Positions 1-64,000 of a stretch of 64,000 nt of DNA are shown piece by piece. The stretch is from a virus: positions 1 through 64,000 of IMG/VR virus record IMGVR_UViG_3300034101_001153; one strand, written 5' to 3'. Under the pieces are notes generated by a model. The model was not told the origin of the DNA. It saw nothing but the letters and a program-made list of their open reading frames with translations, and made no database searches. The position numbers and the translations under genes were made by a program. Positions within the stretch are counted from its first letter, which is position 1. The number at the start of each line of letters is the position of its first letter.

Positions 1-203
1 CTTGGTCTGGCGATCTTGGCTGGGGTGTTACTGTGAACTACCTTGCAGACAACGAGCATAAGGTTCCTGTGTATGACTTTGCACTCCGCGAGGTAACTCT
101 CTATGACTATGATTGGAAGTCGGGAGTGCTGACTGATATGATTGTCACGTTCTCGCTGAACGAGTTCATCCGTAAGTACGCTAAGACCTTGGTGGAGGTG
201 TGA
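1..203 (+). CDS. 3' end of a hypothetical protein (truncated by window edge)
   Basis: An open frame runs from the left edge to a TGA at 201-203, giving 66 residues without a start. The visible part is acidic with several aromatic residues and ends KTLVEV. I do not recognise it. The stop sits just before the SD and ATG of the next gene, so the two are probably co-transcribed. Confidence 0.6.
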   Translation, partial: WSGDLGWGVTVNYLADNEHKVPVYDFALREVTLYDYDWKSGVLTDMIVTFSLNEFIRKYAKTLVEV

Positions 204-205
204 CA

Positions 206-649
206 ATGATTGACCCTAGCATGACTGACATTCATCCTTACCCGCCAACTATGCAGGAGTTGGAGCAGAGGGTGGGTCAATCGTATACAGAGATTAAACG
301 TCTGACTTCAGAGTTGGAGACTATCACTACCGACCGTGATTTCTGGCAGGCCAAGGCTCATGAGCGGCAGTTGATGATTGACAACCTTGAGGAATACGTC
401 AAGGATCAGTATGACTACATTGATGAGAATATCTCTCAGAGTCTTGTCGATATCTTTGGTTTCAATATCACCAAGGACTACGATGTGACAATTACCGTAA
501 CGTTCTCTGGTGTTGTTACTGCACCGCTTAATTTCGATATGGATGATCTTGAGAACCATCTGAATGCCAGCCTTGACGCATCCTACTACGGAGATGTAGA
601 GGCAGACTTCTCAGAGGATCGCATGGAGATTGACTGGTCTGAGAGTTAG
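206..649 (+). CDS. Hypothetical protein with N-terminal coiled coil
   Basis: About 147 residues. I place the start at ATG 206 because GGAGG at 194-198 sits seven bases upstream; an in-frame GTG at 200 is too close. Residues 15-60 have regular Leu/Glu/Arg spacing typical of a coiled coil. The C-terminal half is acidic and beta-like, with Asp/Glu-rich runs. No family was recognised. A tRNA-Glu gene follows eight bases after the stop. Confidence 0.7.
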   Translation: MIDPSMTDIHPYPPTMQELEQRVGQSYTEIKRLTSELETITTDRDFWQAKAHERQLMIDNLEEYVKDQYDYIDENISQSLVDIFGFNITKDYDVTITVTFSGVVTAPLNFDMDDLENHLNASLDASYYGDVEADFSEDRMEIDWSES

Positions 650-656
650 TAAGGCC

Positions 657-729
657 GCTCCCATCGTCTAGAGGCCAAGGACGCCGCCCTTTCAAGGCGG
701 TAGCACGGGTTCGAATCCCGTTGGGAGTA
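657..729 (+). tRNA. tRNA-Glu (anticodon TTC)
   Basis: Full cloverleaf: seven-base acceptor stem GCTCCCA/TGGGAGT (one G-T pair), anticodon stem CCGCC/GGCGG with loop CTTTCAA, and T arm CGGG-TTCGAAT-CCCG. Discriminator is A. The 3' CCA is not encoded. Confidence 0.95.
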
Positions 730-818
730 CTGGGAGGGATGACTGAGACTGGACTCCAGTTGTCCCTCTCTTTATTTATTTAGACACGCCCGGCCCGCAA
801 GACTTAGTTTTGTCAAGT

Positions 819-850
819 GTTTACGACGATCATTTTAAAATCACGGAAAT
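819..850 (+). repeat. Two-part repeat, copy 1 (diverged)
   Basis: TTTACGA at the left and TCACGGAAAT at the right, at the spacing seen in the other copies (start to start 22 bases). It lies about 40 bases upstream of the promoter of the DUF932 gene. Consensus of the five copies: CATTACGA-N14-TCACTGAAAT. Confidence 0.55.
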
Positions 851-889
851 GTTTATCGAAAATTGATATAAATAATCTGCTAGATATTC

Positions 890-918
890 TTGAGACTGTC
901 AGACCTAGGGTGTATAGT
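890..918 (+). promoter_or_regulatory. Sigma70-type promoter for the DUF932 gene
   Basis: TTGAGA at 890-895 and TATAGT at 913-918 are separated by exactly 17 bases. Transcription would start near 925, followed by a short leader with the SD AAGGAGAA at 941-948 before ATG 953. Confidence 0.7.
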
Positions 919-952
919 TCTTCTATAAGTTCAATCAACTAAGGAGAATCAC

Positions 953-1948
953 ATGGCACACGCAGTAGAGGTTGGCGCAAACGGCGAGCAGGCTTTCGCT
1001 TCCTTCCGCGAACCAGCATGGCACGGTCTTGGCACCGTATTCTTTGAGGAGAAGTCCACCCAGGAGATGCTGGATGCGGCTTACCTGTCCAACTGGAACG
1101 TTCGCCTGGAGGCCGTTCCTTACCCTTCCACCTACAATGTCATCACACCTTCCTACATGGTCCTTCGTGACAATCCCTTCGACCAGGGTACTGATGTTCT
1201 CGCCACCGTTGGTGAGCGTTACCACGTTCTTCAGAACGAGGATCTTTTCGACTTTGGCGATGCGCTGCTTGACGGTGGTCGCTGGGAGACTGCTGGCTCT
1301 ATTCGTCAGGGTCGCGTTGTGTTCGGTTCGCTTGCGCTTGAGCGTGAGACTGTCCTTGATCCCAACGGCGTTTCGGATGTTGTGAAGTCTTACCTTCTCG
1401 TCCACACCTCGCATGACGGTTCTACCGCTGTGCAGGCTTCCATCACTCCCGTCCGCGTTGTGTGCCAGAACACTCTGAACATGGCTCTTCAGGGTGTGAA
1501 GCAGTCCTTCAAGATTCGTCACACGCAGACTGTGGGCGGTAAAGTTCTGGCTGCACGCGAGGCTCTTGCTCTCGCAAACACCTACCTGGACGAGTTCGAC
1601 AAGGAGGCTCAGGCTCTCATCACCAAGGAGATCACCAAGGCTAAGTTCGATGCCATTCTTGAGGCTGTCTACCCGCGTCCCGACAAGGATGCCAAGGGTG
1701 CCGTCAAGAAGTGGGAGACTAAGGTCGATCTGCTGGAGGAGATTTACTCTTCCGATACCACCAACATGATCGCAGGCACCGCGTGGGGTGCGTTCAATGC
1801 TCTCACGGAGCGTCTGGACTGGTTCCGCAAGGGTCGCGGCGAGCGTGGTGCTGAGAATGTTGCAGCAGCCGCTAGTGGTTTCGATCCTGTCACCAATGCG
1901 GAGAAGGGTCGTATCCTGAGGGCGGTCAAGGAGATCGCTTTCGCGTAA
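953..1948 (+). CDS. DUF932-family phage/plasmid-like protein
   Basis: 331 residues, near the usual size of the DUF932/TIGR03299 family, whose molecular role is not firmly known. The family opening (AxxREPAWHGLGT at about residues 16-28) and the central segment around VRVVCQNTLNMAL match by eye. It has its own promoter (890-918) and a strong SD, and its codon use is visibly richer in G and C than that of the small genes around it, with many GGC, CGC, CTC and ACC codons. This suggests high expression or separate acquisition. A tRNA pair follows directly. Family assignment is from remembered motifs. Confidence 0.85.
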   Translation: MAHAVEVGANGEQAFASFREPAWHGLGTVFFEEKSTQEMLDAAYLSNWNVRLEAVPYPSTYNVITPSYMVLRDNPFDQGTDVLATVGERYHVLQNEDLFDFGDALLDGGRWETAGSIRQGRVVFGSLALERETVLDPNGVSDVVKSYLLVHTSHDGSTAVQASITPVRVVCQNTLNMALQGVKQSFKIRHTQTVGGKVLAAREALALANTYLDEFDKEAQALITKEITKAKFDAILEAVYPRPDKDAKGAVKKWETKVDLLEEIYSSDTTNMIAGTAWGAFNALTERLDWFRKGRGERGAENVAAAASGFDPVTNAEKGRILRAVKEIAFA

Positions 1949-1984
1949 TCAAACATCCTGGGTATGATGTAAAACTGCCTGCAC

Positions 1985-2052
1985 GCCACCCGCGCTGGGC
2001 GCAGACGAGATTCCAACCCTTGTCGTGCAGAGTTCGATTCTTTGGGGTGGTG
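1985..2052 (+). tRNA. Probable tRNA-Trp (anticodon CCA) with minimal D arm
   Basis: Acceptor stem GCCACCC/GGGTGGT and T arm CAGAG-TTCGATT-CTTTG are clear. The anticodon loop TTCCAAC gives CCA on a stem CGAGA/CCTTG with one A-C mismatch at the loop end. Discriminator G fits bacterial tRNA-Trp. The D arm is very short (about 13 bases between acceptor and anticodon stems). Only four bases separate it from tRNA-Asp. Confidence 0.55.
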
Positions 2053-2056
2053 CTTG

Positions 2057-2129
2057 GCACTTGTAGAGTAGCGGTTATCTCGCCACCCTGTCACGGTGGA
2101 GATCGTGGGTTCGAATCCCATCAGGTGCG
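2057..2129 (+). tRNA. tRNA-Asp (anticodon GTC)
   Basis: Acceptor GCACTTG/CAGGTGC, anticodon stem CCACC/GGTGG with loop CTGTCAC, and T arm GTGGG-TTCGAAT-CCCAT (one G-T pair at its base). Discriminator G. No encoded CCA. Confidence 0.95.
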
Positions 2130-2192
2130 CTTGACAAATCCAATAAAATCGGGCCGGGCCGCAATTATTTATTCTATTACTCATTTACGATG

Positions 2193-2224
2193 CATTACGA
2201 CGATTCACTGAAATTCACTGAAAT
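2193..2224 (+). repeat. Two-part repeat, copy 2
   Basis: CATTACGA at 2193-2200 and TCACTGAAAT starting at 2215, with an extra TCACTGAAAT half-unit starting at 2205. The left unit is preceded by a near copy (CATTTACGA at 2183-2190). It lies directly upstream of a promoter-like sequence for the small-gene operon. Confidence 0.65.
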
Positions 2225-2233
2225 TCCTTGTCA

Positions 2234-2261
2234 TTGTCATACCCCTATGGTAGCGTAGTAA
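2234..2261 (+). promoter_or_regulatory. Possible promoter of the small-gene operon
   Basis: TTGTCA occurs twice in tandem (2228-2233 and 2234-2239). Sixteen bases after the second is TAGTAA; 17 bases after the first is TAGCGT. Either pair could drive the genes beginning at 2280. The -10 match is imperfect. Confidence 0.4.
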
Positions 2262-2279
2262 TACACAGAGAGGATGGAT

Positions 2280-2453
2280 ATGCCATATACACAGACTATT
2301 ATTCTACATATTACGCTTCCTGACGACCAGCCGAATCCTAAGTCGTGGGAGTGGGATGCTGAGTTGGACTTGCATCTTGTAGATGCCATTAGTGATAATG
2401 AGTTTGTCCTAGAGGATTGGCTTCTTGTCGATCAGAATGAGAGTGATGAATGA
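2280..2453 (+). CDS. Small acidic protein, first of the small-gene run
   Basis: 57 residues from ATG 2280, with an AGAGAGG SD about eight bases upstream. The opening MPYTQTIILHITLP looks like a beta strand; the rest is acidic with three Trp. Function unknown. Its TGA overlaps the start of the next gene. Confidence 0.65.
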   Translation: MPYTQTIILHITLPDDQPNPKSWEWDAELDLHLVDAISDNEFVLEDWLLVDQNESDE

Positions 2454-2623
2454 TGGACCCTAATATTGTTCTCAACCGCCTCCGCGATATCTTGACCCAA
2501 TGGGAGGAGTGGGGTACGCTAGAGGTAGATGCAGAATCTGCTATGTATGAGATTGTTGATCTCTTTCATGACCTTGACGACTGGCTATCTCAGGGTGGCT
2601 TCCGACCCAACGATTGGAGTTAG
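2450..2623 (+). CDS. Small acidic helical protein
   Basis: 57 residues, starting at ATG 2450 (or the adjacent in-frame ATG 2453), overlapping the upstream stop by four bases. The sequence has heptad-like Leu/Ile spacing and many Asp/Glu. No family recognised. Its end carries the SD (TTGGAG, 2614-2619) of the next gene. Confidence 0.65.
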   Translation: MMDPNIVLNRLRDILTQWEEWGTLEVDAESAMYEIVDLFHDLDDWLSQGGFRPNDWS

Positions 2624-2625
2624 TA

Positions 2626-2853
2626 ATGGCAACCATCACATTCTCAGTAGAACTTATCTACGAGGGAACTGGTCACTTTATGGATTTTGAGTATGACTAT
2701 GAGACTTGGGATGATATGACCCAAGAGGAGTTGGAAGCATTGGCTGACGATCTTGCTACTGGTCGTGATCCTGAGTTGTATAACGAGATCATGAATAACA
2801 TTTCTATTGTCCCCCGCCTTATTAGCATTGAGGATACTGATGAATCTGAGTAA
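2626..2853 (+). CDS. Small, very acidic protein
   Basis: 75 residues from ATG 2626, chosen over upstream TTG because TTGGAG lies seven bases before it. Roughly a quarter of the residues are Asp or Glu, with very few basic residues. A beta-strand-like opening is followed by a helical DDMTQEELEALADDL segment. This charge profile is compatible with a DNA-mimic or inhibitor protein, but nothing identifies a target. Confidence 0.65.
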   Translation: MATITFSVELIYEGTGHFMDFEYDYETWDDMTQEELEALADDLATGRDPELYNEIMNNISIVPRLISIEDTDESE

Positions 2854-3142
2854 TGCTGAGCCTGGATGCTACATTGACGGCTCCCACCGCTCCAACTTTG
2901 ATTTCATGTGCATGGTCATCGAAATGGCAGAGTCATATGGGTTTGAGATGGACTTTGATCAGTTTGTCAGGGATGTGGAGGGTATTCGTAATGATTTCTT
3001 CACAGATGATGATATCTATGACATTATGGATTCTATTGACTGGACCTATGATGATGCGCTAGACTATCTCAATACCAATACCCGCGACGGGTTTTACTGG
3101 GAAGTTATAGATCAGAGTCTATATCTTGTGGAGGAAGAGTGA
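2840..3142 (+). CDS. Small acidic hypothetical protein
   Basis: 100 residues from ATG 2840, which overlaps the end of the upstream gene by 14 bases. Rich in Asp, Phe, Tyr and Met. Its 3' end GAGGAAGAG would serve as SD for the next gene, which overlaps its stop as GTGA. No family recognised. Confidence 0.65.
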   Translation: MNLSNAEPGCYIDGSHRSNFDFMCMVIEMAESYGFEMDFDQFVRDVEGIRNDFFTDDDIYDIMDSIDWTYDDALDYLNTNTRDGFYWEVIDQSLYLVEEE

Positions 3143-3285
3143 AGCACACATTCATTGTCACAGTAGAATGCGAGAAATATACTGATTCGCATATTGTAAT
3201 GGCGAACCGTTTGGACTATGATGAGGACTACGGTTTCCCATATACCGTCGAATGGCGAGACACGCCCCTTAGGTTGGAGGACTAA
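3139..3285 (+). CDS. Small hypothetical protein (GTG start)
   Basis: 48 residues, VKHTFIVTVE... to RLED, starting at GTG 3139 that overlaps the previous TGA. Its stop TAA shares one base with the ATG of the next gene. Translational coupling with both neighbours supports it being real. Function unknown. Confidence 0.6.
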   Translation: MKHTFIVTVECEKYTDSHIVMANRLDYDEDYGFPYTVEWRDTPLRLED

Positions 3286-3536
3286 TGCAGTTTCACTATG
3301 TTGTATTCTATGACACAGATACTCAGAAGTGGGGGGTAGAGTTTGATACCGCCGCCTACTTTGCAGATGGTAATATCTATGATGATGATTCTGCTACGCA
3401 GACTGGCTATGGCTGGTTTGCTGCTGGTGATGATACGCCTTTGGAGGCGGCACTTGATGAGTCTCTAGTTAGACTTCTTGGATACATTGTAGATACTTGG
3501 CCTGCTCCTGGGGAGGTGCAAGGTGCCAATGCCTGA
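3285..3536 (+). CDS. Small acidic hypothetical protein
   Basis: 83 residues from ATG 3285 (TAATG overlap with the previous gene; TTGGAGG SD). Strongly acidic and aromatic. The opening MQFHYVVFYDTDTQKWGVEF resembles a beta hairpin. No family recognised. Confidence 0.65.
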   Translation: MQFHYVVFYDTDTQKWGVEFDTAAYFADGNIYDDDSATQTGYGWFAAGDDTPLEAALDESLVRLLGYIVDTWPAPGEVQGANA

Positions 3537-3720
3537 GCGTATCAACGCTATCAAGACTGTTACTTATGATGTTCCCGCCATTGTTGAGAGCCTAGAGCAG
3601 ATGGGCATGGAGGATATTGACTTTGACGTTGTGATGGAGTATATTCAGGAGTGGGTCTTTGAGGACTTTGGCGGGGACTCTGGAATTATCTTTCAGGATG
3701 AGAATGGGGAGGAACTATAA
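3523..3720 (+). CDS. Small acidic hypothetical protein
   Basis: 65 residues from GTG 3523, preferred over ATG 3529 because GGAGG at 3512-3516 is six bases upstream. Mostly helical prediction by eye, ending in DENGEEL. Overlaps both neighbours. Function unknown. Confidence 0.6.
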   Translation: MPMPERINAIKTVTYDVPAIVESLEQMGMEDIDFDVVMEYIQEWVFEDFGGDSGIIFQDENGEEL

Positions 3721-3899
3721 TGCCTAAGTATAGAATTAGTTTTACTACTGAGGATTTGTGGAGGCTGGACGTAGAGGCTAATACCATTGACGAGGCTATG
3801 GAAAACTTCTATAATGGTGACTACACGCACGATATGGCGGTACTTACTGAGGGTGGCTATCTTCAGGAGTCCGTTAGTATCGAACCTATGGAGGGCTAA
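3720..3899 (+). CDS. Small protein, paralogue A of a tandem pair
   Basis: 59 residues from ATG 3720, overlapping the previous TAA by one base. It opens MPKYRIS and closes GGYLQESVSIEPMEG; the protein encoded at 4038-4217 has the same length and matches over its whole length. The fold looks like beta strands around a helix (TIDEAMENFYNGDY). Function unknown. Confidence 0.7.
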   Translation: MPKYRISFTTEDLWRLDVEANTIDEAMENFYNGDYTHDMAVLTEGGYLQESVSIEPMEG

Positions 3900-4045
3900 T
3901 GAAGTACGCAGTAGCATTTGGTAATGCTTTCGATGGTCATAATTTTTATGGCCCGTTCGATTCTAGTGATGAAGCCATTGACTATGGATCTAATCGTGAA
4001 GACGGCGACTGGTTTGTTATTCCATTGGAGGTTCCTCATGCCTAA
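3899..4045 (+). CDS. Small hypothetical protein between the paralogues
   Basis: 48 residues from ATG 3899 (TAATG overlap), MKYAVAFGNAF... to LEVPHA. Rich in Asp and aromatic residues. It separates the two tandem paralogues and overlaps the second by eight bases. Function unknown. Confidence 0.6.
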   Translation: MKYAVAFGNAFDGHNFYGPFDSSDEAIDYGSNREDGDWFVIPLEVPHA

Positions 4046-4217
4046 GTATAGAATTAGTTATCAGACCGAGGACTGGTGGGACTTGTTCGTAGAGGCATAC
4101 TCTATGGATGAGGTCCTTACCAAGTTTCACAATGGGGAATATGACCACAACAGGGCCACTCTAATAGAGGGCGGCTATCTGCAAGGTTCCGTTAGTGTCG
4201 ATCCTGTGGAGGACTAA
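4038..4217 (+). CDS. Small protein, paralogue B of a tandem pair
   Basis: 59 residues from ATG 4038, with TTGGAGG upstream. It matches paralogue A at 3720-3899: shared MPKYRIS, EDxW, VEA, DE, FxNGxY and EGGYLQxSVSxxPxE. The start must be 4038, because upstream in-frame codons would extend into the neighbouring gene and lose the alignment. Confidence 0.7.
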   Translation: MPKYRISYQTEDWWDLFVEAYSMDEVLTKFHNGEYDHNRATLIEGGYLQGSVSVDPVED

Positions 4218-4570
4218 TGACTAGCATCACCATGCACCTTACTGCTAACTTCTACCCGCCGATCCCTGCTGACATTCAGATGCGCGTGCAGGAGATTTTC
4301 GATGAGTTGGAGCGTGACTCAGGCCCATATATCATAGGCTTTGCAGACGTTCCAGAGAATTGGGACTACATGTATGATGATGAGTCTGTATTTGATCGAA
4401 CATATGAGTTGCCCAATGGTGCGGTGGTGACAGGTCGCTCTCTGTGTGATGATCTGCGTCTTTGGGATGCGCTATTCTGGGACTGCTCAGAGCCAGATGA
4501 GTTGTGGGCAGACTACGAGCGGGAGCAGAAAGAATATGCAGGCCAACTATCATTCTGGACGGCGGAGTAA
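4217..4570 (+). CDS. Acidic hypothetical protein
   Basis: 117 residues from ATG 4217 (TAATG overlap). Rich in Asp, Glu, Trp and Tyr, with a helical C-terminal tail ending in SFWTAE. No family recognised. Among the larger members of this small-gene run. Confidence 0.65.
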   Translation: MTSITMHLTANFYPPIPADIQMRVQEIFDELERDSGPYIIGFADVPENWDYMYDDESVFDRTYELPNGAVVTGRSLCDDLRLWDALFWDCSEPDELWADYEREQKEYAGQLSFWTAE

Positions 4571-4668
4571 TGGACAACTGTGATCGTTGCTATTCCTATG
4601 AGGAAGATGATATCCTTGCCATGAACAAAGGTATCTGCGAGTCGTGTAGAGTGGAGGAGATTGTCTAA
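4570..4668 (+). CDS. Mini zinc-ribbon protein
   Basis: 32 residues from ATG 4570 (overlaps the previous TAA). Two CxxC knuckles, CDRC near residue 4 and CESC near residue 24, are enough to bind one zinc ion. Its GGAGGAG end provides the SD for the next gene. Function unknown. Confidence 0.6.
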   Translation: MDNCDRCYSYEEDDILAMNKGICESCRVEEIV

Positions 4669-4889
4669 TGTCTAATACAATCCATTTCTATGAGATTGAC
4701 GGTGGCCCATCAGGTATCTGGTGGGAGGGTAGGGTAGATGATGATGGTCCCTACATTGGTATGTTCGATAATCAGGTGGACCTAATGCGTATTGCTAGTA
4801 TTCTCAGTCTTGCTAATCATCCTATCCGCTTTCACACACAGGCTGAGTATGAGTTGGATTCTATGCTAGAGGAGATTCTAGGAGGATGA
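4668..4889 (+). CDS. Small hypothetical protein
   Basis: 73 residues from ATG 4668 (TAATG overlap, GGAGGAG SD). The opening MSNTIHFYEIDGG looks beta-rich and the C-terminal half helical. Its terminal codons carry the SD for the membrane protein that follows. Function unknown. Confidence 0.65.
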   Translation: MSNTIHFYEIDGGPSGIWWEGRVDDDGPYIGMFDNQVDLMRIASILSLANHPIRFHTQAEYELDSMLEEILGG

Positions 4890-5050
4890 TAGGTAGATCA
4901 TATAGTATCGGAAGGCGTGTAGAACGTCATACTGGTGGCGGTGGTCGTATGAAACCAACCAACTTCTCTGAAACAGTATTTGGTATCTTTATGCTACTTG
5001 CTATCCTATTTATTCTTGGTTCATGCATTGCTCCGTTTGTAGGTGATTAG
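4886..5050 (+). CDS. Small single-pass membrane protein
   Basis: 54 residues from ATG 4886, with GGAGG just upstream and an ATGA overlap with the previous gene. A basic N-terminus is followed by one strongly hydrophobic segment at about residues 32-50 (FGIFMLLAILFILG). It could act at the host membrane, but nothing more specific is visible. Confidence 0.6.
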   Translation: MIGRSYSIGRRVERHTGGGGRMKPTNFSETVFGIFMLLAILFILGSCIAPFVGD

Positions 5051-5398
5051 ATGAATAAAAGAGATTATCTTAGAAGTCTTGGTTTTGAGGTCGGTGAGCG
5101 AGGCAGGCTATCTGCTGAGATGCTAGAGGCTCTTAAAGACTTTTATGAAGATGCTACACAAAATAATAAACCACAGAGGAAGATTCTTCCTGCATCTGTC
5201 AAGATGCGAGATGATAGAACCTACATGGTGGAGTTGCAAGATGGTGGCAGAGTAGAAATGGGATTCTGTTCATCTTGTAAAGAATCTATGCTCTACTGTC
5301 ATTGCGACGGTGGCCCAAAACCACCCTCGTACCTTGACTCTCCCATAATAAACTGGTATCCTGTAACTTCCCATAAGGAGGAACATGCTAGAGGATAA
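5051..5398 (+). CDS. Protein with Lsr2-like DNA-binding motif and a zinc knuckle
   Basis: 115 residues. Residues 8-27 (LGFEVGERGRLSAEMLEALK) resemble the C-terminal domain of actinobacterial Lsr2, in which an RGR loop inserts into the AT-rich minor groove and is followed by a helix starting with [IV]PAxxxxA. Further on is CSSC with a CHC about nine residues later, a possible zinc site. Phage Lsr2-type proteins can interfere with host xenogeneic silencing. That role is inference here, and the match is from memory. Confidence 0.6.
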   Translation: MNKRDYLRSLGFEVGERGRLSAEMLEALKDFYEDATQNNKPQRKILPASVKMRDDRTYMVELQDGGRVEMGFCSSCKESMLYCHCDGGPKPPSYLDSPIINWYPVTSHKEEHARG

Positions 5399-5603
5399 GA
5401 TAGCACGCAAAATGGCAGACATGTTCTCAGATAGTAGAATCAACGTCTACGTCTTAGCGGCTATGACACGTAGGTATCTATCTCCACATATGAATAGAGT
5501 TCTACAAGAATGGTGGGACTTGCATACAGCAGATGCCAGCACGTATGTCGATAGTGGACAGAGGCAACTGTTTGATGTTGGAGCGTATGACGTTCATCCA
5601 TAG
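5385..5603 (+). CDS. Small hypothetical protein, last of the rightward operon
   Basis: 72 residues from ATG 5385, with AAGGAGG upstream and 14 bases of overlap with the Lsr2-like gene. Helical, with a basic first half. A strong GC-rich hairpin follows four bases after the stop and probably ends the operon. Function unknown. Confidence 0.65.
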   Translation: MLEDKIARKMADMFSDSRINVYVLAAMTRRYLSPHMNRVLQEWWDLHTADASTYVDSGQRQLFDVGAYDVHP

Positions 5604-5607
5604 TTGA

Positions 5608-5635
5608 TGTGGGGGCGGTGAAAATCGCCCCCACA
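5608..5635 (+). terminator. GC-rich hairpin after the rightward operon
   Basis: Perfect 10-bp stem TGTGGGGGCG/CGCCCCCACA with an eight-base loop, directly after the last + strand gene. There is no T-run, which fits the U-poor terminators common in actinobacteria. It could work from either side. Confidence 0.6.
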
Positions 5636-5759
5636 AATACTTGACATGGGCACGTTTGGCGTGCCGGGTTTTCCACAAGTTATCCACAGGTGGGTATTAA
5701 GAACCAAATAAAAAATCTCACTGAAATTCCGGGACAACTTAAAAATATAATTTAATAGA

Positions 5760-5791
5760 CATTACGAACGTGTGAAAAAAATCACTGGAAA
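5760..5791 (+). repeat. Two-part repeat, copy 3
   Basis: CATTACGA at 5760-5767 and TCACTGGAAA from 5782, start-to-start 22 bases. An isolated right half TCACTGAAATTCC is at 5718-5730, identical to the right end of copy 2. Confidence 0.65.
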
Positions 5792-5808
5792 AGAAAGGCT
5801 TCAAGGAA

Positions 5809-5886
5809 ATGATTGAGTTCCTCTTAGTGTTTATAGGTATAGCGCTATTGTTGTCAATGATGCAACCACCACCGCCCCGCAAATAG
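5809..5886 (+). CDS. Possible 25-residue membrane peptide
   Basis: ATG 5809 opens a 25-codon frame, MIEFLLVFIGIALLLSM followed by QPPPPRK, with an AGAAAGG about ten bases upstream. One hydrophobic segment would span a membrane; the end is Pro-rich and basic. It is the only plausible gene in the origin-like region. The short length makes it uncertain. Confidence 0.35.
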   Translation: MIEFLLVFIGIALLLSMMQPPPPRK

Positions 5887-6006
5887 CGGCGGCGGTAGGG
5901 AAAACTCCTATCAATATATCCCCCTATAATATATATACAAATATCCCTAGATTGTCAGAACTTTTCTGACTTTTTCCGGGATATTTTGTTATTTTTCTAG
6001 AAAAAA

Positions 6007-6040
6007 CATTACGAACCCAACAAAAAAAATCACTGAAATT
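6007..6040 (+). repeat. Two-part repeat, copy 4
   Basis: CATTACGA at 6007-6014 and TCACTGAAATT from 6030. Here the spacing is 23 bases, with an A-run between the halves. Confidence 0.65.
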
Positions 6041-6124
6041 TGGGGGGAATTTCCCTATGTGTGGATATCCTGTGGATATCTCTGGCATATGTTATAAAAA
6101 TGTTATAGAAAATACTTGAAAAAG

Positions 6125-6156
6125 TATTACGAAGGGGTGTGATATATCACTCCATA
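6125..6156 (+). repeat. Two-part repeat, copy 5 (diverged right half)
   Basis: TATTACGA at 6125-6132 and TCACTCCATA from 6147, start-to-start 22 bases. The left half is well kept, the right half only partly. Confidence 0.5.
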
Positions 6157-6320
6157 TCTCAATATAATAACATTTTAATCTCAATATGTATCTATATTTA
6201 TAGACATATGTGTCTATTGACTCATATTGTGGACAACCTGTGGATAACTTTGATACCCTTGTGGATAACCTGTCATCCTATTACGTGCAAATGATAGTGT
6301 TCATTGTGTGATCTTTAAGA

Positions 6321-6470
6321 CTACTCTGTGTCAGAGAAATACTCTTCATACTCACACACCATACACTTTCTTCCTATCTCTTCTATTATTCCTTTATAGA
6401 GTATTTCTTCTATAGGGAGAAGGATATGTTCTCCTGTACCACCGCCCGAACAGGGACTGTCGCTTATCAT
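6321..6470 (-). CDS. Small hypothetical protein
   Basis: 49 residues from ATG at 6468-6470. A GGAGG six bases upstream decides this start; a longer upstream frame would run through a hairpin and the previous gene. Contains a CMVC motif near the acidic C-terminus. Last gene of the leftward block before the origin-like region. Function unknown. Confidence 0.6.
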   Translation of the reverse strand: MISDSPCSGGGTGEHILLPIEEILYKGIIEEIGRKCMVCEYEEYFSDTE

Positions 6471-6493
6471 AAATCCTCCTAGGTAAATAGAAA

Positions 6494-6511
6494 CGGCTGC
6501 CGTAGCAGCCG
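6494..6511 (-). terminator. Intrinsic terminator of the leftward operon
   Basis: Perfect seven-base stem CGGCTGC/GCAGCCG with a four-base loop. On the - strand it is followed by TTTCTATTT. It lies just downstream of the gene ending at 6536. Confidence 0.55.
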
Positions 6512-6535
6512 CTCTATATGGTAAAAATTTGTTGC

Positions 6536-6811
6536 TTATCGCTTGGGGAAAAATACTCCAGCCCATACTGCTTTCTTTACTTCTGGATTCTTCCATTCTT
6601 CTGGGATCATGCTCTCAGCGTTTAATGCTCTTGCTCTACGCATAATGTGTTCTTTAACGTCCTGTCTAGCACCACCGCGCCCCCATGATCTAATGGCATT
6701 CATTAAGTCTTCTCTGTTTGCAATTGGATAAGATCCATCTGGCATAGCAGTTCCAGAAGAAGCCATTCTTCTACGTTGCTCTTGGGAAAACTCTCTCTTC
6801 ATCATATCCAT
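6536..6811 (-). CDS. Small protein of a widespread phage/actinobacterial type (DUF6582-like)
   Basis: 91 residues from ATG 6811; GAGGAGG lies eight bases upstream, so an earlier GTG at 6820 is less likely. The pattern RRRMASSGTAMPDGSYPIAN, then AIRSWGR and HIMRRARAL, is one I associate with small proteins found in many phages and sometimes fused to head proteases. The biochemical role is not known to me. Helical and basic. Confidence 0.65.
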   Translation of the reverse strand: MDMMKREFSQEQRRRMASSGTAMPDGSYPIANREDLMNAIRSWGRGGARQDVKEHIMRRARALNAESMIPEEWKNPEVKKAVWAGVFFPKR

Positions 6812-6866
6812 TATGTACACCTCCTCATACGTTTAATTCGTATACTTTCTAATAATTATTATACTC

Positions 6867-7055
6867 TTAAACGCCCCTGCGATACTTCCTACGAATCTGA
6901 GGCTTGACTCCAGCCTTAACGCATTGTTGGTAGGCTACTCCGTACTTCTTTTCATTGCTCTCTCCAGCCTTGCCACCGACCGCCTTACGAACTTCACCAA
7001 TGGTTCTGTTTAATTCGCGGATTAGGGCTTCAGCCTCTTCATTGGGTACTGACAT
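6867..7055 (-). CDS. Small basic hypothetical protein
   Basis: 62 residues, ATG 7055 overlapping the previous TAA by one base, with AAGGAAGG upstream. Lys/Arg-rich, ending KPQIRRKYRRGV; a helical first half has regular Leu/Ile spacing. Could bind nucleic acid. No family recognised. Confidence 0.6.
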   Translation of the reverse strand: MSVPNEEAEALIRELNRTIGEVRKAVGGKAGESNEKKYGVAYQQCVKAGVKPQIRRKYRRGV

Positions 7056-7207
7056 TATTCAAACCTTCCTTCATCGATATATTTCTTATGCTTTTCTTTA
7101 CATGGTTCGCACCATTGCTTTGGTAGGTACTTCCTTTTTGATACTGACCATTTAATTAAACAATCATACTCACTATGCTTTTTTGCTACGCATGTACTCT
7201 TTGCCAT
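7055..7207 (-). CDS. Small basic protein with CxxC
   Basis: 50 residues, MAKSTCVAKKHS to EGRFE. Four Cys (including CEPC) and two His in a Lys-rich sequence suggest a zinc-binding nucleic-acid protein. It lies nine bases after the GMP reductase-like gene and is coupled to the next gene by TAATG. Function unknown. Confidence 0.6.
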   Translation of the reverse strand: MAKSTCVAKKHSEYDCLIKWSVSKRKYLPKQWCEPCKEKHKKYIDEGRFE

Positions 7208-7215
7208 AATAAATC

Positions 7216-8253
7216 TCAATTTCTTTTAGAATGTGGTTTGTTCTCAGCAAGTGCGCTATGAGATATTGTAATATACTGTGCCTCTTTATACAAGGAATAA
7301 AGGTTATCAACACCTGAGTAGGATAGACCGCTTCCAATGCCGCCAGCCCATTGTTTGAGTACGGAGGACACTGGTCCATTGTATGGGACCATAGTACTCA
7401 CACCTTCAATAACGGATACTGAGCCTCTACCCTCTTTCTGAGCGGCTTCTGAGGCCATACCACGGAGTTTTTTAAATCTCTCCCCATCGATATTAATAAT
7501 AGATCCTGGCGTTTCTTCTGTGCCAGCCAATGCAGATCCAAGCATGACTACATCTGCTCCTGCGGCAAAAGCCTTTACAGCATCACCAGAAGTTTTAATT
7601 CCACCATCAGCAATAATGGATGGACCGTATCCTCTTTCCACTCTTTCACGAATATCCATAATCGATGCAAGAGTGGGCATACCATGACCACTAACAAGTC
7701 TGGTAGTGCAAAGACCGCCACCACCAATACCAACACGAACAGAGTCTACGCCAGCATCTGCAAGCGACATGTATCCATGATATGTAGATATGTTTCCAGC
7801 CATGATATGAACATCTGGGAAGTGATCCTTTAGTTGCCTGACTGCGTTAATCGCATACTGACCGTGACCATTTGCAGTATCCACTAGGAGTATCCGAACG
7901 CCAGCATCAACTAGTTTCTGAGCATGATCCATAAAACCATTATTAGATGCAATAGCAACGCCAAAAACAATATTGTTTTCTACAAGAGTTTTTGCTTGCC
8001 AAAGTTGCTTATCATATGACATATACCTATGAAGAATTCCTAGGCCACCAGCAGCAGCCATAGACATACACATATCTCTTCCACAGATAGTATCCATGGG
8101 AGCAGCAATAATAGGAAGTGACAGTGGAATTAATACAGAGTCACAGCCGATGGTAGCGGACATATCTACCGCGCTTCTTGACATGATATCTGAGTCTTGT
8201 GGAACCAATAATATATCATCGAAACACAAGATGTTTCTTTTATACTCTTTCAA
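7216..8253 (-). CDS. IMP dehydrogenase / GMP reductase family enzyme
   Basis: 345 residues, the length of GMP reductase (GuaC) and of IMP dehydrogenases lacking CBS domains. It acts on purine nucleotides in the cytoplasm, either IMP to XMP or GMP to IMP. Visible: N-terminal FDDILLVP, the PMDT segment, the phosphate/catalytic loop GIGGGGLCTTR with catalytic Cys182, ADGGIK near 216-220, and MLGSALAGTEETPG near 237-250. The C-terminal VPYNG..GGIGSGLSYSG resembles both subfamilies. The ordinary GPGS of the loop is GGGG here. Reaction direction cannot be settled by eye. Own promoter upstream. Confidence 0.85.
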   Translation of the reverse strand: MKEYKRNILCFDDILLVPQDSDIMSRSAVDMSATIGCDSVLIPLSLPIIAAPMDTICGRDMCMSMAAAGGLGILHRYMSYDKQLWQAKTLVENNIVFGVAIASNNGFMDHAQKLVDAGVRILLVDTANGHGQYAINAVRQLKDHFPDVHIMAGNISTYHGYMSLADAGVDSVRVGIGGGGLCTTRLVSGHGMPTLASIMDIRERVERGYGPSIIADGGIKTSGDAVKAFAAGADVVMLGSALAGTEETPGSIINIDGERFKKLRGMASEAAQKEGRGSVSVIEGVSTMVPYNGPVSSVLKQWAGGIGSGLSYSGVDNLYSLYKEAQYITISHSALAENKPHSKRN

Positions 8254-8326
8254 AGACTAGCCTTTCTGTTTACTATAAATGCAATCTTCTAGGCGGTAGA
8301 TAAAATGGATAGCCTAGTTTTTTATT

Positions 8327-8356
8327 ATTATGCCTCATGACAAGCGTAGTTGTCAA
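8327..8356 (-). promoter_or_regulatory. Promoter of the guaB/guaC-like operon
   Basis: On the - strand TTGACA (8356-8351) and CATAAT (8332-8327) are 18 bases apart. The leader up to ATG 8253 contains a CTAGGC/GCCTAG hairpin. Confidence 0.65.
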
Positions 8357-8405
8357 GTATGTTATTGGGAAAGGAACAATCACCAAAGAGAGGTATAAAA
8401 GAAAC

Positions 8406-8516
8406 CTATATCTCGTCTTCATCAAATTCCAGAGCCAGATCTACTAGTGAGTTACCTATGTAATCAATTAGTTTCTCTACCTGAAAAATTATGTAATCTA
8501 TCATAGAGACAATCAT
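8406..8516 (-). CDS. Possible small acidic protein (nested overlap)
   Basis: 36 residues from ATG 8516 to TAG 8406, hydrophobic first half and acidic tail (LEFDEDEI). It overlaps the 3' half of the gene at 8464-8598 in another frame. Last frame of this small operon. Uncertain because of its size. Confidence 0.35.
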   Translation of the reverse strand: MIVSMIDYIIFQVEKLIDYIGNSLVDLALEFDEDEI

Positions 8517-8598
8517 AACATAGTTCACCATCCCATGGTGGACCATCTGAAAAGCATGAGCACTTTTTATTATTATCTTCTACAGTATCAATATTCAT
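8464..8598 (-). CDS. Small zinc-knuckle protein
   Basis: 44 residues from ATG 8598, three bases after the previous stop. CSC near residue 13 and CYDC near residue 27 form a likely four-Cys zinc site. Function unknown. Confidence 0.55.
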   Translation of the reverse strand: MNIDTVEDNNKKCSCFSDGPPWDGELCYDCLYDRLHNFSGRETN

Positions 8599-8600
8599 AA

Positions 8601-8774
8601 CTAATTTGTTTTTCGTGAAAGGTGATCGTACTTTTCTACCGCCGCGATAGCAGCCTTAGCAAGATCGTACCAAGTTCTTGCCTCTTTCTTGTAATTATTC
8701 ATCAAGACATTGGCAACATACTCTACCTTATCGACAGGATCTTGTAGATAAATCTTAGCCTCTTCGTGAATCAT
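8601..8774 (-). CDS. Small helical protein
   Basis: 57 residues, MIHEEAKIYLQDP to LSRKTN. ATG 8774 overlaps the previous TGA (ATGA). Almost fully helical by composition. No family recognised. Confidence 0.6.
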   Translation of the reverse strand: MIHEEAKIYLQDPVDKVEYVANVLMNNYKKEARTWYDLAKAAIAAVEKYDHLSRKTN

Positions 8775-8965
8775 AGTTTCCCCTTAAGTTCTTGAATTAG
8801 ACCTGAAATAACAAAGCAGTCCTCATGTCTAAATGAGTTACAGTCATCATTAATAGATCCTTCACATAGTCTACCACGGAGATTTTGAATCAGAGACTGA
8901 TAGACCTGTCTTTCTATGGACGATGCATCTAGTTGCTCACTACATTGCCAGCATTTAATATTCAT
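8771..8965 (-). CDS. Small Cys-rich protein
   Basis: 64 residues with CWQC near residue 5 and further Cys at about 34, 42 and 50, plus one His. A metal site is likely. Overlaps both neighbours by a few bases. Function unknown. Confidence 0.6.
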   Translation of the reverse strand: MNIKCWQCSEQLDASSIERQVYQSLIQNLRGRLCEGSINDDCNSFRHEDCFVISGLIQELKGKL

Positions 8966-9146
8966 ATTTCTTATCCAGGTATTCTTTATAAGAATTGATG
9001 GCTACTTCTGCGTCCATAAGAGCAATCTCTGTCCAGTTCCTTCCGTCCTCTGAGTCTAACCATTCCTGATTGACATGATTCTTAGGAAACCAAGCCTTCA
9101 TTAAGGAACCAGCAACATAATTCACAATACTTTCTGGAATAGCCAT
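8955..9146 (-). CDS. Small hypothetical protein
   Basis: 63 residues, MAIPESIVNYVAG to KKYEY, starting at ATG 9146 in a TAATG overlap. Helical, with three Trp. No family recognised. Confidence 0.6.
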   Translation of the reverse strand: MAIPESIVNYVAGSLMKAWFPKNHVNQEWLDSEDGRNWTEIALMDAEVAINSYKEYLDKKYEY

Positions 9147-9655
9147 TAAATTTCCTTAACCCCACGTAGTTCTTTATTAGACTTCAGGAGAGCAGAGTTA
9201 GCAAGAGTATTAGAGACAATCTCAAGGACACAGGATACATTAATATAAAGATCTTCTGGGTGCCATTTATGATTATTCTTATCTCCATAGGTATCGTTAA
9301 ATGCTACCCGCAAAATATCAAAGAAGTCGTCTGCTGTCATATAATATGCCAGCCAGGGCTGGCTATCAGTTTGCGCTGTCACTTTAATATTATCCTTTTC
9401 ACTAGATGTTTGATTATTTATCTTGAGTGATGGAGTCTTTGTAGATCTAACTAGTGTCAGTTCATTTACAGCAATCCATCCAGAATTATATCCAAGCCAG
9501 AGATTGTCAAACTTGACAAGATATTCTCTTGGAAATCTCTTAAATTCTTTTGCATGAACATCTCTTCCAGGGGCATGATCGACTACCATGCCACGATGAG
9601 TAGTCTTTCTAACAGTATCATAAAAATCTACAATATCGCCAACAACAAATTTCAT
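9146..9655 (-). CDS. Hypothetical protein with SH3-like N-terminus
   Basis: 169 residues. The first 65 (FVVGDIVDFYDTVRKTTHRG...YLVKFDN...WIAVNELTLV) look like a small beta barrel of the kind used to bind peptides or nucleic acid. A Ser/Thr/Asn-rich linker leads to a helical C-terminal domain. The exact role is unknown. Overlaps the next upstream gene by four bases. Confidence 0.6.
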   Translation of the reverse strand: MKFVVGDIVDFYDTVRKTTHRGMVVDHAPGRDVHAKEFKRFPREYLVKFDNLWLGYNSGWIAVNELTLVRSTKTPSLKINNQTSSEKDNIKVTAQTDSQPWLAYYMTADDFFDILRVAFNDTYGDKNNHKWHPEDLYINVSCVLEIVSNTLANSALLKSNKELRGVKEI

Positions 9656-10140
9656 AGTTCCTCATTCCACATAAGTTTATGCGTAGGCCAATGATAGGTA
9701 CATTTATCACAGCATACATAATCTTTATAAACTTCATATTCAAGCCTGTATTGTGGATACAACTCTGGGGCTTTTTCATACAGCCGACCGCGATGAGTAG
9801 TAACCACGCTATTAACAGTATACTCGTCATGCATCCATTTTGGAAGAGAATATGGCTGCATGTTTTGCTTCATCATACGATCAATCTCTGCCCAATTCTT
9901 CTGCCAACTGTAGCCACGACTATGCATTTCGTATCGAATAGCAGCAAGATAAATATATAGTGCCGCATGGTGGCCTCTAAACATACGAACGGCAGGGTGG
10001 TTGGTCCACGCCTTAGACTTATTTTCACCAACGAGAATAGTCATAATCTGCCGACCCTCTAACAGTTGTTTGACTAGACGCTTTTGGTCTAGACTGGCGG
10101 CAGAGTCCCAGAAACTACGCTCTGGAAGAAATACCTGCAT
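9652..10140 (-). CDS. Pyrimidine-dimer DNA glycosylase-like protein
   Basis: 162 residues. The N-terminal pattern MQVFLP, LDQKRLVKQLLEGRQI, then WTNHPAVRMFRGHHAAL and a later RGY matches the actinobacterial and phage family related to T4 endonuclease V (DenV, Pyr_excise). T4 DenV cuts at cyclobutane pyrimidine dimers, using its N-terminal amine for lyase chemistry. The C-terminal CCDKC...H could bind zinc and is an extra. Role as UV repair is inference from the family. Confidence 0.7.
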   Translation of the reverse strand: MQVFLPERSFWDSAASLDQKRLVKQLLEGRQIMTILVGENKSKAWTNHPAVRMFRGHHAALYIYLAAIRYEMHSRGYSWQKNWAEIDRMMKQNMQPYSLPKWMHDEYTVNSVVTTHRGRLYEKAPELYPQYRLEYEVYKDYVCCDKCTYHWPTHKLMWNEEL

Positions 10141-10352
10141 TACAGATCCTTAAACTTTTGCTCAAAGTAGTCGTCAATTGCGTCCATGTCATCCTCCAAT
10201 ACGGTTACGTCCATGTTATCTAGTGTATAGAACCAGACGGCGGTGTTCAAGTATTCTTTGCGAACTTTTCCTAGGCATTTCTTATTCCCCACCTCGTCTG
10301 AGTAATTAATATAATAATTATCATTGTAGGGAATTAAAGTAATTAAACTCAT
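10140..10352 (-). CDS. Small acidic hypothetical protein
   Basis: 70 residues, beta-like opening MSLITLIPYNDNYYINY and acidic helical tail DAIDDYFEQKFKDL. Coupled to the next gene by TAATG. Function unknown. Confidence 0.6.
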   Translation of the reverse strand: MSLITLIPYNDNYYINYSDEVGNKKCLGKVRKEYLNTAVWFYTLDNMDVTVLEDDMDAIDDYFEQKFKDL

Positions 10353-10489
10353 GACTTATCTAATATAGTTTCTCTTAATACTTTTATCTCTTCAATTAGT
10401 GTCATGGTTGCGTAGAAGCCTGCGTAATCCATCATTCCAATAGACGCAAAATGCAGGGCCTTCTCCTCGTTTGTCTGATTAATAATCAT
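10349..10489 (-). CDS. Small helical protein
   Basis: 46 residues, MIINQTNEEKALHFAS to ETILDKS, overlapping neighbours on both sides by four bases. Entirely helical by composition. No family recognised. Confidence 0.6.
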   Translation of the reverse strand: MIINQTNEEKALHFASIGMMDYAGFYATMTLIEEIKVLRETILDKS

Positions 10490-10947
10490 TTATCTTCCCA
10501 TCCAGGAACTACGGTAGTAGGGATACCTTCTTCCATCCAAAGTTTAATAATACTAGGATTGTCATCCCATGCATGAATAATATTGTAAGCCTTACGAATG
10601 GTGTAAAGCATGTCCTTCTTGACTTCGTAATCTTTCCTATTGTCATCATTCCCACGCATCATTAGCATGTCACTAGGAACATTATTCATAGCCAGCCACC
10701 AGGCTGTATGATGCCTCCACATATGCTTACGAGCAGTAACAACTAGCACATCATGCCCCATGACCTTAGCCACCTGAGCGGCATTAACTACATGTTTATG
10801 GGGTGGTACGCTAACAGATGCAGCATGAAATCTATGAAAGTGCTTTACAACTGTACGTTTAGTTTCATCAAACTTGGTAAGATGGTGCCTGATGGACGAC
10901 ACATCTGCAAGCGTGCCGTCCATATCAAATATGACTGCTGTCTTCAC
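10486..10947 (-). CDS. HAD-superfamily phosphatase (polynucleotide 3'-phosphatase type)
   Basis: 153 residues. Motif I DMDGTLAD (nucleophile Asp8, second Asp10), motif II VVTAR near residue 70 and motif IV WDDNP near 127 mark the HAD phosphatase fold. The arrangement resembles the stand-alone 3'-phosphatase domain of T4 Pnkp found in many actinophages, which clears 3' phosphates from damaged nucleic acid. No kinase domain is present. The substrate is inferred from similar phage proteins. Confidence 0.75.
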   Translation of the reverse strand: MKTAVIFDMDGTLADVSSIRHHLTKFDETKRTVVKHFHRFHAASVSVPPHKHVVNAAQVAKVMGHDVLVVTARKHMWRHHTAWWLAMNNVPSDMLMMRGNDDNRKDYEVKKDMLYTIRKAYNIIHAWDDNPSIIKLWMEEGIPTTVVPGWEDK

Positions 10948-11135
10948 AGCATCTCCTCATAGTCTGGATGGTCAATTGGTGTTGGAACGGTAATAAGTGT
11001 ACCGCACATAGCACACTCCCCGTCAAGCAAATACTGGCTAATGTTATATTCTTCATCGAACGTGACGCATATCTTTAAAAGCCAACTACCACACGATGGG
11101 CATTCTGGCGTAGGCAAGCCTCGCACATCCAGCAT
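10944..11135 (-). CDS. Zinc-ribbon protein
   Basis: 63 residues with CPSC at about 12-15 and CAMC at about 41-44, a classic four-Cys zinc ribbon. ATGA-type overlap with the HAD gene. Function unknown; such ribbons usually bind nucleic acid or partner proteins. Confidence 0.65.
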   Translation of the reverse strand: MLDVRGLPTPECPSCGSWLLKICVTFDEEYNISQYLLDGECAMCGTLITVPTPIDHPDYEEML

Positions 11136-11138
11136 TCG

Positions 11139-11273
11139 TCACTTCTTTCTAATAGAAATTGTACGTCCCTTGGTATTGCTAGGAGTGCTTTCTTCATCAT
11201 CCCATAGCCATTCCCAAGGATTGATTTCATTTCCATTGGCCCAATCAAACATAGGAATCCAGGCTTTCATCAT
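11139..11273 (-). CDS. Small Trp-rich protein
   Basis: 44 residues from ATG 11273, or 43 from the adjacent ATG 11270; GGAGGT is so close that 11270 is the better start. Four Trp in the first 30 residues, then an acidic patch and a basic tail (TISIRKK). Function unknown. Confidence 0.55.
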   Translation of the reverse strand: MMKAWIPMFDWANGNEINPWEWLWDDEESTPSNTKGRTISIRKK

Positions 11274-11282
11274 ACCTCCAGA

Positions 11283-11384
11283 TTAACGTGATCTTTTGTT
11301 CTGGACTTGTCTTTTTTGCTTCATTAGACGCTCAACTTCATCGTCTAACTCTTCTTCTTCATCATAATCGTAGTTATAGTTCAT
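11283..11384 (-). CDS. Small charged protein
   Basis: 33 residues: Tyr/Asp/Glu-rich first half (YDEEEELDDEVE) and a Lys/Arg/Gln-rich second half. Starts within the stop of the dehydratase gene (ATGA). Function unknown. Confidence 0.5.
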   Translation of the reverse strand: MNYNYDYDEEEELDDEVERLMKQKRQVQNKRSR

Positions 11385-12391
11385 ATCTTTAGCCACTCTG
11401 GATGATCCAGAGTCCATTGTACCGTTCTTTCTAGTGATTGTTCAAGGGAAAGCGGTGCCTTCCATCCTGTATTAGCAATTTTACCACCGTCCAGGGCGTA
11501 ACGCAAGTCATGTCCTGGCCTAGATGAGTGAAAATCTATAAGTTCATAGTTAAGAGTCTTCCCCGCATAAGAGGCTACCATCTGAGCCATCTCTAAATTA
11601 TCCACCTCTCGCTCGCCCACTACGTGTAATTTCTGAGGGGCCATAGACTCGCCATAGGCTGGTGTAGGCTGGTTCAGGGCATGGAGCAGGGCATCTGCCT
11701 GGTTCCTGGCATGTAGGTAGAATCTGCTACCAATCTCTCCTGTTGGAGCAGCATGAATAGTTACAGTTTCTCCAGAAATAACCTTTTTCATAACCATCGG
11801 AATGAACTTTTCAGGGTCCTGCATCTCACCAATGATGTTCATGGTGTTGGTGATAATTAGTGGGACGCCATATGTCCTCCAGTATGAATAAGCAATTGAC
11901 TCTTGAGCCGCCTTTGATGCTGAATAAGGATTGCTTGGGAAATATTGATCCATCCATTCACGATGGGCATGACCAACAGGGGCGGGGCCATAGACTTCAT
12001 CTGTAGATACATGAAGAAACTTCTCAATATCTGAAAAACGTGCCCACTCTAGCATGTTGCAAACCAATGATACATTATTCTCAATAAATGGAACAGGCTC
12101 ATCAATAGAACGATCAACGTGCGATTCACTAGCAACGTTGAGAACATAATCAATCTTACCAATCTCATGTGAGAGGACTGGTGATATTGGAGCGGTGAGG
12201 TCATGCTTAATTATCTTGGTTCTCTTAAAGTCATCGTCATATCCTGATACTGCAATTCGGATACGATCTGTAATACCACGGTGTCTAAAAGATACCAAGC
12301 ACACAACATTCCAGTCGGTATTAGCAAGAATGTGACGCAATACATGGCTGCCAACAAATCCACTGGCTCCTGTTAATAATACGGTCTTCAT
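11381..12391 (-). CDS. dTDP-glucose 4,6-dehydratase-like SDR enzyme
   Basis: 336 residues of the extended SDR family. NAD-binding GASGFVGSH at residues 8-16, an STDEVYG active-site segment with the Asp-Glu pair of RfbB-type dehydratases, and YSASK with catalytic Tyr and Lys. It would convert an NDP-sugar to its 4-keto-6-deoxy form in the cytoplasm. The nucleotide cannot be read by eye. Final gene of the glycan island, overlapping the methyltransferase stop by one base. Confidence 0.75.
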   Translation of the reverse strand: MKTVLLTGASGFVGSHVLRHILANTDWNVVCLVSFRHRGITDRIRIAVSGYDDDFKRTKIIKHDLTAPISPVLSHEIGKIDYVLNVASESHVDRSIDEPVPFIENNVSLVCNMLEWARFSDIEKFLHVSTDEVYGPAPVGHAHREWMDQYFPSNPYSASKAAQESIAYSYWRTYGVPLIITNTMNIIGEMQDPEKFIPMVMKKVISGETVTIHAAPTGEIGSRFYLHARNQADALLHALNQPTPAYGESMAPQKLHVVGEREVDNLEMAQMVASYAGKTLNYELIDFHSSRPGHDLRYALDGGKIANTGWKAPLSLEQSLERTVQWTLDHPEWLKI

Positions 12392-13011
12392 TATAGTTTG
12401 TGTACTCCAATAACTATGCTGTCGTCGGTGACTCCAGGCTTTGTATCTATTATCTCAAACTCTACATCGTTATTCAAGGATAAATAAATTTCCCATTCTT
12501 CAACAGTCTGCTCCCATGAAGGAGAACGTTTTGATACATCCTCAATCATATATAGACCACCGCTCTTCAAGGATTTCAATAAATATTCAAATGAGAAGGC
12601 GGCGTCTGAAAAGACATGTGATCCATCATCTAGAATAACGTCAAACTTTACATACTCGCTGTCCTGGCGGAAGCGAGATAGATCTATAATTGATGATTGA
12701 TTTGCAACATATGTAGAAATTCTTGGGTTGTCATTAATCATCTTGCCTGCATCAATGTCTAGTCCATAGATTTTTGCATTGCTAAATATATCTGCCCAGG
12801 CATGAAGAGAACTAAATTCTGGTGTCCTGTTTGCAATTCCTATTTCTAAAAAGTTTATGTCGCTGTCGATACTAATATTATATTTGTTAAATAAATAGAT
12901 ATAGGCATTAACGTAAGAGTGGTCTGACTCTTTATCGGAGCCAGCCTGATTAAAACTATTTGCCATTCTTTCATATAAACTATTGTCTAGTATTGAATCT
13001 AGAGTTTTCAT
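12391..13011 (-). CDS. SAM-dependent methyltransferase (sugar or glycan type)
   Basis: 206 residues of the class I Rossmann methyltransferase fold: FLEIGIANR (motif I), YGLDID (acidic end of strand 2), VILDDGSH (motif IV region) and GLYMIEDV. The DDGSH pattern is common in the macrocin/mycinamicin O-methyltransferase group. Its place among glycosyltransferases suggests it methylates a sugar or glycan. Substrate unknown. Four-base overlap with the next upstream gene. Confidence 0.65.
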   Translation of the reverse strand: MKTLDSILDNSLYERMANSFNQAGSDKESDHSYVNAYIYLFNKYNISIDSDINFLEIGIANRTPEFSSLHAWADIFSNAKIYGLDIDAGKMINDNPRISTYVANQSSIIDLSRFRQDSEYVKFDVILDDGSHVFSDAAFSFEYLLKSLKSGGLYMIEDVSKRSPSWEQTVEEWEIYLSLNNDVEFEIIDTKPGVTDDSIVIGVHKL

Positions 13012-13766
13012 AAATATCCTAACCTAACCTTTTCTTTATAAGTTGAAGCCCATTCCTGAGTGCCATTATAGTAGTCTTCTTCATCTTTAGTCAAGGGTTG
13101 ATCACTCCACCACCCCATATGCTGACAGGTGAATCTTCCACCAACTCTAATAGAAGATGTACTAGGGAGACCATTTCTAGATGACTTTAATTCTTCTATG
13201 TATTTAGACTTCTTATAAAGACAAAATGTTGTGTCTATGGGGGCTAGATAGACTGGATCTTTCTCTTCATACGTTTTAATTTCATTGGTCCAGTATGCTC
13301 CTTCCCAAATACTAACTTGGTGAGCGTTAAAGAACTTTTCTTTAGTCTCTACTATATCAATTGCAAATCCAGCCTTAGATACTCCATAAGTATCTATAAT
13401 TCTTTTCATCTTCTTGATAAAGTTTTTAGGAAGGCCAGTGTTAAATATTAAATCTGGATCAGTAATAATAAAGTACTCTGGAAGAATTGATAGGAATTCT
13501 GGACGCTCTCCAAATATTCTTGGCCCTAGATTTTTGTTGAATCTAACCACCCTCTCAGTCTTAGATATTTCATCTAAATACTTTATCATTTCTGGGTAGG
13601 TGGAATCATTATCACATATGATAAAGTTATTTAATCCGTATGACTTTAACTGGTCTACCATAAATTTAGCATAAGATACTAGATTGAATGTAGGAATAAT
13701 GATTGGTACTTCATCATTAGGAATTGTTTGTAATTGATCATATAGTTTAGCGGCCTCAGATATCAT
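13008..13766 (-). CDS. Glycosyltransferase-like protein (GT-A fold)
   Basis: 252 residues from ATG 13766, which overlaps the previous TGA; the longer upstream frame is only an artefact of that overlap. PIIIPTFN at the start, IICDNDS near residue 55 and ITDPDL (DxD-type, metal and nucleotide-sugar binding) near 105 identify a family 2-like GT-A protein. A QHMGWW segment near the end is typical of some phage and bacterial members. Donor and acceptor unknown. Confidence 0.7.
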   Translation of the reverse strand: MISEAAKLYDQLQTIPNDEVPIIIPTFNLVSYAKFMVDQLKSYGLNNFIICDNDSTYPEMIKYLDEISKTERVVRFNKNLGPRIFGERPEFLSILPEYFIITDPDLIFNTGLPKNFIKKMKRIIDTYGVSKAGFAIDIVETKEKFFNAHQVSIWEGAYWTNEIKTYEEKDPVYLAPIDTTFCLYKKSKYIEELKSSRNGLPSTSSIRVGGRFTCQHMGWWSDQPLTKDEEDYYNGTQEWASTYKEKVRLGYL

Positions 13767-14371
13767 CTGTTTTCTCCTAAAACTTCTGGAATATGAACAT
13801 ACCCGTAGCGGCCTACCAATTCTTGAAAAATAAATCCGTCTGCTGAGTGATCGTAACGATACCACCATCCTACTGACTCCCATGCTTTACGACTAATAAC
13901 ACACTGTAACATATCAACTTTACCCATAACTGGGGGCACTCCAGAAAAATATTCTACATTAAACTTCTCATGCTTACAAGCAAAAACTAAACAGTCTGCA
14001 TTAGTTTCCCTTAACTTCTTGTCTATTTTAGATAAAGCATCTGGATAAAGAATATTATCAATATTGAAATTAATTATGTATTCTCCATTAGACTCACGCA
14101 TACCAAGATCGCGTGAATGGTGTCCCCATCCATATCCAGCATAGAACTCATCTGTTCCATATATTCCGTAATGCTTATCTGTTTCAAGATATCGGTACTC
14201 ATCAATAACTTCTGAGTATTCGTCACTTGATGTTGTCTTTGGGCCGTCATGAACTATGATCAATTCAAAGTCCTTGAATGTTTGATTTTGCAGTGACTTA
14301 AGGCCCTCAAACATTCTATCTCTTGGGACATACGGTTCGTGATCAGTTGCTACTATTGAAAATCTTGTCAT
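13763..14371 (-). CDS. Family 2 glycosyltransferase
   Basis: 202 residues. FSIVATDHEP, LKSLQNQTFKDFELIIVHDG and NIDN in place of the usual DxD are GT2 landmarks. The N-terminal domain is complete; the C-terminal region is short. Overlaps neighbours on both sides (four and 29 bases), so it is tightly bound into the island operon. Substrates unknown. Confidence 0.75.
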   Translation of the reverse strand: MTRFSIVATDHEPYVPRDRMFEGLKSLQNQTFKDFELIIVHDGPKTTSSDEYSEVIDEYRYLETDKHYGIYGTDEFYAGYGWGHHSRDLGMRESNGEYIINFNIDNILYPDALSKIDKKLRETNADCLVFACKHEKFNVEYFSGVPPVMGKVDMLQCVISRKAWESVGWWYRYDHSADGFIFQELVGRYGYVHIPEVLGENR

Positions 14372-15284
14372 CTATTTTTCTCTTCTCGTTTGCTATCCAT
14401 TCGTGGAGGTTTACTCTGGGCTTCCAACCAAACTTATTGCTAAACTTCTTTGTATCTGCCAAGGTTTCTTTTGCCTCGCCAGCACGACGTTCTAGAAACA
14501 CGTAGTTACTAGATATCATCTTTGCTATCTCCAAGACAGAGACATTATATCCATTTGATACATTATATACCTTGCCATAATCGAAACCATCAAGTTGCTG
14601 CGCCTCCGCTGCCATAATATTGGCTGATACAACATCTAAAACATGTACAAAATCTCTTCTTTGCAGGCCATCGCCAACAATTGTCAATGGCTCTCCCTGC
14701 TCGTATTGCTTTAGGAACACGCCAATAACTGGGGCGTATTGACCGCCAGATGGAGACCTTTCACCATACACATTGAAGTATCTGAAGATAATAGTTTTTA
14801 GTCCATAAAGTTCGGTGTATAGTTTGCAAATCTTTTCTCCTGCTACTTTGGATACCGAATATGGATTAAGGCAGTCGTCTGGCTGAAGTTCCGTATTAGG
14901 AGTTGGATTATTGCCGTATCCAGATGAGGTAGAAGAGTACAAGAATCGTTTGACGCCAGCCTCCCTAGAGCATTGCAAAACTACAGTCGTGCCAACAACA
15001 TTTCTATTCACAGCATTTATTGGATTAATAATAGAAGTCTGTAGTCTAGACTCTGCCGCTAAGTGAAATACATAGTCTACGCCATCAAATAGGGGTCTAA
15101 CAGAATCATAGTCGCAGATGTTAATCTTATGATTACTGGCCCGATCATTCCAATAGAATTTTTCATTTAGTTCTGCGCTTTCATCATCTATAGCCACTAC
15201 TTCATGGCCTAGCCTGATAAGTTCATCCACAAGATTGGAGCCAATAAATCCAGCGGCACCAGTAACAAGACTTTTCTTTTTCAC
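14343..15284 (-). CDS. NAD-dependent sugar-nucleotide epimerase/dehydratase
   Basis: 313 residues, extended SDR. GAAGFIGSN at residues 9-17, HLAAES, SSTSSGYG (Ser of the catalytic triad) and YSVSK (Tyr/Lys). Sequence style is that of UDP-glucose 4-epimerases (GalE/WbpP-like), and the VYGERSPSGGQYAPV segment supports this. It probably interconverts UDP-hexoses for one of the neighbouring transferases. Exact sugar unknown. Confidence 0.8.
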   Translation of the reverse strand: MKKKSLVTGAAGFIGSNLVDELIRLGHEVVAIDDESAELNEKFYWNDRASNHKINICDYDSVRPLFDGVDYVFHLAAESRLQTSIINPINAVNRNVVGTTVVLQCSREAGVKRFLYSSTSSGYGNNPTPNTELQPDDCLNPYSVSKVAGEKICKLYTELYGLKTIIFRYFNVYGERSPSGGQYAPVIGVFLKQYEQGEPLTIVGDGLQRRDFVHVLDVVSANIMAAEAQQLDGFDYGKVYNVSNGYNVSVLEIAKMISSNYVFLERRAGEAKETLADTKKFSNKFGWKPRVNLHEWIANEKRKIDDKIFNSSN

Positions 15285-15297
15285 CTTATCTCACAAT

Positions 15298-15909
15298 CTA
15301 TACTTTAAAGAAATCATAGTTCACATCTTGTTGCTCAACATCTGAAAATCCATTAGACTGGAAAGCGAGATGTGGCATAGTAATATAGCAATTGAAATCT
15401 GACTGTAGAATTGCATATGCAACATCTATTTGGTACGGTATATTATGTATTCTATCTATGGCAGTATTAAAAAATGTATCTTTCATTAAGATAGCATGAG
15501 AAGAATACCCACCAGTTATTTTATAAACACCTTCAGCGACTATCTTTCTTTCCCCACTATGAGGATTTGCACATAGATAAATCATGTCCCAGTTATCTGG
15601 GATGTTTTTTGACACTTCATCAAATTTATTATTGAAATCTTCATGGAAAATAATATCATCTTCTGCAATAAAGATCTTTTCATAGCCAGCATTCTTAGCC
15701 TTAGTTAATATCTTTAGATGGGATAGCCTGCACCCATAAGCACCAGGCTTTAATCCATAATATTGTGGGTAATCATTACCATCAATTGCGGAGATTCTCT
15801 GTGCTTTAATATTTATTTTTTCAAATTCTTGCTGTGCAGTTGTCCATCTATCTTTTCTTCTATCTAAATTGATACAATATGCTTTATCAAAATAATCAGA
15901 AAAACTCAT
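15298..15909 (-). CDS. Family 25 glycosyltransferase (LOS/LPS type)
   Basis: 203 residues from ATG 15909, overlapping the previous TGA (ATGA); an upstream TTG would add four residues. YCINLDRRKDRW, RISAIDGNDYP, GAYGCRLSHLKIL and IAEDDIIF are the sequential GT25 signatures. Family members transfer galactose or glucose to surface glycans or to protein-linked sugars. The acceptor is unknown. Confidence 0.8.
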   Translation of the reverse strand: MSFSDYFDKAYCINLDRRKDRWTTAQQEFEKINIKAQRISAIDGNDYPQYYGLKPGAYGCRLSHLKILTKAKNAGYEKIFIAEDDIIFHEDFNNKFDEVSKNIPDNWDMIYLCANPHSGERKIVAEGVYKITGGYSSHAILMKDTFFNTAIDRIHNIPYQIDVAYAILQSDFNCYITMPHLAFQSNGFSDVEQQDVNYDFFKV

Positions 15910-16688
15910 ACGAGAATCCAATCTGGTAATATTAGGTCATCTATGTTGTGATCGCTATGTGCTGGGCCAAACCATTCTCTTGGCGCAACAATTTTTTTAT
16001 CTGAATTTTTGTTCAGATACGCAGCCCACCAACTAAATGTACTATTTGCTAGTATAGATGATTTACATCTGGATATCAAATAAAAATCTTCCTGGTAGGT
16101 CCCCGACTGAAAAATAAATCTATCTCCATTAAAAATATCTTGCCGTTTACACCATTCTATATCATCTGAAAATACCATTATCTTTTCATCTGCAAAATAT
16201 TTTAATGCATTTTTATAATATCTAGGGAATATGTTTTTTAAATTATCTTCTATTCCAATGTAGTCGGTCCTTCTGACATGTAAAGAAACATAGTCCAGTG
16301 GGCCGTCTAAAATATCTATCGAACTCTTAAAAGTAAAGTCACTAAGTATTTGATCTTTAATGTGATCAAAATATTTCCATGACTGAAAGTATCCATCTAG
16401 ATCTGTATCATCTTCTACTGAATTAAATAACGACTCATCAAAATTCATAGATTTTTCAATATAAATTTTTGATGGATTAATAATTTCAATATTATTCTTA
16501 ACAATAGATGAAAGTTTAAATAAACTAAAAATATTACTTCGTAACTGATACTTAGATCCAAATTGTTGTGGAGGAGGAATCTTCCACTCAAGTCCGTTCT
16601 TATCTGCTACGCCACGCAAACAAGCATATTGAAACATTTGATTCCCCAAATGTCCATTATTTCCAATTTTTGTATTATAGATTGCCAC
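15906..16688 (-). CDS. Family 11 glycosyltransferase, alpha-1,2-fucosyltransferase type
   Basis: 260 residues with the GT11 motifs in order: NGHLGNQMFQYA near residues 11-22, HVRRTDY near 126, and LANSTFSWWAA near 220. Family enzymes transfer L-fucose (or related GDP-sugars) in alpha-1,2 linkage. GDP-fucose could be supplied by Gmd and Fcl at 22477-24397 in the same operon. A cytoplasmic location is expected, as no signal peptide is seen. Confidence 0.85.
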   Translation of the reverse strand: MAIYNTKIGNNGHLGNQMFQYACLRGVADKNGLEWKIPPPQQFGSKYQLRSNIFSLFKLSSIVKNNIEIINPSKIYIEKSMNFDESLFNSVEDDTDLDGYFQSWKYFDHIKDQILSDFTFKSSIDILDGPLDYVSLHVRRTDYIGIEDNLKNIFPRYYKNALKYFADEKIMVFSDDIEWCKRQDIFNGDRFIFQSGTYQEDFYLISRCKSSILANSTFSWWAAYLNKNSDKKIVAPREWFGPAHSDHNIDDLILPDWILV

Positions 16689-17562
16689 GCCTGTTCCTTA
16701 AAAATTCTTTATATCTGTTTAAGATATACCTGTCTTCAAAAAGATGTGTAGTATGTTGATCGGGTCGGCGTAACTTTCCATCTTTTGTGGAGTTGCACTC
16801 CCATTCATTTTTTAATTCAGCCTGATCTGAAAGAAGAAGATTGCCAAGTCTTTGGCATTCCCATCCATGTTTCTTACTATATTCTTGTTGAATAAGCCGC
16901 ACACCATGTTCTGCCTTCCTAATCAAATGATCGTAGGATCGTACTGGAACCTGATAACATTTAAAATTTTCGGAAACCTCATTTGTATTAAAAATAATTT
17001 TATTTAAATCTTTGTATTTGAAATAATGTGCCCCTGGCCCTACATGGGTGTATGGAGATACCTTTAGGATAAATTTACTAGGCCACCGATATTCTACTGT
17101 AGATCGAACACCATTGATGATATCTTTTTCTTCTGTAGTATATTCAACTACTTTCCAAATAATATTTTTATAAACATTATTTAAATTATATGATTTATTT
17201 TGAACAAAGTTTTCTATTTCTACTTCAATGTAATCAGAGTTTATGTTGTTTATATCTACTGCAAGACCGTTGTCAGATTTCCAAATCTCATCTGCATCAA
17301 AGAACACCGCCCATGAAAATCCCATACCAAGAGCCATATCATAGAGTTCATTCATAATCTGCTCCTGATGAAATGGTCCATCATTAGATATTACAGTAAC
17401 TCTTTTATCCCCAGTAGATATTTTATTCAACAACTCTAAAGTTCCATCTGTAGATCCATTGTCACATATTATTATTCCATCTAATCCTTGGTTTAAGTGA
17501 TGCCAAAGACAAAACTCTATTATATCTACTTCATTTCTTACTATAGAAATGCCACAAATCAT
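16675..17562 (-). CDS. Family 2-like glycosyltransferase
   Basis: 295 residues. The start ICGISIVRNEVDIIEFCLWHHL, DNGSTDGT near residues 34-41 and FDADEIW near 88-94 (DxD-type) define the Glyco_tranf_2_4 type, often found in capsule and O-antigen clusters. A helical C-terminal part has conserved-looking His and Trp. Overlaps both neighbours. Substrates unknown. Confidence 0.75.
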   Translation of the reverse strand: MICGISIVRNEVDIIEFCLWHHLNQGLDGIIICDNGSTDGTLELLNKISTGDKRVTVISNDGPFHQEQIMNELYDMALGMGFSWAVFFDADEIWKSDNGLAVDINNINSDYIEVEIENFVQNKSYNLNNVYKNIIWKVVEYTTEEKDIINGVRSTVEYRWPSKFILKVSPYTHVGPGAHYFKYKDLNKIIFNTNEVSENFKCYQVPVRSYDHLIRKAEHGVRLIQQEYSKKHGWECQRLGNLLLSDQAELKNEWECNSTKDGKLRRPDQHTTHLFEDRYILNRYKEFLRNRRGNL

Positions 17563-18638
17563 TTATATTCCGTTACTTTTTCTATTATGTATTCTACCTC
17601 AGATTCCGACAGCCACCAGCCGACAGGAATGTTTATCTGATTCTTTGAAAAACTGTCAAGCCCTGGCAGTTCTTTCTCATAGAATTGTTTAGTGATATCG
17701 AACTGGTCATTTCTAAAATGAACATCGCTTGATTCGATACCGTTTGACTTTAGGTACCTAGCAAACTCTTCCTTATCCCGATCTTCATTCATAATCATGG
17801 AGAAGATCCAGTATGAGCAGTTGTCATCGAACGGTAGTACGGACGCAAAAGAAAGATCCTTAAAGGCATCACAATATTTTTTTGCATTTTTTCTGTGAGC
17901 AACAACAGACGCTTTTGCTGAATCTAAATTTGCCAAGCCTATGGCGGCAGCAATGTCGTTCATGTGATATTTGTATCCAGCATACTGAATATTTTGGTTT
18001 ATTCTAAAACTTTCATTCTTAGTTCTGTCTAGACCAAACCATCTCTTTAATCTTGCCTCATGTTGTTTTTCTTCTGGACACAACAGGATACCACCATCTC
18101 CAGTGGTAAGAAACTTTATTGCCTGAAAACTATATATTGTATAGTCCCCACGCTCAACTTTATCTGCGAAAAAAGTGTCCCAACAATGAGCAGCATCTTC
18201 TATAACTGGTACTCCAAATGATTTTAGAACAGCATAGTCTGCTATCTTTCCTGCCCAATTAACTGCAACTATAGCCTTGGTTTTATCTGTGATTAAATCA
18301 CGAACGGATGCTGGATCAATAAGTCCACTCTTTGGGTCAATATCTGCCCATCGAATGATAGCCTTCTTATGTAGCAGACCCACCTGAGTAGCGAAACATG
18401 TTTGTGGAGTAGAGATAACTTCATCTCCTGGTTGGATATCACATAGATCCATAGCAAGACTTAGGGCACTTGTAGCAGAGTTTACAGTGATTGGACGGCA
18501 CTTAGAACCTAGTTCTGCCTGTAGCCTATCCTCAAACTCTTCAACCCGTGGCCCCTGCGTAATGAATCCAGAATTTATTGTTGGAGCAATTCTATCCATT
18601 ACGTCGTCAGACATTTTTACTTTAAAAAGTGATATCAT
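17559..18638 (-). CDS. PLP-dependent sugar aminotransferase (DegT/DnrJ/EryC1/StrS)
   Basis: 359 residues. The FITQGPRVEEFE opening, VNSATSALS (PLP phosphate site), VIEDAAH (Asp that contacts the pyridine nitrogen) and SFQAIKFLTTGDGG with Schiff-base Lys175 mark a true aminotransferase. It would aminate a keto-sugar nucleotide, perhaps the product of Gmd or of the RfbB-like enzyme. Contrast with the relative at 21321-22493, which lacks the Lys. Confidence 0.85.
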   Translation of the reverse strand: MISLFKVKMSDDVMDRIAPTINSGFITQGPRVEEFEDRLQAELGSKCRPITVNSATSALSLAMDLCDIQPGDEVISTPQTCFATQVGLLHKKAIIRWADIDPKSGLIDPASVRDLITDKTKAIVAVNWAGKIADYAVLKSFGVPVIEDAAHCWDTFFADKVERGDYTIYSFQAIKFLTTGDGGILLCPEEKQHEARLKRWFGLDRTKNESFRINQNIQYAGYKYHMNDIAAAIGLANLDSAKASVVAHRKNAKKYCDAFKDLSFASVLPFDDNCSYWIFSMIMNEDRDKEEFARYLKSNGIESSDVHFRNDQFDITKQFYEKELPGLDSFSKNQINIPVGWWLSESEVEYIIEKVTEYK

Positions 18639-19398
18639 TCAAGTCTCCTCTTATCGGGATTATTATATCATCGCCCTCGCCCATCTGTTCAAGATTTCCT
18701 AGGTTGTGATTAAAAATTGCTGAATACTGATCTGATATATCTGTGATTGCATATCCTTCTGTTGTAAAAGTCTCTAGAAACATAAGTTGATTTGTTTCTG
18801 CCATTTCATAAGACGTTGATCCATATAAAAGAAAAATATTGTCCTTATTTTTCAATATATGTTTTGCTGCCGCCCCATTTAAAAGTCCATTTGAAATTGA
18901 AGCATGAATCTTTGGTGCCAAATCTATAGACAATCCTATTCTTTGTGTAAGATTTTGTATGTCTGCATCTGTAGGAGGAGTTGTACGAACGGCGACGTAT
19001 GCAATATTTTCTTTCATTCTATCTAAAAACGCATCAATAAAATTAGTACTCTTTGGTATGTAATCATCCTCTATCAAAAAGTAATAGTCGTGACCGCCAG
19101 CAATCAAGTCCTTTTTGATAATGTCATTCCACGCTCCATAAGAAAAGTCAATATTTTCTCTGAACATTACAGTGATTTTTTTATTTATATTGTATGAATT
19201 AACGATATCTATAATTTTTTCTACATCAGTGCTTTCACTTTTATTAATAACAAAGTAAACAGTATTTATTTTTTTTGGCCTTTTCTTAACAAACTGTAGA
19301 TGTTTTTCTAAGAAATAGTATTGATCGTAGTAAATTCCAGAAACTCTATTGAACCTTCTTTCTTCAAAGAAGAAGCATACGCAATATGCTATTTTCAT
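18622..19398 (-). CDS. Probable glycosyltransferase (GT-A-like)
   Basis: 258 residues. It has a beta-rich start, MKIAYCVCFFFEERR, and YYFLIEDDYIP, a DxD-like motif near residue 120; this arrangement fits nucleotide-sugar transferases. I cannot assign a family. Overlaps the aminotransferase by 17 bases. Confidence 0.5.
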   Translation of the reverse strand: MKIAYCVCFFFEERRFNRVSGIYYDQYYFLEKHLQFVKKRPKKINTVYFVINKSESTDVEKIIDIVNSYNINKKITVMFRENIDFSYGAWNDIIKKDLIAGGHDYYFLIEDDYIPKSTNFIDAFLDRMKENIAYVAVRTTPPTDADIQNLTQRIGLSIDLAPKIHASISNGLLNGAAAKHILKNKDNIFLLYGSTSYEMAETNQLMFLETFTTEGYAITDISDQYSAIFNHNLGNLEQMGEGDDIIIPIRGDLNDITF

Positions 19399-20561
19399 TA
19401 TTTTCTTAACTCCATAAAGAAAACAAAATCATTGTTATCCTTTATTTTAAATCCAAGATTTTTATATGTTTTGATTGCTCTATTATTAGTTTTTAGAACC
19501 TCAAGTTTTGGATTTTTATTCATCTCTTTGCTTTTATCTATAAGCATCTGGAATAATTTTTTACCGTGCCCAAGTCCGCGAGCGGACTCAATTAGTCCAC
19601 CAGTTAAAATAGCATCATTCCCATCAATTTTAATTATTGCATATCCTATTGGCTCTATGCCTTCATATAAAATAAAAGGAATAATTGTCTCTGGCTTGTT
19701 TAAAAACCATTCTTCTTGTTCTTTTTGACTAATAGGATTTTGATTATTAGTCATGAATAGGCGGCAGTCATTTCTAATTATTCTCATAACTTCTATTGTA
19801 TTGTTCGTAGTTTCTAATAAGTTTAATTCTGGAGAGTCGAAACCCTTAACATGTTTATCTTTACAATACTTGATTTCTTTTGCCATCATTTTATTGTATG
19901 AAACTAGATCACTGGTCAACTGAGACTGAACGCTATTCTCATCAGTAGAGGTCACCAGGATAATGTCTTCAACAATAACTGGTGGACCAAAATGTTTGTA
20001 GTAATTATAATATAATTCAGTATCCACAAGCATTCTTATTTTTGTATCAAAACCAAGTTCTCTTTCCTTCTTATAGGCGAATACTGATGGAGAGCCTATT
20101 GTATTGTCACCCATTAGTAATTTTTTCCCAGTATGAAAACTTGGAACATGTGGTCTATAAAACTGCAACCTTTGCTCATCGTAATGTATCGTTCCTGCTG
20201 CAAGCCATGAGCGATCTGATTGTGTTAGGCCATAATATATTTTTTCAAGAGCATCATCTTTATAAAAGAAGTCATCCATAAAAATTATCTTAACTATTTC
20301 AGCATCAGTTCCCGCCATAACGTTATTAAAGTTTTGAGCGGCAGAGGAGCGTTCTCTATTCTTCATGTACTTTATATCAAACTTGCTATCAAACTTTTTG
20401 CAGACATTTAAAATTGTATCGTCCCCACTTTGATCAGATACGCAGACAACTATGTCCTTAAAGGTTTGTGACTCAATCGTGCTAAGAAGCCTATTCATTA
20501 AATATTCTGATCTATCATTATATGAATGAGTTGGAATGGCTACGCCAATTTTATTTTCCAT
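19398..20561 (-). CDS. Fusion of a family 2 glycosyltransferase and a GNAT acetyltransferase
   Basis: 387 residues from ATG 20561; an upstream TTG would add five. Residues 1-230 are GT2: IGVAIPTHSYNDRSEYL, VVCVSDQSGDDT and IIFMDDFF (DxD-type). After a helical linker, about 265-387 form a GNAT domain with the acetyl-CoA loop ARGLGHGKKLF and the final beta strands KTYKNLGF. The protein may add a sugar and acetylate it, or its amine. This would suit an amino sugar made by the aminotransferase next to it. This coupling is inference. Confidence 0.75.
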   Translation of the reverse strand: MENKIGVAIPTHSYNDRSEYLMNRLLSTIESQTFKDIVVCVSDQSGDDTILNVCKKFDSKFDIKYMKNRERSSAAQNFNNVMAGTDAEIVKIIFMDDFFYKDDALEKIYYGLTQSDRSWLAAGTIHYDEQRLQFYRPHVPSFHTGKKLLMGDNTIGSPSVFAYKKERELGFDTKIRMLVDTELYYNYYKHFGPPVIVEDIILVTSTDENSVQSQLTSDLVSYNKMMAKEIKYCKDKHVKGFDSPELNLLETTNNTIEVMRIIRNDCRLFMTNNQNPISQKEQEEWFLNKPETIIPFILYEGIEPIGYAIIKIDGNDAILTGGLIESARGLGHGKKLFQMLIDKSKEMNKNPKLEVLKTNNRAIKTYKNLGFKIKDNNDFVFFMELRK

Positions 20562-21321
20562 AGAACTCTCTTTCAATTATTTTATAGATATTATCAAATA
20601 CGTCAAAATATTTTTGAGACTCAACAAAGTTATTTTCTACAATACCTAAGGATTTATCATAGTCTTCAGGGGTTAGGGCACAGATAATGTTTATTAATTC
20701 TGGCAATGAATTAAATTTTATGATTCCACCAGGGTCAAAGAAGTCCTCTATATTAGGGCATCCATAATAAATTGGTATAGTTTTACTAGCAAAGCAATCT
20801 ATAATCTTTTCAGTAAAATAGTTATTAGAGTTATCATTTTCTATGATAATAGAAAATTTAGAGTTATCTAATATTTCATCTTTTTTTTCTATTCTTGGTG
20901 GAGTCATCTTACATATGATATCGAATTCATTTATAGATGTATGCTCAACAAGGGCATCGAAAACTTCATATCTAAATCTATGGTTAGGAGTCATTAATTT
21001 ACTTGACGTAAGAAAAGAAATAATATTTTCCTTTTCTCTTTCCTTGTATGGATCTACCCACACCGTTCCAAATGGCATAAACCTAAAGTTTGGTAATTTT
21101 GATAGATCATCTCTGTATGACAAAACTAGATCAAATTCTTGTAGCGCTGTCAAATTGATATGTGAGATAGGAACAATTGGTGTAGGTTCGAATATAACTG
21201 CAACATTATATCTAGCCAGTGGATTTTTAATGTGATGATTATAGGTTATGTTAATAATATCTGGATAGTTTCTAGCGGTATACCCAATTCCATCTGCATT
21301 AGTATGCTGAACTTGAAACAT
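20551..21321 (-). CDS. Family 10 glycosyltransferase, alpha-1,3/4-fucosyltransferase type
   Basis: 256 residues. The segment FSIIIENDNSNNYFTEKI followed by DCFASKTIPIYYGCPNIEDFF near residues 175-210 is the donor-binding signature of GT10 fucosyltransferases. The N-terminal half is the more variable acceptor domain. With the GT11 enzyme and the GDP-fucose pathway in the same operon, two fucose linkages are plausible. No membrane anchor is visible. Confidence 0.85.
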   Translation of the reverse strand: MFQVQHTNADGIGYTARNYPDIINITYNHHIKNPLARYNVAVIFEPTPIVPISHINLTALQEFDLVLSYRDDLSKLPNFRFMPFGTVWVDPYKEREKENIISFLTSSKLMTPNHRFRYEVFDALVEHTSINEFDIICKMTPPRIEKKDEILDNSKFSIIIENDNSNNYFTEKIIDCFASKTIPIYYGCPNIEDFFDPGGIIKFNSLPELINIICALTPEDYDKSLGIVENNFVESQKYFDVFDNIYKIIEREFYGK

Positions 21322-22493
21322 TATCCATCAACCAATCTAAGGATAGAAGTTAACACATCAAAATTCTTTTGATTAACAAAATGATTATTGCCGATATAAA
21401 GTCCAGTATTAAGTTTATGAACATTATAATGGTCCTGACCGCTTGCCATTTTTTCAGAAGATAAAAATGGTTGTCTCAGTAGGTCTCCGCTTACAACTGG
21501 CCTGTACTCAATTCCGTTTTCTTGGAAAAGTATTTTTAGACTATCGAAAACTGTTTTATTTTTTGCAATAAATGGAAATGCAAAACTACTATTACCAGTT
21601 GAATACTCAGGAACGTAGAACTGATCACTATAGTTTAGTATTATCTTGTAATACTTTTCAAAATTAATTCTTCTAGTGTCAATCATCTTGTCTAGTCTAT
21701 TGAGTTGAGAGATTCCTAGAACTGCTGGAATCTCATGATTTCTAAAGTTGTACCCATCAGTAATAAAAAGAAATGACTTCTCCATGTAGTCATATTTATC
21801 TGACCAGTAATCAAAGTTTATAGACTCTCTAGCCAGGCCATGACTTCTTTTCATCTTCATGAGATCATACAAGTCGGTATCGTTAGTTGATACCATGCCT
21901 CCCTCAATAGTGGTCATATGGTGCCCAAAATAAAAACTAAATGTGGCACCTAAACTGTTAGATCCCACCTTAGACTGATTATCAAACTTGCATCCATGAG
22001 ATTCACACACATCATCGATAATAAGAGCATCTGGAAATATTTCTTGGTACTTATTATTGTTCGCTGGGAAGCCAAGTAGGTGAGTAACAAATATTAATTT
22101 AATGTCTGGATGAAGTGACTTAATTCTTTTTAAATCATCAGTATCAAAAGAATAATTTTTCAAATTAATGTCTGCAAAGATAGGTTGTAGACCAAGTTGA
22201 ATTATTGGAGCAACATTAGTCATCCATGTACATGCTGGCAGGAGAACCTTATCTCCATTTTTCAATCCATACTTTTCCTTTATGGCTGCTACCAACAAGA
22301 AATTTGCAGTAGACCCAGACGATACGAATAAAGAATGTTTTGATCCCAGCCAATTACTCCACTTGTTTTCAAATTCTCGTACCTTTTCTCCACTAGTAAA
22401 GTTATTAGAAGAAATAATAAACTTAAGAATTCGCATCTTGTCTGACATAGATACAGTATCTTGCATCAGAGGCCAGTTACGTTTGTGACTCAT
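21321..22493 (-). CDS. ColD-like GDP-4-keto-6-deoxymannose 3-dehydratase with His replacing the PLP lysine
   Basis: 390 residues of the DegT/StrS fold. The Schiff-base segment reads SFYFGHHMTTIEGG: His191 stands where aminotransferases have Lys. In ColD (GDP-4-keto-6-deoxy-D-mannose 3-dehydratase of colitose synthesis) the same SFY..HHxT..EGG pattern occurs and His acts as the base. PLP-site residues VSSGST (58-62) and LIIDDVCESHG (158-167) remain. Predicted to remove the 3-OH from the product of Gmd. It abuts fcl and gmd. The product pathway (colitose or a related 3,6-dideoxyhexose) is inference. Confidence 0.75.
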   Translation of the reverse strand: MSHKRNWPLMQDTVSMSDKMRILKFIISSNNFTSGEKVREFENKWSNWLGSKHSLFVSSGSTANFLLVAAIKEKYGLKNGDKVLLPACTWMTNVAPIIQLGLQPIFADINLKNYSFDTDDLKRIKSLHPDIKLIFVTHLLGFPANNNKYQEIFPDALIIDDVCESHGCKFDNQSKVGSNSLGATFSFYFGHHMTTIEGGMVSTNDTDLYDLMKMKRSHGLARESINFDYWSDKYDYMEKSFLFITDGYNFRNHEIPAVLGISQLNRLDKMIDTRRINFEKYYKIILNYSDQFYVPEYSTGNSSFAFPFIAKNKTVFDSLKILFQENGIEYRPVVSGDLLRQPFLSSEKMASGQDHYNVHKLNTGLYIGNNHFVNQKNFDVLTSILRLVDG

Positions 22494-23403
22494 ACCACTC
22501 CACCGTTCTTTTCAATCCTTCATCTAATGATATCGTAGGTTGCCAGCCTAAATTAAGTATTTTAGAAATATTTAACTTTCTTCTTGGGGCACCATTTGGC
22601 TTAGTGGTATCCCATAATATTTCTCCTTTATACCCTACAGTTTGTACAATTTTATCTGCAATGTCTTTTATAGACCACTCATCACCAGAACCAATATTGA
22701 TATGATCTGGACTATCATATTCATTCATAAGTTTTATACATGCTTCAGCAAGGTCATCGACATACAAAAATTCTCTGGTGGGAGATCCATCACCAAACAG
22801 CGTTACTGCATCGGCATTTGAATTTTTGGCATCAATAAATTTTCTAATCATGCCAGGGATTACATGGCTATTTACTGGATCAAAATTGTCATTTATTCCA
22901 TAAAGATTGGCTGGCATAATTGATATGGAATTGAATCCATATTGCTCGCTATACATTCTTGCCATCTTTAATCCTACTATTTTTGATAGGGCATATGCTT
23001 CATTAGTCGGCTCCAAGGGCCCAGTCATTAGATGTTCTTCTAGAATAGGCTGAGGGCATTCTCTTGGATATACACACACAGATCCCATAAACATAAACTT
23101 TTTAGTATTATTTCTATAAGCAGCATCAATGACATTATTTTGTATTTGCAAGTTATCGTACAGTAACGATCCTTGATTTTGCTGATTAAATACTATACCT
23201 CCTACTTTAGCAGCAGAAAGAAAAACATAGTCTGGTCGGACGGTCTGAAAAAAGTCATCAACGTCTTTTTTATTTCTAAGATCTAAAATAGAACTAGAAA
23301 GATATACCAAATTGGTATATCCAAGAGAATTTAGTTTCCTTAAAAGAGATGACCCTACTAATCCCCTATGTCCAGCAATATAAATTTTAGCGTCATATTC
23401 CAT
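22477..23403 (-). CDS. fcl: GDP-L-fucose synthase (or ColC-like epimerase/reductase)
   Basis: 308 residues, the usual size. AGHRGLVGS (NADP binding, residues 10-18), SVCVYP with catalytic Ser108, YALSK with Tyr137/Lys141, [23 protein letters not shown] and [10 protein letters not shown] closely follow the Fcl/WcaG pattern. It epimerises C3 and C5 and reduces C4 of GDP-4-keto-6-deoxymannose. With the ColD-like gene 16 bases upstream in overlap, it could instead serve as a colitose synthase (ColC), a close relative. Confidence 0.88.
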
Positions 23404-24397
23404 TGATGCACATATCTTCCACTAGATCTTGAAACGAACGCTTGGGAATCCAGCCAAGTTTTTGTCTCGCTTTTGTTGAGTCGCCAAGTAGTGACTCTAC
23501 CTCAGACAGCCTATAGTACTTTGGATTGATCTTAATTATCTCTTTGCCACTCACAGTATCTATACCAACTTCATTATCGCCAGTTCCAGTCCACTCTATT
23601 TTCATATTAAAGTATGGAGCGGAGGCATTGATAAAATCTCTGACAGAATATTGTTTCCCTGTAGCAATTACATAATCATCTGGACTATCTTGTTGTAGCA
23701 TTAGCCACATAGCCTCAACGAAATCTTTGGCATGGCCCCAGTCTCTTAAGGCATTAAGGTTTCCTAATTCTATTGCCCGATTCGAACCATTCTTAATATC
23801 ATTTAACCCAAGAACAATTTTCTTTGTTACAAATGTTTCTCCCCGTCGCGGAGACTCATGATTAAATAGAATTCCATTACAGCCATATATGTTATACGCT
23901 TCACGATAGTTAACTGTTATCCAATGAGAGTATAATTTAGCAACACCATATGGTGATCTTGGATAAAAAGGAGTAGTCTCTTTTTGTGGCACTTCCTGCA
24001 CCATTCCAAACATTTCAGATGTGCCAGCCTGATAAAATCTAATATCATTATTAGTTTGTCTTATAGCCTCTAATACTCTTAGAGTTCCAATGGCATCAGC
24101 ATTGGCGGTATACTCTGGTGTCTCAAAAGAAACCTGAACATGTGACTGTGCCCCTAGATTATATACTTCATCTGGACGTATTTCATTAATCAATGAAATG
24201 ATATTGCTTGTATCAGTAAGATCACCGAATCTTAAATGAAATTTTGGATGATCAAAAATGTGGTCTACTCTATTGGTATTAATTAAAGAAGACCTACGCT
24301 TAATTCCATAGACTTCATATCCCTTATCTAATAGAAATTCTGCTAAATAAGATCCATCCTGTCCAGTGATTCCAGTAATTAGTGCTGATCTACTCAA
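23393..24397 (-). CDS. gmd: GDP-mannose 4,6-dehydratase
   Basis: 334 residues. [23 protein letters not shown] at the N-terminus contains the NADP loop; RRSS, the GTSEMFG active-site segment with the Glu, YGVAK (Tyr/Lys pair) and [15 protein letters not shown] are the Gmd hallmarks. It makes GDP-4-keto-6-deoxy-D-mannose, the branch point for fucose, colitose and perosamine. First enzyme gene of the island; 11-base overlap with fcl. Confidence 0.93.
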
Positions 24398-24588
24398 GAA
24401 ACTTTACCTTCCATTATACAATCAAGACAGTAGTGCTTAGACTTGCCCTTGCCATATTTGGAAAGGAGGTGATACCACTCACTTAATTCTGCAATAAGAT
24501 TTGTGCATTCAAAATTAGAACAGTAGTATTCCTGTGGCTGTTTTTTATCCACAGTACTCTTTATTTTAAAGATCCGTTTCAGATTCAT
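24394..24588 (-). CDS. Small zinc-finger protein
   Basis: 64 residues, basic N-terminus, then CSNFEC and CLDC about 25 residues apart, giving a four-Cys site. Overlaps gmd by four bases, so it is co-transcribed with the island. Function unknown. Confidence 0.6.
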
Positions 24589-24745
24589 ACTCTATTCCTA
24601 ATTCTCTTACATCAATAAGGTCATCATTATCAAATAATTCTTCTATCGACAGACCATCGTTTTCATATTGTACTAAAGAATATTGATAGAATGCATTAGT
24701 CACTCTACCCCAACATTTCTCTGGAATAATCCAAACTAGGTCCAT
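24566..24745 (-). CDS. Small acidic hypothetical protein
   Basis: 59 residues from ATG 24745 (TAATG overlap) to TAA 24566, ending in an acidic tail. Overlaps the zinc-finger gene by 23 bases. No family recognised. Confidence 0.55.
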   Translation of the reverse strand: MDLVWIIPEKCWGRVTNAFYQYSLVQYENDGLSIEELFDNDDLIDVRELGIEYESETDL

Positions 24746-24993
24746 TATACGCTCCTTGGTGGGTCTCCTTTTGATCCTTCAAAAAAGCACTTATACCCAA
24801 AGTTTTGCACTACTTTTCGCATTTCATGTAAATGCATCATAACACCATATTGTTTCTCATTTGATAAAGACATGACCTGATTCTCGTACACTCTCAAGCC
24901 GACGTAATTTGGATTTTCTACAATATCTATAACAACTCCTGGATACGGAGCCTTCATTTCCTTCAGCATATTAATACATAGTTTATTAATCAT
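24745..24993 (-). CDS. Small hypothetical protein
   Basis: 82 residues. The start at ATG 24993 overlaps the end of the WhiB-like gene by eight bases with GGA upstream; a longer frame back to 25044 lies wholly inside WhiB. Beta strands (GVVIDIV, YVGLRVYE) and a helix are suggested. Function unknown. Confidence 0.6.
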   Translation of the reverse strand: MINKLCINMLKEMKAPYPGVVIDIVENPNYVGLRVYENQVMSLSNEKQYGVMMHLHEMRKVVQNFGYKCFFEGSKGDPPRSV

Positions 24994-25258
24994 TACTGAT
25001 CCTTGACGATATTGATTCCCAAATATCTGTAGATTTATGTGCATTTCTTACATTGTCTACTTTACCATCTATGAGGAATATTCCTCCCCATACCCCCCAA
25101 GATTCTGTAGAAACACCATACTCAAAACATTCTTTAATAACTGGGCAGGCTAAACACATTCTATCTATTTCAATTGATACGTCAATATCGTTTTCATAAT
25201 TATCAAAATAATTTTCAGTATCTACTCCAGCGCACAGTGCATCACTTAGCCATAACAT
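24986..25258 (-). CDS. WhiB-like iron-sulphur transcription regulator
   Basis: 90 residues. Cys9, Cys35, Cys38 and Cys44 give the C-Xn-CxxCxxxxxC arrangement for a 4Fe-4S cluster, followed by the GVWGG turn at residues 55-59. WhiB proteins occur in actinobacteria and their phages, bind the principal sigma factor, and modulate host promoters. The basic C-terminal tail usual for DNA contact is weak here. Overlaps the gene on each side. Confidence 0.85.
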   Translation of the reverse strand: MLWLSDALCAGVDTENYFDNYENDIDVSIEIDRMCLACPVIKECFEYGVSTESWGVWGGIFLIDGKVDNVRNAHKSTDIWESISSRISND

Positions 25259-25472
25259 ATTTAGAAGGAACCTTCCATGTACCAGATTCGGACACTGGCA
25301 CTGTGCGAACTACCAGACCCCATGATCCATTTCTAAATGAACCATTCTTCTTAAAGAATGCATCATCATTCTTTTTCCACTCTACAATAGTCCAACCATT
25401 CCAGTAAAGACTATTATTACTATCAACTACCTTATGTGCTGTATCGTAGTCAATCTCAACTAGGTTACTCAC
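25242..25472 (-). CDS. Small hypothetical protein
   Basis: 76 residues. NSLYWNGWTIVEWKKNDDAFFKKNGSF then WGLVVRTVPVSESGTWKVP suggest a small beta domain; the Trp-rich pattern recurs in actinophage proteins of unknown role. Overlaps the WhiB gene by 17 bases. Confidence 0.6.
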   Translation of the reverse strand: MSNLVEIDYDTAHKVVDSNNSLYWNGWTIVEWKKNDDAFFKKNGSFRNGSWGLVVRTVPVSESGTWKVPSKYVMAK

Positions 25473-25476
25473 AATA

Positions 25477-25830
25477 TTACCCTTCAGAAGTATAAATAAT
25501 TTTCTTAATACCTGACTTATTAATTTCTTTGTAGCATAGTGGGCATGGCCTACTATTTCTTTGTTGCCCTTTTCTGTTCACTCTTGCTACATAAATAGTA
25601 GCACCCCTTACATCGCCAGCCTTCTTAATGGCATCCATCTCCGCATGAACAGAACAATGTGTCTTGATATGTTCAGATGATACCCTAGTGGGATGGTTTC
25701 TCTTCTTGTTAACTCCAGTAGCAAGGACGCGACCACCCTTTACGATCACCGCTCCATGCTTCATCCTGCAAAAAGATTGCTCTGCAAGATATGATGCTAC
25801 TGACAGATATGCTTGGTCGCGCTTAGATAT
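25477..25830 (-). CDS. Cytidine/dCMP deaminase-family protein, probable AUA start
   Basis: The zinc-dependent deaminase core is clear: GAVIVKGG, HAEMDAIKKA (zinc His and catalytic Glu) and PCPLC (two zinc Cys). The first in-frame ATG is at 25764, but the family's N-terminal helix is encoded upstream (DQAYLSVASYLAEQSFCR just before that Met). No ATG, GTG or TTG lies between there and the TAG at 25866. An AAGGAG (25845-25840) is nine bases before ATA at 25830-25828, giving a 117-residue protein starting (I/M)SKRDQAYL. Substrate (dCMP, or another base) unknown. Confidence 0.65.
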   Translation of the reverse strand: MSKRDQAYLSVASYLAEQSFCRMKHGAVIVKGGRVLATGVNKKRNHPTRVSSEHIKTHCSVHAEMDAIKKAGDVRGATIYVARVNRKGQQRNSRPCPLCYKEINKSGIKKIIYTSEG

Positions 25831-25863
25831 TGCGACCTGCTCCTTTGATAGCCACTTTGTCTC

Positions 25864-26232
25864 CTATACCTTATAGACTCTAACGTCAATGTCTTTTACC
25901 GTGGCAACAGAAGCCAGTGGATCAGTATTCTCTACTGGTTCCTTTCTGCCACTAAGCAATAGTACCATGTTGAAGTCGTATTCGTCAAACTTTTCTACCG
26001 CATCTCGTCTAGGAATAATAAAATAACGAGCCTTAATTCCCTTTTGTTTTAGGTATCTTTCGGAACGATTAACAAATTCCGCCGCGTACTGATTAACTTT
26101 ATATCCACCAGTTGAATAAAGATTAATTCTATTATCATCTGGATTTAGACATTCATCGATAGCAACTACGACGGCACGCATAAACGTGGGGTAGTCTTGA
26201 AACTTATCAGTCCCATTAATAACAATATTCAT
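25864..26232 (-). CDS. Hypothetical protein, SLOG/DUF2493-like
   Basis: 122 residues. INGTDKF opening, YSTGGYKVNQYAAEF in the middle, then KARYFIIPRRDAVE suggest a Rossmann-type SLOG domain that senses or handles nucleotide-like ligands. That is a weak structural resemblance only. First gene after a strong promoter with a palindrome at its -10. Confidence 0.5.
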   Translation of the reverse strand: MNIVINGTDKFQDYPTFMRAVVVAIDECLNPDDNRINLYSTGGYKVNQYAAEFVNRSERYLKQKGIKARYFIIPRRDAVEKFDEYDFNMVLLLSGRKEPVENTDPLASVATVKDIDVRVYKV

Positions 26233-26250
26233 TATTCTCCCTAAAATGTT

Positions 26251-26269
26251 TGTTTATATATTATAAACA
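26251..26269 (-). promoter_or_regulatory. Palindromic operator-like site overlapping the -10
   Basis: TGTTTATA-TAT-TATAAACA is a perfect eight-base inverted repeat with a three-base centre. It covers the TATAAT of the promoter at 26260-26289, the expected position of a repressor site. Confidence 0.55.
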
Positions 26270-26289
26270 AGTCAAGGTTCTATTGTCAA
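26260..26289 (-). promoter_or_regulatory. Strong promoter for the 25864-26232 operon
   Basis: On the - strand TTGACA (26289-26284) and TATAAT (26265-26260) are separated by 18 bases; the gene starts 28 bases further on, with GGGAG as SD. It probably drives the deaminase, WhiB and possibly the glycan island. Confidence 0.75.
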
Positions 26290-26293
26290 TAAG

Positions 26294-28969
26294 TTATTTA
26301 GATTCTAGGTGCTGAATTCTAGCGCTGAGTTCATCTATTTTATCCAGTGCCTCTTTTAGTGCGCCAACAATATAAAAAGTAAATGGTTGTTCGGTAAGTC
26401 CTTGAGCAATTATGTTTCCATCTTTATCAACTTCATCCTTTTGTCCAGTTACAGCCTCGGGAATAATTTCCTGAACCTCATCTGCAATAAAACCTTTAAA
26501 CTTCCCAATACCCATTTTTTTATCTTTCCATTCAAACTGTACTGGTCTTAAAGATTTTATTGTATTTATGTAATCTACATCTGCATCAATAATATTTTCT
26601 TTAAGTCTATAGTCTGATGCACTTTGAAGTGTAGGTGCTCCAACAGCAGATGAAACCTGAATATAACCAAGTGGAGTTCCAGCCCTTTCAAAAGAAACTG
26701 CTCTCCATGTAACCGTATAATCATTGTTAGATCCAACAATTAGTGCTGGATTTGTCTGGCTCACAACTGATCTTGTTAATTCTGCTGTGGGTCCGCTGGC
26801 GGATATCGCTTTTATTGAAGTTAGAGAAGTGCCGACCGCTGATGCACTTATTAACATTCCGCCCAAAATATGAACAACAGATGCTGGTGCAGTGGTTCCA
26901 ATTCCAACCCTATTGTTCGCGCCATCTACAAAAAATGTTCCATTATCTATATTTACTTGTGATGCAGTTATAGAAAGTAATCCATTGCCAGGAGTTCCGT
27001 TTCCACCAGAAACCTGTATTCTTACATCATAATCTACGCTGGTGGCACCAGAGTTAAAATCAATAAACGGTGTGCTGGCAACATTATCAATCCTACCGAT
27101 ATTCACATTTCCACCAGCGTCGGTTTGCAAAACAACTCCTCCAGTTGCCTGCCTTACTGTTAGAGATCCGAGTGTTCCTACACTCGTTAAACTAGAATTA
27201 ACAATTCCCGCTGGAAGAGTAGTACCAGTTATAAGAGATGCATTAATTGACGATGCTGTGCCAGCGTGAGTAGCAACATTGGCTGAAGCAACATATCCAG
27301 TTACAAGAGAGCCTGCTATTGAAGACGCAGTAGATGCGTTTCCAGACAGATTACCAAAAATTGTTCCGCCGACCGAAGCGTTATTATTGACTAATAACCC
27401 TCCAGCAACATGAAGAGCAGATGCTGGGGTGGTTGTAAGAATGCCTACCTCATTATTAGCAGAGTCTACAAATAGTGTTCCTCCATCAACACTCAGACCT
27501 GCCTCAATAAGTACCCCAGAAGTTCCAGCAACGTGAAGTGCAGATGCTGGTGTAATGGTTTTTATTCCTACCTCGTTATTGGTAGCATCGACAAATAAAG
27601 TACCAGAGTCTATATTGGTATTTCCACTTACGGTTAATGAAGTCAGTGTGCCAAGACCAGTTAAACTAGAACTGACTATTGCTGCTGGCAGAGTTGTACC
27701 AGTAATCAATGAGGAATTGATGCTTGAGGCCGTCCCAGCATGTGACGCTATGGTGGCAGATGCAACAGTTCCAGTTACTAGAGATCCGGCAATGGAAGAT
27801 GCAGTGTTAGCATGGTTGGCGATAACTGCACTAGATGATATGGTGGCAGATGCAGATCTTCCAGATATTGTATTTGTAACTGTAAGATTAGTTAATGTTC
27901 CAACACTAGTTAATGATGATGTAACTACATTTGATGCAAGAGTTGTTCCAGTCAAGAGAGAGGCATTTATGGCAGAAGCAGTATTTGCATGAGATGCATT
28001 TGACACTGTTCCAGTAACTAGTGACCCAGCAATTGACGATGCTGTACCAGCGTGAGTAGCGACAGTAGCAGAAGCAACATATCCTGTAACTAATGAGCCA
28101 GCGATAGAAGACGCTGTGCCAGAATGTGTGGCTACATTTGCGGAGGCTGCGCGGCCATCGATAGTATTAGTTACAGTAAGATTTGTAAGGTTTGCACTGG
28201 ATGAATTAAACCATAGTGACGAAGATGTATTATAAACTAGTATGTTATTATTGGCTGGTGCAGACGCAGACACATTATGAAGTTCATCTAGTTCCAGCCC
28301 GTTTTGAATCTTAATAAATATCTGACCAGCGTGAGCACTCTGTTTTATAGAATATCCAATAAACACCAAATGATGTGGCGCATACAGTTTATTTGTAGTC
28401 ATCTGACCTGGAGTAGTGGATAGCCACAAAGCAGAGCCTTCTGCAAAAGAGGCGGTGTTTACGTTTCTAAGTATGCCAGAGGTACAAACGAATCCTTCCG
28501 ATCCGCTAGGAATATCTTCTGCTACCACACCAAGAGTCTTGCTAGATTCACCCTCTGCACTCGCAGATGCCTTATTTATTGTTGGTCGCTGGCCCTGAGC
28601 ACCAGTAATATAAACTACAGTTCCCTTGGTTAATGTAGAGGCAGTTCCGTTGTAACAAAGTGCAACTTCTTCCTGTCCTATGTTTAGGAATATGTTGCCA
28701 CCGCCAAGACCAAAAGATAGCGTTCCCTCACCCGGAGACCATTGAAGTCGTGCAACAGATGCGGCAGAAGATGGATTAGTGGAAAAATCAATGTGGTCGG
28801 CATCAAGACCATATGATGCTGTCACATTGTGTACGCTATTCCACTGAGAGTTAAAATAAAGTCTCATCACATTGGATGCAGTATTGAAATAAACATTTCC
28901 AATGGATGCCGATGAGGGGTCTGTTGCCGCACTGAACAGTCCTATGGGCGTAAGAAAACTCTTAGACAT
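26294..28969 (-). CDS. Tail fibre protein with repeats and C-terminal S74 chaperone
   Basis: 891 residues. The N-terminus (SFLTPIGLFSAATDPSSASIGNVYFN) is like that of the upstream fibre gene. The middle has many Ala/Ser/Thr-rich repeats of the type GTASSIAGSLVTG and SLTSVGTLTNLTV, as in trimeric beta-helical fibres. The last ~105 residues, from SDYRLKENI, are a peptidase S74 intramolecular chaperone, which trimerises the fibre and then cuts itself off. It would be the tip-proximal receptor-binding part of the virion. Confidence 0.85.
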   Translation of the reverse strand: MSKSFLTPIGLFSAATDPSSASIGNVYFNTASNVMRLYFNSQWNSVHNVTASYGLDADHIDFSTNPSSAASVARLQWSPGEGTLSFGLGGGNIFLNIGQEEVALCYNGTASTLTKGTVVYITGAQGQRPTINKASASAEGESSKTLGVVAEDIPSGSEGFVCTSGILRNVNTASFAEGSALWLSTTPGQMTTNKLYAPHHLVFIGYSIKQSAHAGQIFIKIQNGLELDELHNVSASAPANNNILVYNTSSSLWFNSSSANLTNLTVTNTIDGRAASANVATHSGTASSIAGSLVTGYVASATVATHAGTASSIAGSLVTGTVSNASHANTASAINASLLTGTTLASNVVTSSLTSVGTLTNLTVTNTISGRSASATISSSAVIANHANTASSIAGSLVTGTVASATIASHAGTASSINSSLITGTTLPAAIVSSSLTGLGTLTSLTVSGNTNIDSGTLFVDATNNEVGIKTITPASALHVAGTSGVLIEAGLSVDGGTLFVDSANNEVGILTTTPASALHVAGGLLVNNNASVGGTIFGNLSGNASTASSIAGSLVTGYVASANVATHAGTASSINASLITGTTLPAGIVNSSLTSVGTLGSLTVRQATGGVVLQTDAGGNVNIGRIDNVASTPFIDFNSGATSVDYDVRIQVSGGNGTPGNGLLSITASQVNIDNGTFFVDGANNRVGIGTTAPASVVHILGGMLISASAVGTSLTSIKAISASGPTAELTRSVVSQTNPALIVGSNNDYTVTWRAVSFERAGTPLGYIQVSSAVGAPTLQSASDYRLKENIIDADVDYINTIKSLRPVQFEWKDKKMGIGKFKGFIADEVQEIIPEAVTGQKDEVDKDGNIIAQGLTEQPFTFYIVGALKEALDKIDELSARIQHLESK

Positions 28970-28972
28970 GGG

Positions 28973-30262
28973 CTATCCTGTAATAACTACTCTATAGTCA
29001 ACAGAAGGTGAGGCAGCAAAATTAATAGTTACTGCATTAACCCCGCTTCTTAGAACATCTACCTCTACTGTGTCATAGTTACTGGAGTTTTGATAAACTT
29101 CTACAGTAACATCTCTAGTATTTAAATTGTGTGTAAGAGTGTAAGATGTTGCAGCAGATGAACTGATTGTTGCTGCATACTTTCTTGCAATTTGTGCATA
29201 GTTAGTTCCATCATTTGTAAGTGTCCATAGATCACTGGTTTCATTCCATAAAACAGAAACATTTAGTGATGTACCGCGCTCAACTTCAAGTCCTGCATCA
29301 AGTGAGGGGGCCGTGGTGACGTTAGAATTAAGAACAATGATATTGTCTTCAACAATAAGTTGTTGTGTATCAAGTGTTGTTACAGATCCTGACACAGTAA
29401 GGTTGCCAGATACAATAAGGTTGTTATTTACCGTTGTGTTGCCTGTTCCAGCACCAATGCCTATGGTTGTGGCTGCACCACCAATATTCAATGTAGTTGC
29501 ATTGGTATTGAAAAGTGTTGCAGTGCCAGTAGAAGTCGTTGTCAGATCTCCACCATTTACGGCAGCATCCCCTGTAATGGTAATTGCAGCAAATGTTGGT
29601 GAGTCTGATGTGGCTACTGGCTGTCCAATGGATATTACTGGTGTCCATCCCTCGCCAGGAGTTCCTGTAATGCTTACACCAGTAGATGCTGTTACCCCAG
29701 CAACATAATTTCCAGTTGTATCTGTACCAAGAGCAACAGAATTAGTAGCAACTCCAGCAGCAATTGTGGCACTGGAAGAATTACCTAGAAGATTGCCATA
29801 GACATTTCTTACATAAATATCTCCACTAGAATCTCTTGCGACAACTGTTGAAACTGTGCTTGCTGTAGCCGCATTAACAGCGAACTCTGGTGCCCATCCC
29901 TCACCAGGGGTTCCAGTAATTAAAATATAGTTTCCTTGACCAACACTGGCTACATAGTTTCCTGTGGTATCTGTACCAAGGGCCACAGAGTTGGCGGCAA
30001 TGGTTGTAGCAATAGAAATAACGTTATTGACAACGGAGCCGCTTCCAGTTACATCTCCAGTTAGGGCTACAGCATTAGCAGCAGCGCCACCAGTGGAAAG
30101 ATTTTGCCAAGTAGACCCATCGTAAACTCTTAGATATCCGCTACCATCATTAAAATAAATTCTACCTGCTATGCCAGATGGGTCGGCAGAGGCGTTCTGA
30201 ATGACAGCATTCTGCAACTCATTAGTGCTAAGATCAAGATCTACCAGGAATCTTTTGGCCAA
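28973..30262 (-). CDS. Fibre-like virion protein
   Basis: 429 residues. The first 60 residues (STNELQNAVIQNASADPSG...GRIYFNDGSGYLRVYDGSTW) are a fibre N-terminal module seen in phages of aquatic bacteria. The rest is Thr/Ala/Gly-rich with repeated VALGTDTTGNYVA and ITGTPGEGW units, and ends in a compact beta domain. No S74 domain here. Followed three bases on by the S74 fibre gene, so the two may form one fibre. Confidence 0.75.
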   Translation of the reverse strand: MAKRFLVDLDLSTNELQNAVIQNASADPSGIAGRIYFNDGSGYLRVYDGSTWQNLSTGGAAANAVALTGDVTGSGSVVNNVISIATTIAANSVALGTDTTGNYVASVGQGNYILITGTPGEGWAPEFAVNAATASTVSTVVARDSSGDIYVRNVYGNLLGNSSSATIAAGVATNSVALGTDTTGNYVAGVTASTGVSITGTPGEGWTPVISIGQPVATSDSPTFAAITITGDAAVNGGDLTTTSTGTATLFNTNATTLNIGGAATTIGIGAGTGNTTVNNNLIVSGNLTVSGSVTTLDTQQLIVEDNIIVLNSNVTTAPSLDAGLEVERGTSLNVSVLWNETSDLWTLTNDGTNYAQIARKYAATISSSAATSYTLTHNLNTRDVTVEVYQNSSNYDTVEVDVLRSGVNAVTINFAASPSVDYRVVITG

Positions 30263-30313
30263 TGGATTCCACTCCCTATAAAGAAATTAAGTGCTATGAA
30301 AATTATAGCATAA

Positions 30314-30790
30314 TTAGTTAGTAAACCTACCGCCCCAGAAGTCTCTCTTCATGACATTATAGTTTACATAACCATCTGGAATTGCTGCAAGACGACACTT
30401 GCCATTTTCTTCTACCTGGAATGCTATGATGTGGCAGACACCATTTCCTTCGAAGTGTGAACAGTTTCCACACTTGACGCCAATTGCTGCCTCTGGATTT
30501 CTCTCAGGTGGGTCATATCCTGCCCAGATCCCACTACCATCTTCATCAAACTTGCCATATTTTTCAGCAATTGCCATCATTGCATCGTGAAATTCTTTTT
30601 CGTCTGGTGTAAGTTGTTCGTAAAGCATTCCGCTATCGTCCTTCTTCATGTTAGATTCGGCGGCGTAGAGGGCACGCTGTTGCTCAATTGCTGCTCTGCG
30701 TGATGAGTGTGTTCCGCGAACAGTCCCATCTGGACCAACAACTGAATATCCAGACTTACCTCTATAGTTTCTTCTAATATCATATGGCAT
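30314..30790 (-). CDS. Conserved phage protein with Cys cluster
   Basis: 158 residues. Basic N-terminus with GYSVVGPDGTVRGTHSSRRAAIEQQRAL, an acidic middle, then CGNCSHFEGNGVC and a later C in NGKCRL: four Cys that could hold zinc or an iron-sulphur cluster, as in the high-potential iron protein-like modules seen near phage structural genes. Function unknown. Just downstream of the tmRNA gene. Confidence 0.6.
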   Translation of the reverse strand: MPYDIRRNYRGKSGYSVVGPDGTVRGTHSSRRAAIEQQRALYAAESNMKKDDSGMLYEQLTPDEKEFHDAMMAIAEKYGKFDEDGSGIWAGYDPPERNPEAAIGVKCGNCSHFEGNGVCHIIAFQVEENGKCRLAAIPDGYVNYNVMKRDFWGGRFTN

Positions 30791-30802
30791 GTTTTCCTCC
30801 AG

Positions 30803-31025
30803 TGGAGCAAGCGAGAATCGAACTCGCGTGCCTCTAACTTATTTATAGCCCTAACTTTTATTACTATTTTTATATTGTACTATAAATACAATCTTCTGTT
30901 CCCACGCGATTGCTGCGCGGCACTAACTATGCTGCTAGTGCGAATGCGTTTTGATTGTTGTTATTTATTTATTTTGTTAGTTTTTTGCGGCTAGAAACTT
31001 GCTAGGGTCGAAACCTTTTTGCCCC
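30803..31025 (-). ncRNA. ssrA: tmRNA (transfer-messenger RNA)
   Basis: 223 bases. The 5' end GGGGCAA pairs with 3' TTGCTCC, leaving A as discriminator; the third pair is G-U, the alanine identity signal. The D-loop-like GGTTTCGACC, a T arm GCGAG-TTCGATT-CTCGC and the GCCGCAAAAAACTA segment before the tag all match bacterial ssrA. The tag frame ends NNNNQNAFALAA then TAG (30929-30927); the Streptomyces tag also ends AFALAA. The resume codon is not obvious: the frame opens after a TAA at 30971-30969, so the first codon is ATA or AAT. The first 49 bases overlap the end of the glycosyltransferase gene. CCA is not encoded. Confidence 0.92.
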
Positions 31026-32185
31026 TCAGTTTTTTTATTAACCTTGATACTTTCTTTTCTTTTTTCTTGAGTTTGCATATGAATAAGTTCAATAGCCTCA
31101 GACCATTTATATTTCATTAGCCAAATATTAAAGTTCTTAGAAACTATTTCATAGTTTTTTATTCTTTCAGCCTCACGAACCTCTGGGTCTCGCAATTCTT
31201 TAATATGCTTTACCCAATCTCTTGGCTTCTTGGCAATTCTACCACAACCAAGATCAGCAAGGTCGGAATATTCTTGTGTATTAGATGCAATAAATGGCAC
31301 GCCAGATAAAGCATACTCAAGTCCTTTAAGATTGCTCTTTGCCTCATTGAATGGATTATTTGTCAGAGGAACTACTCCAATGTCTATTGGCATAAAAAGA
31401 TTGCCATAGTATTCTGGTCTAGATCCTACATATCCAGTCATTCTTTCTGGAGAAAATCCAGCGGCTTCTGCAAACCAATTTGGATTATTTAGAACAATTC
31501 CAGAATGGTGAAATTTCATATCATGTTCTTCAATTACTGTTTTTAGTGCCGCGCCTACTTCTTTAATATCATCTACGCGCCATAACATAATTCCGACCCA
31601 GCCAATAGTTGGATTCCATCCAGAAAAATCTTGTCTAACATAAAAGTTTTGTGGATTTAATGAATTAGGTACACGATGAACTGTTTTATTATATTTAAGT
31701 GATTTCTGCTCAAGAAACTTAGTACTAGTAATGATTCCATCTGCTATTGGATATGTCTCAATGAGAAACTTTCTATTATTATCTGGAGAATTTTTTGGAT
31801 CGGTCGTGTGGAATGCTAAGTTATCTGATGGTAGTTGTTCAAAGTGGTCATCAGTATCAATAATAACTGTTTGTCCGTATGCCTGGGCTTTCTTGATGTA
31901 TTCTTTTGCATCCTTGTGCATAAAAAGTTTAAGAATAATAACATCTAGTTTATCGAAACATTGATCGTATTTCTTAATTACTCCTAGTTCTTGTGCCCTT
32001 AGTTTTTCAGATGGATGGACTATGACGAATCCTTCGCCTTCCTTCCACCCAATTTCTCCTACTACAACTTCATGACCTATTTCTGATAACCCAGATGCAG
32101 GAATCATGCATCTAATATATGTACAACCACCAGGCTGATATTGATGATGGTCGCCCCAGTCGGTAGAACCGAATCCAATTCGCAT
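30977..32185 (-). CDS. Family 4-like glycosyltransferase (GT-B fold)
   Basis: 402 residues. N-terminal Rossmann half MRIGFGSTDWGDHHQYQPGG and IDTDDHFEQL; C-terminal half with IGWVGIMLWRVDD, IDIGVVPLTNNPFNEAKSNLKGLEYALSGVPFIAS, the Glu-rich donor-binding segment of GT4 enzymes. The last 16 codons and the TAA lie inside the tmRNA gene, so the tail FDPSKFLAAKN is constrained by the RNA. It sits away from the main glycan island. Substrates unknown. Confidence 0.8.
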   Translation of the reverse strand: MRIGFGSTDWGDHHQYQPGGCTYIRCMIPASGLSEIGHEVVVGEIGWKEGEGFVIVHPSEKLRAQELGVIKKYDQCFDKLDVIILKLFMHKDAKEYIKKAQAYGQTVIIDTDDHFEQLPSDNLAFHTTDPKNSPDNNRKFLIETYPIADGIITSTKFLEQKSLKYNKTVHRVPNSLNPQNFYVRQDFSGWNPTIGWVGIMLWRVDDIKEVGAALKTVIEEHDMKFHHSGIVLNNPNWFAEAAGFSPERMTGYVGSRPEYYGNLFMPIDIGVVPLTNNPFNEAKSNLKGLEYALSGVPFIASNTQEYSDLADLGCGRIAKKPRDWVKHIKELRDPEVREAERIKNYEIVSKNFNIWLMKYKWSEAIELIHMQTQEKRKESIKVNKKTEGQKGFDPSKFLAAKN

Positions 32186-32217
32186 TTGATACCTTTCTTT
32201 TCAGCACATTGTACCAG

Positions 32218-32289
32218 TGTCTCCATCAAGAATCGAACTTGAACTAAGGGATTATGAGGCCCTTGTGATAACCATTTCACTATGGAGAC
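32218..32289 (-). tRNA. tRNA-Met (anticodon CAT)
   Basis: Acceptor GTCTCCA/TGGAGAC, loop CTCATAA on AGGGC/TCCCT (one C-T mismatch next to the loop), T arm with TTCGATT. Discriminator A. CAT could also be read as Ile after lysidine modification; elongator-type features fit better than initiator. Confidence 0.85.
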
Positions 32290-32292
32290 TAT

Positions 32293-32343
32293 GGTGTGGC
32301 GGGAGTGTTGCCGCACATTTGATTGTGTTTCTCCCGCCACACC
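32293..32343 (-). terminator. GC-rich hairpin between the lysin gene and tRNA-Met
   Basis: Perfect 13-bp stem GGTGTGGCGGGAG/CTCCCGCCACACC with a 25-base loop, four bases from the tRNA 5' end and 12 bases after the lysin stop. No T-run. It may terminate the lysin transcript or mark a processing site. Confidence 0.5.
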
Positions 32344-32354
32344 TAGTATATAAA

Positions 32355-32969
32355 CTATACTTTTTTAGGAGTGCATTTACCAGGGAATAATGACCACCCT
32401 ATATTGAATGGTACAATCACCCATGAATATGTCAATCCAGAGCCCCACAGTGAGTAATACATTCCTGCATTTACATACCATGAGTCTTTCTTAAATGAAT
32501 ATCCATAGCCCCAGTTATGCATTCCATCTTTCAAGAAATGCTTTCTTACAATTTCTGATTGCTTTTTCTTGTCCAGCATATTGTCTCTGGACCACCATGA
32601 TTTTCCAGACCATGCACTTGTCTGAATTTGCCAAGTGCCTAACGCACCTGTAAACCAAGGTGAACTTTCTGTAAGCGACTGATGCTTAGATTCACGCCAG
32701 GTTATCGCCCAGGCTCCTCTTAGCATCCCAGGTCTATTAAAACCTGCGTTAAACAGAATCTTTGCCTGCTTATCATTACACTTATTTGGCAGAATCCAAA
32801 CTTTCTTTTCATCTGCCTTTCTTTCTAATGCATCAGCGGTGGCAAAGTTTCCTGTACCTTCCGCCAAGGGCGCAGACTTAGCATACGCCAGGTTTGGAGA
32901 GAACAATGTCATTGATAGCACTACTATCGCTGACAAGACTCCTGCTCCAAATCGGTTTTTTTTCGTCAT
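32355..32969 (-). CDS. Secreted lysozyme/transglycosylase-like protein (candidate endolysin)
   Basis: 204 residues from ATG 32969, with GGAGG five bases upstream. A signal peptide is clear: KKNR, a hydrophobic stretch, then NLAYA at about residues 25-29. The domain AWAITWRESKHQSLTESSPW...GALGTWQIQTSAW resembles SLT/lysozyme-like muralytic folds, with the Glu of RES as catalytic candidate. Export by the host Sec pathway would explain the absence of a nearby holin. It could instead be a secreted cell-wall modifier. Confidence 0.6.
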   Translation of the reverse strand: MTKKNRFGAGVLSAIVVLSMTLFSPNLAYAKSAPLAEGTGNFATADALERKADEKKVWILPNKCNDKQAKILFNAGFNRPGMLRGAWAITWRESKHQSLTESSPWFTGALGTWQIQTSAWSGKSWWSRDNMLDKKKQSEIVRKHFLKDGMHNWGYGYSFKKDSWYVNAGMYYSLWGSGLTYSWVIVPFNIGWSLFPGKCTPKKV

Positions 32970-33124
32970 ATTGACCTCCTTGGGCGGCAACATTTATTTA
33001 TTCTACACTATTTAATTAGTATTCCAGTTAATAAGTTCAATCATATTGTTATATATATTGATATGTGGCTTTAAAACATACTCTTTATCATTTTTTACTA
33101 GACAGTAAAAAGTAAAGTATGGCA

Positions 33125-33517
33125 TTAGAAAGTTGATGACCCACAAAGATAATTTTTAGCCCCAACAATTAGAGCCGCCCCAAACTGTGCGCCATCATCA
33201 TTATTCATATCATTATTAACAAGGGCCTGCGCTAGAACATAAGTAATTTCATCCTCTGACAAACCTCCAGCGAAACCTTCACAAATAGTTTCTCCAAGGC
33301 TAAAAAGATCAGACTCTTCAGCGACCTGACCATAGATGCCACCATTGTCCCTAACAAAATCAACAAAATTCTGTGAGTTGGTAACAACACCATCATCTGT
33401 ATTAAGTGGTGCTGGAGCCTGCTCTGTAATAGTTACAGTTGGAGTTGGCTCAGACTGCGCGGTACATCCAACTAGCGCCAGCACAGAAATAGTGGCGGCG
33501 ACAATAATCTTCTTCAT
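33125..33517 (-). CDS. DUF732-type lipoprotein
   Basis: 130 residues. Signal peptide with lipobox LVGC (Cys18), a Pro/Thr-rich linker, then a helical domain QNFVDFVRDNGG..GETICEGFAGGLSEDEI..GAKNYLC with two Cys, as in the DUF732 domain of actinobacterial exported proteins. A phage lipoprotein of this kind may sit in the host membrane and block superinfection; that is inference. Own promoter at 33555-33583. Confidence 0.75.
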   Translation of the reverse strand: MKKIIVAATISVLALVGCTAQSEPTPTVTITEQAPAPLNTDDGVVTNSQNFVDFVRDNGGIYGQVAEESDLFSLGETICEGFAGGLSEDEITYVLAQALVNNDMNNDDGAQFGAALIVGAKNYLCGSSTF

Positions 33518-33554
33518 ATTAATCCTTTTCTATAAATGACTTGCCCACGACACT

Positions 33555-33583
33555 AATATACAGTAATCGTGGGCTGGTGTCAA
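33555..33583 (-). promoter_or_regulatory. Promoter for the lipoprotein gene
   Basis: On the - strand TTGACA (33583-33578) and TATATT (33560-33555), 17 bases apart. An eight-base inverted repeat GCCCACGA (33543-33550) / TCGTGGGC (33567-33574) brackets the -10 and could be an operator or a terminator hairpin. Confidence 0.75.
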
Positions 33584-33586
33584 TAA

Positions 33587-33745
33587 TTATGACTGTCTTG
33601 CAAAAATAGCATCTATCTCTGCAACATGGGATGGGCCAAATCGTGCAGCCTCATGTCTTGCTTTTTCCCATTCGCTCTGAAGTTTATAGTTGCTTGTGGC
33701 ATCTGTATTAAAAACTTCTGAGAAAAAATGTGCGAATGCTCTCAT
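33587..33745 (-). CDS. Small helical protein
   Basis: 52 residues from ATG 33745 with a strong GGAGG. FAHFFSEVFNTDATSNYKLQSEW and HEAARFGPSH; fully helical by composition. Own promoter at 33774-33802. Function unknown. Confidence 0.65.
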   Translation of the reverse strand: MRAFAHFFSEVFNTDATSNYKLQSEWEKARHEAARFGPSHVAEIDAIFARQS

Positions 33746-33773
33746 AATATCCTCCTTGTGGGTTGATATTTTA

Positions 33774-33802
33774 ATCTTATCAGGACTCTAGGAAAGAGTC
33801 AA
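33774..33802 (-). promoter_or_regulatory. Promoter for the gene at 33587-33745
   Basis: On the - strand TTGACT (33802-33797) and TAAGAT (33779-33774), 17 bases apart, 28 bases before the GGAGG-preceded ATG. Confidence 0.6.
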
Positions 33803-33812
33803 ACTGTATGGA

Positions 33813-34007
33813 CTATTTGTGACCAGTATCACTATCGTAGTCCCATCTAATTATCATCATTGCATATGTAAGACCTTGGCGGAACCAACTAGCCTCTTGG
33901 TTATAATCACTTCCATTTTCCCAAGGAGTAGCAATACATGCTTCTATTTGCTGAGAAAACCTATCTCGCCAATACTTTTCACATTCTTTATCAGAGTGTA
34001 TTTCCAT
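33813..34007 (-). CDS. Small hypothetical protein
   Basis: 64 residues, MEIHSDKECEKYWRDRF to DSDTGHK, with five Trp/Tyr in the C-terminal half. Lies between a promoter and tRNA-Tyr. Weak SD. Function unknown. Confidence 0.5.
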   Translation of the reverse strand: MEIHSDKECEKYWRDRFSQQIEACIATPWENGSDYNQEASWFRQGLTYAMMIIRWDYDSDTGHK

Positions 34008-34029
34008 TTATTTTTATCCTATTTTTAAG

Positions 34030-34110
34030 TGGTAGAGAGAGGAATCGAACCTCCACAGCGTATGCGTTTGATTTACAGTCAAGGGGACTCACCACCTGTC
34101 CAACTCTACC
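34030..34110 (-). tRNA. tRNA-Tyr (anticodon GTA)
   Basis: Acceptor GGTAGAG/CTCTACC, anticodon loop CTGTAAA on TTGA/TCAA, a long class II variable arm and T loop TTCGATT. Discriminator A. Confidence 0.93.
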
Positions 34111-34198
34111 TTGAATATATTTTTGTCTTTTCCTAGATTAACAGTTGTAGATCCTTGTAAAGATTTAATCACACGTTAAACTAGTATAATGTGCTGCG

Positions 34199-34272
34199 CT
34201 GGCGTGGTAGGAGTCGAACCTACAACCTTTCGGTTAACAGCCGAATGCAACTGCCAATTGTGCTACACGCCA
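34199..34272 (-). tRNA. tRNA-Asn (anticodon GTT)
   Basis: Acceptor TGGCGTG/CACGCCA, anticodon stem TTCGG/CCGAA with loop CTGTTAA, T loop TTCGACT. Discriminator G. Confidence 0.94.
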
Positions 34273-34379
34273 TTAAAACAATCTTCGCAAACCCCTCGTC
34301 TTCCAACACGACTGCCAGGCTTTGTTAAAAACTGCTCTAAAGGTTTTTCTTCTTTACAACTATGACATATTTTATTCAT
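34263..34379 (-). CDS. Mini zinc-finger protein wedged between tRNA genes
   Basis: 38 residues from ATG 34379 to a stop at 34263. CHSC near residue 5, EEKPLEQF, then CEDC near 32: the pattern found at the N-terminus of many HNH endonucleases, here without any HNH core. It starts four bases after the 3' end of tRNA-Arg and its end overlaps the tRNA-Asn gene by ten bases. No SD is seen. It may be a relic of a homing nuclease. Confidence 0.4.
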   Translation of the reverse strand: MNKICHSCKEEKPLEQFLTKPGSRVGRRGVCEDCFNGV

Positions 34380-34383
34380 TTTG

Positions 34384-34456
34384 TGTGCCTGGAGGGATTC
34401 GAACCCCCAACCTAATGGGTAGAAACCATTTGCGCTATCCGTTGCGCCACAGGCAC
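34384..34456 (-). tRNA. tRNA-Arg (anticodon TCT)
   Basis: Acceptor GTGCCTG/CAGGCAC, anticodon stem AATGG/CCATT with loop TTTCTAC, T arm GGGGG-TTCGAAT-CCCTC. Discriminator A. Reads AGA, a codon common in this AT-rich genome. Confidence 0.94.
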
Positions 34457-34460
34457 CTAG

Positions 34461-34531
34461 AGCGAGTGACCAGAATCGAACTGGCGATAACTGCTTGGAA
34501 GGCAGATGTGTTACCTCTACACCACACTCGC
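34461..34531 (-). tRNA. tRNA-Gly (anticodon TCC)
   Basis: Acceptor GCGAGTG/CACTCGC, loop CTTCCAA on CTGC/GCAG, T loop TTCGATT, discriminator T as usual for tRNA-Gly. Four bases from tRNA-Arg. Confidence 0.93.
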
Positions 34532-34544
34532 GGATATATCTTAG

Positions 34545-34626
34545 TAGGGCAGGTGGGATTTGAACCCACATGGACCAATTACGGCATTATAATCCCTCGC
34601 TTATAAGACGAGACCGATACTGCCCC
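34545..34626 (-). tRNA. Irregular tRNA, probable tRNA-Ile (anticodon TAT)
   Basis: Acceptor GGGGCAG/CTGCCCT and T arm GTGGG-TTCAAAT-CCCAC are clear. The only good anticodon hairpin is CTCGT-CTTATAA-GCGAG (TAT, codon ATA). It begins only seven bases after the acceptor stem, leaving no normal D arm, and about 26 bases (with a possible GATTA/TAATT hairpin) stand in the variable region. Discriminator A. Either a degenerate tRNA or one with unusual folding. Confidence 0.5.
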
Positions 34627-34637
34627 TCGCTTTTTAA

Positions 34638-34880
34638 TTATGCAGACGATTCTGACTTACTATTAATTGTATCTCTTTCATCCAGAATGTCAAGGGCTTT
34701 TTCGAATAAGGAAGGCTCAAATTTTGAATAGTGATGCCCACAGAAAAAAAGATTTCCAGTATTAAATTTTACAAGAACAAATGCTTGTGCAGGACAATCT
34801 TTTGCATCACATCTATCTGATTTAGTTAAAACTCCATGTTGTGGTTCAGTTTTATCTTCTTGCATTACTGCTGTTTCCAC
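34638..34880 (-). CDS. DUF7455-like small actinobacterial protein
   Basis: 80 residues from GTG 34880, with AAAGGAGG four bases upstream; ATG 34865 is the alternative. The core KSDRCDAKDCPAQAFVLVKFNTGNLFFCGHHYSKFEPSL matches small proteins present in most actinobacteria, with two Cys and CGHH as a probable zinc site. Function unknown, but it supports an actinobacterial host. Confidence 0.7.
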   Translation of the reverse strand: METAVMQEDKTEPQHGVLTKSDRCDAKDCPAQAFVLVKFNTGNLFFCGHHYSKFEPSLFEKALDILDERDTINSKSESSA

Positions 34881-34924
34881 AGCGCCTCCTTTATGAGTAT
34901 ACAATTATTTTATCATTATTTTGC

Positions 34925-34993
34925 TGGAGAATCAGGGGTCGAACCTAAACTAAATGGTCCAAAGCCATTTGTGCTGCCATTACACCATTCTCC
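34925..34993 (-). tRNA. tRNA-Gln (anticodon TTG)
   Basis: Acceptor GGAGAAT/ATTCTCC, anticodon stem AATGG/CCATT with loop CTTTGGA, T loop TTCGACC. Discriminator A. Short (69 bases) because the T stem and acceptor share a base. Confidence 0.88.
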
Positions 34994-34997
34994 ATAA

Positions 34998-35076
34998 CCC
35001 ATATGCTGACTGGTAACTACACCATCCTAAGGTTTTCTGCACAATGACGTACTGAAAAGGATTGTCAGCATATGGG
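34998..35076 (-). repeat. 13-bp inverted repeat enclosing a structured segment
   Basis: CCCATATGCTGAC (34998-35010) and GTCAGCATATGGG (35064-35076) are perfect inverse complements. The 53 bases between contain a smaller ATCCT/AGGAT pair. It starts five bases from tRNA-Gln and ends before the stop of the next gene. No tRNA T loop is present. Could be a small RNA, a processing signal or a terminator. Confidence 0.55.
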
Positions 35077-35079
35077 GGT

Positions 35080-35454
35080 CTATAGATATTTCTGTAAAGA
35101 AAAGGGAGTGGACTCCCATGTTTTATTAGTATTTTTAACTCTATTCACGATTGCTCTAGACCATGAAAATCCTGCATCGCCGCCCCAGGCTTCCCACATA
35201 ATCTTTCCATTAGATGGATATCCTGGCTCACCAGGGCTGAATCCCTTTCCCTTTTTATCTACCTCATGTCTAGAGAAATAAGAGTACATTCTCTTTACTG
35301 TGTCAAGGGATAGTGGCTCTTTATTGGCAAGTTGACGCGCTCTAGTCCAGCCGACTGGAGTTCCTGCTCCTGTAGCCTTACCTTCTTCTCTCCATTTGAT
35401 TGCGCGACGGCCTGCTGCCGCCATCGCATCTGTGGGTGTATATGTATCTGCCAT
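35080..35454 (-). CDS. Conserved phage protein of unknown function
   Basis: 124 residues. The pattern TPTDAMAAAGRRAIKWREEGK, VGWTRARQLANKEPLSLDTVKRMYSYFSRHEVDKKGKGF and IMWEAWGGDAGFSW is one I recognise from many phages and prophages, sometimes as an N-terminal part of head proteases. No catalytic residues can be named. Basic and helical. Confidence 0.65.
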   Translation of the reverse strand: MADTYTPTDAMAAAGRRAIKWREEGKATGAGTPVGWTRARQLANKEPLSLDTVKRMYSYFSRHEVDKKGKGFSPGEPGYPSNGKIMWEAWGGDAGFSWSRAIVNRVKNTNKTWESTPFSLQKYL

Positions 35455-35458
35455 ATTG

Positions 35459-35992
35459 TTATTTTACCACCTTTGAGCAATAATCGTACATAATAATTCC
35501 AGATGCAGTTCCGACATTTAAGGACCTTACTGATCCATACTGTTTAATATAAACAATATCATCAGCCATAGAAAGGGCTTCATCAGATAGGCCCCTGCCC
35601 TCTTCTCCAAAGAGCATTAATGACTTTGCATCCCATGAGTAACTATTTAGTTCTCTTGCTCCATCGACATTATCAATGGCGACAATACGATACCCAATGC
35701 TACGATAATATTCAATGGTATCCACAATGGACTCGTTATAGTCCAAATGCTCATAGTTATGAGTGCCGACCGTGCCTCGCCTATCATATTTTTTAATTCC
35801 ACAGCGAATCACCTTCTTTCCAAGAAATGCATTATTGTTTCTTACAACTGTAGAAAAATTAAAATCACCATTAAGTCTTTCTACTACTACGACAAAATCG
35901 TTTCTTTTAGAATCTAGGTCGGCAATGATTGCCTCGTTCTCCCAGTACTTATAAAAATCTGATACGTTCCTAGTGTCAATCATAGTTTTCAT
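35459..35992 (-). CDS. SpoU/TrmH-family RNA 2'-O-methyltransferase
   Basis: 177 residues, the size of stand-alone TrmH/TrmL enzymes. The three SPOUT motifs are visible: NFSTVVRNNNAF (motif 1 with Asn and Arg), MLFGEEGRGLS (motif 2) and SLNVGTASGIIMYDY (motif 3), which form the knotted SAM site. It methylates ribose in tRNA or rRNA. With the tRNA cluster close by, phage or host tRNA is a likely target (inference). Start 35992 or in-frame ATG 35983. Confidence 0.85.
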   Translation of the reverse strand: MKTMIDTRNVSDFYKYWENEAIIADLDSKRNDFVVVVERLNGDFNFSTVVRNNNAFLGKKVIRCGIKKYDRRGTVGTHNYEHLDYNESIVDTIEYYRSIGYRIVAIDNVDGARELNSYSWDAKSLMLFGEEGRGLSDEALSMADDIVYIKQYGSVRSLNVGTASGIIMYDYCSKVVK

Positions 35993-36320
35993 AAATTCCG
36001 CCTGTAGTATATAGTAGGTACATCATTGATTTTTCATCTTCAGTTAACTCTTCAGAAGAATACCATTCTGATGACTTGTCTGTCAAATAATAGACGGCCT
36101 CTCCTTCTTTATTCATTTTCAAATCAATAAAGTTTTTAAACCACAGTGATGACATAAGATCAGATTCAATTATTTTTATGTTTTTAATTAGTTCTTGCTG
36201 TTCTTCATAGAATTTTTGGGTGAATTTATATACTGGCTCACCTAAAGCATTCTCTCCCATGTAAGCAATATAGTTTTTTTCTATCATCCAGTCAATTATG
36301 TGGTCTGGAAAGTCCATCAA
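35976..36320 (-). CDS. Hypothetical protein
   Basis: 114 residues, MMDFPDHIIDWMIEKNYIAYMG to GGIYENYD. Amphipathic helices and a YKFTQKFYEE segment suggest a small winged-helix-like domain. Four-base overlap with the HNH gene, 17 bases with the SpoU gene. No family recognised. Confidence 0.6.
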   Translation of the reverse strand: MMDFPDHIIDWMIEKNYIAYMGENALGEPVYKFTQKFYEEQQELIKNIKIIESDLMSSLWFKNFIDLKMNKEGEAVYYLTDKSSEWYSSEELTEDEKSMMYLLYTTGGIYENYD

Positions 36321-36796
36321 ACTATCCTTCTAACAAATCCTAGTATGCAGGCATAACAATGATAAACTCTGTGATCGCATTCTGTACTTTTTCTTTTGGC
36401 CCAGCCAGGAAAATCTAAAGGTTGCGGCCCAGAACTACACATGTTACATGTTTGATTTGGCAACAGGTTTCTTCCAGAAAGACATGTATTACACACTCTT
36501 GGCCTATTGCTTTTTTTAATTCTTTTTTGTTTAGAGGAGGATGTTCTTTTTTCTCTTTCTGGGATAGTTCCATCTTTTAGGGGAACCCTATCCCCCTTCC
36601 ATAAATTACATGATTTGTGTGCCAGCCTTAAATTATTAACATTCCAAGATCCACCTTTAGATAAAGGAATCCAGTGATCTATTGTTCTTTTTTCTTTTTT
36701 CCCAAAAGGATTTTTACAAATAAAACAAAGATCGCCATCTCTTTTTATAAGAATATCAATAACTTCTTGCTTCCCCTGCCAAGTTATTTCAATCAT
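36317..36796 (-). CDS. HNH endonuclease
   Basis: 159 residues from ATG 36796 (TAATG with the terminase stop). CFICKNPFG, TIDHWIPLSKGGSWNVNNLRLAHKSCNLWKGD are the zinc knuckle and HNH motif with Asp-His as active site. The C-terminal part has two more CxxC-type pairs. HNH proteins next to terminase genes are known to help DNA packaging cleavage in some phages; a homing role is also possible. Confidence 0.85.
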   Translation of the reverse strand: MIEITWQGKQEVIDILIKRDGDLCFICKNPFGKKEKRTIDHWIPLSKGGSWNVNNLRLAHKSCNLWKGDRVPLKDGTIPEREKRTSSSKQKRIKKSNRPRVCNTCLSGRNLLPNQTCNMCSSGPQPLDFPGWAKRKSTECDHRVYHCYACILGFVRRIV

Positions 36797-38580
36797 TAAA
36801 CCATTCCTATATGCCAATCATTATTAGGATCATTCATTGGAGGTACTCTTATTATATTGTTCGGATTGGCAGCAGATGCAGCAGCAAGTCTATTATCTCT
36901 TATTAATTGCTTATATGTATGCACCTCAATTTCAACATCGTCAGATTCTTTTCTTGTTCCTGTAATTGAATTATAGATAGCGCCACATACTGCATCAGAC
37001 AAGTCCTTAGATCCCTTTCTTGGGTGATCTACTTTGTCACGAATAATTCTTAGTTGTAATAGTTCGTCAACTAGAAGAGGTATTCTTGGGCCAACAATTC
37101 TTTCTTCTCCTACCAACATAGCCATATCATCATAGTGCTTCTTAGCAACTGATAATGTTTCTGTTTGCATACCAATCATTCTAAGTTCTGATTGAATATC
37201 ATGCGACTGCCAGCGGTCAAATGTGGTCTTTTTAATATTAAATCCGCGAGACCTAAGATCTACAATAAACTGCTTAACTTCTGAAAAGTCTACTGACTTA
37301 TCTGATGTTGGAGTCCACCATCTTACACAATCAACAACCACCACTGGGCTTACTACATTATGGTCTAAGAAGGACTTAATGTTTACCCATCTATCAACGT
37401 GAGCCAAGGCGACCGCACAGTGATCATGCTTTTGTGCAAGGTCAACATGGACGAAATATTCTTTTTCTTCTACTGGTGTAAAGAAATCATAGAATCTTCC
37501 AAACTCATCCACCCCATTGTACGGCTGATTAAAGCATGTTTCAATCTTATCTCTTGATTTGAAAAATGCATCTATTGAGTCTGGAGGCATACATGCAAAA
37601 CGTGACAAGGCATCTATTGAATTGGTAAAGAATGCTCTCTTAAAGTCATCAATGCTTCTTGTTGGATTTATTTCCCAGGTGGGTCTTTTTAGTGCGAACA
37701 CTCTTGGAAATCTATATGCATTTATGTTGTCTTCTTCCCAGTCAATTTCAAACTTGTTTTCTTCTATTACATCATCAAGTTCGTCATCGATTTTAAATGT
37801 ATGATTTCTTACAATGACTTCTTTGTCAGCAATTACGGAGTCATACCGCTGTTGAATAAAGTCGCCCTTGAATCTTGGGAACGACAAAAGAATTACTTTC
37901 CCATAGTCTGGAAATCGTGAGTCTACTGATGCTCTATACATATCATAGATGGCTTGTGCTGTTTTAGACTGGTCACTGCCACTAGTTGACTCCATGCTGA
38001 AGCCAGAAATCTCATCTAGAATGACACAAATAACATTGTATCCTTCCCATGACTCTCTTTCAGAGTGTCCAGAATGACATGTTATAGATTTATCAAAAGA
38101 TACAGCCTGTTGGGTAACAGTATACTTTCCAACAAACCACGGGGATTCCTCAATTCTTTTTCTGAATCCTTTGAAGAATACATTTTTAGCCTGGTCAGCG
38201 TTAATAGCAATATTAATAATATCAATGGCATCGCCAGGGGGTTTACCATAATATTTCGCTGGATCTTTGAGGCAAAGTAGCAAATAAACAAGGTATGCAA
38301 CAGCAACCGTAGACATATAATCCTTACCGCTTCCTTTTCCAAGTTGCAGGATTACTTCATTGCAGGTTTGCTTATATCTTTTTAAACCTTCTTCTTCACC
38401 ATATATTCTTATTAGAGTTTCTTTTTTATATATCTGAGTCATTGATTTGATACATTGATACTGGTATTCAGAAAGTGGAGGAAGTCTTAAGTATTGTTCA
38501 CTAGTTGCGAACTCTTCAATAGTTACAGGGATCTCATCAAACTCGTCACCATCAAGTGCCTGTAAAAAATCCTCAAACAT
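36796..38580 (-). CDS. terL: Terminase large subunit
   Basis: 594 residues. ATPase domain with Walker A-like GKGSGKD (81-87) and Walker B VICVILDE (183-190). Nuclease domain of RNase H fold with HVDLAQKHDH, FDRWQS and KDLSDAV carrying the acidic metal ligands. It pumps DNA into the prohead and cuts concatemers. One-base overlap with the small-subunit gene. Confidence 0.92.
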   Translation of the reverse strand: MFEDFLQALDGDEFDEIPVTIEEFATSEQYLRLPPLSEYQYQCIKSMTQIYKKETLIRIYGEEEGLKRYKQTCNEVILQLGKGSGKDYMSTVAVAYLVYLLLCLKDPAKYYGKPPGDAIDIINIAINADQAKNVFFKGFRKRIEESPWFVGKYTVTQQAVSFDKSITCHSGHSERESWEGYNVICVILDEISGFSMESTSGSDQSKTAQAIYDMYRASVDSRFPDYGKVILLSFPRFKGDFIQQRYDSVIADKEVIVRNHTFKIDDELDDVIEENKFEIDWEEDNINAYRFPRVFALKRPTWEINPTRSIDDFKRAFFTNSIDALSRFACMPPDSIDAFFKSRDKIETCFNQPYNGVDEFGRFYDFFTPVEEKEYFVHVDLAQKHDHCAVALAHVDRWVNIKSFLDHNVVSPVVVVDCVRWWTPTSDKSVDFSEVKQFIVDLRSRGFNIKKTTFDRWQSHDIQSELRMIGMQTETLSVAKKHYDDMAMLVGEERIVGPRIPLLVDELLQLRIIRDKVDHPRKGSKDLSDAVCGAIYNSITGTRKESDDVEIEVHTYKQLIRDNRLAAASAANPNNIIRVPPMNDPNNDWHIGMV

Positions 38581-39095
38581 CAGTATCCTTCTGCTCTTCC
38601 AGTAACCTGAGACAGCCTTTGGGACACCTCTTTACGACACTTATCACAGTCTGCAATTACTTCTTTTAGAATGCCGACAAGTACTTCTTGTTTCTTTTCA
38701 GTCTCTATAATTTGGTCAGCAATCTCATTATTTTCAATGAGCCCAGCCTTTTGTAGCATATCTATTTGCTTTTGCTGAACGTCTGATATAAGTTTTAGGG
38801 CGGCTGTTTTTTGTGGCAATAGCCCTTGCTGGTCTGCCTGACTAACTACTGACCATGCTTCTTCTATTAGCATAGAATAATGTTGATCGGCACCAGCGAG
38901 TGCTTCTCTTGCTCTATTTTGAATAGTCTGATCACTATGAATGACACTGCGCCATTCATTAAGATACTCTTGAACCTCTGTTCTTTTAAATCCAGTCTGC
39001 TTGGCAATAATACTAGGGTTAGTAGTTCCCTTGAGAAATACCTCAACAACCTTATTAATTCGCTCCCAGCGGTCAGCAAGTTCTAGTTCAGACAA
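38580..39095 (-). CDS. Probable terminase small subunit
   Basis: 171 residues. An N-terminal helix-turn-helix (TNPSIIAKQTGFKRTEVQEYLNEW) is followed by long helices suited to oligomerising, and a C-terminal region that would contact the large subunit. Its place one base before terL supports the call; the sequence itself is poorly conserved, as usual. Confidence 0.75.
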   Translation of the reverse strand: MSELELADRWERINKVVEVFLKGTTNPSIIAKQTGFKRTEVQEYLNEWRSVIHSDQTIQNRAREALAGADQHYSMLIEEAWSVVSQADQQGLLPQKTAALKLISDVQQKQIDMLQKAGLIENNEIADQIIETEKKQEVLVGILKEVIADCDKCRKEVSQRLSQVTGRAEGY

Positions 39096-39384
39096 CTTCC
39101 TTCTTCTTCCCTGTTCTCTTAGGCTTTACTATACCCTTTAATTCCTCTACATAAAATGATCTAAATGGTCCTACAGGCATCTGAAGGCAGTCAATCCACG
39201 ATACATTTTTCTCATAGTTAATAACAAGACTAATGAACTTAAAGGTTCCTCTTCTGTTCTTGAATCTAATAATGCTTCCAGGAACAATTTCATCTTTACC
39301 GTGCTTTAGTTCTTTGAATACCTTAATGTTATTATTGTACGGGAAAGGGACGCTTTCAGTTTTTCTTTTTTTCCTAGTAGTCAT
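39088..39384 (-). CDS. Small basic conserved actinophage protein
   Basis: 98 residues with Lys/Arg-rich ends and a beta core (IVPGSIIRFKNRRGTFKFISLVIN...WIDCL..GPFRSFYVEELK), similar to small barrel proteins common in actinophages. Function unknown. Confidence 0.6.
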   Translation of the reverse strand: MTTRKKRKTESVPFPYNNNIKVFKELKHGKDEIVPGSIIRFKNRRGTFKFISLVINYEKNVSWIDCLQMPVGPFRSFYVEELKGIVKPKRTGKKKEVV

Positions 39385-39407
39385 AATTTATCACCTCTAT
39401 TATATCA

Positions 39408-39581
39408 TTATAGAGAATGGCCTCCGTTGCGAGTGGGCGACCAAACTAATCCTGGCCTGTCAATATTTCTAATAAGCCTTATGCCACAATCTGGGCAAAT
39501 GGCATTATCTCTTTGCTCTATATTTAATATAAACTCATACGACTTGTCACATTCTAGACATGTAAATGTATATAAAGGCAT
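39408..39581 (-). CDS. FmdB-type zinc-ribbon protein
   Basis: 57 residues from ATG 39581 (MPLYTFTCLEC), matching the usual FmdB opening; an earlier ATG at 39590 lies too near the SD. CLEC and CPDC form the ribbon. FmdB proteins are thought to be small regulators, but the role is uncertain. Confidence 0.75.
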   Translation of the reverse strand: MPLYTFTCLECDKSYEFILNIEQRDNAICPDCGIRLIRNIDRPGLVWSPTRNGGHSL

Positions 39582-39925
39582 TACTTCCATGTCTCCTTTA
39601 TTGCAATACTCAATAGTACCAGATAGCCCATAAGATCGTCAAGATCATTTTCTTTAAAAGTATCGTCACCGTTACTAAATCTAGATAATTTATCGTCAAT
39701 TCGTACCTTGAGTTGCTCAGTGGTGTCTGAGTGAGAAAAAATTCTCACTGGGTTCAACGCTGAGTTTCCATATGATCTATTCTTATCAATTAAAAGGTCT
39801 GAAATTCTATTGCATTCTGACTGAATGGCTGCCTCAACTTTGTTTCTTGGAATAGTGCCAAGGCTTGACCTAACATTATCCATAATTTCTTTGGTATACA
39901 TTGACTGTACATCTTTTTCAATCAC
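39581..39925 (-). CDS. Nucleotide modification-associated domain-like protein
   Basis: 114 residues from GTG 39925 (GTGA overlap). DLLIDKNRSYGNSALNPVRIFS and LKVRIDDKLSRF...DLDDLMGYLVLL match small phage proteins annotated as nucleotide modification associated domain 1 (DUF1599-like), an all-helical family related in style to MazG. Activity not established. Confidence 0.7.
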   Translation of the reverse strand: MIEKDVQSMYTKEIMDNVRSSLGTIPRNKVEAAIQSECNRISDLLIDKNRSYGNSALNPVRIFSHSDTTEQLKVRIDDKLSRFSNGDDTFKENDLDDLMGYLVLLSIAIKETWK

Positions 39926-40086
39926 TTAGACCAACTCCTTTGATTTCTAATAAGTCCATATTGTACTAAATATCTATAAATAGTTTGATGGCTGGTGTTA
40001 CATTCTTTTGCAATATCCTGTATTGTTTTTTTATCAACTACATAGCGCTTGGTTAGCCAAGATTTACTTTGATATAGTTTAGCCAT
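39922..40086 (-). CDS. Small helix-turn-helix protein
   Basis: 54 residues, MAKLYQSKSWLTKRYV, then KKTIQDIAKECNTSHQTIYRYLVQYGLI: a textbook HTH of the Hin/resolvase-like type. Basic; likely binds DNA, perhaps as a repressor or as a detached domain of a nuclease. Overlaps both neighbours. Confidence 0.7.
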   Translation of the reverse strand: MAKLYQSKSWLTKRYVVDKKTIQDIAKECNTSHQTIYRYLVQYGLIRNQRSWSK

Positions 40087-40648
40087 TGTTCACCAACTTA
40101 TGGTATGCATAGTAGGCAATTCCCATTGCATCACCAGCATCGTGATCTTCAACGTTTATGTTATATTTATTGTTAAAGTAGTCCATAGTTTTTTGCTTAC
40201 GCATTTCTCTAGCCTTATTACGATACCATGAATCTGACTTGCCTGGAAAGTCTTTTCTCAAATTATCTTTTTCTACTTTAGTAAAGTTTTTATTTCCAAT
40301 AAATGGCTGCCATGCACTTGGAGGAACAGTGACAATCATATCTTTTCTCCAAGCCAACGCGGACACAACGGAGCCAACAATCATTGCCATCTTAATTGCA
40401 ACATCTTGAGATTTAACCATAATTGCAGACTCAATGCATATGTAGTCTACAGATAGCAAATCTTTATTCGCCGCGACCTTTTGATGCGCGTCAATTATTT
40501 TGTCATGAATAGTAGCACCATAAAAGTTTATCTTTCCCCACTTTATTGGCTTTTCGTCAAAGATGCAGAAAGCCAGAGAAGTAGTAGATGAATCTATGCC
40601 TAATATTCTATTTGCTCTTGGCTTTGCTAATTTTGCTATTGATGACAC
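40079..40648 (-). CDS. RuvC-like Holliday junction resolvase
   Basis: 189 residues from GTG 40648, seven bases after AAGGAG; TTG 40651 is possible and no ATG is available. RNase H fold residues: ILGIDSSTTSLAF (first Asp), ICIESAI (Glu) and DHDAGDAMGIAYYA (final Asp pair). It would resolve branched recombination and replication intermediates before packaging. Confidence 0.8.
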   Translation of the reverse strand: MSSIAKLAKPRANRILGIDSSTTSLAFCIFDEKPIKWGKINFYGATIHDKIIDAHQKVAANKDLLSVDYICIESAIMVKSQDVAIKMAMIVGSVVSALAWRKDMIVTVPPSAWQPFIGNKNFTKVEKDNLRKDFPGKSDSWYRNKAREMRKQKTMDYFNNKYNINVEDHDAGDAMGIAYYAYHKLVNNG

Positions 40649-40925
40649 CAAGCATCTCCTTAATCTTTATACTATTATGATCCTTAGTAGAAATTTCACA
40701 GGCACCACATATATTATTAGAATTATATCTGCTTAATTCTTTTGAACAGTTCTGGCATATTCTTATGATTCCAGCGAGCCGTGCTTTATTTTCATAATAT
40801 CTTTGCATAATTCTTTTATTAGTGGCTCCACGACAACAAATGTTGTCGCAGTATTTTTGATTCTTTTTTCTACTTTGAAAATGATTGCCACAAAAACCAC
40901 ATATTTTAAAACTATCGTCAGTCAT
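40608..40925 (-). CDS. Zinc-binding protein with two Cys clusters
   Basis: 105 residues from ATG 40925. CGFCGNHF...KYCDNICC and CQNC...CGAC give two likely zinc sites with a basic helix between (NKRIMQRYYENKARL). This style is found in phage HNH-like proteins and treble-clef fingers, but no HNH motif is seen. Overlaps the RuvC-like start by 41 bases. Confidence 0.6.
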   Translation of the reverse strand: MTDDSFKICGFCGNHFQSRKKNQKYCDNICCRGATNKRIMQRYYENKARLAGIIRICQNCSKELSRYNSNNICGACEISTKDHNSIKIKEMLGVINSKISKAKSK

Positions 40926-41700
40926 CCACGCCAACTTTAAGATTATCTATTTTTAGTGTTCCCTTAGGATCTAAAGAATTACATTTTTCTAAAACTGGAC
41001 ACCCTTTACATTGCCAAGTTGATTTGGTATATCCACGCTTAGGAAGTTCTCTAGACTTCCATGTTTCATATACATTAGTCATCCAGTCAAATACGTACCT
41101 TATATAGTTTTTATTTTTTTCAGACATTACTACTGGAATTGCCAACAACTCATTGTCATTTTTATTTTCGTAAAGAAGGAATCCTTCATCGACTCCTTCT
41201 ACTTCCATATAAATTAAAACCTGTAGCAAGTGGCTATTTGACGGCTGCATTTCTTGTTTTCTAGCAATGAAGTACTGATCTTTAATTGTTTTAATTTCAC
41301 CAACAATTTCTTTTCCATCAACTTCCAGGATTATGTCGGCAAATCCACGAATTGGTGGCTTCAGGGATATTATCTCCCTTTCTTTTTCTTTCAACAGTCC
41401 AGCCTTTTCCATTGCAGCCTGAATTCTAGTATGCGAGTCAGTACCATTATCCATAGATGCAATATTCATAGCAGGAGTATCCTGTGTAAACTCTGTTCCA
41501 TCGAATGCTATGATCCAGTACCTAGCACAAGTTCCATGCCCATAACCAAGAGTGCTGGGAGCAAAAGAGTTTTTCTTTTTATATTCCGTAGTGGGTCGCT
41601 GATCTTGATAGGAACTATAAATTAGTTTAACTAATTTTTTAGGATCGACAGCGGTATCCTTTGGTCTATTTCTTATTGATGATATTAAATTCTTTGCCAT
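40918..41700 (-). CDS. Cas4/RecB-like PD-(D/E)XK exonuclease
   Basis: 260 residues. Residues 115-140 carry GFADIILEVDGKEIVGEIKT, the Asp...Glu-x-Lys core of the PD-(D/E)XK fold, and the C-terminal CKGCPVLEKC with an N-terminal CARYW supplies Cys for an iron-sulphur cluster as in Cas4 and AddB. Such phage nucleases make 3' overhangs for recombination. No CRISPR array is near, so a recombination role with RecA is favoured. Confidence 0.8.
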   Translation of the reverse strand: MAKNLISSIRNRPKDTAVDPKKLVKLIYSSYQDQRPTTEYKKKNSFAPSTLGYGHGTCARYWIIAFDGTEFTQDTPAMNIASMDNGTDSHTRIQAAMEKAGLLKEKEREIISLKPPIRGFADIILEVDGKEIVGEIKTIKDQYFIARKQEMQPSNSHLLQVLIYMEVEGVDEGFLLYENKNDNELLAIPVVMSEKNKNYIRYVFDWMTNVYETWKSRELPKRGYTKSTWQCKGCPVLEKCNSLDPKGTLKIDNLKVGVDD

Positions 41701-42035
41701 TAGTATCCTAAATTCATTCTCGCTACGTACTTTAGTGAATCGACAAGTTTGTCAATTGAGTCTTTAAGGGTGTAGTACAGATTCTTTTTAATATTGTTAG
41801 CAGAACCTGATGGACCCTTTGCTAAAGTAGAATAGTATGTTGCAAGTATACCAAACTTTGCTGATAGTGCCTGCAACTTGGCAATTAAAACTACCGCCTG
41901 TGTTGATGGAATGTCTGGCTTACTGAATATCTTTACAACTAATGCAAGCGCCTCGTCAACTTCACTATCACTTAAGAAATCATGAATTTCAGTAAACTCT
42001 GATATTTCATTTATCAGATCAATCGTGTTTTCCAT
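41700..42035 (-). CDS. Conserved phage hypothetical protein
   Basis: 111 residues, all helical, acidic first half and a LQALSAKFGILATYYSTLAKG segment typical of small proteins in actinophage replication modules. One-base coupling to the nuclease gene. Function unknown. Confidence 0.6.
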   Translation of the reverse strand: MENTIDLINEISEFTEIHDFLSDSEVDEALALVVKIFSKPDIPSTQAVVLIAKLQALSAKFGILATYYSTLAKGPSGSANNIKKNLYYTLKDSIDKLVDSLKYVARMNLGY

Positions 42036-42312
42036 TTTCCACCAACTCCTCTAATTTAGACCATTCAATTACCGCAAGTCTTGTTTTCCCATCTAAAACT
42101 AATAATAATGCTGGATCTTTACTTCTATCTGTTCTTAATGTATCTGTTACTATTTTTGCCCAGGCATCCTGGCTTATAGAATATGACTTTGAATATTCTT
42201 TAATATCAACAATGAAATTCTCCCAGGTAGCATCTGATTTGGCGTACTGCCCCCTACCTGAATTTTTATGAGCCTTTCCACCGATTCTTTTAATTTCTGA
42301 TCTTTCGCTCAT
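42019..42312 (-). CDS. Conserved phage protein, possible nuclease fold
   Basis: 97 residues. KNSGRGQYAKSDATWENFIVDIKEYSKSYSIS, then WAKIV and ALLLVLDGKTRLAVIEW, has the order of a basic loop, Glu/Asp and strand-Lys found in small PD-(D/E)XK resolvase-like proteins. That resemblance is weak. It lies among recombination genes. Confidence 0.45.
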   Translation of the reverse strand: MSERSEIKRIGGKAHKNSGRGQYAKSDATWENFIVDIKEYSKSYSISQDAWAKIVTDTLRTDRSKDPALLLVLDGKTRLAVIEWSKLEELVENGKHD

Positions 42313-42506
42313 ATTGATGCCTTACCAGGATGACCATTTGAACACACCCAAGTTATAAGCCTTTGTCTTTCATTAAACTTTGCTTCATATGAAGTTTCAT
42401 AGCATCCGTTTTCTGGACAGCCATAACTTCCTTCTATATCAATCAATTCACTATCATGATTTTTAGATTCACTATCTGTTGAGATAAAACTTTTTGGATC
42501 TATCAT
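42309..42506 (-). CDS. Small zinc-binding protein
   Basis: 65 residues with CPENGC and, further on, C..GH in WVCSNGHPGK, a likely Cys3His site. Four-base overlaps on both sides place it in the recA operon. Function unknown. Confidence 0.55.
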   Translation of the reverse strand: MIDPKSFISTDSESKNHDSELIDIEGSYGCPENGCYETSYEAKFNERQRLITWVCSNGHPGKASI

Positions 42507-43510
42507 ATCTTTTCATACACCAACTTAGTTAATTCATCTTTCATGTCAAGATCTTCTCTTGCTCTCGCAACAACATTGGCACGACCTTGAATTCTATCTC
42601 CAAGAACTGTGTACCATGCTCCACCACGCTCAATAATTCCAAGCATTTCTGCTGTGTCAATTAAATCTGCTGTAGTGTCAACACCTACATGATCGCCCTG
42701 AAAATAGAAGTCATATGATCCAGTAATAAATTGAGGGCCAGTTTTATTATAGTCAATAGTCCAGTTTACTGGTCTTCCAATTTTTTGTTCTATTAGTTTG
42801 TCCCCTACAGATATTTTCCCCTTAATGGACTGGGCCTCCGCCTCGCTTGACCATAGTTTAATGATGGTGCTACTAAAAAACTTAACTGCCATGCCACCCG
42901 TGGGAATATGGCTTGCGTGCATAGTTCCGAATTGATTACGTTGCTGAGAGATAAGAATAAGAAGAGTTTTGTCATTGACATAGTTAAGCATTTTTACTGC
43001 ATGTGTCATATCTTTTGCTTCTGCACCAATTTGTTTTGTATCTTGCAGTTGTTTAAGATCGTCAGAATCTTTTTCAAAATAAATGGCTGGAAGAAGAGCA
43101 GAGATAGAATCTACTACTAGCACATCTACACCAGACTTAATAAGTTGTGTACCAATATCGACCATATCATTTATTGTTTTTGCTGGAGCATAAATAAGTT
43201 TTTCTGAATCTACTCCTAATGTTTCTGCCCATTCTGGAGAATAAGATTGTTCTGCATCAATCCAGGCACATAGTTTTCCATCTTTTTGAGCCTCTGCAAT
43301 AATTTGTAGGCAAAAGGATGATTTTCCAGCACTCTTATTACCCCATATTAAAACTTGACGACCATATGCTAGTCCACCTTTAAGTGCTACGTTCAGCGAT
43401 AGGCTTGGTGTTTTTAATTTTTGTATTTCTACTTCTGATGCTGCGCCCACCAGTTTTCTTATTTTCGGATCTAGTTTTGCTAGTACTTCTTCTATCATTA
43501 TCTCTGTCAT
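42503..43510 (-). CDS. recA: RecA-like recombinase
   Basis: 335 residues. Walker A GNKSAGKSS at 57-65 (RecA has GPESSGKT), IDAEQSYSPEWAETLGVD, Walker B VLVVDSISALLP near 130-141, and LLILISQQRNQFG (loop 1 region) near 184-195. It forms filaments on ssDNA and drives strand exchange in the cytoplasm. Start at ATG 43510 has GGAG ten bases upstream, which places 131 bases of overlap with the preceding small gene. Confidence 0.9.
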   Translation of the reverse strand: MTEIMIEEVLAKLDPKIRKLVGAASEVEIQKLKTPSLSLNVALKGGLAYGRQVLIWGNKSAGKSSFCLQIIAEAQKDGKLCAWIDAEQSYSPEWAETLGVDSEKLIYAPAKTINDMVDIGTQLIKSGVDVLVVDSISALLPAIYFEKDSDDLKQLQDTKQIGAEAKDMTHAVKMLNYVNDKTLLILISQQRNQFGTMHASHIPTGGMAVKFFSSTIIKLWSSEAEAQSIKGKISVGDKLIEQKIGRPVNWTIDYNKTGPQFITGSYDFYFQGDHVGVDTTADLIDTAEMLGIIERGGAWYTVLGDRIQGRANVVARAREDLDMKDELTKLVYEKI

Positions 43511-43670
43511 AAAAATGATTCTCCAATATCTCTGCTAAATTCTTAATGTCTTGCTCGCGTGATTTTTTAAGTTTTGAAATAATAGACAGCATAAGGTTTT
43601 CATCATACCCACGGATAACCATCATCATTTCGTCATCTGAGCCGTATAAGAAATATCCTTTTGTTGTCAT
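43380..43670 (-). CDS. Small protein overlapping the start of recA
   Basis: 96 residues. The first 55 (GYFLYGSDDEMMMVIRGYDEN...SKLKKSREQDIKNLAEILENHF) look like a normal helical protein. The last 40 are Arg/Lys/Ser/Thr-rich and lie over the recA start in another frame. The true protein may have lost an earlier stop. Function unknown. Confidence 0.5.
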   Translation of the reverse strand: MTTKGYFLYGSDDEMMMVIRGYDENLMLSIISKLKKSREQDIKNLAEILENHFYDRDNDRRSTSKTRSENKKTGGRSIRSRNTKIKNTKPIAERST

Positions 43671-43676
43671 AGTATA

Positions 43677-44027
43677 TCATCCACGAACGCCGTGTAGCCG
43701 TGGCCTGCTCTTATTAACCCCAGCCTTTCGTTTTACAGCCTTATGAAGCGAATCATATACTTCGCCTGAGAGCCTTAAACCTTGGTATAAATCAAGGACA
43801 CGAATGATAATATCGGCTAATTCTTCTACTACAGCGTCCTGTCCCTTAGACTTTCTTAACGCTTCAAGAACTTCAGTTGCCTCTGAATGAATCATTGCGA
43901 GTTGTTTGGCGTAGAAAATAAAATGATCTTCCTTGTCCATACGCAGACGGGCATCCCAAAATCCTTTTTCTACTGCTGTCTTGTGCAACTCTGATGCTAA
44001 ACTATCTAAATTCACGAATTTCTCCAC
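43677..44027 (-). CDS. MazG-like nucleotide pyrophosphohydrolase
   Basis: 116 residues of the all-alpha NTP-PPase type: AMIHSEATEVLEALRK with the ExxE metal pair and EELADIIIRVLD with the second ExxD pair. It would hydrolyse (d)NTPs, either to clear unusual nucleotides or to lower ppGpp effects as proposed for phage MazG. Sixteen-base overlap with the polymerase gene. Confidence 0.8.
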   Translation of the reverse strand: MEKFVNLDSLASELHKTAVEKGFWDARLRMDKEDHFIFYAKQLAMIHSEATEVLEALRKSKGQDAVVEELADIIIRVLDLYQGLRLSGEVYDSLHKAVKRKAGVNKSRPRLHGVRG

Positions 44028-47000
44028 TCAATACTATTAATTGCCATAGTCCCGTCATCTAATTCTTTCATGACTACTTTGGCTGACCGCCCAGGTTTCA
44101 TAGACATACGGGCTTGTGTATATATTTTAGGGAATGCAACAGCAGAAATCAAGGTTTTATCCTCTTCAGATAAAACAACATTAGCCATATTATCTCCCTT
44201 TTTAGTTTTCCTGCTGGAAAAAGAAACTACAAAGTATTCTCCATCTACAAGAGGTAGATTTGTAGCAGTAATGTATCTAGAAAATCCAGTATCTGACTTC
44301 TTTAATTCTTCTGGCAATACATATTCTGCAATTCTATTATTACTTACTAAGAATAGATACATTTTGCCAGATTCTATTTGAGTATCCTCATCATGGAATA
44401 TTCCTGCTGTTCCTGTTTTATCAACTACCTCTACTCTTGACCAGCCCTGACCACGCTTAATTGACTTAACCATTGCAAGAATAATAAATGAGCCGCGCTC
44501 AGAGTAGTCGTCTAGACTTTTAATGTACGCATCCAAATACCTTGGAATATCTGCGTTAAACTCTGGAACATTGAGGTACTCATAAAGATATTCCTTCTCT
44601 TGACCAGTCCTTGGGTTGTCATCAAAAGCGAGGGCCCCAATACGATTAAGAACTGCTACCGCCCTACTATTAATTCCTGATCCCTTAGCAGATGCAATTT
44701 CTACAAATTCATCATACGATGAATACGGTCTATTGTCGATAATCTTATTGGCAATATTTTCTGATACATATTTAATATTTCCTAGACCGAATCTAATTGA
44801 GTTTCCAGTTATAGCAAAGTCAATTTCTGACTCATTAACATGTGGTAGCAATATCCTAATTCCAATTCTCTTTGCTTCAATTAGATACTCCGTTCGTGTA
44901 TCCTTGTCTGATTCATTCTTAAGCAAAGAGTACATAAACTCTAGTGGATAGTAATGCTTTAACCACGCCGTCCAATAACTAAGCATCGAATAGGCAACAG
45001 CATGACTCTTATTAAACGAGTATCCAGCGTGGGCCTCAAAGTCGTGCCATAGTTTCTCAGCGGCTTCCCTGCTGATATGCTGTGAAGCACCATCAATAAA
45101 CTTATCCTTGAACTGGTCGAATTCTTTTGCATCCTTTTTCTTTCCAATAATTTTTCTAACCTTGTCTGCTTCTGCCATGGTCATTCCACCCAGATGCACA
45201 CAGGCTTGCATAACTTGCTCTTGGTAAAGAATACACCCATATGTATCCTTAGTAAATTCTTCCATGATTGGGTGTATATACTTAATTACCTGACGGCCCT
45301 TTTTACGTTTAATGTAGGCTGCGCCAATTGTATTCATAGCACCAGGACGAACAAGAGCATTAGAGGCAGCAAGTTCATCAAAATTACTAATACCCATCTT
45401 AAGAATTAGATTCGTATACGGAGCGGCTTCTGCTTGGAATATTCCCTTGGTATGCCCAGCAGAGATATCTGCAAATACTTCTGGATCATTCAAGGCAATA
45501 GAGTTTAGGTCTATATCCTTATCGGACCTTGACTTAATAATATCTAAGGCGTCCTTGATTACTGTTAGAGTCTTAAGTCCAAGGGCATCAATTTTAATAA
45601 GACCAATCTCCGCTGCCTGATCCATGTCAACTGCTACGACAGGAATTCTTCCATCGCTCTGAGTATCTTTCCTAGTTTCGATTGGTGCTATCTGACTCAA
45701 TGGAATTTTTGATGTAACAATGCCTGCTGCATGTACCCCTGTCCCACGAATCCTTCCACGCAACTTATCTGCATACTCTGCAACATCTGGATACTTATTT
45801 CTAAAAGACCTAGTTGTCTCAGAACTAATAAATTCTTCCCAGGTCTCAATATTTTTAAGAGCAGCATTAACATCAGTTAGTGGAACATTGAATGCGCGAG
45901 CAACATCTCTGACGACACCCTTATCCTTAAAGGTCAAGAAGGTGGCGATAGATGCCACATTTTTATATTCATCAATAAGGTACTGCTTGACTTCTGAGCG
46001 ACGACGATCTTCATAGTCTACGTCAATATCTGGGAAGTCATTTCTTTCTGGATTAATGAATCGAAAGAACAACAAGCCATGCTCAATTGGATCTACCTCT
46101 GTAATACCCAATACATAACATACTAAACTACCAGCGGCAGAACCTCTTCCTGGGCCAACCAATATTCCATTTTCTTTAGCCCACCTAATCATATTTCCTA
46201 CAATAATAAAGTATGAAGAAAAGTTCTTTGACTTAATAATAGAAAGTTCTTCGTTTAGTCTCTCTCTGTACTCCAGATTATTAAATAATCCACGGCTCTT
46301 AAGTCCAGCAATAGCCATATTTTCAAGTTGCTCGTCGGGGCTTGAATGGTTTATGGGAAGTAGGTCTAAGTTTTCCTTACGCTTATAGTCTGACACCTTA
46401 TCAGAAATCTCAACGCTGTTCTCGTACAAGTCGTCACGATAAATTCCCTGCGCTTCCATTCTTGTCTTAACGTCAGCAAAGTCCATGAGCCAGATATCTA
46501 AATCTTTAAATGACATTTGACGATCCCCATACAGATAGTTTAGTCTTTCAATAACATCACTAATCTTCTTGCTGCCGTCAAACGTGGAGTCTTTTTGAAT
46601 CTTTGGGTGAGTCCCAAGGATAAGCATGATTTCCTCTGCTATACGATCCTTTGGTGATGCGTAATGACAATCTAAGGTAACAGTTGATTTAATACTTAAA
46701 GAGTCTGCTAGTTCTAGCAATGCCTTGTTTAATTCTGCTGGATTGTGTGGCTGCAATTCCATATAAAAGTCATCACCGAATGTATCCTTGAACCATAGGG
46801 CATGTTGCTTTGCAATACCAAGATTTCCATTCTCAATGGCCTTAGCAATAATTCCATTCATGCAACCAGACAGCACAACAAGATCATTGTTATATTTTTC
46901 TAGAAGTTCAAAGTCCATTCGTGGCTTCAAGAAGAAGCCTTCTTCCCAGGCTAGTTCAGACAGCCTTCCAAGATTAGAAAGACCATTATCATTCTTTGCA

Positions 47001-47281
47001 AGAATAATTAGGTGATTGTAAATTTGATCGTCAGGAGTCCTGTCCTTCTTGGATCTCTTATCCAATCTATCTGGAGTAAAGTATGCCTCAAGTCCAAGTA
47101 TAGGCTTGATCCCCGTTTCTTCTCCAGCCTTTAAAAGTTCCATGTGTGCGCTCAGAGAGCCGTGATCTGTAATAGAAAGAGCGCTCATGCCAATTTCTTG
47201 GGCTCTTTTCATAAGTTCTAATGGAGAAGAAAATCCATCTAGAAGTGAATAGTAAGAATGTGAATGATGATTATGAAACAT
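44012..47281 (-). CDS. dnaE: DNA polymerase III alpha subunit (bacterial C-family replicase)
   Basis: 1089 residues, near the length of bacterial DnaE. The PHP domain opens with HNHHSHSYYSLLDG and SITDHGSL; the catalytic segment PDIDVDYEDRRR holds two of the three active-site Asp; GTGVHAAG and ILYQEQVMQ are further family blocks. A helix-hairpin-helix and an OB-like C-terminal region follow. It would replicate the phage genome. Many phages use A- or B-family enzymes, so a C-family polymerase is less usual. A separate proofreading subunit or clamp is not seen in this window. Confidence 0.93.
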   Translation of the reverse strand: MFHNHHSHSYYSLLDGFSSPLELMKRAQEIGMSALSITDHGSLSAHMELLKAGEETGIKPILGLEAYFTPDRLDKRSKKDRTPDDQIYNHLIILAKNDNGLSNLGRLSELAWEEGFFLKPRMDFELLEKYNNDLVVLSGCMNGIIAKAIENGNLGIAKQHALWFKDTFGDDFYMELQPHNPAELNKALLELADSLSIKSTVTLDCHYASPKDRIAEEIMLILGTHPKIQKDSTFDGSKKISDVIERLNYLYGDRQMSFKDLDIWLMDFADVKTRMEAQGIYRDDLYENSVEISDKVSDYKRKENLDLLPINHSSPDEQLENMAIAGLKSRGLFNNLEYRERLNEELSIIKSKNFSSYFIIVGNMIRWAKENGILVGPGRGSAAGSLVCYVLGITEVDPIEHGLLFFRFINPERNDFPDIDVDYEDRRRSEVKQYLIDEYKNVASIATFLTFKDKGVVRDVARAFNVPLTDVNAALKNIETWEEFISSETTRSFRNKYPDVAEYADKLRGRIRGTGVHAAGIVTSKIPLSQIAPIETRKDTQSDGRIPVVAVDMDQAAEIGLIKIDALGLKTLTVIKDALDIIKSRSDKDIDLNSIALNDPEVFADISAGHTKGIFQAEAAPYTNLILKMGISNFDELAASNALVRPGAMNTIGAAYIKRKKGRQVIKYIHPIMEEFTKDTYGCILYQEQVMQACVHLGGMTMAEADKVRKIIGKKKDAKEFDQFKDKFIDGASQHISREAAEKLWHDFEAHAGYSFNKSHAVAYSMLSYWTAWLKHYYPLEFMYSLLKNESDKDTRTEYLIEAKRIGIRILLPHVNESEIDFAITGNSIRFGLGNIKYVSENIANKIIDNRPYSSYDEFVEIASAKGSGINSRAVAVLNRIGALAFDDNPRTGQEKEYLYEYLNVPEFNADIPRYLDAYIKSLDDYSERGSFIILAMVKSIKRGQGWSRVEVVDKTGTAGIFHDEDTQIESGKMYLFLVSNNRIAEYVLPEELKKSDTGFSRYITATNLPLVDGEYFVVSFSSRKTKKGDNMANVVLSEEDKTLISAVAFPKIYTQARMSMKPGRSAKVVMKELDDGTMAINSIEWRNS

Positions 47282-47297
47282 ACCTCTCCAAATAGTA

Positions 47298-47328
47298 GTG
47301 GGCGGTAAGAGTATATCCTACCGCCCAC
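47298..47328 (-). terminator. GC-rich hairpin between SSB and polymerase genes
   Basis: Perfect 10-bp stem GTGGGCGGTA/TACCGCCCAC with an 11-base loop, 16 bases downstream of the SSB stop and just before the polymerase SD. No T-run. It may reduce read-through from the highly expressed SSB gene. Confidence 0.5.
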
Positions 47329-47343
47329 CCCCCAGTCAATGAA

Positions 47344-48000
47344 TTACCACTCAACTGCTGCTGATGTAGACGTATCAACATCTACACCCATGTAGAACGC
47401 TTCTTGATCTGGATATGAGATATTACGAATTGCAACCTTGTCAAGTTCGTACACCTCAATGCCTGACCAATCAAACTTCTCAGAGTCGGTGGCGAGAGGA
47501 ATAAGAGCGTACATTGTCTGAGTTCCTGTTCCCGTCCTCTTAAGTCTCCAAGTAAGGTTGGAGATTGAGTTTGTATCTGCTGCATACTCTACGAGCATAT
47601 TGGTCGTAGGAGACTTGGAACTAACTCCTTGTGACCATACTGATGTGTAATGGTCGCCAGTTCCATCATCTACTAGAACATTGCAGTAAAATCGTAGGCG
47701 AGACTTCCATCCAGCCTTTGGATCTTTACGATGCATTTCGCACCCAAAACAACGACCCTCATCGTCTAGTGTACAAACCGCTTTACGTCGATAATCCTTT
47801 GGATTAGTATGCTCTGCAACAACAATTGCTAGACCACGCTTTTCATCATAGTTTGGTGAGTCTGGATCGATTTCATTAATAAATCTAATCTTAACGCTCT
47901 GACCGTCTTCTACCTTAAGCCAGCGAGCGCGTGGTGCGTCATCCATAATTGGGCGCTCCATCTTCTTTTTAATTCCTGCCAGTCCTGTAATAACACCCAT
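47344..48000 (-). CDS. Single-stranded DNA-binding protein (gp32-like with zinc site)
   Basis: 218 residues. An OB-like core (VKIRFINEID...RLRFYCNVLVDDG...WRLKRTG) contains Cys76, Cys84, Cys87 and His90, a Cys3His zinc site as in T4 gp32. Position between primase and polymerase fits. It coats ssDNA during replication and recombination. The C-terminus is acidic and short. Confidence 0.75.
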   Translation of the reverse strand: MGVITGLAGIKKKMERPIMDDAPRARWLKVEDGQSVKIRFINEIDPDSPNYDEKRGLAIVVAEHTNPKDYRRKAVCTLDDEGRCFGCEMHRKDPKAGWKSRLRFYCNVLVDDGTGDHYTSVWSQGVSSKSPTTNMLVEYAADTNSISNLTWRLKRTGTGTQTMYALIPLATDSEKFDWSGIEVYELDKVAIRNISYPDQEAFYMGVDVDTSTSAAVEW

Positions 48001-48047
48001 AATATTTCCTCCTAATATTTGACCCTATACATGAGCCGATATAGTTA

Positions 48048-49001
48048 TTATACCTCAATAGTTTTACTGCCGCAAGCCTTTTCCCACATTTGCATAATTT
48101 CATTGTCTTCCAGATCACCTATATCCTTTACGCTTCCTACGTCCATAATAACTATATCTTTAGATGATAAAGAAGAGTTAGCCTTCTCCACCATTCTTTT
48201 CCCAGCGTCATCTTTATCTGGACAAAGGATAATTCTATTTGCATATTTATTCAATAGTGCCAGTTGATTTTTTGTAATTCCAGCACCAAGAGTAGCAACA
48301 GATGGTATGCCCAACTGCCACATTCTTATACTATCAAAACTTGATTCCAGCACTACTATGTTTTTTAGTTTTGATCTATTAAGATTAAATAGCACATGTT
48401 TTTTTGGAAGACTTGTTGAGTTTTTGAAAACCTTACCTTCTACTGATCTACCAACGAATCCAACGTACATTCCATATTGATCTTGTACAGGAACAGTAAC
48501 CATATCCTGTTTAATAGAATACCCAAGTTTCATCTCAATAACGGCATCCATATATATGCTTCTAGATTTAAAATAGTCCAGGGCACGTTGATCCTTTAAA
48601 AGAGATTTGTGCAGTCTATTGATTACTTCTACATCAAACTCTTTAAGTTCATCGTCTGGAGGAGAATTTAATTTGTTCTCAACTATATCTAATATATTAA
48701 CTGTAGCAGATGCCGACTGAATTACTCTTGATGCCTCAAAGAAGTTTCTATTGGTTGTTTTCATTACTAGGTCGGTGATGTTTCCATTCTCACCGCATGA
48801 GAAGCAAATATAAAGACCACTAGATTTATCAATTTCACAGGCTGGTGTATTTACATTATAGTGAAATGGACAGAACAATAGATAATGAGTGTCAATCTCT
48901 CCACCGACCCTAATATTACAGGTGGATAGAATGCTTCTTATTTGTTCTTCTGAGTAGAATTCTTTGGTATTAGTTTGTTTAGCGAAACCCCGTGATAGCA
49001 T
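48048..49001 (-). CDS. DnaG-type DNA primase
   Basis: 317 residues. The CHC2-type zinc finger has Cys44, His47, Cys66 and Cys69. The Toprim domain has IVVLESSFDS (Glu219) and ILCPDKDDAGKRM (Asp262, Asp264). The helicase-binding C-terminal domain of bacterial DnaG is missing, as in many phage primases. It lays RNA primers for the DnaE-type polymerase. Confidence 0.88.
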   Translation of the reverse strand: MLSRGFAKQTNTKEFYSEEQIRSILSTCNIRVGGEIDTHYLLFCPFHYNVNTPACEIDKSSGLYICFSCGENGNITDLVMKTTNRNFFEASRVIQSASATVNILDIVENKLNSPPDDELKEFDVEVINRLHKSLLKDQRALDYFKSRSIYMDAVIEMKLGYSIKQDMVTVPVQDQYGMYVGFVGRSVEGKVFKNSTSLPKKHVLFNLNRSKLKNIVVLESSFDSIRMWQLGIPSVATLGAGITKNQLALLNKYANRIILCPDKDDAGKRMVEKANSSLSSKDIVIMDVGSVKDIGDLEDNEIMQMWEKACGSKTIEV

Positions 49002-49249
49002 TTTGCCTTAGCCCTTCCTACAAATACTCCGTGCATTGATAGCAGAAATTGATATCCACCATCATCATCATATTCTAGACTAAAAGCAGGCTCTATGTCA
49101 AAGTGTGGAACATATCCTTTTGAGTTCATTATGCTAACTAAGCCATGTTCAAATCGGGAACGAATCGACGGGATGTTAGCATCACTATCTATCTTTCCAT
49201 CTATTTGGAACATTACTATTTTTTTATGACCTACAAAGTTGTTATCCAC
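48938..49249 (-). CDS. Conserved replication-module hypothetical protein
   Basis: 103 residues from GTG 49249 (or ATG 49213). Beta strands IVMFQIDGKID, FDIEPAFSLEYDDDGGYQFLLSMHGVFVG are regular; the C-terminal tail overlaps the primase start by 64 bases. Its first codons overlap a DnaA-box-like site. Function unknown. Confidence 0.6.
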   Translation of the reverse strand: MDNNFVGHKKIVMFQIDGKIDSDANIPSIRSRFEHGLVSIMNSKGYVPHFDIEPAFSLEYDDDGGYQFLLSMHGVFVGRAKAKCYHGVSLNKLIPKNSTQKNK

Positions 49250-49250
49250 A
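49242..49250 (+). other. Single DnaA box
   Basis: TTATCCACA, a perfect consensus, in the narrow gap between the helicase gene and the gene before primase. A lone copy; it may be chance or a regulatory site. Confidence 0.35.
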
Positions 49251-49266
49251 AAACAATTATATCAAG

Positions 49267-50487
49267 TTAAGACAAATCGTTATACTCTTTAAACCTGCCA
49301 GAGTCAAAGTCTGCTACTAGAATAAAGTCTCCTAGATAGCCATTTCTATTCTTTCTAAATGCCGCCTCAATAGCGTCACTGTTTTGCTTTCTACCCAACG
49401 CTAAAACAAAGTCCGCATCGTATGCAATTTGTTTTGACCATGCAACCTGTCCCAACTGTGGTACTGATTCTAGGTCTGATGCATCATCTGGTGTAGCAGA
49501 TGCAATAGCAATTACTGGAAGTTCATGTTGAATCGCAAGCATTTTAAGTTCTCTTGAAAGATTCTTAATCTTTACAGTTTCATTGCTAGTGGTTCCAGAG
49601 TTATCACTCATCAACTGTAGATAGTCAATAAATACAATGTCTGGCTTGTACTGTTCTATCTTAGATGCAATAAGATTAGGTGTCGTTTCTGATCCAATCT
49701 CATTAGAAATGATTTTAAATGGCGGCTTATTCTTTAGTTCGCTATCGGCCCACTGCCTAAAATCATCTTCATTAAGTCTTCCTGCGCTCATAGCGCGGTG
49801 AGAAAATTTACCATTGCCAAGGATTGTAAAAATTCTATTGCGTACTTCATGCTCAGTCATTTCTAGGCTAATGACCATTGGAGTTCTTCCAACTTTCCAC
49901 GCCTGTACTGCAAAGTACAAAGATAGCCAAGACTTACCAATTGCTGGGTATGCCAGAAGCACACCTAGTTGACCCTTTGATATCCCCATTGGAAGACATG
50001 CATCAAACGCCGCAATGTTGGTTTTAATACCTACACAACCAGTCTCAGCAGACTCTCGTAGTTTTTCAAAATAAGATATGGCATCATCTACATCTGTAAC
50101 ATCGATATCTCTTGATCTTGCCGTAACTCTAGAAATTGTGGAAATGTCTGATGTTAATTCTTTTAGCGCCTTAGCGGTTTCATTATTCTGTACAAGATTA
50201 GCCGCCTTACGCACAGTATTTCTCATTGTTTCATCTAGATATGCTGACCTTAACTTGTCAATATGATAAATTGTTGGTCCAGCATCTACTGGGTCAAAGT
50301 CTCTAAACCTAGTAGCAACTAGTTCTGAATCTGGAATCTGCTTTGTTTGTGAATAGTAATCCTTAATGAATCCCCATATATCTTCACAGTACTGAATAAG
50401 TTGGTCGGCACCACTATCATACATTGTATGAATATCTTTATTCTTACACAAGGCAGAGATTACCTCTACCTCATCACTGTATGCCAT
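49267..50487 (-). CDS. DnaB-like replicative helicase
   Basis: 406 residues. Short N-terminal helical domain, then the RecA-type motor with Walker A AYPAIGKS (179-186), VISLEMTEHEVRNRI (H1a/H2 region) and Walker B IVFIDYLQLM (284-293). It unwinds DNA ahead of the polymerase and recruits primase. Fourteen-base overlap with the next upstream gene, which may encode its loader. Confidence 0.9.
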   Translation of the reverse strand: MAYSDEVEVISALCKNKDIHTMYDSGADQLIQYCEDIWGFIKDYYSQTKQIPDSELVATRFRDFDPVDAGPTIYHIDKLRSAYLDETMRNTVRKAANLVQNNETAKALKELTSDISTISRVTARSRDIDVTDVDDAISYFEKLRESAETGCVGIKTNIAAFDACLPMGISKGQLGVLLAYPAIGKSWLSLYFAVQAWKVGRTPMVISLEMTEHEVRNRIFTILGNGKFSHRAMSAGRLNEDDFRQWADSELKNKPPFKIISNEIGSETTPNLIASKIEQYKPDIVFIDYLQLMSDNSGTTSNETVKIKNLSRELKMLAIQHELPVIAIASATPDDASDLESVPQLGQVAWSKQIAYDADFVLALGRKQNSDAIEAAFRKNRNGYLGDFILVADFDSGRFKEYNDLS

Positions 50488-50806
50488 TCAAATACTCCCT
50501 AACTAGTTCCTGTGTCTTGATTCTTCTAGACATACGATTCTCTTCATCACGCTTCTTGTCGTCCATCATAGCCTTAATATGGTCGAAATTGAAGAAAAAA
50601 TATGATAATGGATGCCCGTCTTTACTAGACCTAAAGTAATAATTTAGGCATTCACAAACACAGTCATATCCATAGTCTTCAATGAGTGAGGAGAAAGCCC
50701 ATTTTTCCTTATACTTATTAATGTCTATCTTGTTGCCATACTTATCGGCATAGAGTTTTTGATAAAGATCGATTATAGAGTACTCAAGTTTAAATGATTT
50801 AGCCAT
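50474..50806 (-). CDS. Possible helicase loader or accessory protein
   Basis: 110 residues, helical, with YKEKWAFSSLIEDYGYDCVCECLNYYFRSS and a Lys/Arg-rich C-terminus. Phage helicase genes are often preceded by such small proteins. The role is guessed from position only. Confidence 0.5.
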   Translation of the reverse strand: MAKSFKLEYSIIDLYQKLYADKYGNKIDINKYKEKWAFSSLIEDYGYDCVCECLNYYFRSSKDGHPLSYFFFNFDHIKAMMDDKKRDEENRMSRRIKTQELVREYLNGIQ

Positions 50807-51014
50807 TTAACTCTTCCTCCACCGCCCTTACTTTTTCTACCAGTTTCTTCTCAACATACGCATACACTCTTTCAAATGCATCGTCTACAGTTTCTTTGTC
50901 ACGAACGTAGTCTTCTATACCAACATCAATGTGTATACTCTCGTAATTACCAAGGTTCTTTACGAATTTTAATCCCGTCCGTACTCTCGTATAATTCTGT
51001 TCCATTTTCTTCAT
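50799..51014 (-). CDS. Small hypothetical protein
   Basis: 71 residues (or 68 from ATG 51005). VRTGLKFVKNLGNYESIHIDVGIEDYV, then a helical acidic tail AFERVYAYVEKKL; this beta-alpha pattern is common in actinophage replication modules. Overlaps both neighbours. Confidence 0.6.
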   Translation of the reverse strand: MKKMEQNYTRVRTGLKFVKNLGNYESIHIDVGIEDYVRDKETVDDAFERVYAYVEKKLVEKVRAVEEELNG

Positions 51015-51282
51015 CTTCTCCCAACTCTACTAGGTCTGCAACGCCAAAACCAAATGGTCTTTTCTCTTCCTCAGTCTCTGAGATACCAAGAAGTGTTTTG
51101 GCTATATCGTACCATGCGTTTGCAGTCCGAATCAAGCCATCTATATCTTTCATGTCTTTTGCAATCTCTGCACTATCCATAAGACATATGGCTGCTGCTA
51201 ATAATGCTGAGTCTCCACTTAGACTATCATCATTAATGAATTCAATTAGTTTCTCATGCGGTGTTTTTGGTCTCTTAGCCAT
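50947..51282 (-). CDS. Small helical hypothetical protein
   Basis: 111 residues from ATG 51282. MAKRPKTPHEKLIEFINDDS, then a run of helices with LMDSAEIAKDM and TANAWYDIAKTLLG; acidic tail. The 3' end overlaps the next gene by 68 bases. Function unknown. Confidence 0.55.
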   Translation of the reverse strand: MAKRPKTPHEKLIEFINDDSLSGDSALLAAAICLMDSAEIAKDMKDIDGLIRTANAWYDIAKTLLGISETEEEKRPFGFGVADLVELGEDEENGTELYESTDGIKIRKEPW

Positions 51283-51815
51283 TAGAACTCTATTGTCCTC
51301 CAAACTGGTATAAATTCTCCATCGTCATTCTGAACATAAAGAACTTCTCTCCTGCCTAGCCTAGCATCTACTTCTTCTTTTGTCACGCTATTTCTTTTAG
51401 GAGTTATTGCTCCGTCATTTCTAGGTCTACCAAAATGAACATTGGCAAAAAATTCTTGCAAGTTCAGAATGTCCTCATCCATGAAATACCAATTGCCAAG
51501 TTCTCCAGCCTGCTGAGGTCTTGGTAATTCTCCAGAATTAACATATGCCCTAATTCTATCTGGATGCCTATTAATAATTTTGGCGGCTTCTCCGATTGAG
51601 TATGCTCTTTTTATATATTGTTTTATTGCTTTATATGGATATCTAACTATTTTGTCTTGCTTATAGTTAAAAGTAGTTATTACATCACCTGGGACGTTAA
51701 TATGTATTTTGTGATGGAGTTCCCCATTAATAAATACTTTTCTACTATGCTTTTTATTTTTTAAAACCCCATACTGCTTTGATGAAGAAATATTTGTTCC
51801 TTTTTGTGAATCCAT
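51282..51815 (-). CDS. MerR-like helix-turn-helix DNA-binding protein
   Basis: 177 residues. The central IKRAYSIGEAAKIINRHPDRIRAYVNSGELPRPQ is a MerR/Xis-type winged helix. A basic N-terminal region and a C-terminal arm flank it. No effector domain. It may control the replication operon or act as an excisionase-like architectural factor. Overlaps the zinc-ribbon gene by 55 bases. Confidence 0.7.
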   Translation of the reverse strand: MDSQKGTNISSSKQYGVLKNKKHSRKVFINGELHHKIHINVPGDVITTFNYKQDKIVRYPYKAIKQYIKRAYSIGEAAKIINRHPDRIRAYVNSGELPRPQQAGELGNWYFMDEDILNLQEFFANVHFGRPRNDGAITPKRNSVTKEEVDARLGRREVLYVQNDDGEFIPVWRTIEF

Positions 51816-51952
51816 TTAGCAAACTCTCCACGATTATTTGGATGCCTTAGTGACCATCTATTCCCACAGCATAAACAATATAATTCAACATGGATGCTGC
51901 TACCGAAAGATCGATCAATCATCACTCTGCCCTGACACTTTTTACATATCAT
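51761..51952 (-). CDS. Zinc-ribbon protein
   Basis: 63 residues from ATG 51952. CKKC near residue 3 and CLCC near 27 form the ribbon; the last third is basic and Trp/His-containing. Starts just after the phosphoesterase stop. Function unknown. Confidence 0.6.
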   Translation of the reverse strand: MICKKCQGRVMIDRSFGSSIHVELYCLCCGNRWSLRHPNNRGEFAKWIHKKEQIFLHQSSMGF

Positions 51953-51953
51953 T

Positions 51954-52709
51954 TTAGTTAGTAAATGTCTTTCCATCCACAACACAGGTATAGTCATGAA
52001 TTTGAATTAATTGAATATGTGGGTAGTCATTAACCACATGCGCGACAGCAAAACCCGCCTGCCAATTCTTTTGAATACTATAGTCCATAGAATCTTCATC
52101 ACAAAGATGACCGATCTCAAAACCTCTTAGTTCTTGTCCAGTAAGATTATATGTTTGGAAATATGCGCCCATACGATGAGAGTGACCGCGTACCAGAGAA
52201 ACGCCCCAATTATTAACATCATTACGAACCGATTCTCCTGCATGTTTCGAAATCGACTCTCCATGGTGTGCATACATATCTCCAAATCGTTTTACTGGGG
52301 GCTCATTCCAATTGTGCCACTCAAATCCAGCATTGGAGTATTCATACAAAGTATCTGCTGTAACTAATTCTAAGAATTGTGGTGCCTTCTTAGCAAGGTA
52401 TTCGCCGTGGCGAGTCCAGCCATGATTCCCATCATGAAAATGGCAATCAGCATTGGGTACGATCTTTCTGATATCTTTGAGAAATTGCCTTGTCTCACGA
52501 ACGCCTCCATCTTCTAGTGAAATTGACATTTCAAGTGGCTTGTCTGCTGCCCACCTACTTGTTGAATCGGCATCGTCAATATCGCCAAGTAGGTCTACTG
52601 CGTCTGGCTTGAACCATTTCATTACCTTAAGAAATAATTCTACTTTTCTTGGATCATGCCTAGGAAAGTGAACATCACTTACCATCAGCCATTTTAGATC
52701 ATTTGTCAT
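51954..52709 (-). CDS. Calcineurin-like metallophosphoesterase
   Basis: 251 residues. Metal ligands appear in order: SDVHFP (Asp, His), LLGDIDD (Asp), DGNHGW (Asn, His) and later YAHHGE and VRGHSHRMG (His). The substrate could be nucleic acid ends or cyclic nucleotides; phage members are often next to replication genes, as here. One-base-scale spacing to the zinc-ribbon gene. Confidence 0.85.
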   Translation of the reverse strand: MTNDLKWLMVSDVHFPRHDPRKVELFLKVMKWFKPDAVDLLGDIDDADSTSRWAADKPLEMSISLEDGGVRETRQFLKDIRKIVPNADCHFHDGNHGWTRHGEYLAKKAPQFLELVTADTLYEYSNAGFEWHNWNEPPVKRFGDMYAHHGESISKHAGESVRNDVNNWGVSLVRGHSHRMGAYFQTYNLTGQELRGFEIGHLCDEDSMDYSIQKNWQAGFAVAHVVNDYPHIQLIQIHDYTCVVDGKTFTN

Positions 52710-52729
52710 TATTACTCCATTATGTCAAC

Positions 52730-53203
52730 TTACTTATTTTTTGATTTGCACTTTTTAGAACAAAACTCCCATGCCGACTGAATATACAGAGGCACAGTGA
52801 AGATGTTACCACATCCGTAACATTTTTTGTCAACCTTTATTGGCTGACAAGAAACACTACATCTTGATCTATTTTTTATTACAGTTGGCGATCCATAAAA
52901 AACTTTATGACATTTTTTACATTGCTTAGATATCCAATGTGGAAAAAGACGGTATTGTGATACCGTCTTCATCCCATGTGCTTTATCATGTTGCTGTCTG
53001 CTACAAACAAACAAATTTTTTATTCTGTTATCATTCTTTATTTCATTTATGTGATGAACAGTTTCCCAGTCATGAAGATTTCTATTTAGATTTTTTTCTA
53101 CTACTATAATATGCTCATAGTATTTGCCGTTGATAGATTTAGGATGGTTGCTGGCAACCATAACATATCTGGTTCTATCTTGTTGTTCCCTTTCCAATGG
53201 CAA
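52730..53203 (-). CDS. HNH homing-type endonuclease
   Basis: 157 residues from TTG 53203 (AGGTGA upstream) or ATG 53161. NRNLHDWETVHHINEIKNDNRIKNLFVCSRQQHDKAH is the HNH_3 core, followed by CKKCHKVF, CSVSC and CYGC zinc-type pairs. It lies between the tail and replication modules, a typical place for a mobile nuclease. The 29-base overlap with the tail gene suggests late arrival. Confidence 0.8.
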   Translation of the reverse strand: MPLEREQQDRTRYVMVASNHPKSINGKYYEHIIVVEKNLNRNLHDWETVHHINEIKNDNRIKNLFVCSRQQHDKAHGMKTVSQYRLFPHWISKQCKKCHKVFYGSPTVIKNRSRCSVSCQPIKVDKKCYGCGNIFTVPLYIQSAWEFCSKKCKSKNK

Positions 53204-53630
53204 TATAATTCACCTGTAATTGAGTATTTTTTGCATCAGTTTTAATAACATCAACTCTGCATTCAAAGTTACCCTTGGTCACTGAGCCTATTGATATTGT
53301 TGCATATGGAGTTCCAGAAAGATTATTTCTTCTCCCTCTAGTGTCTGCTACTGTTGCAACAATATGTGGAACGTCGCCAAAGTTGGCACCATCAAATTTC
53401 ACATTGAATTTATTTTCTTGTTTTTCACCAACATCAAAAATTTCTGTACCACACAGTATGATGACTTCACTAAGTTTTTGAAGACCTTTTCCAAATACTT
53501 GAATCTTTTGATTTTTTTTATTATCATTAACACTTATACGAGACTCTAAACTAGTTATTCTGTCATAGAGTGATTTTAAAAAATCATAGGTCAGCGGTTC
53601 GCCATCAGTTATGGTTACAATATTACTCAT
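53175..53630 (-). CDS. Structural protein with H-type-lectin-like C-terminus
   Basis: 151 residues. A helical N-terminus SLYDRITSLESRIS is followed by a beta domain FNVKFDGANFGDVPHIVATVADTRG...ISIGSVTKGNFECRV, which recalls H-type lectin/fibre tip domains. It could bind host surface sugars at the fibre end. Confidence 0.6.
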   Translation of the reverse strand: MSNIVTITDGEPLTYDFLKSLYDRITSLESRISVNDNKKNQKIQVFGKGLQKLSEVIILCGTEIFDVGEKQENKFNVKFDGANFGDVPHIVATVADTRGRRNNLSGTPYATISIGSVTKGNFECRVDVIKTDAKNTQLQVNYIAIGKGTTR

Positions 53631-53790
53631 CTTCTTGGTTGGCCTCTAATTCAATGATTCTTTGATCTCTAGCCTGAATCTGCTCGGTGGCCTGTGCCTT
53701 TAGCACCGCCAACTTTGTCTCATAGTCGCTGGTCATTTGACCAATACGCTGCTGAAGTTCCTGTACGACTAGTTCTAGTGTGTTAGACAT
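53623..53790 (-). CDS. Small coiled-coil protein
   Basis: 55 residues, MSNTLELVVQELQQRIGQM to LEANQEDE, with heptad repeats throughout. It overlaps the S74 fibre end and the next gene by eight bases. It could be a trimerisation or fibre-assembly peptide. Confidence 0.6.
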   Translation of the reverse strand: MSNTLELVVQELQQRIGQMTSDYETKLAVLKAQATEQIQARDQRIIELEANQEDE

Positions 53791-56700
53791 TATTGTTCCT
53801 TTCTATGATTGACTCCAATTGTAGCACTCTTTGTTTAAGAATGTCAATATCTTTCAGTGCCTCTTTAAATGCTCCTACTAAATAGTAAACAAATGGTTGC
53901 TGTGTCAAATCTTGTGGTATTATTTCACCATTTTCATCTACATCGTCTTTAATCCCGCCGACAGCCTCTGGTATATATTTTTGCACCTCATGAGCAATAA
54001 AGCCATATGTTTTTCCAGTATTTTCTATATTTTTCCACTCAAATGTTACTGGTCTAAGACTATTGATAATATTAGAAAAGTCTCTTGTATCATCTTCTAT
54101 GTTTTTCTTTAATCTATAATCTGATGCAGATACTAGAGTCGGCGCTCCAGCCGCTGACGCTACTCTGATAAATCCTAAATCTACGCCATTTCTTTGGAAT
54201 TCTATGGCATTCCAGTTAGTTGTATAATTATTTGTAGAATTTATTCTCAAACCTCTTTCTGCTGCACCACCAACATTTCTATTTGTTGAAAGCAGTCCCC
54301 CTGTTATGGTGGTATTCCCCCCAGTGGATAGTGTAGAACTAATGCTTGCTGTACCAACAACAGTAAGTGTATTTGTTGGAGATAGAGTTCCTATGCCTAT
54401 TCTAGTATTAGTTTGATCTAGTACAAAGTTAGAGTCCAAGCCCATAACTGTGCCTCTTAAAGTTATACTTCCAGTTGTACCAGCAGTAAGGCGTAATTGC
54501 CTAAATGTGTCTGCGCCTGTTGCTATACCAACATTCATCCAAGAAGAAGATGGGACGTATTCCACCCTAGCCTGATTTGTTGATGAGTTGTTTCTTCTAA
54601 ATGAAAGTTTAGATAGGTCGGCATCGCTGGTTCCGACAGGACTGGAAGATAGTATAAGATCTCCACCAGAATTAATATTTATAGTTCCAGTAGGGGTTAT
54701 ATTCATTAGTGATTTTGTTGGATCAACATTTCCTACCCAAAGCCTATATGATGGATTTGTTCCAGATATTCCTAATATTCCAGAAGCAGAATTTGATTCC
54801 CCCCCTGAAGTCGTTTCTGATCCTAATTGTCCAACTATAATTTTACCGTCCGCATTTATTTCTAAAGCATCGGTAAAAAGCATACCATCATTAAACTTAA
54901 ATCCTGCAATTTCAGAATAGTTATTTGATAGAGAAACATCTACGCTGTCCCACCATACTGTTGTCGATGCGGAGGTAGTTGTAGTTCTTAAATGAATACT
55001 ATTATATAGATCAATAGATGATCTTGGAGTAAACCTACCACTGACTTTTGTCCAGGTATTTGCAGTAAGTTCTGTTGCTCCTAAAATACTAGTAATTACA
55101 GTAGATCCAGATTGAAAATAATCTGGATATGTAATTGCTGAAGAACTCAGAATCCAAATATCTATAAAGTCGTTTGATGAAATAGATAAATTAGATGCTG
55201 ATCTTACCCATGCAGAAATAATATACTCCTGTCCTGGAACTAAAGAAATGTTTTGATCAATGGCGGTGGAGTATCCTGGAGATTGACTAGTTTTTATTGA
55301 GTACCCGCCAGAATAATATATTGATGAGTCTATTGTCGCACTATTTGGCACTCCAAAATATCCCCAAAATGTTCTCCATGGACTTGTTGACCCAGTATCA
55401 AATCCTCCATTAGTGATGGTACTCGCTGAATCTCCTGTCGTTAACTTAAATAATTTTGAATCAGATACTGAGTATCCAACTAGGTCTGTGCTATCAAATT
55501 CTATTCTCTGATTAGATATGCTACTTTGTGCTAAAATTTTTCCACTTCCAAAAACTCCAAGGGTTCCTGTGAATGATCCACTTTGTGCATTTATATTACC
55601 AATTATTGATGCACTGTTGGCAACTAAATTTCCAAATTGATTAACACTAAATACTGTTGGATTGCCAAGCCTAAACCCGCCAGAAGACGACACGATAACG
55701 CTGGCCGTTGACATTTGATTATTTGCTAAGGTGAATCCCGCTATAGATCCTACAGAGGCAGTAATATGCTGAGCAGATATAGATCCTGTGAATTGTCCAG
55801 AATTTGCTGTAATATTTCCCGTTATAGATGCAGATGTGGCCCTTAGATTTCCAAATTGATCGACGGAGAATATTGTCGGATTTCCTAGTCTGAAGCCACC
55901 AGAAGAAGAAACAACAACTGATGCTGTAGACATCTGATTATTTGATAAAGTGAATCCAGCAATGCTTCCAACAGATGCAGTTATGTGTTGTGCTCTTACA
56001 GAGCCAGTAAAATTACCAGATCTAGCATTTATATTTCCATCTATATATAGGTCAGTGCCGTCAAAGGCTAGAGATCCTGTTGCACCTTTTAGTTTAAATC
56101 TAGCATTCTCATCTACATAGAAACCATTTCCAGTTGAATATGATGTAGCCACCCCATTTTGTACATTGTAAATGGCAGCGGAGGCACCAACAGATCTAAA
56201 TCCTCTAATTACTATACCGTCTGTTACGCTTCCACTTGAGTCTACGTTTCCATAAATCATATTCGCATTAGATGCACTCTGGCTAACTATTCCTGTTGGT
56301 ATAATCCTAAATGTTCCAAGTCTTGGTGATCCAGATACTGGAAGTGCGAATGCCTCAAGCCCATTGGAATGGAATCCAAATAAACCGCTTGCATTGAGAA
56401 CTGTTCTTTGTCCAGAGTCAACACTGCTACCAGCAAAAATTGCTCCACTGGAACTTACTGAAACGGCACCAACAAATCTACCAGCAGAGGCAGTTATATC
56501 TCCACTAAATGATCCAGAAGTTGCATTTATTCTTCCAGAAATTGAAGCAGTATTAGCCACAAGATTACCAAATTGATCAACTGAAAACACGGCTGGGTTT
56601 CCTAGTCTAAACCCACCAGAAGAAGACACAACAACGCTTGAAGTAGACATTTGATTATTAGCCAGAGTAAAGCCTGCGATAGTACCAGTAGATGCAGTTA

Positions 56701-58183
56701 TGTGCTGTGCAACTACAGAACCTGTAAATAGTCCACTTTGGGCTGTTATGTTTCCTGTTATTGAAGCACTAGTTGCTACAAGCCCACCTGTTGATGTTAC
56801 TCTAAATGGTGCATTAGTAGGTGTAGCACTGCCAGCCCAAAGTCTAAAGTTTGCATCTGAAGATGAGAGTTCTACTACATTTTGACCAGTACCAAGAATA
56901 ATATCTCCTGTACTTACAATGCTTGCATTCGTACCAGAAAGAATACTAGCAGAAAGCCCCCAGCCAGCAATAGTTCCTGTTGATGCAGTTATATGTTGAG
57001 CAACAACAGAGCCTGTAAATCTACCAGATGTTGCAGTAATATCACCTGTAATAGAAGCAGATGTAGCACGCATATTGCCAAATTGATCTACGGAAAAAAT
57101 TGTTGGATTGCCAAGTCTGAATCCTCCAGAAGAAGACACAATTACAGAAGCAGTAGATAGTTGATTTCTTGAAAGATTAAATCCACCTACATTTCCAACT
57201 GATGCAGTAATATTCGTAGCATTTATACTGCCAGTTACTGTTAGTGTGCTACCGCTCCATACCACATTATTAGCAGAGCCACCGACCCCAAACTGCCCAT
57301 CAGAATACCAATAGTTGTTGGCATCAATATAGATACCGTCGTTAGTACCATTTACGTCATTTGAAATTCTAAGAAGAGTTGGACTTGCTCCAACCTGTAA
57401 AGAGTTTACTGTAACTGGTGCAAGAATATTTACAGAGGCACCAATAGTTACCGCCGACCCATTGTAGACTATTCCACTAGATCCCCCAACATCTAATGTG
57501 GTGGCAGTAAGAGCGCCTGAAATAGATGCTCCTGTAGCACTTAATTCCCCTGCATAATTAACTCTAAATGGTGCTGTGGCACGACCAGTAAATGGAGATC
57601 CAGAGAATATTGCTATGTCTGATCCAGTAAATGCTGATGGAGCGTAGAATCCAACACTAGCATTACTTAAAAGATTTGCTCCAATTTCCCATCCAGATTC
57701 ACTATCCCCTATGTATCCAGATGTAGCCTCAATTCTTCCACGCACTGCGACATTGGTAAAAATTGCATTACCTTCTTGGCTGATATACCAACCAGCAGAC
57801 CCAAGTGTTTTATCAGAAAAGTCTTCTTTTATAACTACTACTTGAGTAGCAGAAGATGCATAAGTAACACTTTTAGTTTCTTCTGAATCTACATAATATA
57901 ATGTTGTTTCTCCAGTATATGATCCTAATTCAAGTAGGGGGTCTTGTTTCGATACACTAAGAATTGGATAAAAAACATACTCTGACCCAGAAGATATTCC
58001 TAGTAGTTGTCCAGCAATTACATCAGAAACAGAAACGCTTGCGGGACCACCAGAAATCCACCCATCAAAATTATTGGAGGCTATTGCCTTTGTCATAAAT
58101 CTTACTATGCCAGAGTCATCCTCATATCCCATGATAGGAGTATTGTTAACAAACTCATCTGGTGTTCCGTAAGATTCTGCCAT
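53783..58183 (-). CDS. Long tail fibre/tailspike protein with repeats and S74 chaperone
   Basis: 1466 residues from ATG 58183, with GGAG six bases upstream; the frame further upstream lies in the neighbouring gene. An N-terminal virion-binding part is followed by repeated modules, each with IAGFTLxNNQMSTASVxVSSSGGFRLGNP and FSVDQFGNLxATSASI units. A carbohydrate-binding-like jelly-roll segment is near residues 950-1110. The last ~105 residues from SDYRLKKNI are a peptidase S74 self-cleaving chaperone. It probably recognises or degrades a surface glycan. Confidence 0.88.
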   Translation of the reverse strand: MAESYGTPDEFVNNTPIMGYEDDSGIVRFMTKAIASNNFDGWISGGPASVSVSDVIAGQLLGISSGSEYVFYPILSVSKQDPLLELGSYTGETTLYYVDSEETKSVTYASSATQVVVIKEDFSDKTLGSAGWYISQEGNAIFTNVAVRGRIEATSGYIGDSESGWEIGANLLSNASVGFYAPSAFTGSDIAIFSGSPFTGRATAPFRVNYAGELSATGASISGALTATTLDVGGSSGIVYNGSAVTIGASVNILAPVTVNSLQVGASPTLLRISNDVNGTNDGIYIDANNYWYSDGQFGVGGSANNVVWSGSTLTVTGSINATNITASVGNVGGFNLSRNQLSTASVIVSSSGGFRLGNPTIFSVDQFGNMRATSASITGDITATSGRFTGSVVAQHITASTGTIAGWGLSASILSGTNASIVSTGDIILGTGQNVVELSSSDANFRLWAGSATPTNAPFRVTSTGGLVATSASITGNITAQSGLFTGSVVAQHITASTGTIAGFTLANNQMSTSSVVVSSSGGFRLGNPAVFSVDQFGNLVANTASISGRINATSGSFSGDITASAGRFVGAVSVSSSGAIFAGSSVDSGQRTVLNASGLFGFHSNGLEAFALPVSGSPRLGTFRIIPTGIVSQSASNANMIYGNVDSSGSVTDGIVIRGFRSVGASAAIYNVQNGVATSYSTGNGFYVDENARFKLKGATGSLAFDGTDLYIDGNINARSGNFTGSVRAQHITASVGSIAGFTLSNNQMSTASVVVSSSGGFRLGNPTIFSVDQFGNLRATSASITGNITANSGQFTGSISAQHITASVGSIAGFTLANNQMSTASVIVSSSGGFRLGNPTVFSVNQFGNLVANSASIIGNINAQSGSFTGTLGVFGSGKILAQSSISNQRIEFDSTDLVGYSVSDSKLFKLTTGDSASTITNGGFDTGSTSPWRTFWGYFGVPNSATIDSSIYYSGGYSIKTSQSPGYSTAIDQNISLVPGQEYIISAWVRSASNLSISSNDFIDIWILSSSAITYPDYFQSGSTVITSILGATELTANTWTKVSGRFTPRSSIDLYNSIHLRTTTTSASTTVWWDSVDVSLSNNYSEIAGFKFNDGMLFTDALEINADGKIIVGQLGSETTSGGESNSASGILGISGTNPSYRLWVGNVDPTKSLMNITPTGTININSGGDLILSSSPVGTSDADLSKLSFRRNNSSTNQARVEYVPSSSWMNVGIATGADTFRQLRLTAGTTGSITLRGTVMGLDSNFVLDQTNTRIGIGTLSPTNTLTVVGTASISSTLSTGGNTTITGGLLSTNRNVGGAAERGLRINSTNNYTTNWNAIEFQRNGVDLGFIRVASAAGAPTLVSASDYRLKKNIEDDTRDFSNIINSLRPVTFEWKNIENTGKTYGFIAHEVQKYIPEAVGGIKDDVDENGEIIPQDLTQQPFVYYLVGAFKEALKDIDILKQRVLQLESIIERNNNV

Positions 58184-58194
58184 TATATCTCCTA

Positions 58195-59067
58195 TTATAC
58201 TGGCCTTGAAGCCTTTTTCCAAATTGGATTATTGCTGTCATCTAATTGAAGCCAGGTCCCACTCCAAGTATTATCTTTATTTTTTATATATCTAGCAATA
58301 GCAACATAAAACTCAATATTATTACCATTTGCATTGTCAAAAAAACTTGCATACGCCTGCTTATTCCCAAATGCATCAATCACTGCTGAATAGGATGGTG
58401 GATTTGATCCAATTGCAGTTTTATCATTCATAAGTTTTTTTTCTGTTCCTGTAGTGATTGGGTCAGAACTTTGAGAATATGCAAATATAGCAATATCTTT
58501 TGCATATTCATTATAAAGAAATGTATTAATATAATTATTTTCTAAAGAAATTCTATATCTTTTGCCCGTCGCTATTTTAATAATTTCTTTAATAGAATTA
58601 ACTGATGGATTTAAAGAGCCAGACCCCACACCCACCCTTGATTTTTCAACCTCTATCGAAACATATGGGAGTTTTTGATCTTTAGATGTTATTCTATAGT
58701 TTCGATTATTTAGCGAAGCAAGTGGGCCGCTTGATGCAGTAACATTCATTAGATCATTAACTCTGATTGAAGTAGGAGAAGAATTTAGTTTAATCGTAAC
58801 CTTATTAGTAGTACGATTTCCTTTTATTGCTTCAGATTTATAACTTGAAATTCTATATTCAGTGCCCTGGTAGGATTCTACTGATTGTACTTGAAATTCC
58901 GACGTAACATTAACAAAATCTATTCTTCTTGGATACTTTGGTATGCTTACTGTTATTAAGTCAGATAACTGTTCATCGAACATTTCTGAGGCCAGGTTAA
59001 ATTGCCAAATTTCTCCAGAATTAATCTTTTTAACATCGTTTCCACTTAAAGATATTTTTGTAGACAT
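58195..59067 (-). CDS. Tail/baseplate structural protein
   Basis: 290 residues, beta-rich, starting MSTKISLSGNDVKKINSGEIWQF. No enzyme motifs. The context between the long tail protein genes and the fibre indicates a baseplate or fibre-attachment role. Specific function unknown. Confidence 0.6.
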   Translation of the reverse strand: MSTKISLSGNDVKKINSGEIWQFNLASEMFDEQLSDLITVSIPKYPRRIDFVNVTSEFQVQSVESYQGTEYRISSYKSEAIKGNRTTNKVTIKLNSSPTSIRVNDLMNVTASSGPLASLNNRNYRITSKDQKLPYVSIEVEKSRVGVGSGSLNPSVNSIKEIIKIATGKRYRISLENNYINTFLYNEYAKDIAIFAYSQSSDPITTGTEKKLMNDKTAIGSNPPSYSAVIDAFGNKQAYASFFDNANGNNIEFYVAIARYIKNKDNTWSGTWLQLDDSNNPIWKKASRPV

Positions 59068-60048
59068 TTATATTCCCCCGCTGAAATTAATCAACAGGGA
59101 GTATTGAATGGCTACTGGAATAGATGCTGGTTTTTGTATTGGTGTGGCTAGAACAGCCCTTGATATCATTCCAAATGTTGTATCTGTTAAATATGTCCCA
59201 ACATCTGAACGAATTGCATCGATAGCAATCGTTGATGCCGTTCCATTCCAGAATCTTACAGATGTAATGTTCTCCCATGATGGTGATCCAGTAATGCTTG
59301 CAGAACCCTTTTGTGCTGTTAATATCCTATATCCTGAAGCAGATGGAATGTCGAAAGATAAAGTATAGTGATTTGATGAATCTGTCATAAATCTTGTATA
59401 GAAAAGTCCAGAAGCGGTGTCATGTGATTTAAAAAATGCAAACTTAAAAAGATCTTGTGATGAGTATGATGATAGAAAAGATAAGGAATTGTCGTCTGTA
59501 ATTTTTTCTATATAGTTAGATGTGCCGTCGCCGTTTCCTGGCATTGAAAGAACCGATGTTCCAATTCTAGCACTAGCAGAAACAGTTAATGAAGCAGTTG
59601 ACGCACTACCATTCTTTATAAATAAATCTATTTGATCAAAGTCAAATAGCGTAGATCCATCAACAGTAATTGTTGAATCAACATTGGTGGATGGATATAC
59701 TGCTACTTCTCGTATTTCATATTGATATGGGTCTACTATTTCTCCATAAAAAACAATAGCGTCATTACTATTGATGGCATCAAATGTGTTACCGACCGCT
59801 TTTGTTCTTCCTATTTCAAACCCCAATGTGTTATTGGTTATTAGAGTTGATGCTGAATTAAGAGTATTTGGAGTAGAATCGATTCCAAACGCTATTGAAT
59901 CTACAAAGTTGGGTATAATTCCCATCAATGATTTAATTACGATGGCTCGGCCTGCGGAAGTAAGAGCATTTTTCTGCTCTCCTATCAATTCCCCATTGGC
60001 ATAAAATCTATAAATTCCATCAATAGATTTTATATCATCTTCATGCAT
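59068..60048 (-). CDS. Tail/baseplate structural protein
   Basis: 326 residues. The start GIYRFYANGELIGEQKNALTSAGRAIVIKSLMG resembles phage proteins placed between tail and fibre genes. It then has a Ser/Thr-rich jelly-roll-like part. One-base spacing from the next gene. Function inferred from position. Confidence 0.6.
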   Translation of the reverse strand: MHEDDIKSIDGIYRFYANGELIGEQKNALTSAGRAIVIKSLMGIIPNFVDSIAFGIDSTPNTLNSASTLITNNTLGFEIGRTKAVGNTFDAINSNDAIVFYGEIVDPYQYEIREVAVYPSTNVDSTITVDGSTLFDFDQIDLFIKNGSASTASLTVSASARIGTSVLSMPGNGDGTSNYIEKITDDNSLSFLSSYSSQDLFKFAFFKSHDTASGLFYTRFMTDSSNHYTLSFDIPSASGYRILTAQKGSASITGSPSWENITSVRFWNGTASTIAIDAIRSDVGTYLTDTTFGMISRAVLATPIQKPASIPVAIQYSLLINFSGGI

Positions 60049-60062
60049 GACGCTCCTTATCG

Positions 60063-60512
60063 CTATGTCTTTTGTTTAGGAGATGCTGTATGAATTTTCA
60101 AATCATCAGCACCCAGACCATCGTAATCTAAAGAAAGTGTTATTTCGGCATCTCCTCTACTATTATATATGAAATTGAACATTTTTAGATATTCTGGATA
60201 ATCAGAATTTGGGAGACCAGCAAAATTATACCCTACTGCCAGCCGTGATCTAATTTCATTTACTATGTCGGTAAACTGGTTTCTTATAAAATTAGACTGT
60301 CTTGGAATATCAATTTCATCTTCTGGAATGAAATTTATAGTGTCATAGTTAACATCTAAAACGAGTATGCCTTTCATGCTGTCGATAAGTTCTTTAGTCA
60401 GCCTTTCTGTTTCTTCTTTTACCAATTTTTTAATGTTTGGCATACCTATTGGGTCATTAGATTTATCTGGCTGATCTTCATCTGTATTATTTCGTCCTGG
60501 ATTTCTTGGCAT
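60063..60512 (-). CDS. Small tail-module protein
   Basis: 149 residues. A Pro/Asn/Asp-rich N-terminus, a helical NIKKLVKEETERLTKELIDSM segment, then a beta part. Coupled to the minor tail gene by TAATG. Function unknown. Confidence 0.55.
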   Translation of the reverse strand: MPRNPGRNNTDEDQPDKSNDPIGMPNIKKLVKEETERLTKELIDSMKGILVLDVNYDTINFIPEDEIDIPRQSNFIRNQFTDIVNEIRSRLAVGYNFAGLPNSDYPEYLKMFNFIYNSRGDAEITLSLDYDGLGADDLKIHTASPKQKT

Positions 60513-63500
60513 TATGACTCACCTACCTGTATAAGAGTTACTTTCATAGATGGGCCTTCTTCAGAAACTGATCTATTTATTTCAGATACAATAAATACAG
60601 AATTACTAAATATTGAATTGTCCATATTATATCCTCTATCGGAGGAAAAGACTCTAACCTTGTCCCCTAATTCGATAAGTGGATTAGGAAACATCTCTAG
60701 TGATATCTTGAATCTTTGATTACTGCAATTCTTTAAAATCCATTTCATAAGTTTATCTGCTTGATCAATACTTTGGATATAAGTACTATCTATATTAAAT
60801 CCTTTAATACCATATACAGATTTATTGAATTCTATGTCTGTTGATTTTGTTCCGTCCTCATCTATTTTTTTGTATATGCTATCTACTGTTATGTTGCCCG
60901 TGCTTAATTCTTCTAATTGAGGCCCCAAAATCCATAAAGGAAGATCATCTTCATCTACAATTCTAATTGCAGTATTAGACGTATTGACAACAACAACTTC
61001 TGCTCCAAAGGGAGTATATCTTTGTTTTTTAATCATATACTGTGGATTAACTCTTGATATATCTATTAGTTTAGAAAAGAGTACTGGCGAATTATATCTT
61101 GGCTCATACTTTTTAACCTGTCTAACAATTTTACCAAAATCATTGTAATATAGCCTAAATCTATTTTTAAATAAGTAATGCGTACTCTGAGGAATACTTC
61201 CTCTCTGCACTAATTCATCAAACTCTACATTGGCTTTGAATATGCTTTCATTTGCGCCAGCCTTATTTGTTTTTGCTGCGGCATAAATATTTTCATATAT
61301 GGCCTCAGAATCATTTCTAACAAACATGAATACATTTTTCTTGTCTTTAAAGTATCTAGTAGGGACCTTATCTTGAATCTTTTTCTTTGGGCTTATGTCT
61401 CGTCCACCATAGTATATTTTAAATTCTACGCCTTTATTGGCATATTCCATTCTTATTTCTAGATCAAACACTGGGTCTCCAGGATTATTTTCTCCAGCGA
61501 CTACTTGAGCATCAAGATTCGAAACTGTGTATGATTTTACTTGTGCAGTTGCTAATAAATTAGGTTTGATCTTTCCATCTTTAGCCTCTAATTTATAAAA
61601 TCTTAAATTATTTTTAAATGCTTCCTTAGCAGCAAAATCTTTACCGGACCCTAAAGTTTCTACTTCAAGGAAGTACCCTGAGTTTATAATTGTTTTTCCG
61701 CCCTGCCTTTTCATGTCAAGGCCGATTCCTACTCCAGCAATAGAAGAATTTGTTGTCATCTGAGTCTGGTTTCCTTTAGTATTTTTTCTGGCGGAGTATA
61801 GTCTCATTGTCGTTCCAACAATATTTGGAGTAAATTCTAGATCTATCTTTTGACCGTAGACAAACCTTTCTCCAAGAGTATAGACATAGGGGTCAAACTC
61901 CGATCCAGGAACAAGGTCATCTACTTTATCATCAATTTTATTTTGTGCAGATAATACTTGATTGTCTGATCCAGCATTTAATGCTTTTCGATCCTCTAGA
62001 GGAGATCTATTTCCTATAAGTCTTAAATATCCAAGATACGTTTTATAGTTTTCTTTTGGAAGTTTGAGGGCTCTTTTTATCTTTTGTATACCAGATATTT
62101 TGGAAAAGTCATACAGCACAGTTATTTTAGGAAATCTTCCTGGGGCTTCTACGTTTGGTTTTCCACCAATTATTATACTAAATCTATCATTTTTTTCTAG
62201 TCCAGTGGAATTTTCATTAAATGCTTTATGTGCTGCAACCTTAGTCCCAAATTGTGCCCTTCCATCTCCATCAACTATATAAGAATAGGTTCCGTCATCA
62301 TTACTATTATCTATTCTAAATCTTACATAATTTACCAATGCTATTGGAACTATAGACCCTCTTAATTCAGATTTATTAATAAAATTATTTAAATCTTCTC
62401 TACTAAAAAATACTTTTGGAACCGTAGAGCCATTGACAGAATATGCTATTCCATTATATTCAATGATTTCACTATCTACCATTACATATCCAGACATTGT
62501 AGGAAATGTATATATTTCATTTCTATCAAGATACATGAGTAGTGATTGCTGTTTGGCTGAATTTGTTGTTGCTTCCTGGACCATTATCTTGATGGCCTCA
62601 TGCTGATCTATGGCATCAATTGGTGATGTGTATAAATTTTTAACTCTTGTACTAGAAATATCTTTTAGAAGATTGGCTGCTCCTAGAACAGATTCATTAT
62701 CAGATCCTGGTGACCAGACTTTACTAAATGTATAGTTGTATCCAGTTCCAACTAAAGAGTTGGCTGGCATATCATCTAATATATTTTTAGGAATAGCATC
62801 CTCTAATATAGATGTTCCTGGAGACTTTCTAATTCCATAGGAATGATATGTTATTGTTCCCTCAGTCACTGGATCAATTTTTTCTTCCTGTGCTGTTATA
62901 ACATTTGGCTTGTATCCATTAATATATGAATATTCTGTATTTGATGTAGTATATTTGTCATCATATATCGCCCAGAAGTCTGTTCCTCCGCTTGTCGTAC
63001 TGGTAGATTCATTAATTCTTTCAGTATTACAAACTCTTTCTTTGGTAAGAACATTGAGGTTACCAACAGCATCGATGAACATCGCTGATTGAGTCGCCAC
63101 TGCTATATTTTCTAAAACCTCAGCAACGGTTTGCTCTCTATTACAAAAAAAGTTTTTTATTAAAGTATCCTCGTCGGTGGCATCAGAATTGGATTGTTTA
63201 AATTCATATCCAGTAATTCCAAGATTATCTAAAAGCATAAGAATAAGTACGGAAAAGGGTATTCCCTTTGATGTAATTGTAGCCAAATCGACCGCATTTG
63301 TTTCTTGAAATATCCTCATCCTATCTGATAATGAAACATTTGCTGTGTAGTCTTCACCAATGTCCCAAGAATCTGAATACATTACTTTTAGGGGAACATT
63401 AGAAGATGACACTGTTTGATAGAATCTGAACTCAACATCGGGGGTTAAAAGATGCTGGGCTGCCGCGCTTCCAGATAAAAGGAATGTTTGACTTTCATTT

Positions 63501-64000
63501 GAAAGCATGACATTGCCATTTGAAGAAACAATTTTTCCTACTGGGAGGCCAAACTCGCCTTCTGCAATTGATGAATTAAATGAAAAACTTTCTGTATATG
63601 CAGAAACATCTGCTTCCAATCTTGGCGACATTTCAATAAGTTCTAATGATGATCTAAACTTTCTAGAGACATTAGATATGGTTGCAATAACTGGAGACAT
63701 TTCAATAACTCTTAACCTTATTCCTTTTATTAGTTTTGTTTGAGTTGATGGAGAGGATATCTCGCTAAGATTAGTTATTCTATTTACAGTTTTTGTCCAA
63801 AAAGCAGTATTGTTGTAATAAATTTCTAATTTGCCATTTACCCAGTCTGTTGCTGATGTGCCATTATAAACTTGCTGCCAGGAACTTCCAACTAATATAT
63901 CAACATAGAAGTTTTCTGGAACAGAAACATGATTTTGAACAGATATCAATATTTTATTACATGGAAATGAGTTCTCGTACACAACAAATGGATTGGCGTT
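60512..64000 (-). CDS. Minor tail protein, incomplete at the window edge
   Basis: At least 1162 residues; the frame stays open to position 64000, so the start lies outside. A GTG at 63982 is not needed as a start. Mixed alpha/beta with long beta-rich stretches. Size and place next to fibre genes suggest a tail-tip or baseplate hub component. No enzymatic motif seen. Confidence 0.65.
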   Translation of the reverse strand, partial: NANPFVVYENSFPCNKILISVQNHVSVPENFYVDILVGSSWQQVYNGTSATDWVNGKLEIYYNNTAFWTKTVNRITNLSEISSPSTQTKLIKGIRLRVIEMSPVIATISNVSRKFRSSLELIEMSPRLEADVSAYTESFSFNSSIAEGEFGLPVGKIVSSNGNVMLSNESQTFLLSGSAAAQHLLTPDVEFRFYQTVSSSNVPLKVMYSDSWDIGEDYTANVSLSDRMRIFQETNAVDLATITSKGIPFSVLILMLLDNLGITGYEFKQSNSDATDEDTLIKNFFCNREQTVAEVLENIAVATQSAMFIDAVGNLNVLTKERVCNTERINESTSTTSGGTDFWAIYDDKYTTSNTEYSYINGYKPNVITAQEEKIDPVTEGTITYHSYGIRKSPGTSILEDAIPKNILDDMPANSLVGTGYNYTFSKVWSPGSDNESVLGAANLLKDISSTRVKNLYTSPIDAIDQHEAIKIMVQEATTNSAKQQSLLMYLDRNEIYTFPTMSGYVMVDSEIIEYNGIAYSVNGSTVPKVFFSREDLNNFINKSELRGSIVPIALVNYVRFRIDNSNDDGTYSYIVDGDGRAQFGTKVAAHKAFNENSTGLEKNDRFSIIIGGKPNVEAPGRFPKITVLYDFSKISGIQKIKRALKLPKENYKTYLGYLRLIGNRSPLEDRKALNAGSDNQVLSAQNKIDDKVDDLVPGSEFDPYVYTLGERFVYGQKIDLEFTPNIVGTTMRLYSARKNTKGNQTQMTTNSSIAGVGIGLDMKRQGGKTIINSGYFLEVETLGSGKDFAAKEAFKNNLRFYKLEAKDGKIKPNLLATAQVKSYTVSNLDAQVVAGENNPGDPVFDLEIRMEYANKGVEFKIYYGGRDISPKKKIQDKVPTRYFKDKKNVFMFVRNDSEAIYENIYAAAKTNKAGANESIFKANVEFDELVQRGSIPQSTHYLFKNRFRLYYNDFGKIVRQVKKYEPRYNSPVLFSKLIDISRVNPQYMIKKQRYTPFGAEVVVVNTSNTAIRIVDEDDLPLWILGPQLEELSTGNITVDSIYKKIDEDGTKSTDIEFNKSVYGIKGFNIDSTYIQSIDQADKLMKWILKNCSNQRFKISLEMFPNPLIELGDKVRVFSSDRGYNMDNSIFSNSVFIVSEINRSVSEEGPSMKVTLIQVGES

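Follow-up and report, generated by a model that had tools for sequence, protein, structure and literature searches.

The phage record to which the analysed DNA belongs (IMGVR_UViG_3300034101_001153) comprises 96,176 bases with 38.9% GC, and its 69-base terminal overlap makes it very probably a complete genome. The window, meaning the first 64,000 nucleotides of this record, carries a bipartite repeat of the form TTACGA-N13..15-TCACTGAAAT. Including degenerate forms, about 11 copies are distributed over the 96-kb genome, all on one strand and far in excess of chance, at 819, 2183, 2193, 5697, 5760, 6007 and 6125 and near 92,861, 94,081, 95,103 and 95,115. The initial annotation listed five of these (819, 2193, 5760, 6007 and 6125), all of which were confirmed on the + strand, their two halves starting 22-23 bases apart; those at 2183 and 5697 and the ones outside the window were missing from it. 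Counted genome-wide, the pattern occurs seven times in forward and never in reverse orientation, and a reversed control pattern is absent. The full 32-mer with up to three mismatches matches four times in the window (one match overlapping another) against a mean of 0.07 in shuffled sequence, where none of 100 shuffles reaches four, so that the repeat is clearly not as frequent in shuffled as in real DNA. Its placement in noncoding DNA also holds for the window copies, trivial ORFs aside. A reading as an RNA element was set aside, an Rfam search of positions 1-8000 having matched only two tRNAs.

The copies differ in how faithfully they keep the two halves. The one upstream of the DUF932 gene promoter (819-850, + strand) reads GTTTACGA-N14-TCACGGAAAT, and it is followed by two copies that overlap by 22 bases (2183-2214 and 2193-2224, both +), the latter perfect and with TCACTGAAAT doubled at a 10-bp period. 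The remaining window copies, also on the + strand, are a degenerate TTAAGA-N15-TCACTGAAAT (5697-5727), a copy whose spacer gives a Crp-like TGTGA-N6-TCACT (5760-5791), a copy in which an A8 tract is part of an N15 spacer (6007-6039), and a weak copy with an intact left half, a spacer containing the palindrome GTGATATATCAC, and the right half TCACTCCATA (6125-6156). The N14 spacer originally given for all five listed copies is therefore correct at 819, 2193, 5760 and 6125 and one base short at 6007, and the statement that both halves are kept needs qualification at 819 and at 6125, where the right half is reduced to TCACT. A further element, CTTGACA with a GC-rich GGGCCGGGCC (2130-2165, +), recurs 30-60 bp upstream of promoter-type copies.

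Downstream of most early repeat copies lies a second element, TGTCAGACCcc-N-TGnTAnnnT, of which this genome contains 11 canonical copies, all on the + strand in or beside the early block, plus a variant at 897. As annotated, two listed repeat copies precede promoters. The first, TGTCAGACCTAGGGTGTATAGT (897-918, +), consists of a -26 element and a TAnnnT -10, lies 56 bp downstream of the repeat's TCAC half and serves the gene of a 331-aa DUF932 protein (953-1948, +; PF06067, E 5.8e-52). The second, TGTCATACCCCTATGGTAGCGT (2235-2256, +), has TCAC halves 20 and 30 bp upstream. The consensus of the actinobacterial RecA-NDp DNA-damage promoter is tTGTCRgtg-8nt-TAnnnT (PMC5656591), and its -26 motif is contacted by PafB on sigma-A RNA polymerase in a process termed "sigma adaptation" that is triggered by ssDNA (PMC11804915). 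Over 17 phage records TGTCR-N8-TGnTAnnnT is found 159 times in forward and 7 times in reverse orientation, and spacers altered by 1-2 from N8 give just 0-5 matches. The gtg that follows TGTCR is present in G013, G009 and many other viral contigs and is mostly replaced by ACC in this phage; G009 and G013 have literal TGTCGGTGG or TGTCAGTGG forms, and TGTCGGTGG-N-TGnTAnnnT is the reading in some relatives. Sequence and exact spacing together place the core of the element within the RecA-NDp class, the gtg part in relatives only. By consensus, the element is a putative PafBC-type promoter, predicted to depend on PafBC and to respond to DNA damage or ssDNA. Many further viral contigs bear same-strand arrays of the element, some of them without the repeat.

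The coding strand and the GC skew both switch at a 717-base noncoding, origin-like region (5604-6320), with the cumulative skew maximum at 5862. Because skew tracks the coding strand here, its switch is not independent evidence for an origin. Seven DnaA boxes (with at most one mismatch) at 5669-6268 form the densest such stretch in the genome: TTTTCCACA and TTATCCACA at 5669-5688 (+), ATATCCACA twice at 6060-6079 (-), and TTGTCCACA, TTATCCACA and TTATCCACA at 6228-6268 (-). The region is a probable replication origin. The repeat copies at 5697, 5760, 6007 and 6125 all lie inside it, the last three having been correctly described as flanking DnaA boxes. The origin copies are without a PafBC-type promoter downstream. 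Several of them directly precede small ORFs, for example a possible 25-codon membrane peptide (5809-5886).

The repeat extends beyond this genome. A scan of IMG/VR with TTACGA-N13..17-TCACTGAAAT returned 74 stretches; many single matches of the collection scans are chance occurrences in coding sequence and were set aside, and 16 further records proved coherent when read in context, with the motif noncoding and adjoining the promoter element or DnaA boxes. A relaxed form of the motif has 112 copies on the early-gene strand of the 17 records vs 4 on the opposite one, and an exact 12-base core pattern is present in 17/17, its reversed control in none. By type, 62 copies are promoter-type vs 49 others.

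The repeat is helically phased to the promoter. In 19 promoter clusters, which may still share ancestry, the TCAC half lies 10, 20-23, 32-34, 42-43 or 52 bp before TGTC, and none of 5000 uniform draws is as extreme. Full TGTGA-N6-TCACA sites behave alike (35 clusters), with peaks at 23, 33, 43 and 53 and minor values at 27-28 and 38. When the phasing of 336 sufficiently frequent 5-mers is compared over 237 clusters built at 50% identity, which avoids preselecting the motif, TCACA ranks 1st, CACAC 3rd, ATCAC 4th, TACGA 6th and TTACG 7th. Two copies are off-phase, namely that at 819, whose 56 bp fall outside the main classes, and that at 92.8 kb, with 39 bp. The site thus occupies the one-helical-face position upstream of a promoter that characterizes a Crp/GlxR operator, and the phasing indicates that a protein bound to it probably meets the promoter complex on a single face of the helix. 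If the -10 element occupies -12 to -7 relative to the predicted starts, the palindrome centres would fall near -41, -52, -64, -74 and -84. The class II and class I spacings of E. coli Crp are similar.

The sequence of the repeat points to the same family. The Crp/GlxR consensus is TGTGA-N6-TCACA (PMC4254451, PMC4005916), and in eight records (G001, G003, G006, G007, G009, G013, G015 and G016) full TGTGA-N6-TCAC palindromes stand before the early promoters, in several cases after TTACGA, as in TTACGAGGATGTGATTTTTCTCACAGGAAT. The relatives often have a full palindrome as the repeat's spacer, whereas the left arm has decayed in this phage: TGTGA is kept in two copies (5760 and 94,079), and the right arm TCAC is mostly kept. 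The orthologous origin copy, which corresponds to that at 5760, is marked by TAGACATTACGA and can be aligned in six records; its spacer ranges from GTGAAAAAAATCACTGG in this phage, via ATGAAAAAAATCACTG, to TTCAAAAAAAATCACTGG. Among 44 distinct copies, TGTGA fits best at the palindromic offset of -11 (2.16/5 vs ~1.1 at most other offsets), with offset -9 also raised (1.77), and at TCAC[TG]G sites the left arm is matched weakly (1.78/5). On the evidence of the relatives' palindromes, the origin spacer series and the best palindromic offset, the repeat resembles a Crp-type site whose left arm is largely lost and which bears a TTACGA half in addition. Since the full palindrome is found in the relatives and this phage has the left arm at only some sites, the repeat is best said to work like a Crp/GlxR operator and is not filed as a member of the class.

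The 17 phage records yielded neither a Crp-HTH gene nor a WYL (PafBC-type) gene, which makes a host protein likelier than a phage protein as the binder. Of the earlier proposal of a phage regulator site, the cis-acting regulator site stands and the phage origin of the regulator becomes the less likely part. Phage Crp and WYL proteins were rejected as binders, as was a phage MerR, the MerR type being found only in G000 and weakly in G003. The host is presumably actinobacterial, and a freshwater actinobacterium is suspected. A scan of GTDB genomes for TGTCAGACCCYTATGNTANNNT gave four matches, none in Actinobacteria; the match L163, with six same-strand promoters, looks like a misbinned phage contig, and the others look like chance.

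The reading preferred here, to which we give about an even chance, is that the repeat is an operator for a host regulator of the Crp/GlxR family, or a derivative of it, at PafBC-type early promoters and at the origin. The operator would be an extended one-armed form, with TTACGA, an A-rich spacer holding the decayed TGTGA arm and N6, and a strong TCACTGAAAT arm. The regulator would sit on one helix face, one to five turns upstream of the PafBC-type promoter (TGTCR -26, TAnnnT -10), and would probably help RNA polymerase and PafBC to start early-gene transcription. Among the DnaA boxes, where the gene strands diverge, it would likely regulate origin transcription or initiation. Several observations count against this reading. 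Besides the off-phase copies, the weak left arm at TCAC[TG]G sites, the raised offset -9, the TTACGA half and the origin copies with no PafBC-type promoter downstream, most copies in this phage are without a recognisable TGTGA arm, and the spacer of 12 to 15 is odd for one rigid dimer. In addition, eight records combine promoter copies with an early-type WhiB gene, as would be expected if WhiB assisted at these promoters.

That alternative is one form of an unlikely but serious rival, in which a phage-encoded regulator, for example a WhiB-like early protein together with sigma-A or some small DNA-binding protein that escaped recognition, binds the repeat and the similarity to Crp sites is only a resemblance. 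In its favour, Crp alone explains neither the additional TTACGA half nor the strictness of the TCACTGAAAT arm, and all eight records with an early-region WhiB gene (G000, G002, G004, G005, G008, G010, G011 and G017; E ~2e-17 or better) have promoter-type copies. The phage WhiB lies at 93,830-94,021. No early WhiB was found in G009, G013, G015 and G016, and the promoters of these carry full Crp palindromes instead, a distribution that also agrees with it. However, G018-G021, which may be fragments, have promoter-type copies with no early-type WhiB found, and origin copies occur also in phages lacking early WhiB. Moreover, we know of no WhiB protein that reads a 30-bp bipartite site.

Origin iterons, offered earlier as a candidate, are not supported as the main reading. 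It is improbable that the copies are iterons for a phage initiator with autoregulation of early promoters as a second role, even though many records conserve copies among DnaA boxes, the orthologous copy is alignable, and the region lies at the switch of skew and coding strand. The tandem, regular arrangement of iterons is not found, as the origin copies number just 3-4 at irregular intervals; early-promoter copies are at least as frequent and are helically phased, and no initiator gene was identified. Still less probable is that an alternative sigma factor uses the repeat as its core promoter, with TTACGA as -35 and TCACTG as -10. Both halves are conserved with a spacer that varies by one or two, as in sigma promoters, and some origin copies are directly followed by a ribosome-binding site and a small ORF; yet most early copies have a separate, better promoter downstream, and the helical phasing of the repeat to it, for which such a promoter gives no reason, disfavours this reading. 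TCACTG also resembles no -10 element known to us. The suggestion of unusual promoters applies to the downstream core, with its PafBC/RecA-NDp-type -26/-10, and not to the repeat.

The arrangement suggests that these viruses couple their earliest genes to alarm systems of the host. The activating signal of PafBC is single-stranded DNA (PMC11804915); if the early promoters copy the PafBC promoter, the phage would sense damage to DNA that its own infection may produce, with another input, probably tied to cAMP, stacked on top. Tentatively, and with somewhat less confidence than in the operator itself, a large group of uncultured actinophages may run its whole early programme from host PafBC-type promoters, with a Crp/GlxR-like site, used at the origin too, as their gate, so that early expression and the start of replication would be set by host ssDNA-damage and cAMP signals. 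None of the papers found in the literature searched describes phages with PafBC-type promoters. Repeat and promoter together provide a DNA signature for early regions and probable origins in uncultured actinophages, and promoter constructs from phage early regions make the proposal directly testable.

The nearest cultured relatives are the Stanwilliamsviridae (Streptomyces phages Samisti12 and Wakanda), with 56% identity in the DnaE polymerase and 56-57% in DUF932. Wakanda shares a noncoding DnaA-box cluster, near 119 kb, but the regions checked in these phages yielded no copy of the repeat and no PafBC-type promoter array. Short one-strand repeats at many noncoding sites are familiar from other actinophages, as L5-type stoperators and as the start-associated repeats of cluster K. 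The present repeat resembles them in these respects but is bipartite and tied to promoters in helical phase. With Crp/GlxR operators it shares, through the full palindromes of the relatives, the promoter position and the helical phasing; it differs in adding a TTACGA half 12-15 bp before TCAC, which to our knowledge belongs to no known Crp site, and in being a one-armed A-tract form with an extended TCACTGAAAT right arm. The promoter element agrees with RecA-NDp/PafBC promoters in having TGTCR at exactly N11 from TAnnnT, relatives reading a literal TGTCGGTG. By contrast, this phage mostly has ACC for gtg and an extended TG before the -10, and the phage elements form arrays of ~9-18 in early regions instead of serving host repair genes.

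The early genes of the phage (full genome, G000) are covered by an array of predicted PafBC/RecA-NDp-like promoters, which occupies positions 91,484-95,743 of G000 and 897-2256 of the window on the + strand. The canonical promoter copies in this genome, 11 in number, all lie on that strand. Same-strand arrays of TGTCR-N8-TGnTAnnnT are also present in many other viral contigs (L251, L315, L263, L301, L241, L259, L293 and others), with up to 16 copies in 13 kb, and several array-bearing contigs of ~45% GC (L251, L315, L263, L296) contain no Crp-like sites. A further contig, L163 (PBOB01000081.1), is assigned to a MAG of Acidiferrobacteraceae; it carries six PafBC-type promoters on the same strand within 8 kb, and thus appears to be actinophage DNA wrongly binned with a proteobacterium.

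The phage encodes two WhiB-family genes, one within the early block (G000 93,830-94,021, + strand) and the other among late-strand genes (window 25,079-25,252, - strand).

An element consisting of CTTGACA and a GC-rich GGCCCGGCAC core, often with TTGTCAAG, recurs 30-60 bp upstream of the repeat (window 2130-2165 and 5640-5670; G000 92,795-92,845 and 94,027-94,077), and may act as a terminator for the gene before it or be a site of another kind. Within the origin-like region, immediately after a repeat copy, a small ORF (window 5809-5886) may encode a 25-residue membrane peptide, MIEFLLVFIGIALLLSMMQPPPPRK; comparable small ORFs seem to follow a repeat copy in the relatives G002 and G012.

In Wakanda, a cultured Streptomyces phage, TTATCCACA DnaA boxes are clustered in a noncoding gap (L160 18,768-20,141, corresponding to ~119-120 kb of Wakanda), which suggests that a DnaA-box origin is common to the family.

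Follow-up and report, generated by a model that had tools for sequence, protein, structure and literature searches.

A phased DnaA-box cluster at a putative terminal-repeat border in a phage related to the Streptomyces Stanwilliamsviridae

The 64,000-nucleotide stretch of DNA analyzed here (the window, positions 1–64000 of a 96,176-bp virus record) carries a cluster of DnaA boxes at 5669–6268 that is real, goes beyond chance, and is regularly phased at about one helical turn. We tentatively interpret this cluster as a binding site for host DnaA at the border of a terminal repeat, most likely serving the initiation of replication, and an origin function of the stretch is plausible. What appears to be new is that virulent phages encoding a replisome of their own conserve such a cassette at a constant distance from a genome end that has been mapped.

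The phage is lytic, related to the Streptomyces phages of the Stanwilliamsviridae, and equipped with its own DNA-copying enzymes. The assembly was taken as closed because the two ends of the record have 69 bp in common. The polymerase III alpha subunit (DnaE-like, 44012–47281) is ∼56% identical to those of Stanwilliamsviridae Streptomyces phages and is encoded on the minus strand, as are a DnaG-like primase (48048–49001) and a DnaB-like helicase (49267–50487); a UvsX/RecA-like protein is also encoded by the genome. A search for DnaA domain IV gave no match in 11 genomes (the phage and ten relatives), while 10 control genomes matched, and a phage-encoded DnaA was therefore rejected. Among the scanned ORFs, a subset of all ORFs, neither a helicase loader nor a Rep protein could be recognized. 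The known RNA families found in 1–12000 were tRNAs only. An unusually large sugar-synthesis set, comprising four nucleotide-sugar epimerases, aminotransferases, an acetyltransferase, and a glycosyltransferase, occupies 11381–24397.

DnaA boxes between convergent gene blocks

Seven sites with at most one mismatch from TTATCCACA start at 5669 and 5680 (perfect) on the plus strand and at 6060, 6071, 6228, 6239 (perfect), and 6260 (perfect) on the minus strand. They form a left pair, TTTTCCACA/TTATCCACA (5669–5688), a middle box-like pair, ATATCCACA/ATATCCACA (6060–6079), and a right group of three boxes, TTGTCCACA, TTATCCACA, and TTATCCACA, spaced by 11 and 21 bp (6228–6268). A weak box-like site, TTTTTCACA, at 5771–5779 on the minus strand is additional to the seven. 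The sequence-only reading had listed six sites, three of them perfect; the recount gives the same number of perfect sites but one site more in total. An 11-bp spacing on the same strand occurs three times (5669/5680, 6060/6071, and 6228/6239), but not once across 300 Markov simulations in which local composition was kept and the genome was scored by its richest 700-bp segment. The same simulations reached a maximum of five sites and two perfect sites per 700 bp, compared to the seven and three observed.

The stretch had also been described as AT-rich and located between convergent operons, and both statements hold. Its GC content is 0.354 compared to 0.389 for the genome, and it lies between a plus-strand block ending at 5603, closed by a terminator-like hairpin (5608–5635, plus strand; –24.5 kcal/mol including flanks), and a minus-strand block that starts at 6321. 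The 147 bp between the middle and right boxes (6080–6226) have a GC content of 0.259 and constitute a candidate unwinding region, although less stable DNA exists elsewhere in the genome. The small-gene block ends with a plus-strand gene for an Lsr2-like DNA-bridging protein (5051–5398; a weak match); a search for relatives carrying such a gene found none.

The tandem 22-mer TTTTCCACAAGTTATCCACAGG is found in 36 bacterial contigs, and in several of them the DnaA C-terminal signature and as many as 15 boxes lie close to it; the Nocardiopsis locus (L445) has both the signature and 15 boxes. The 22-mer also lies within an array of 11-bp-spaced boxes on the Pantoea plasmid pSOE2 (L423). From these DnaA-signature loci and the plasmid array, the phage sites can soundly be read as DnaA boxes, and we infer that DnaA binds them. 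In a Micrococcales contig the 22-mer precedes dnaB, the exact phage box pair being located between rplI and dnaB (L420:1710–1731), and in another actinobacterium it lies beside parA-parB genes. The majority of the bacterial matches represent one conserved four-box array of Levilactobacillus species without a DnaA signature nearby, and on pSOE2, from a Pantoea endosymbiont, 20 DnaA-box sites lie close to the match, many of them at 11-bp spacing (L423:3164–3555 and beyond). The earlier assertion that phages with their own helicase and primase seldom show host DnaA boxes at such density is not supported, as a single 20-base tandem box pattern matched at least 120 viral contigs. DnaA boxes in phages are already known, and they are common in viral contigs.

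The stretch further contains a two-part repeat with the consensus ATTACGAAC-N11-ATCACTGGAAATT. Three clear plus-strand copies, at 5761, 6009, and 6127 (0.02 expected by chance), confirm the number given in the sequence-only reading: ATTACGAAC-N11-ATCACTGGAAAAG at 5761–5793, ATTACGAAC-N12-ATCACTGAAATTT at 6008–6041, and an element with a palindromic second half (GTGATATATCAC) at 6126–6158. A degenerate copy starts at 5696 (5696–5729, plus strand). The proposal that these repeats form part of an origin did not stand, since they are dispersed across the small-gene block, with a plus-strand copy at 820–848, overlapping plus-strand copies followed by a promoter-like TTGTCA site at 2184–2222, and another copy at 95114. 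In the relatives G024, G040, G019, and G044, the repeat likewise recurs through the equivalent block, mostly on the coding strand, and copies often lie directly 5′ of a sigma70-like promoter (TTGTCA/TTGACA … TATAAT-like) or a start codon. Because of this block-wide recurrence near promoter-like sites, and given the irregular spacing within the stretch (65, 247, and 118 bp), an origin iteron was rejected; the sequence pattern is that of a block-wide regulatory-type element.

A promoter for a phage RNA polymerase was considered as well. No T7-type RNA polymerase was matched, but the control genomes matched none either, so its absence is not established. Searches for sigma region 4 gave sub-threshold matches only, in relatives, and none in the present phage, while a wide-gap search with the repeat pattern returned matches at chance level by rough expectation. 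Immediately 3′ of the copy at 5761–5793 lies a micro-ORF for a 25-aa membrane peptide, MIEFLLVFIGIALLLSMMQPPPPRK (5809–5886, plus strand), with a GC-rich hairpin at its 3′ side (5869–5899, plus strand). The micro-ORF is nearly identical in the close relative G002 (MEFFLIIICILLILGMMQPPPPRK), the MMQPPPPRK tail being common to both, and short peptides resembling it occur in G018 and G024.

Clusters in relatives and the terminal-repeat border

Similar clusters were found in the syntenic G018, in the circular G040 (nine boxes), and in G024, G044, G041, and G032, where 110 bp contain ten boxes. In a 131-kb metagenomic relative (L221:4621–4729), ten DnaA boxes of both orientations likewise lie within 110 bp. 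The clusters of relatives lie at the edge of the equivalent gene block, and their position can be described relative to the phrog_1221 gene (953–1948, plus strand, in the present phage). Boxes in a cluster, or in a pair that is tandem or inverted, are located 1.3–5 kb downstream of this gene in the present phage and in G040, G030, G033, G034, G041, G042, and G043, although the largest cluster of G041 is elsewhere. The distance is 12–14 kb in G029, G038, and G032. In G024 and G044, the cluster lies upstream of the phrog_1221 gene, on the opposite, divergent side of the small-gene block.

The cluster is kept in G018, G040, and the cultured Samistivirus phages, in whose alignment the boxes stand out as invariant islands in an otherwise variable intergenic region. 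In the Loccivirinae, a conserved non-coding stretch has invariant boxes, TCCACA/TGTGGATAA, at either end. In contrast, the middle and right boxes are missing from G002, which is 88% identical in the polymerase, and its sequence aligned with the left pair shows no boxes either, although G002 retains the two-part elements and the micro-ORF. G026 and the circular G037 showed no cluster. Absence in some relatives means little, since several of them are fragments.

Exact terminal repeats of 10,714 bp and 11,214 bp were determined in Daubenski and G033, respectively, and in the cultured Samistivirus phages the corresponding block is a direct terminal repeat of ∼11 kb. The computed lengths agree with the published ones for Mildred21 (10,818) and Paradiddles (10,778), and the ends of such phages have been mapped experimentally by read starts (PMC5764925). 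In Daubenski and G033, the repeat contains the phrog_1221 homologue, while the counterpart of the thymidylate synthase gene (90151–90843) is located just beyond its other end. By this arrangement, the rightward block of the present phage, from 90.15 kb via the closure to 5.60 kb, would correspond to the terminal repeat, and by synteny the cluster would mark the border between unique and repeated DNA.

In all seven Samistivirus phages compared, the last box, TTGTGCACAA, is followed by the start of the repeat after exactly 28 bp, although the repeat itself ranges in length between 10.4 and 11.1 kb. In the divergent G033, 60 bp separate the second box from the repeat start, compared to 61–62 bp in the Samistivirus phages measured. 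Applying the 28-bp rule to the present phage, we predict the border within 5640–5668 and a terminal repeat starting near 5640. The fixed distance in the cultured relatives suggests, at the level of sequence, that host DnaA is used at this place.

Possible roles of the cluster

Under the interpretation that we tentatively favor, host DnaA would bind a platform at the border of the single-copy genome and the small-gene block, assemble on the 11-bp-phased boxes, and open the adjoining AT-rich DNA, whereupon the phage DnaB helicase, primase, and polymerase III would begin a round of replication at the cluster. A density of boxes far beyond chance and their one-turn phasing argue for DnaA-driven initiation, and the presence of a helicase, primase, and polymerase without a DnaA match in these phages argues for the use of the host protein. 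The step of unwinding and helicase loading is one that we infer. The earlier proposal of a candidate origin is therefore supported by a non-random cluster that recurs in relatives and by boxes that are invariant in the cultured ones, but it draws no support from skew or from the two-part repeat. Counting against it are the missing boxes in G002 and G037, the fact that the genome is least stable at 90.05 kb and not at the cluster, and the satellites MiniFlayer and MulchRoom, which are without key replication genes, depend on related phages for replication, and showed no DnaA-box cluster.

The cumulative GC skew has its maximum at 5862 and its minimum near 90.7 kb. A skew change, which the sequence-only reading had named as a check, is thus present at the stretch, but a maximum is the sign of a terminus and by itself counts against an origin. 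However, the skew tracks gene orientation, and the clusters lie near the maximum in the present phage, G040, and Daubenski but near the minimum in G024. Skew was accordingly rejected as an origin test, as it neither supports nor refutes an origin here.

It is rather unlikely, in our estimate, that the true origin lies elsewhere, at the divergent junction near 90.05 kb, and that the DnaA boxes have another role or none. The skew minimum and the least stable DNA (90025–90151, beside the thymidylate synthase gene) coincide at this junction, and MulchRoom (L569:9533–9729) and the Samistivirus-like G034 (106996–107190) have in common a 200-nt non-coding element with 72% identity, located near the skew minimum of G034. 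The dependence of skew on gene orientation weakens the first argument, and the element, which matches no Rfam family, is a candidate for either a helper origin or an RNA. A role in DNA entry as in T5, in which the small-gene block would enter first and DnaA bound at the border would pause entry until early proteins are made, seems unlikely. The T5 stop signal does have DnaA-box-like sites at the matching place, at the inner repeat edge and a convergent junction, and the layout of block, border, and convergence is common to the present phage, G018, G040, and the Samistivirus phages; this precedent also means that an origin is not proven by finding DnaA boxes clustered in a phage. However, the clusters of G024 and G044 lie on the divergent side of the block, the boxes of BillNye are 5 kb from its short 2.3-kb repeat, and phased arrays of 8–10 boxes resemble origins. 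To our knowledge, two-step DNA entry has not been described in the Stanwilliamsviridae, which also counts against this role.

The fixed distance from the physical genome end would fit packaging or DNA entry equally well. That the cassette helps to position the terminase cut or to duplicate the long repeat, with or without DnaA, is suggested by the constant 28 bp in the face of varying repeat length, by the 60-bp position of the second box in G033, and by the read-start mapping of such ends (PMC5764925), yet we consider it quite improbable, as the invariant boxes of the Loccivirinae lie far from the recorded repeat ends and the clusters switch block side in other relatives. We give still less credence to a decoy, in which phage copies titrate host DnaA and stop host replication, or to transcription control at the end of the block. 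A variable number of boxes among relatives, down to none in the close relative G002, is what an accessory function would lead one to expect, and the occurrence of the 22-mer near dnaB and parA-parB could point to regulation, but a decoy requires neither one-turn phasing nor a fixed distance from the genome end.

Of initiation by host DnaA and its four alternatives, some could hold at the same time. In a doubtful extension of the favored interpretation, a DnaA complex located 28 bp from the border might link the start of replication in the Stanwilliamsviridae with the terminase cut and with the duplication of the 11-kb repeat; if true, this would account for the copying of a long terminal repeat from concatemers. 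Replication start and repeat duplication are poorly known in long-terminal-repeat phages, and the presence of a conserved DnaA cassette at a mapped end in culturable Streptomyces phages makes these ideas testable. The openly accessible literature found on these phages, including PMC5764925, makes no mention of DnaA.

Comparison with known systems

Iteron origins of the P1 oriR type consist of a Rep protein, iterons, and DnaA boxes. The phage stretch is similar in combining DnaA boxes and short repeats in a single intergenic stretch, but no Rep was recognized and the repeats are irregular and dispersed through the gene block.

The T5 injection stop signal (9140–10149, AY543070) is a repeat-rich non-coding stretch with DnaA-box-like sites at the inner edge of a 10.2-kb terminal repeat, and DnaA boxes are listed among its features (PMC13250531). 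The two systems are alike in the inward-pointing small genes of the terminal repeat and the convergent junction, where T5 has its annotated stop signal. This likeness is one of layout. As differences, the boxes of Samistivirus are present a single time per genome, immediately beyond the repeat, and the arrays of the present phage's relatives are larger and phased. DnaA boxes are also present in a 2.9-kb non-coding convergent junction of the T5-like Proteus phage PM135 (MG030347.1 92449–92783, L538).

For the Pseudomonas phage vB_PseuGesM_254, an origin was predicted by Ori-Finder (PMC11512268). This virulent phage with terminal repeats likewise has DnaA boxes in an AT-rich stretch, although it is unrelated and its origin is a prediction only. 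Compared to bacterial oriC, the stretch belongs to a phage genome, is without adjacent dnaA/dnaN, and has a terminus-type skew, but it has the same 9-bp boxes, tandem 11-bp phasing, and AT-rich neighbor.
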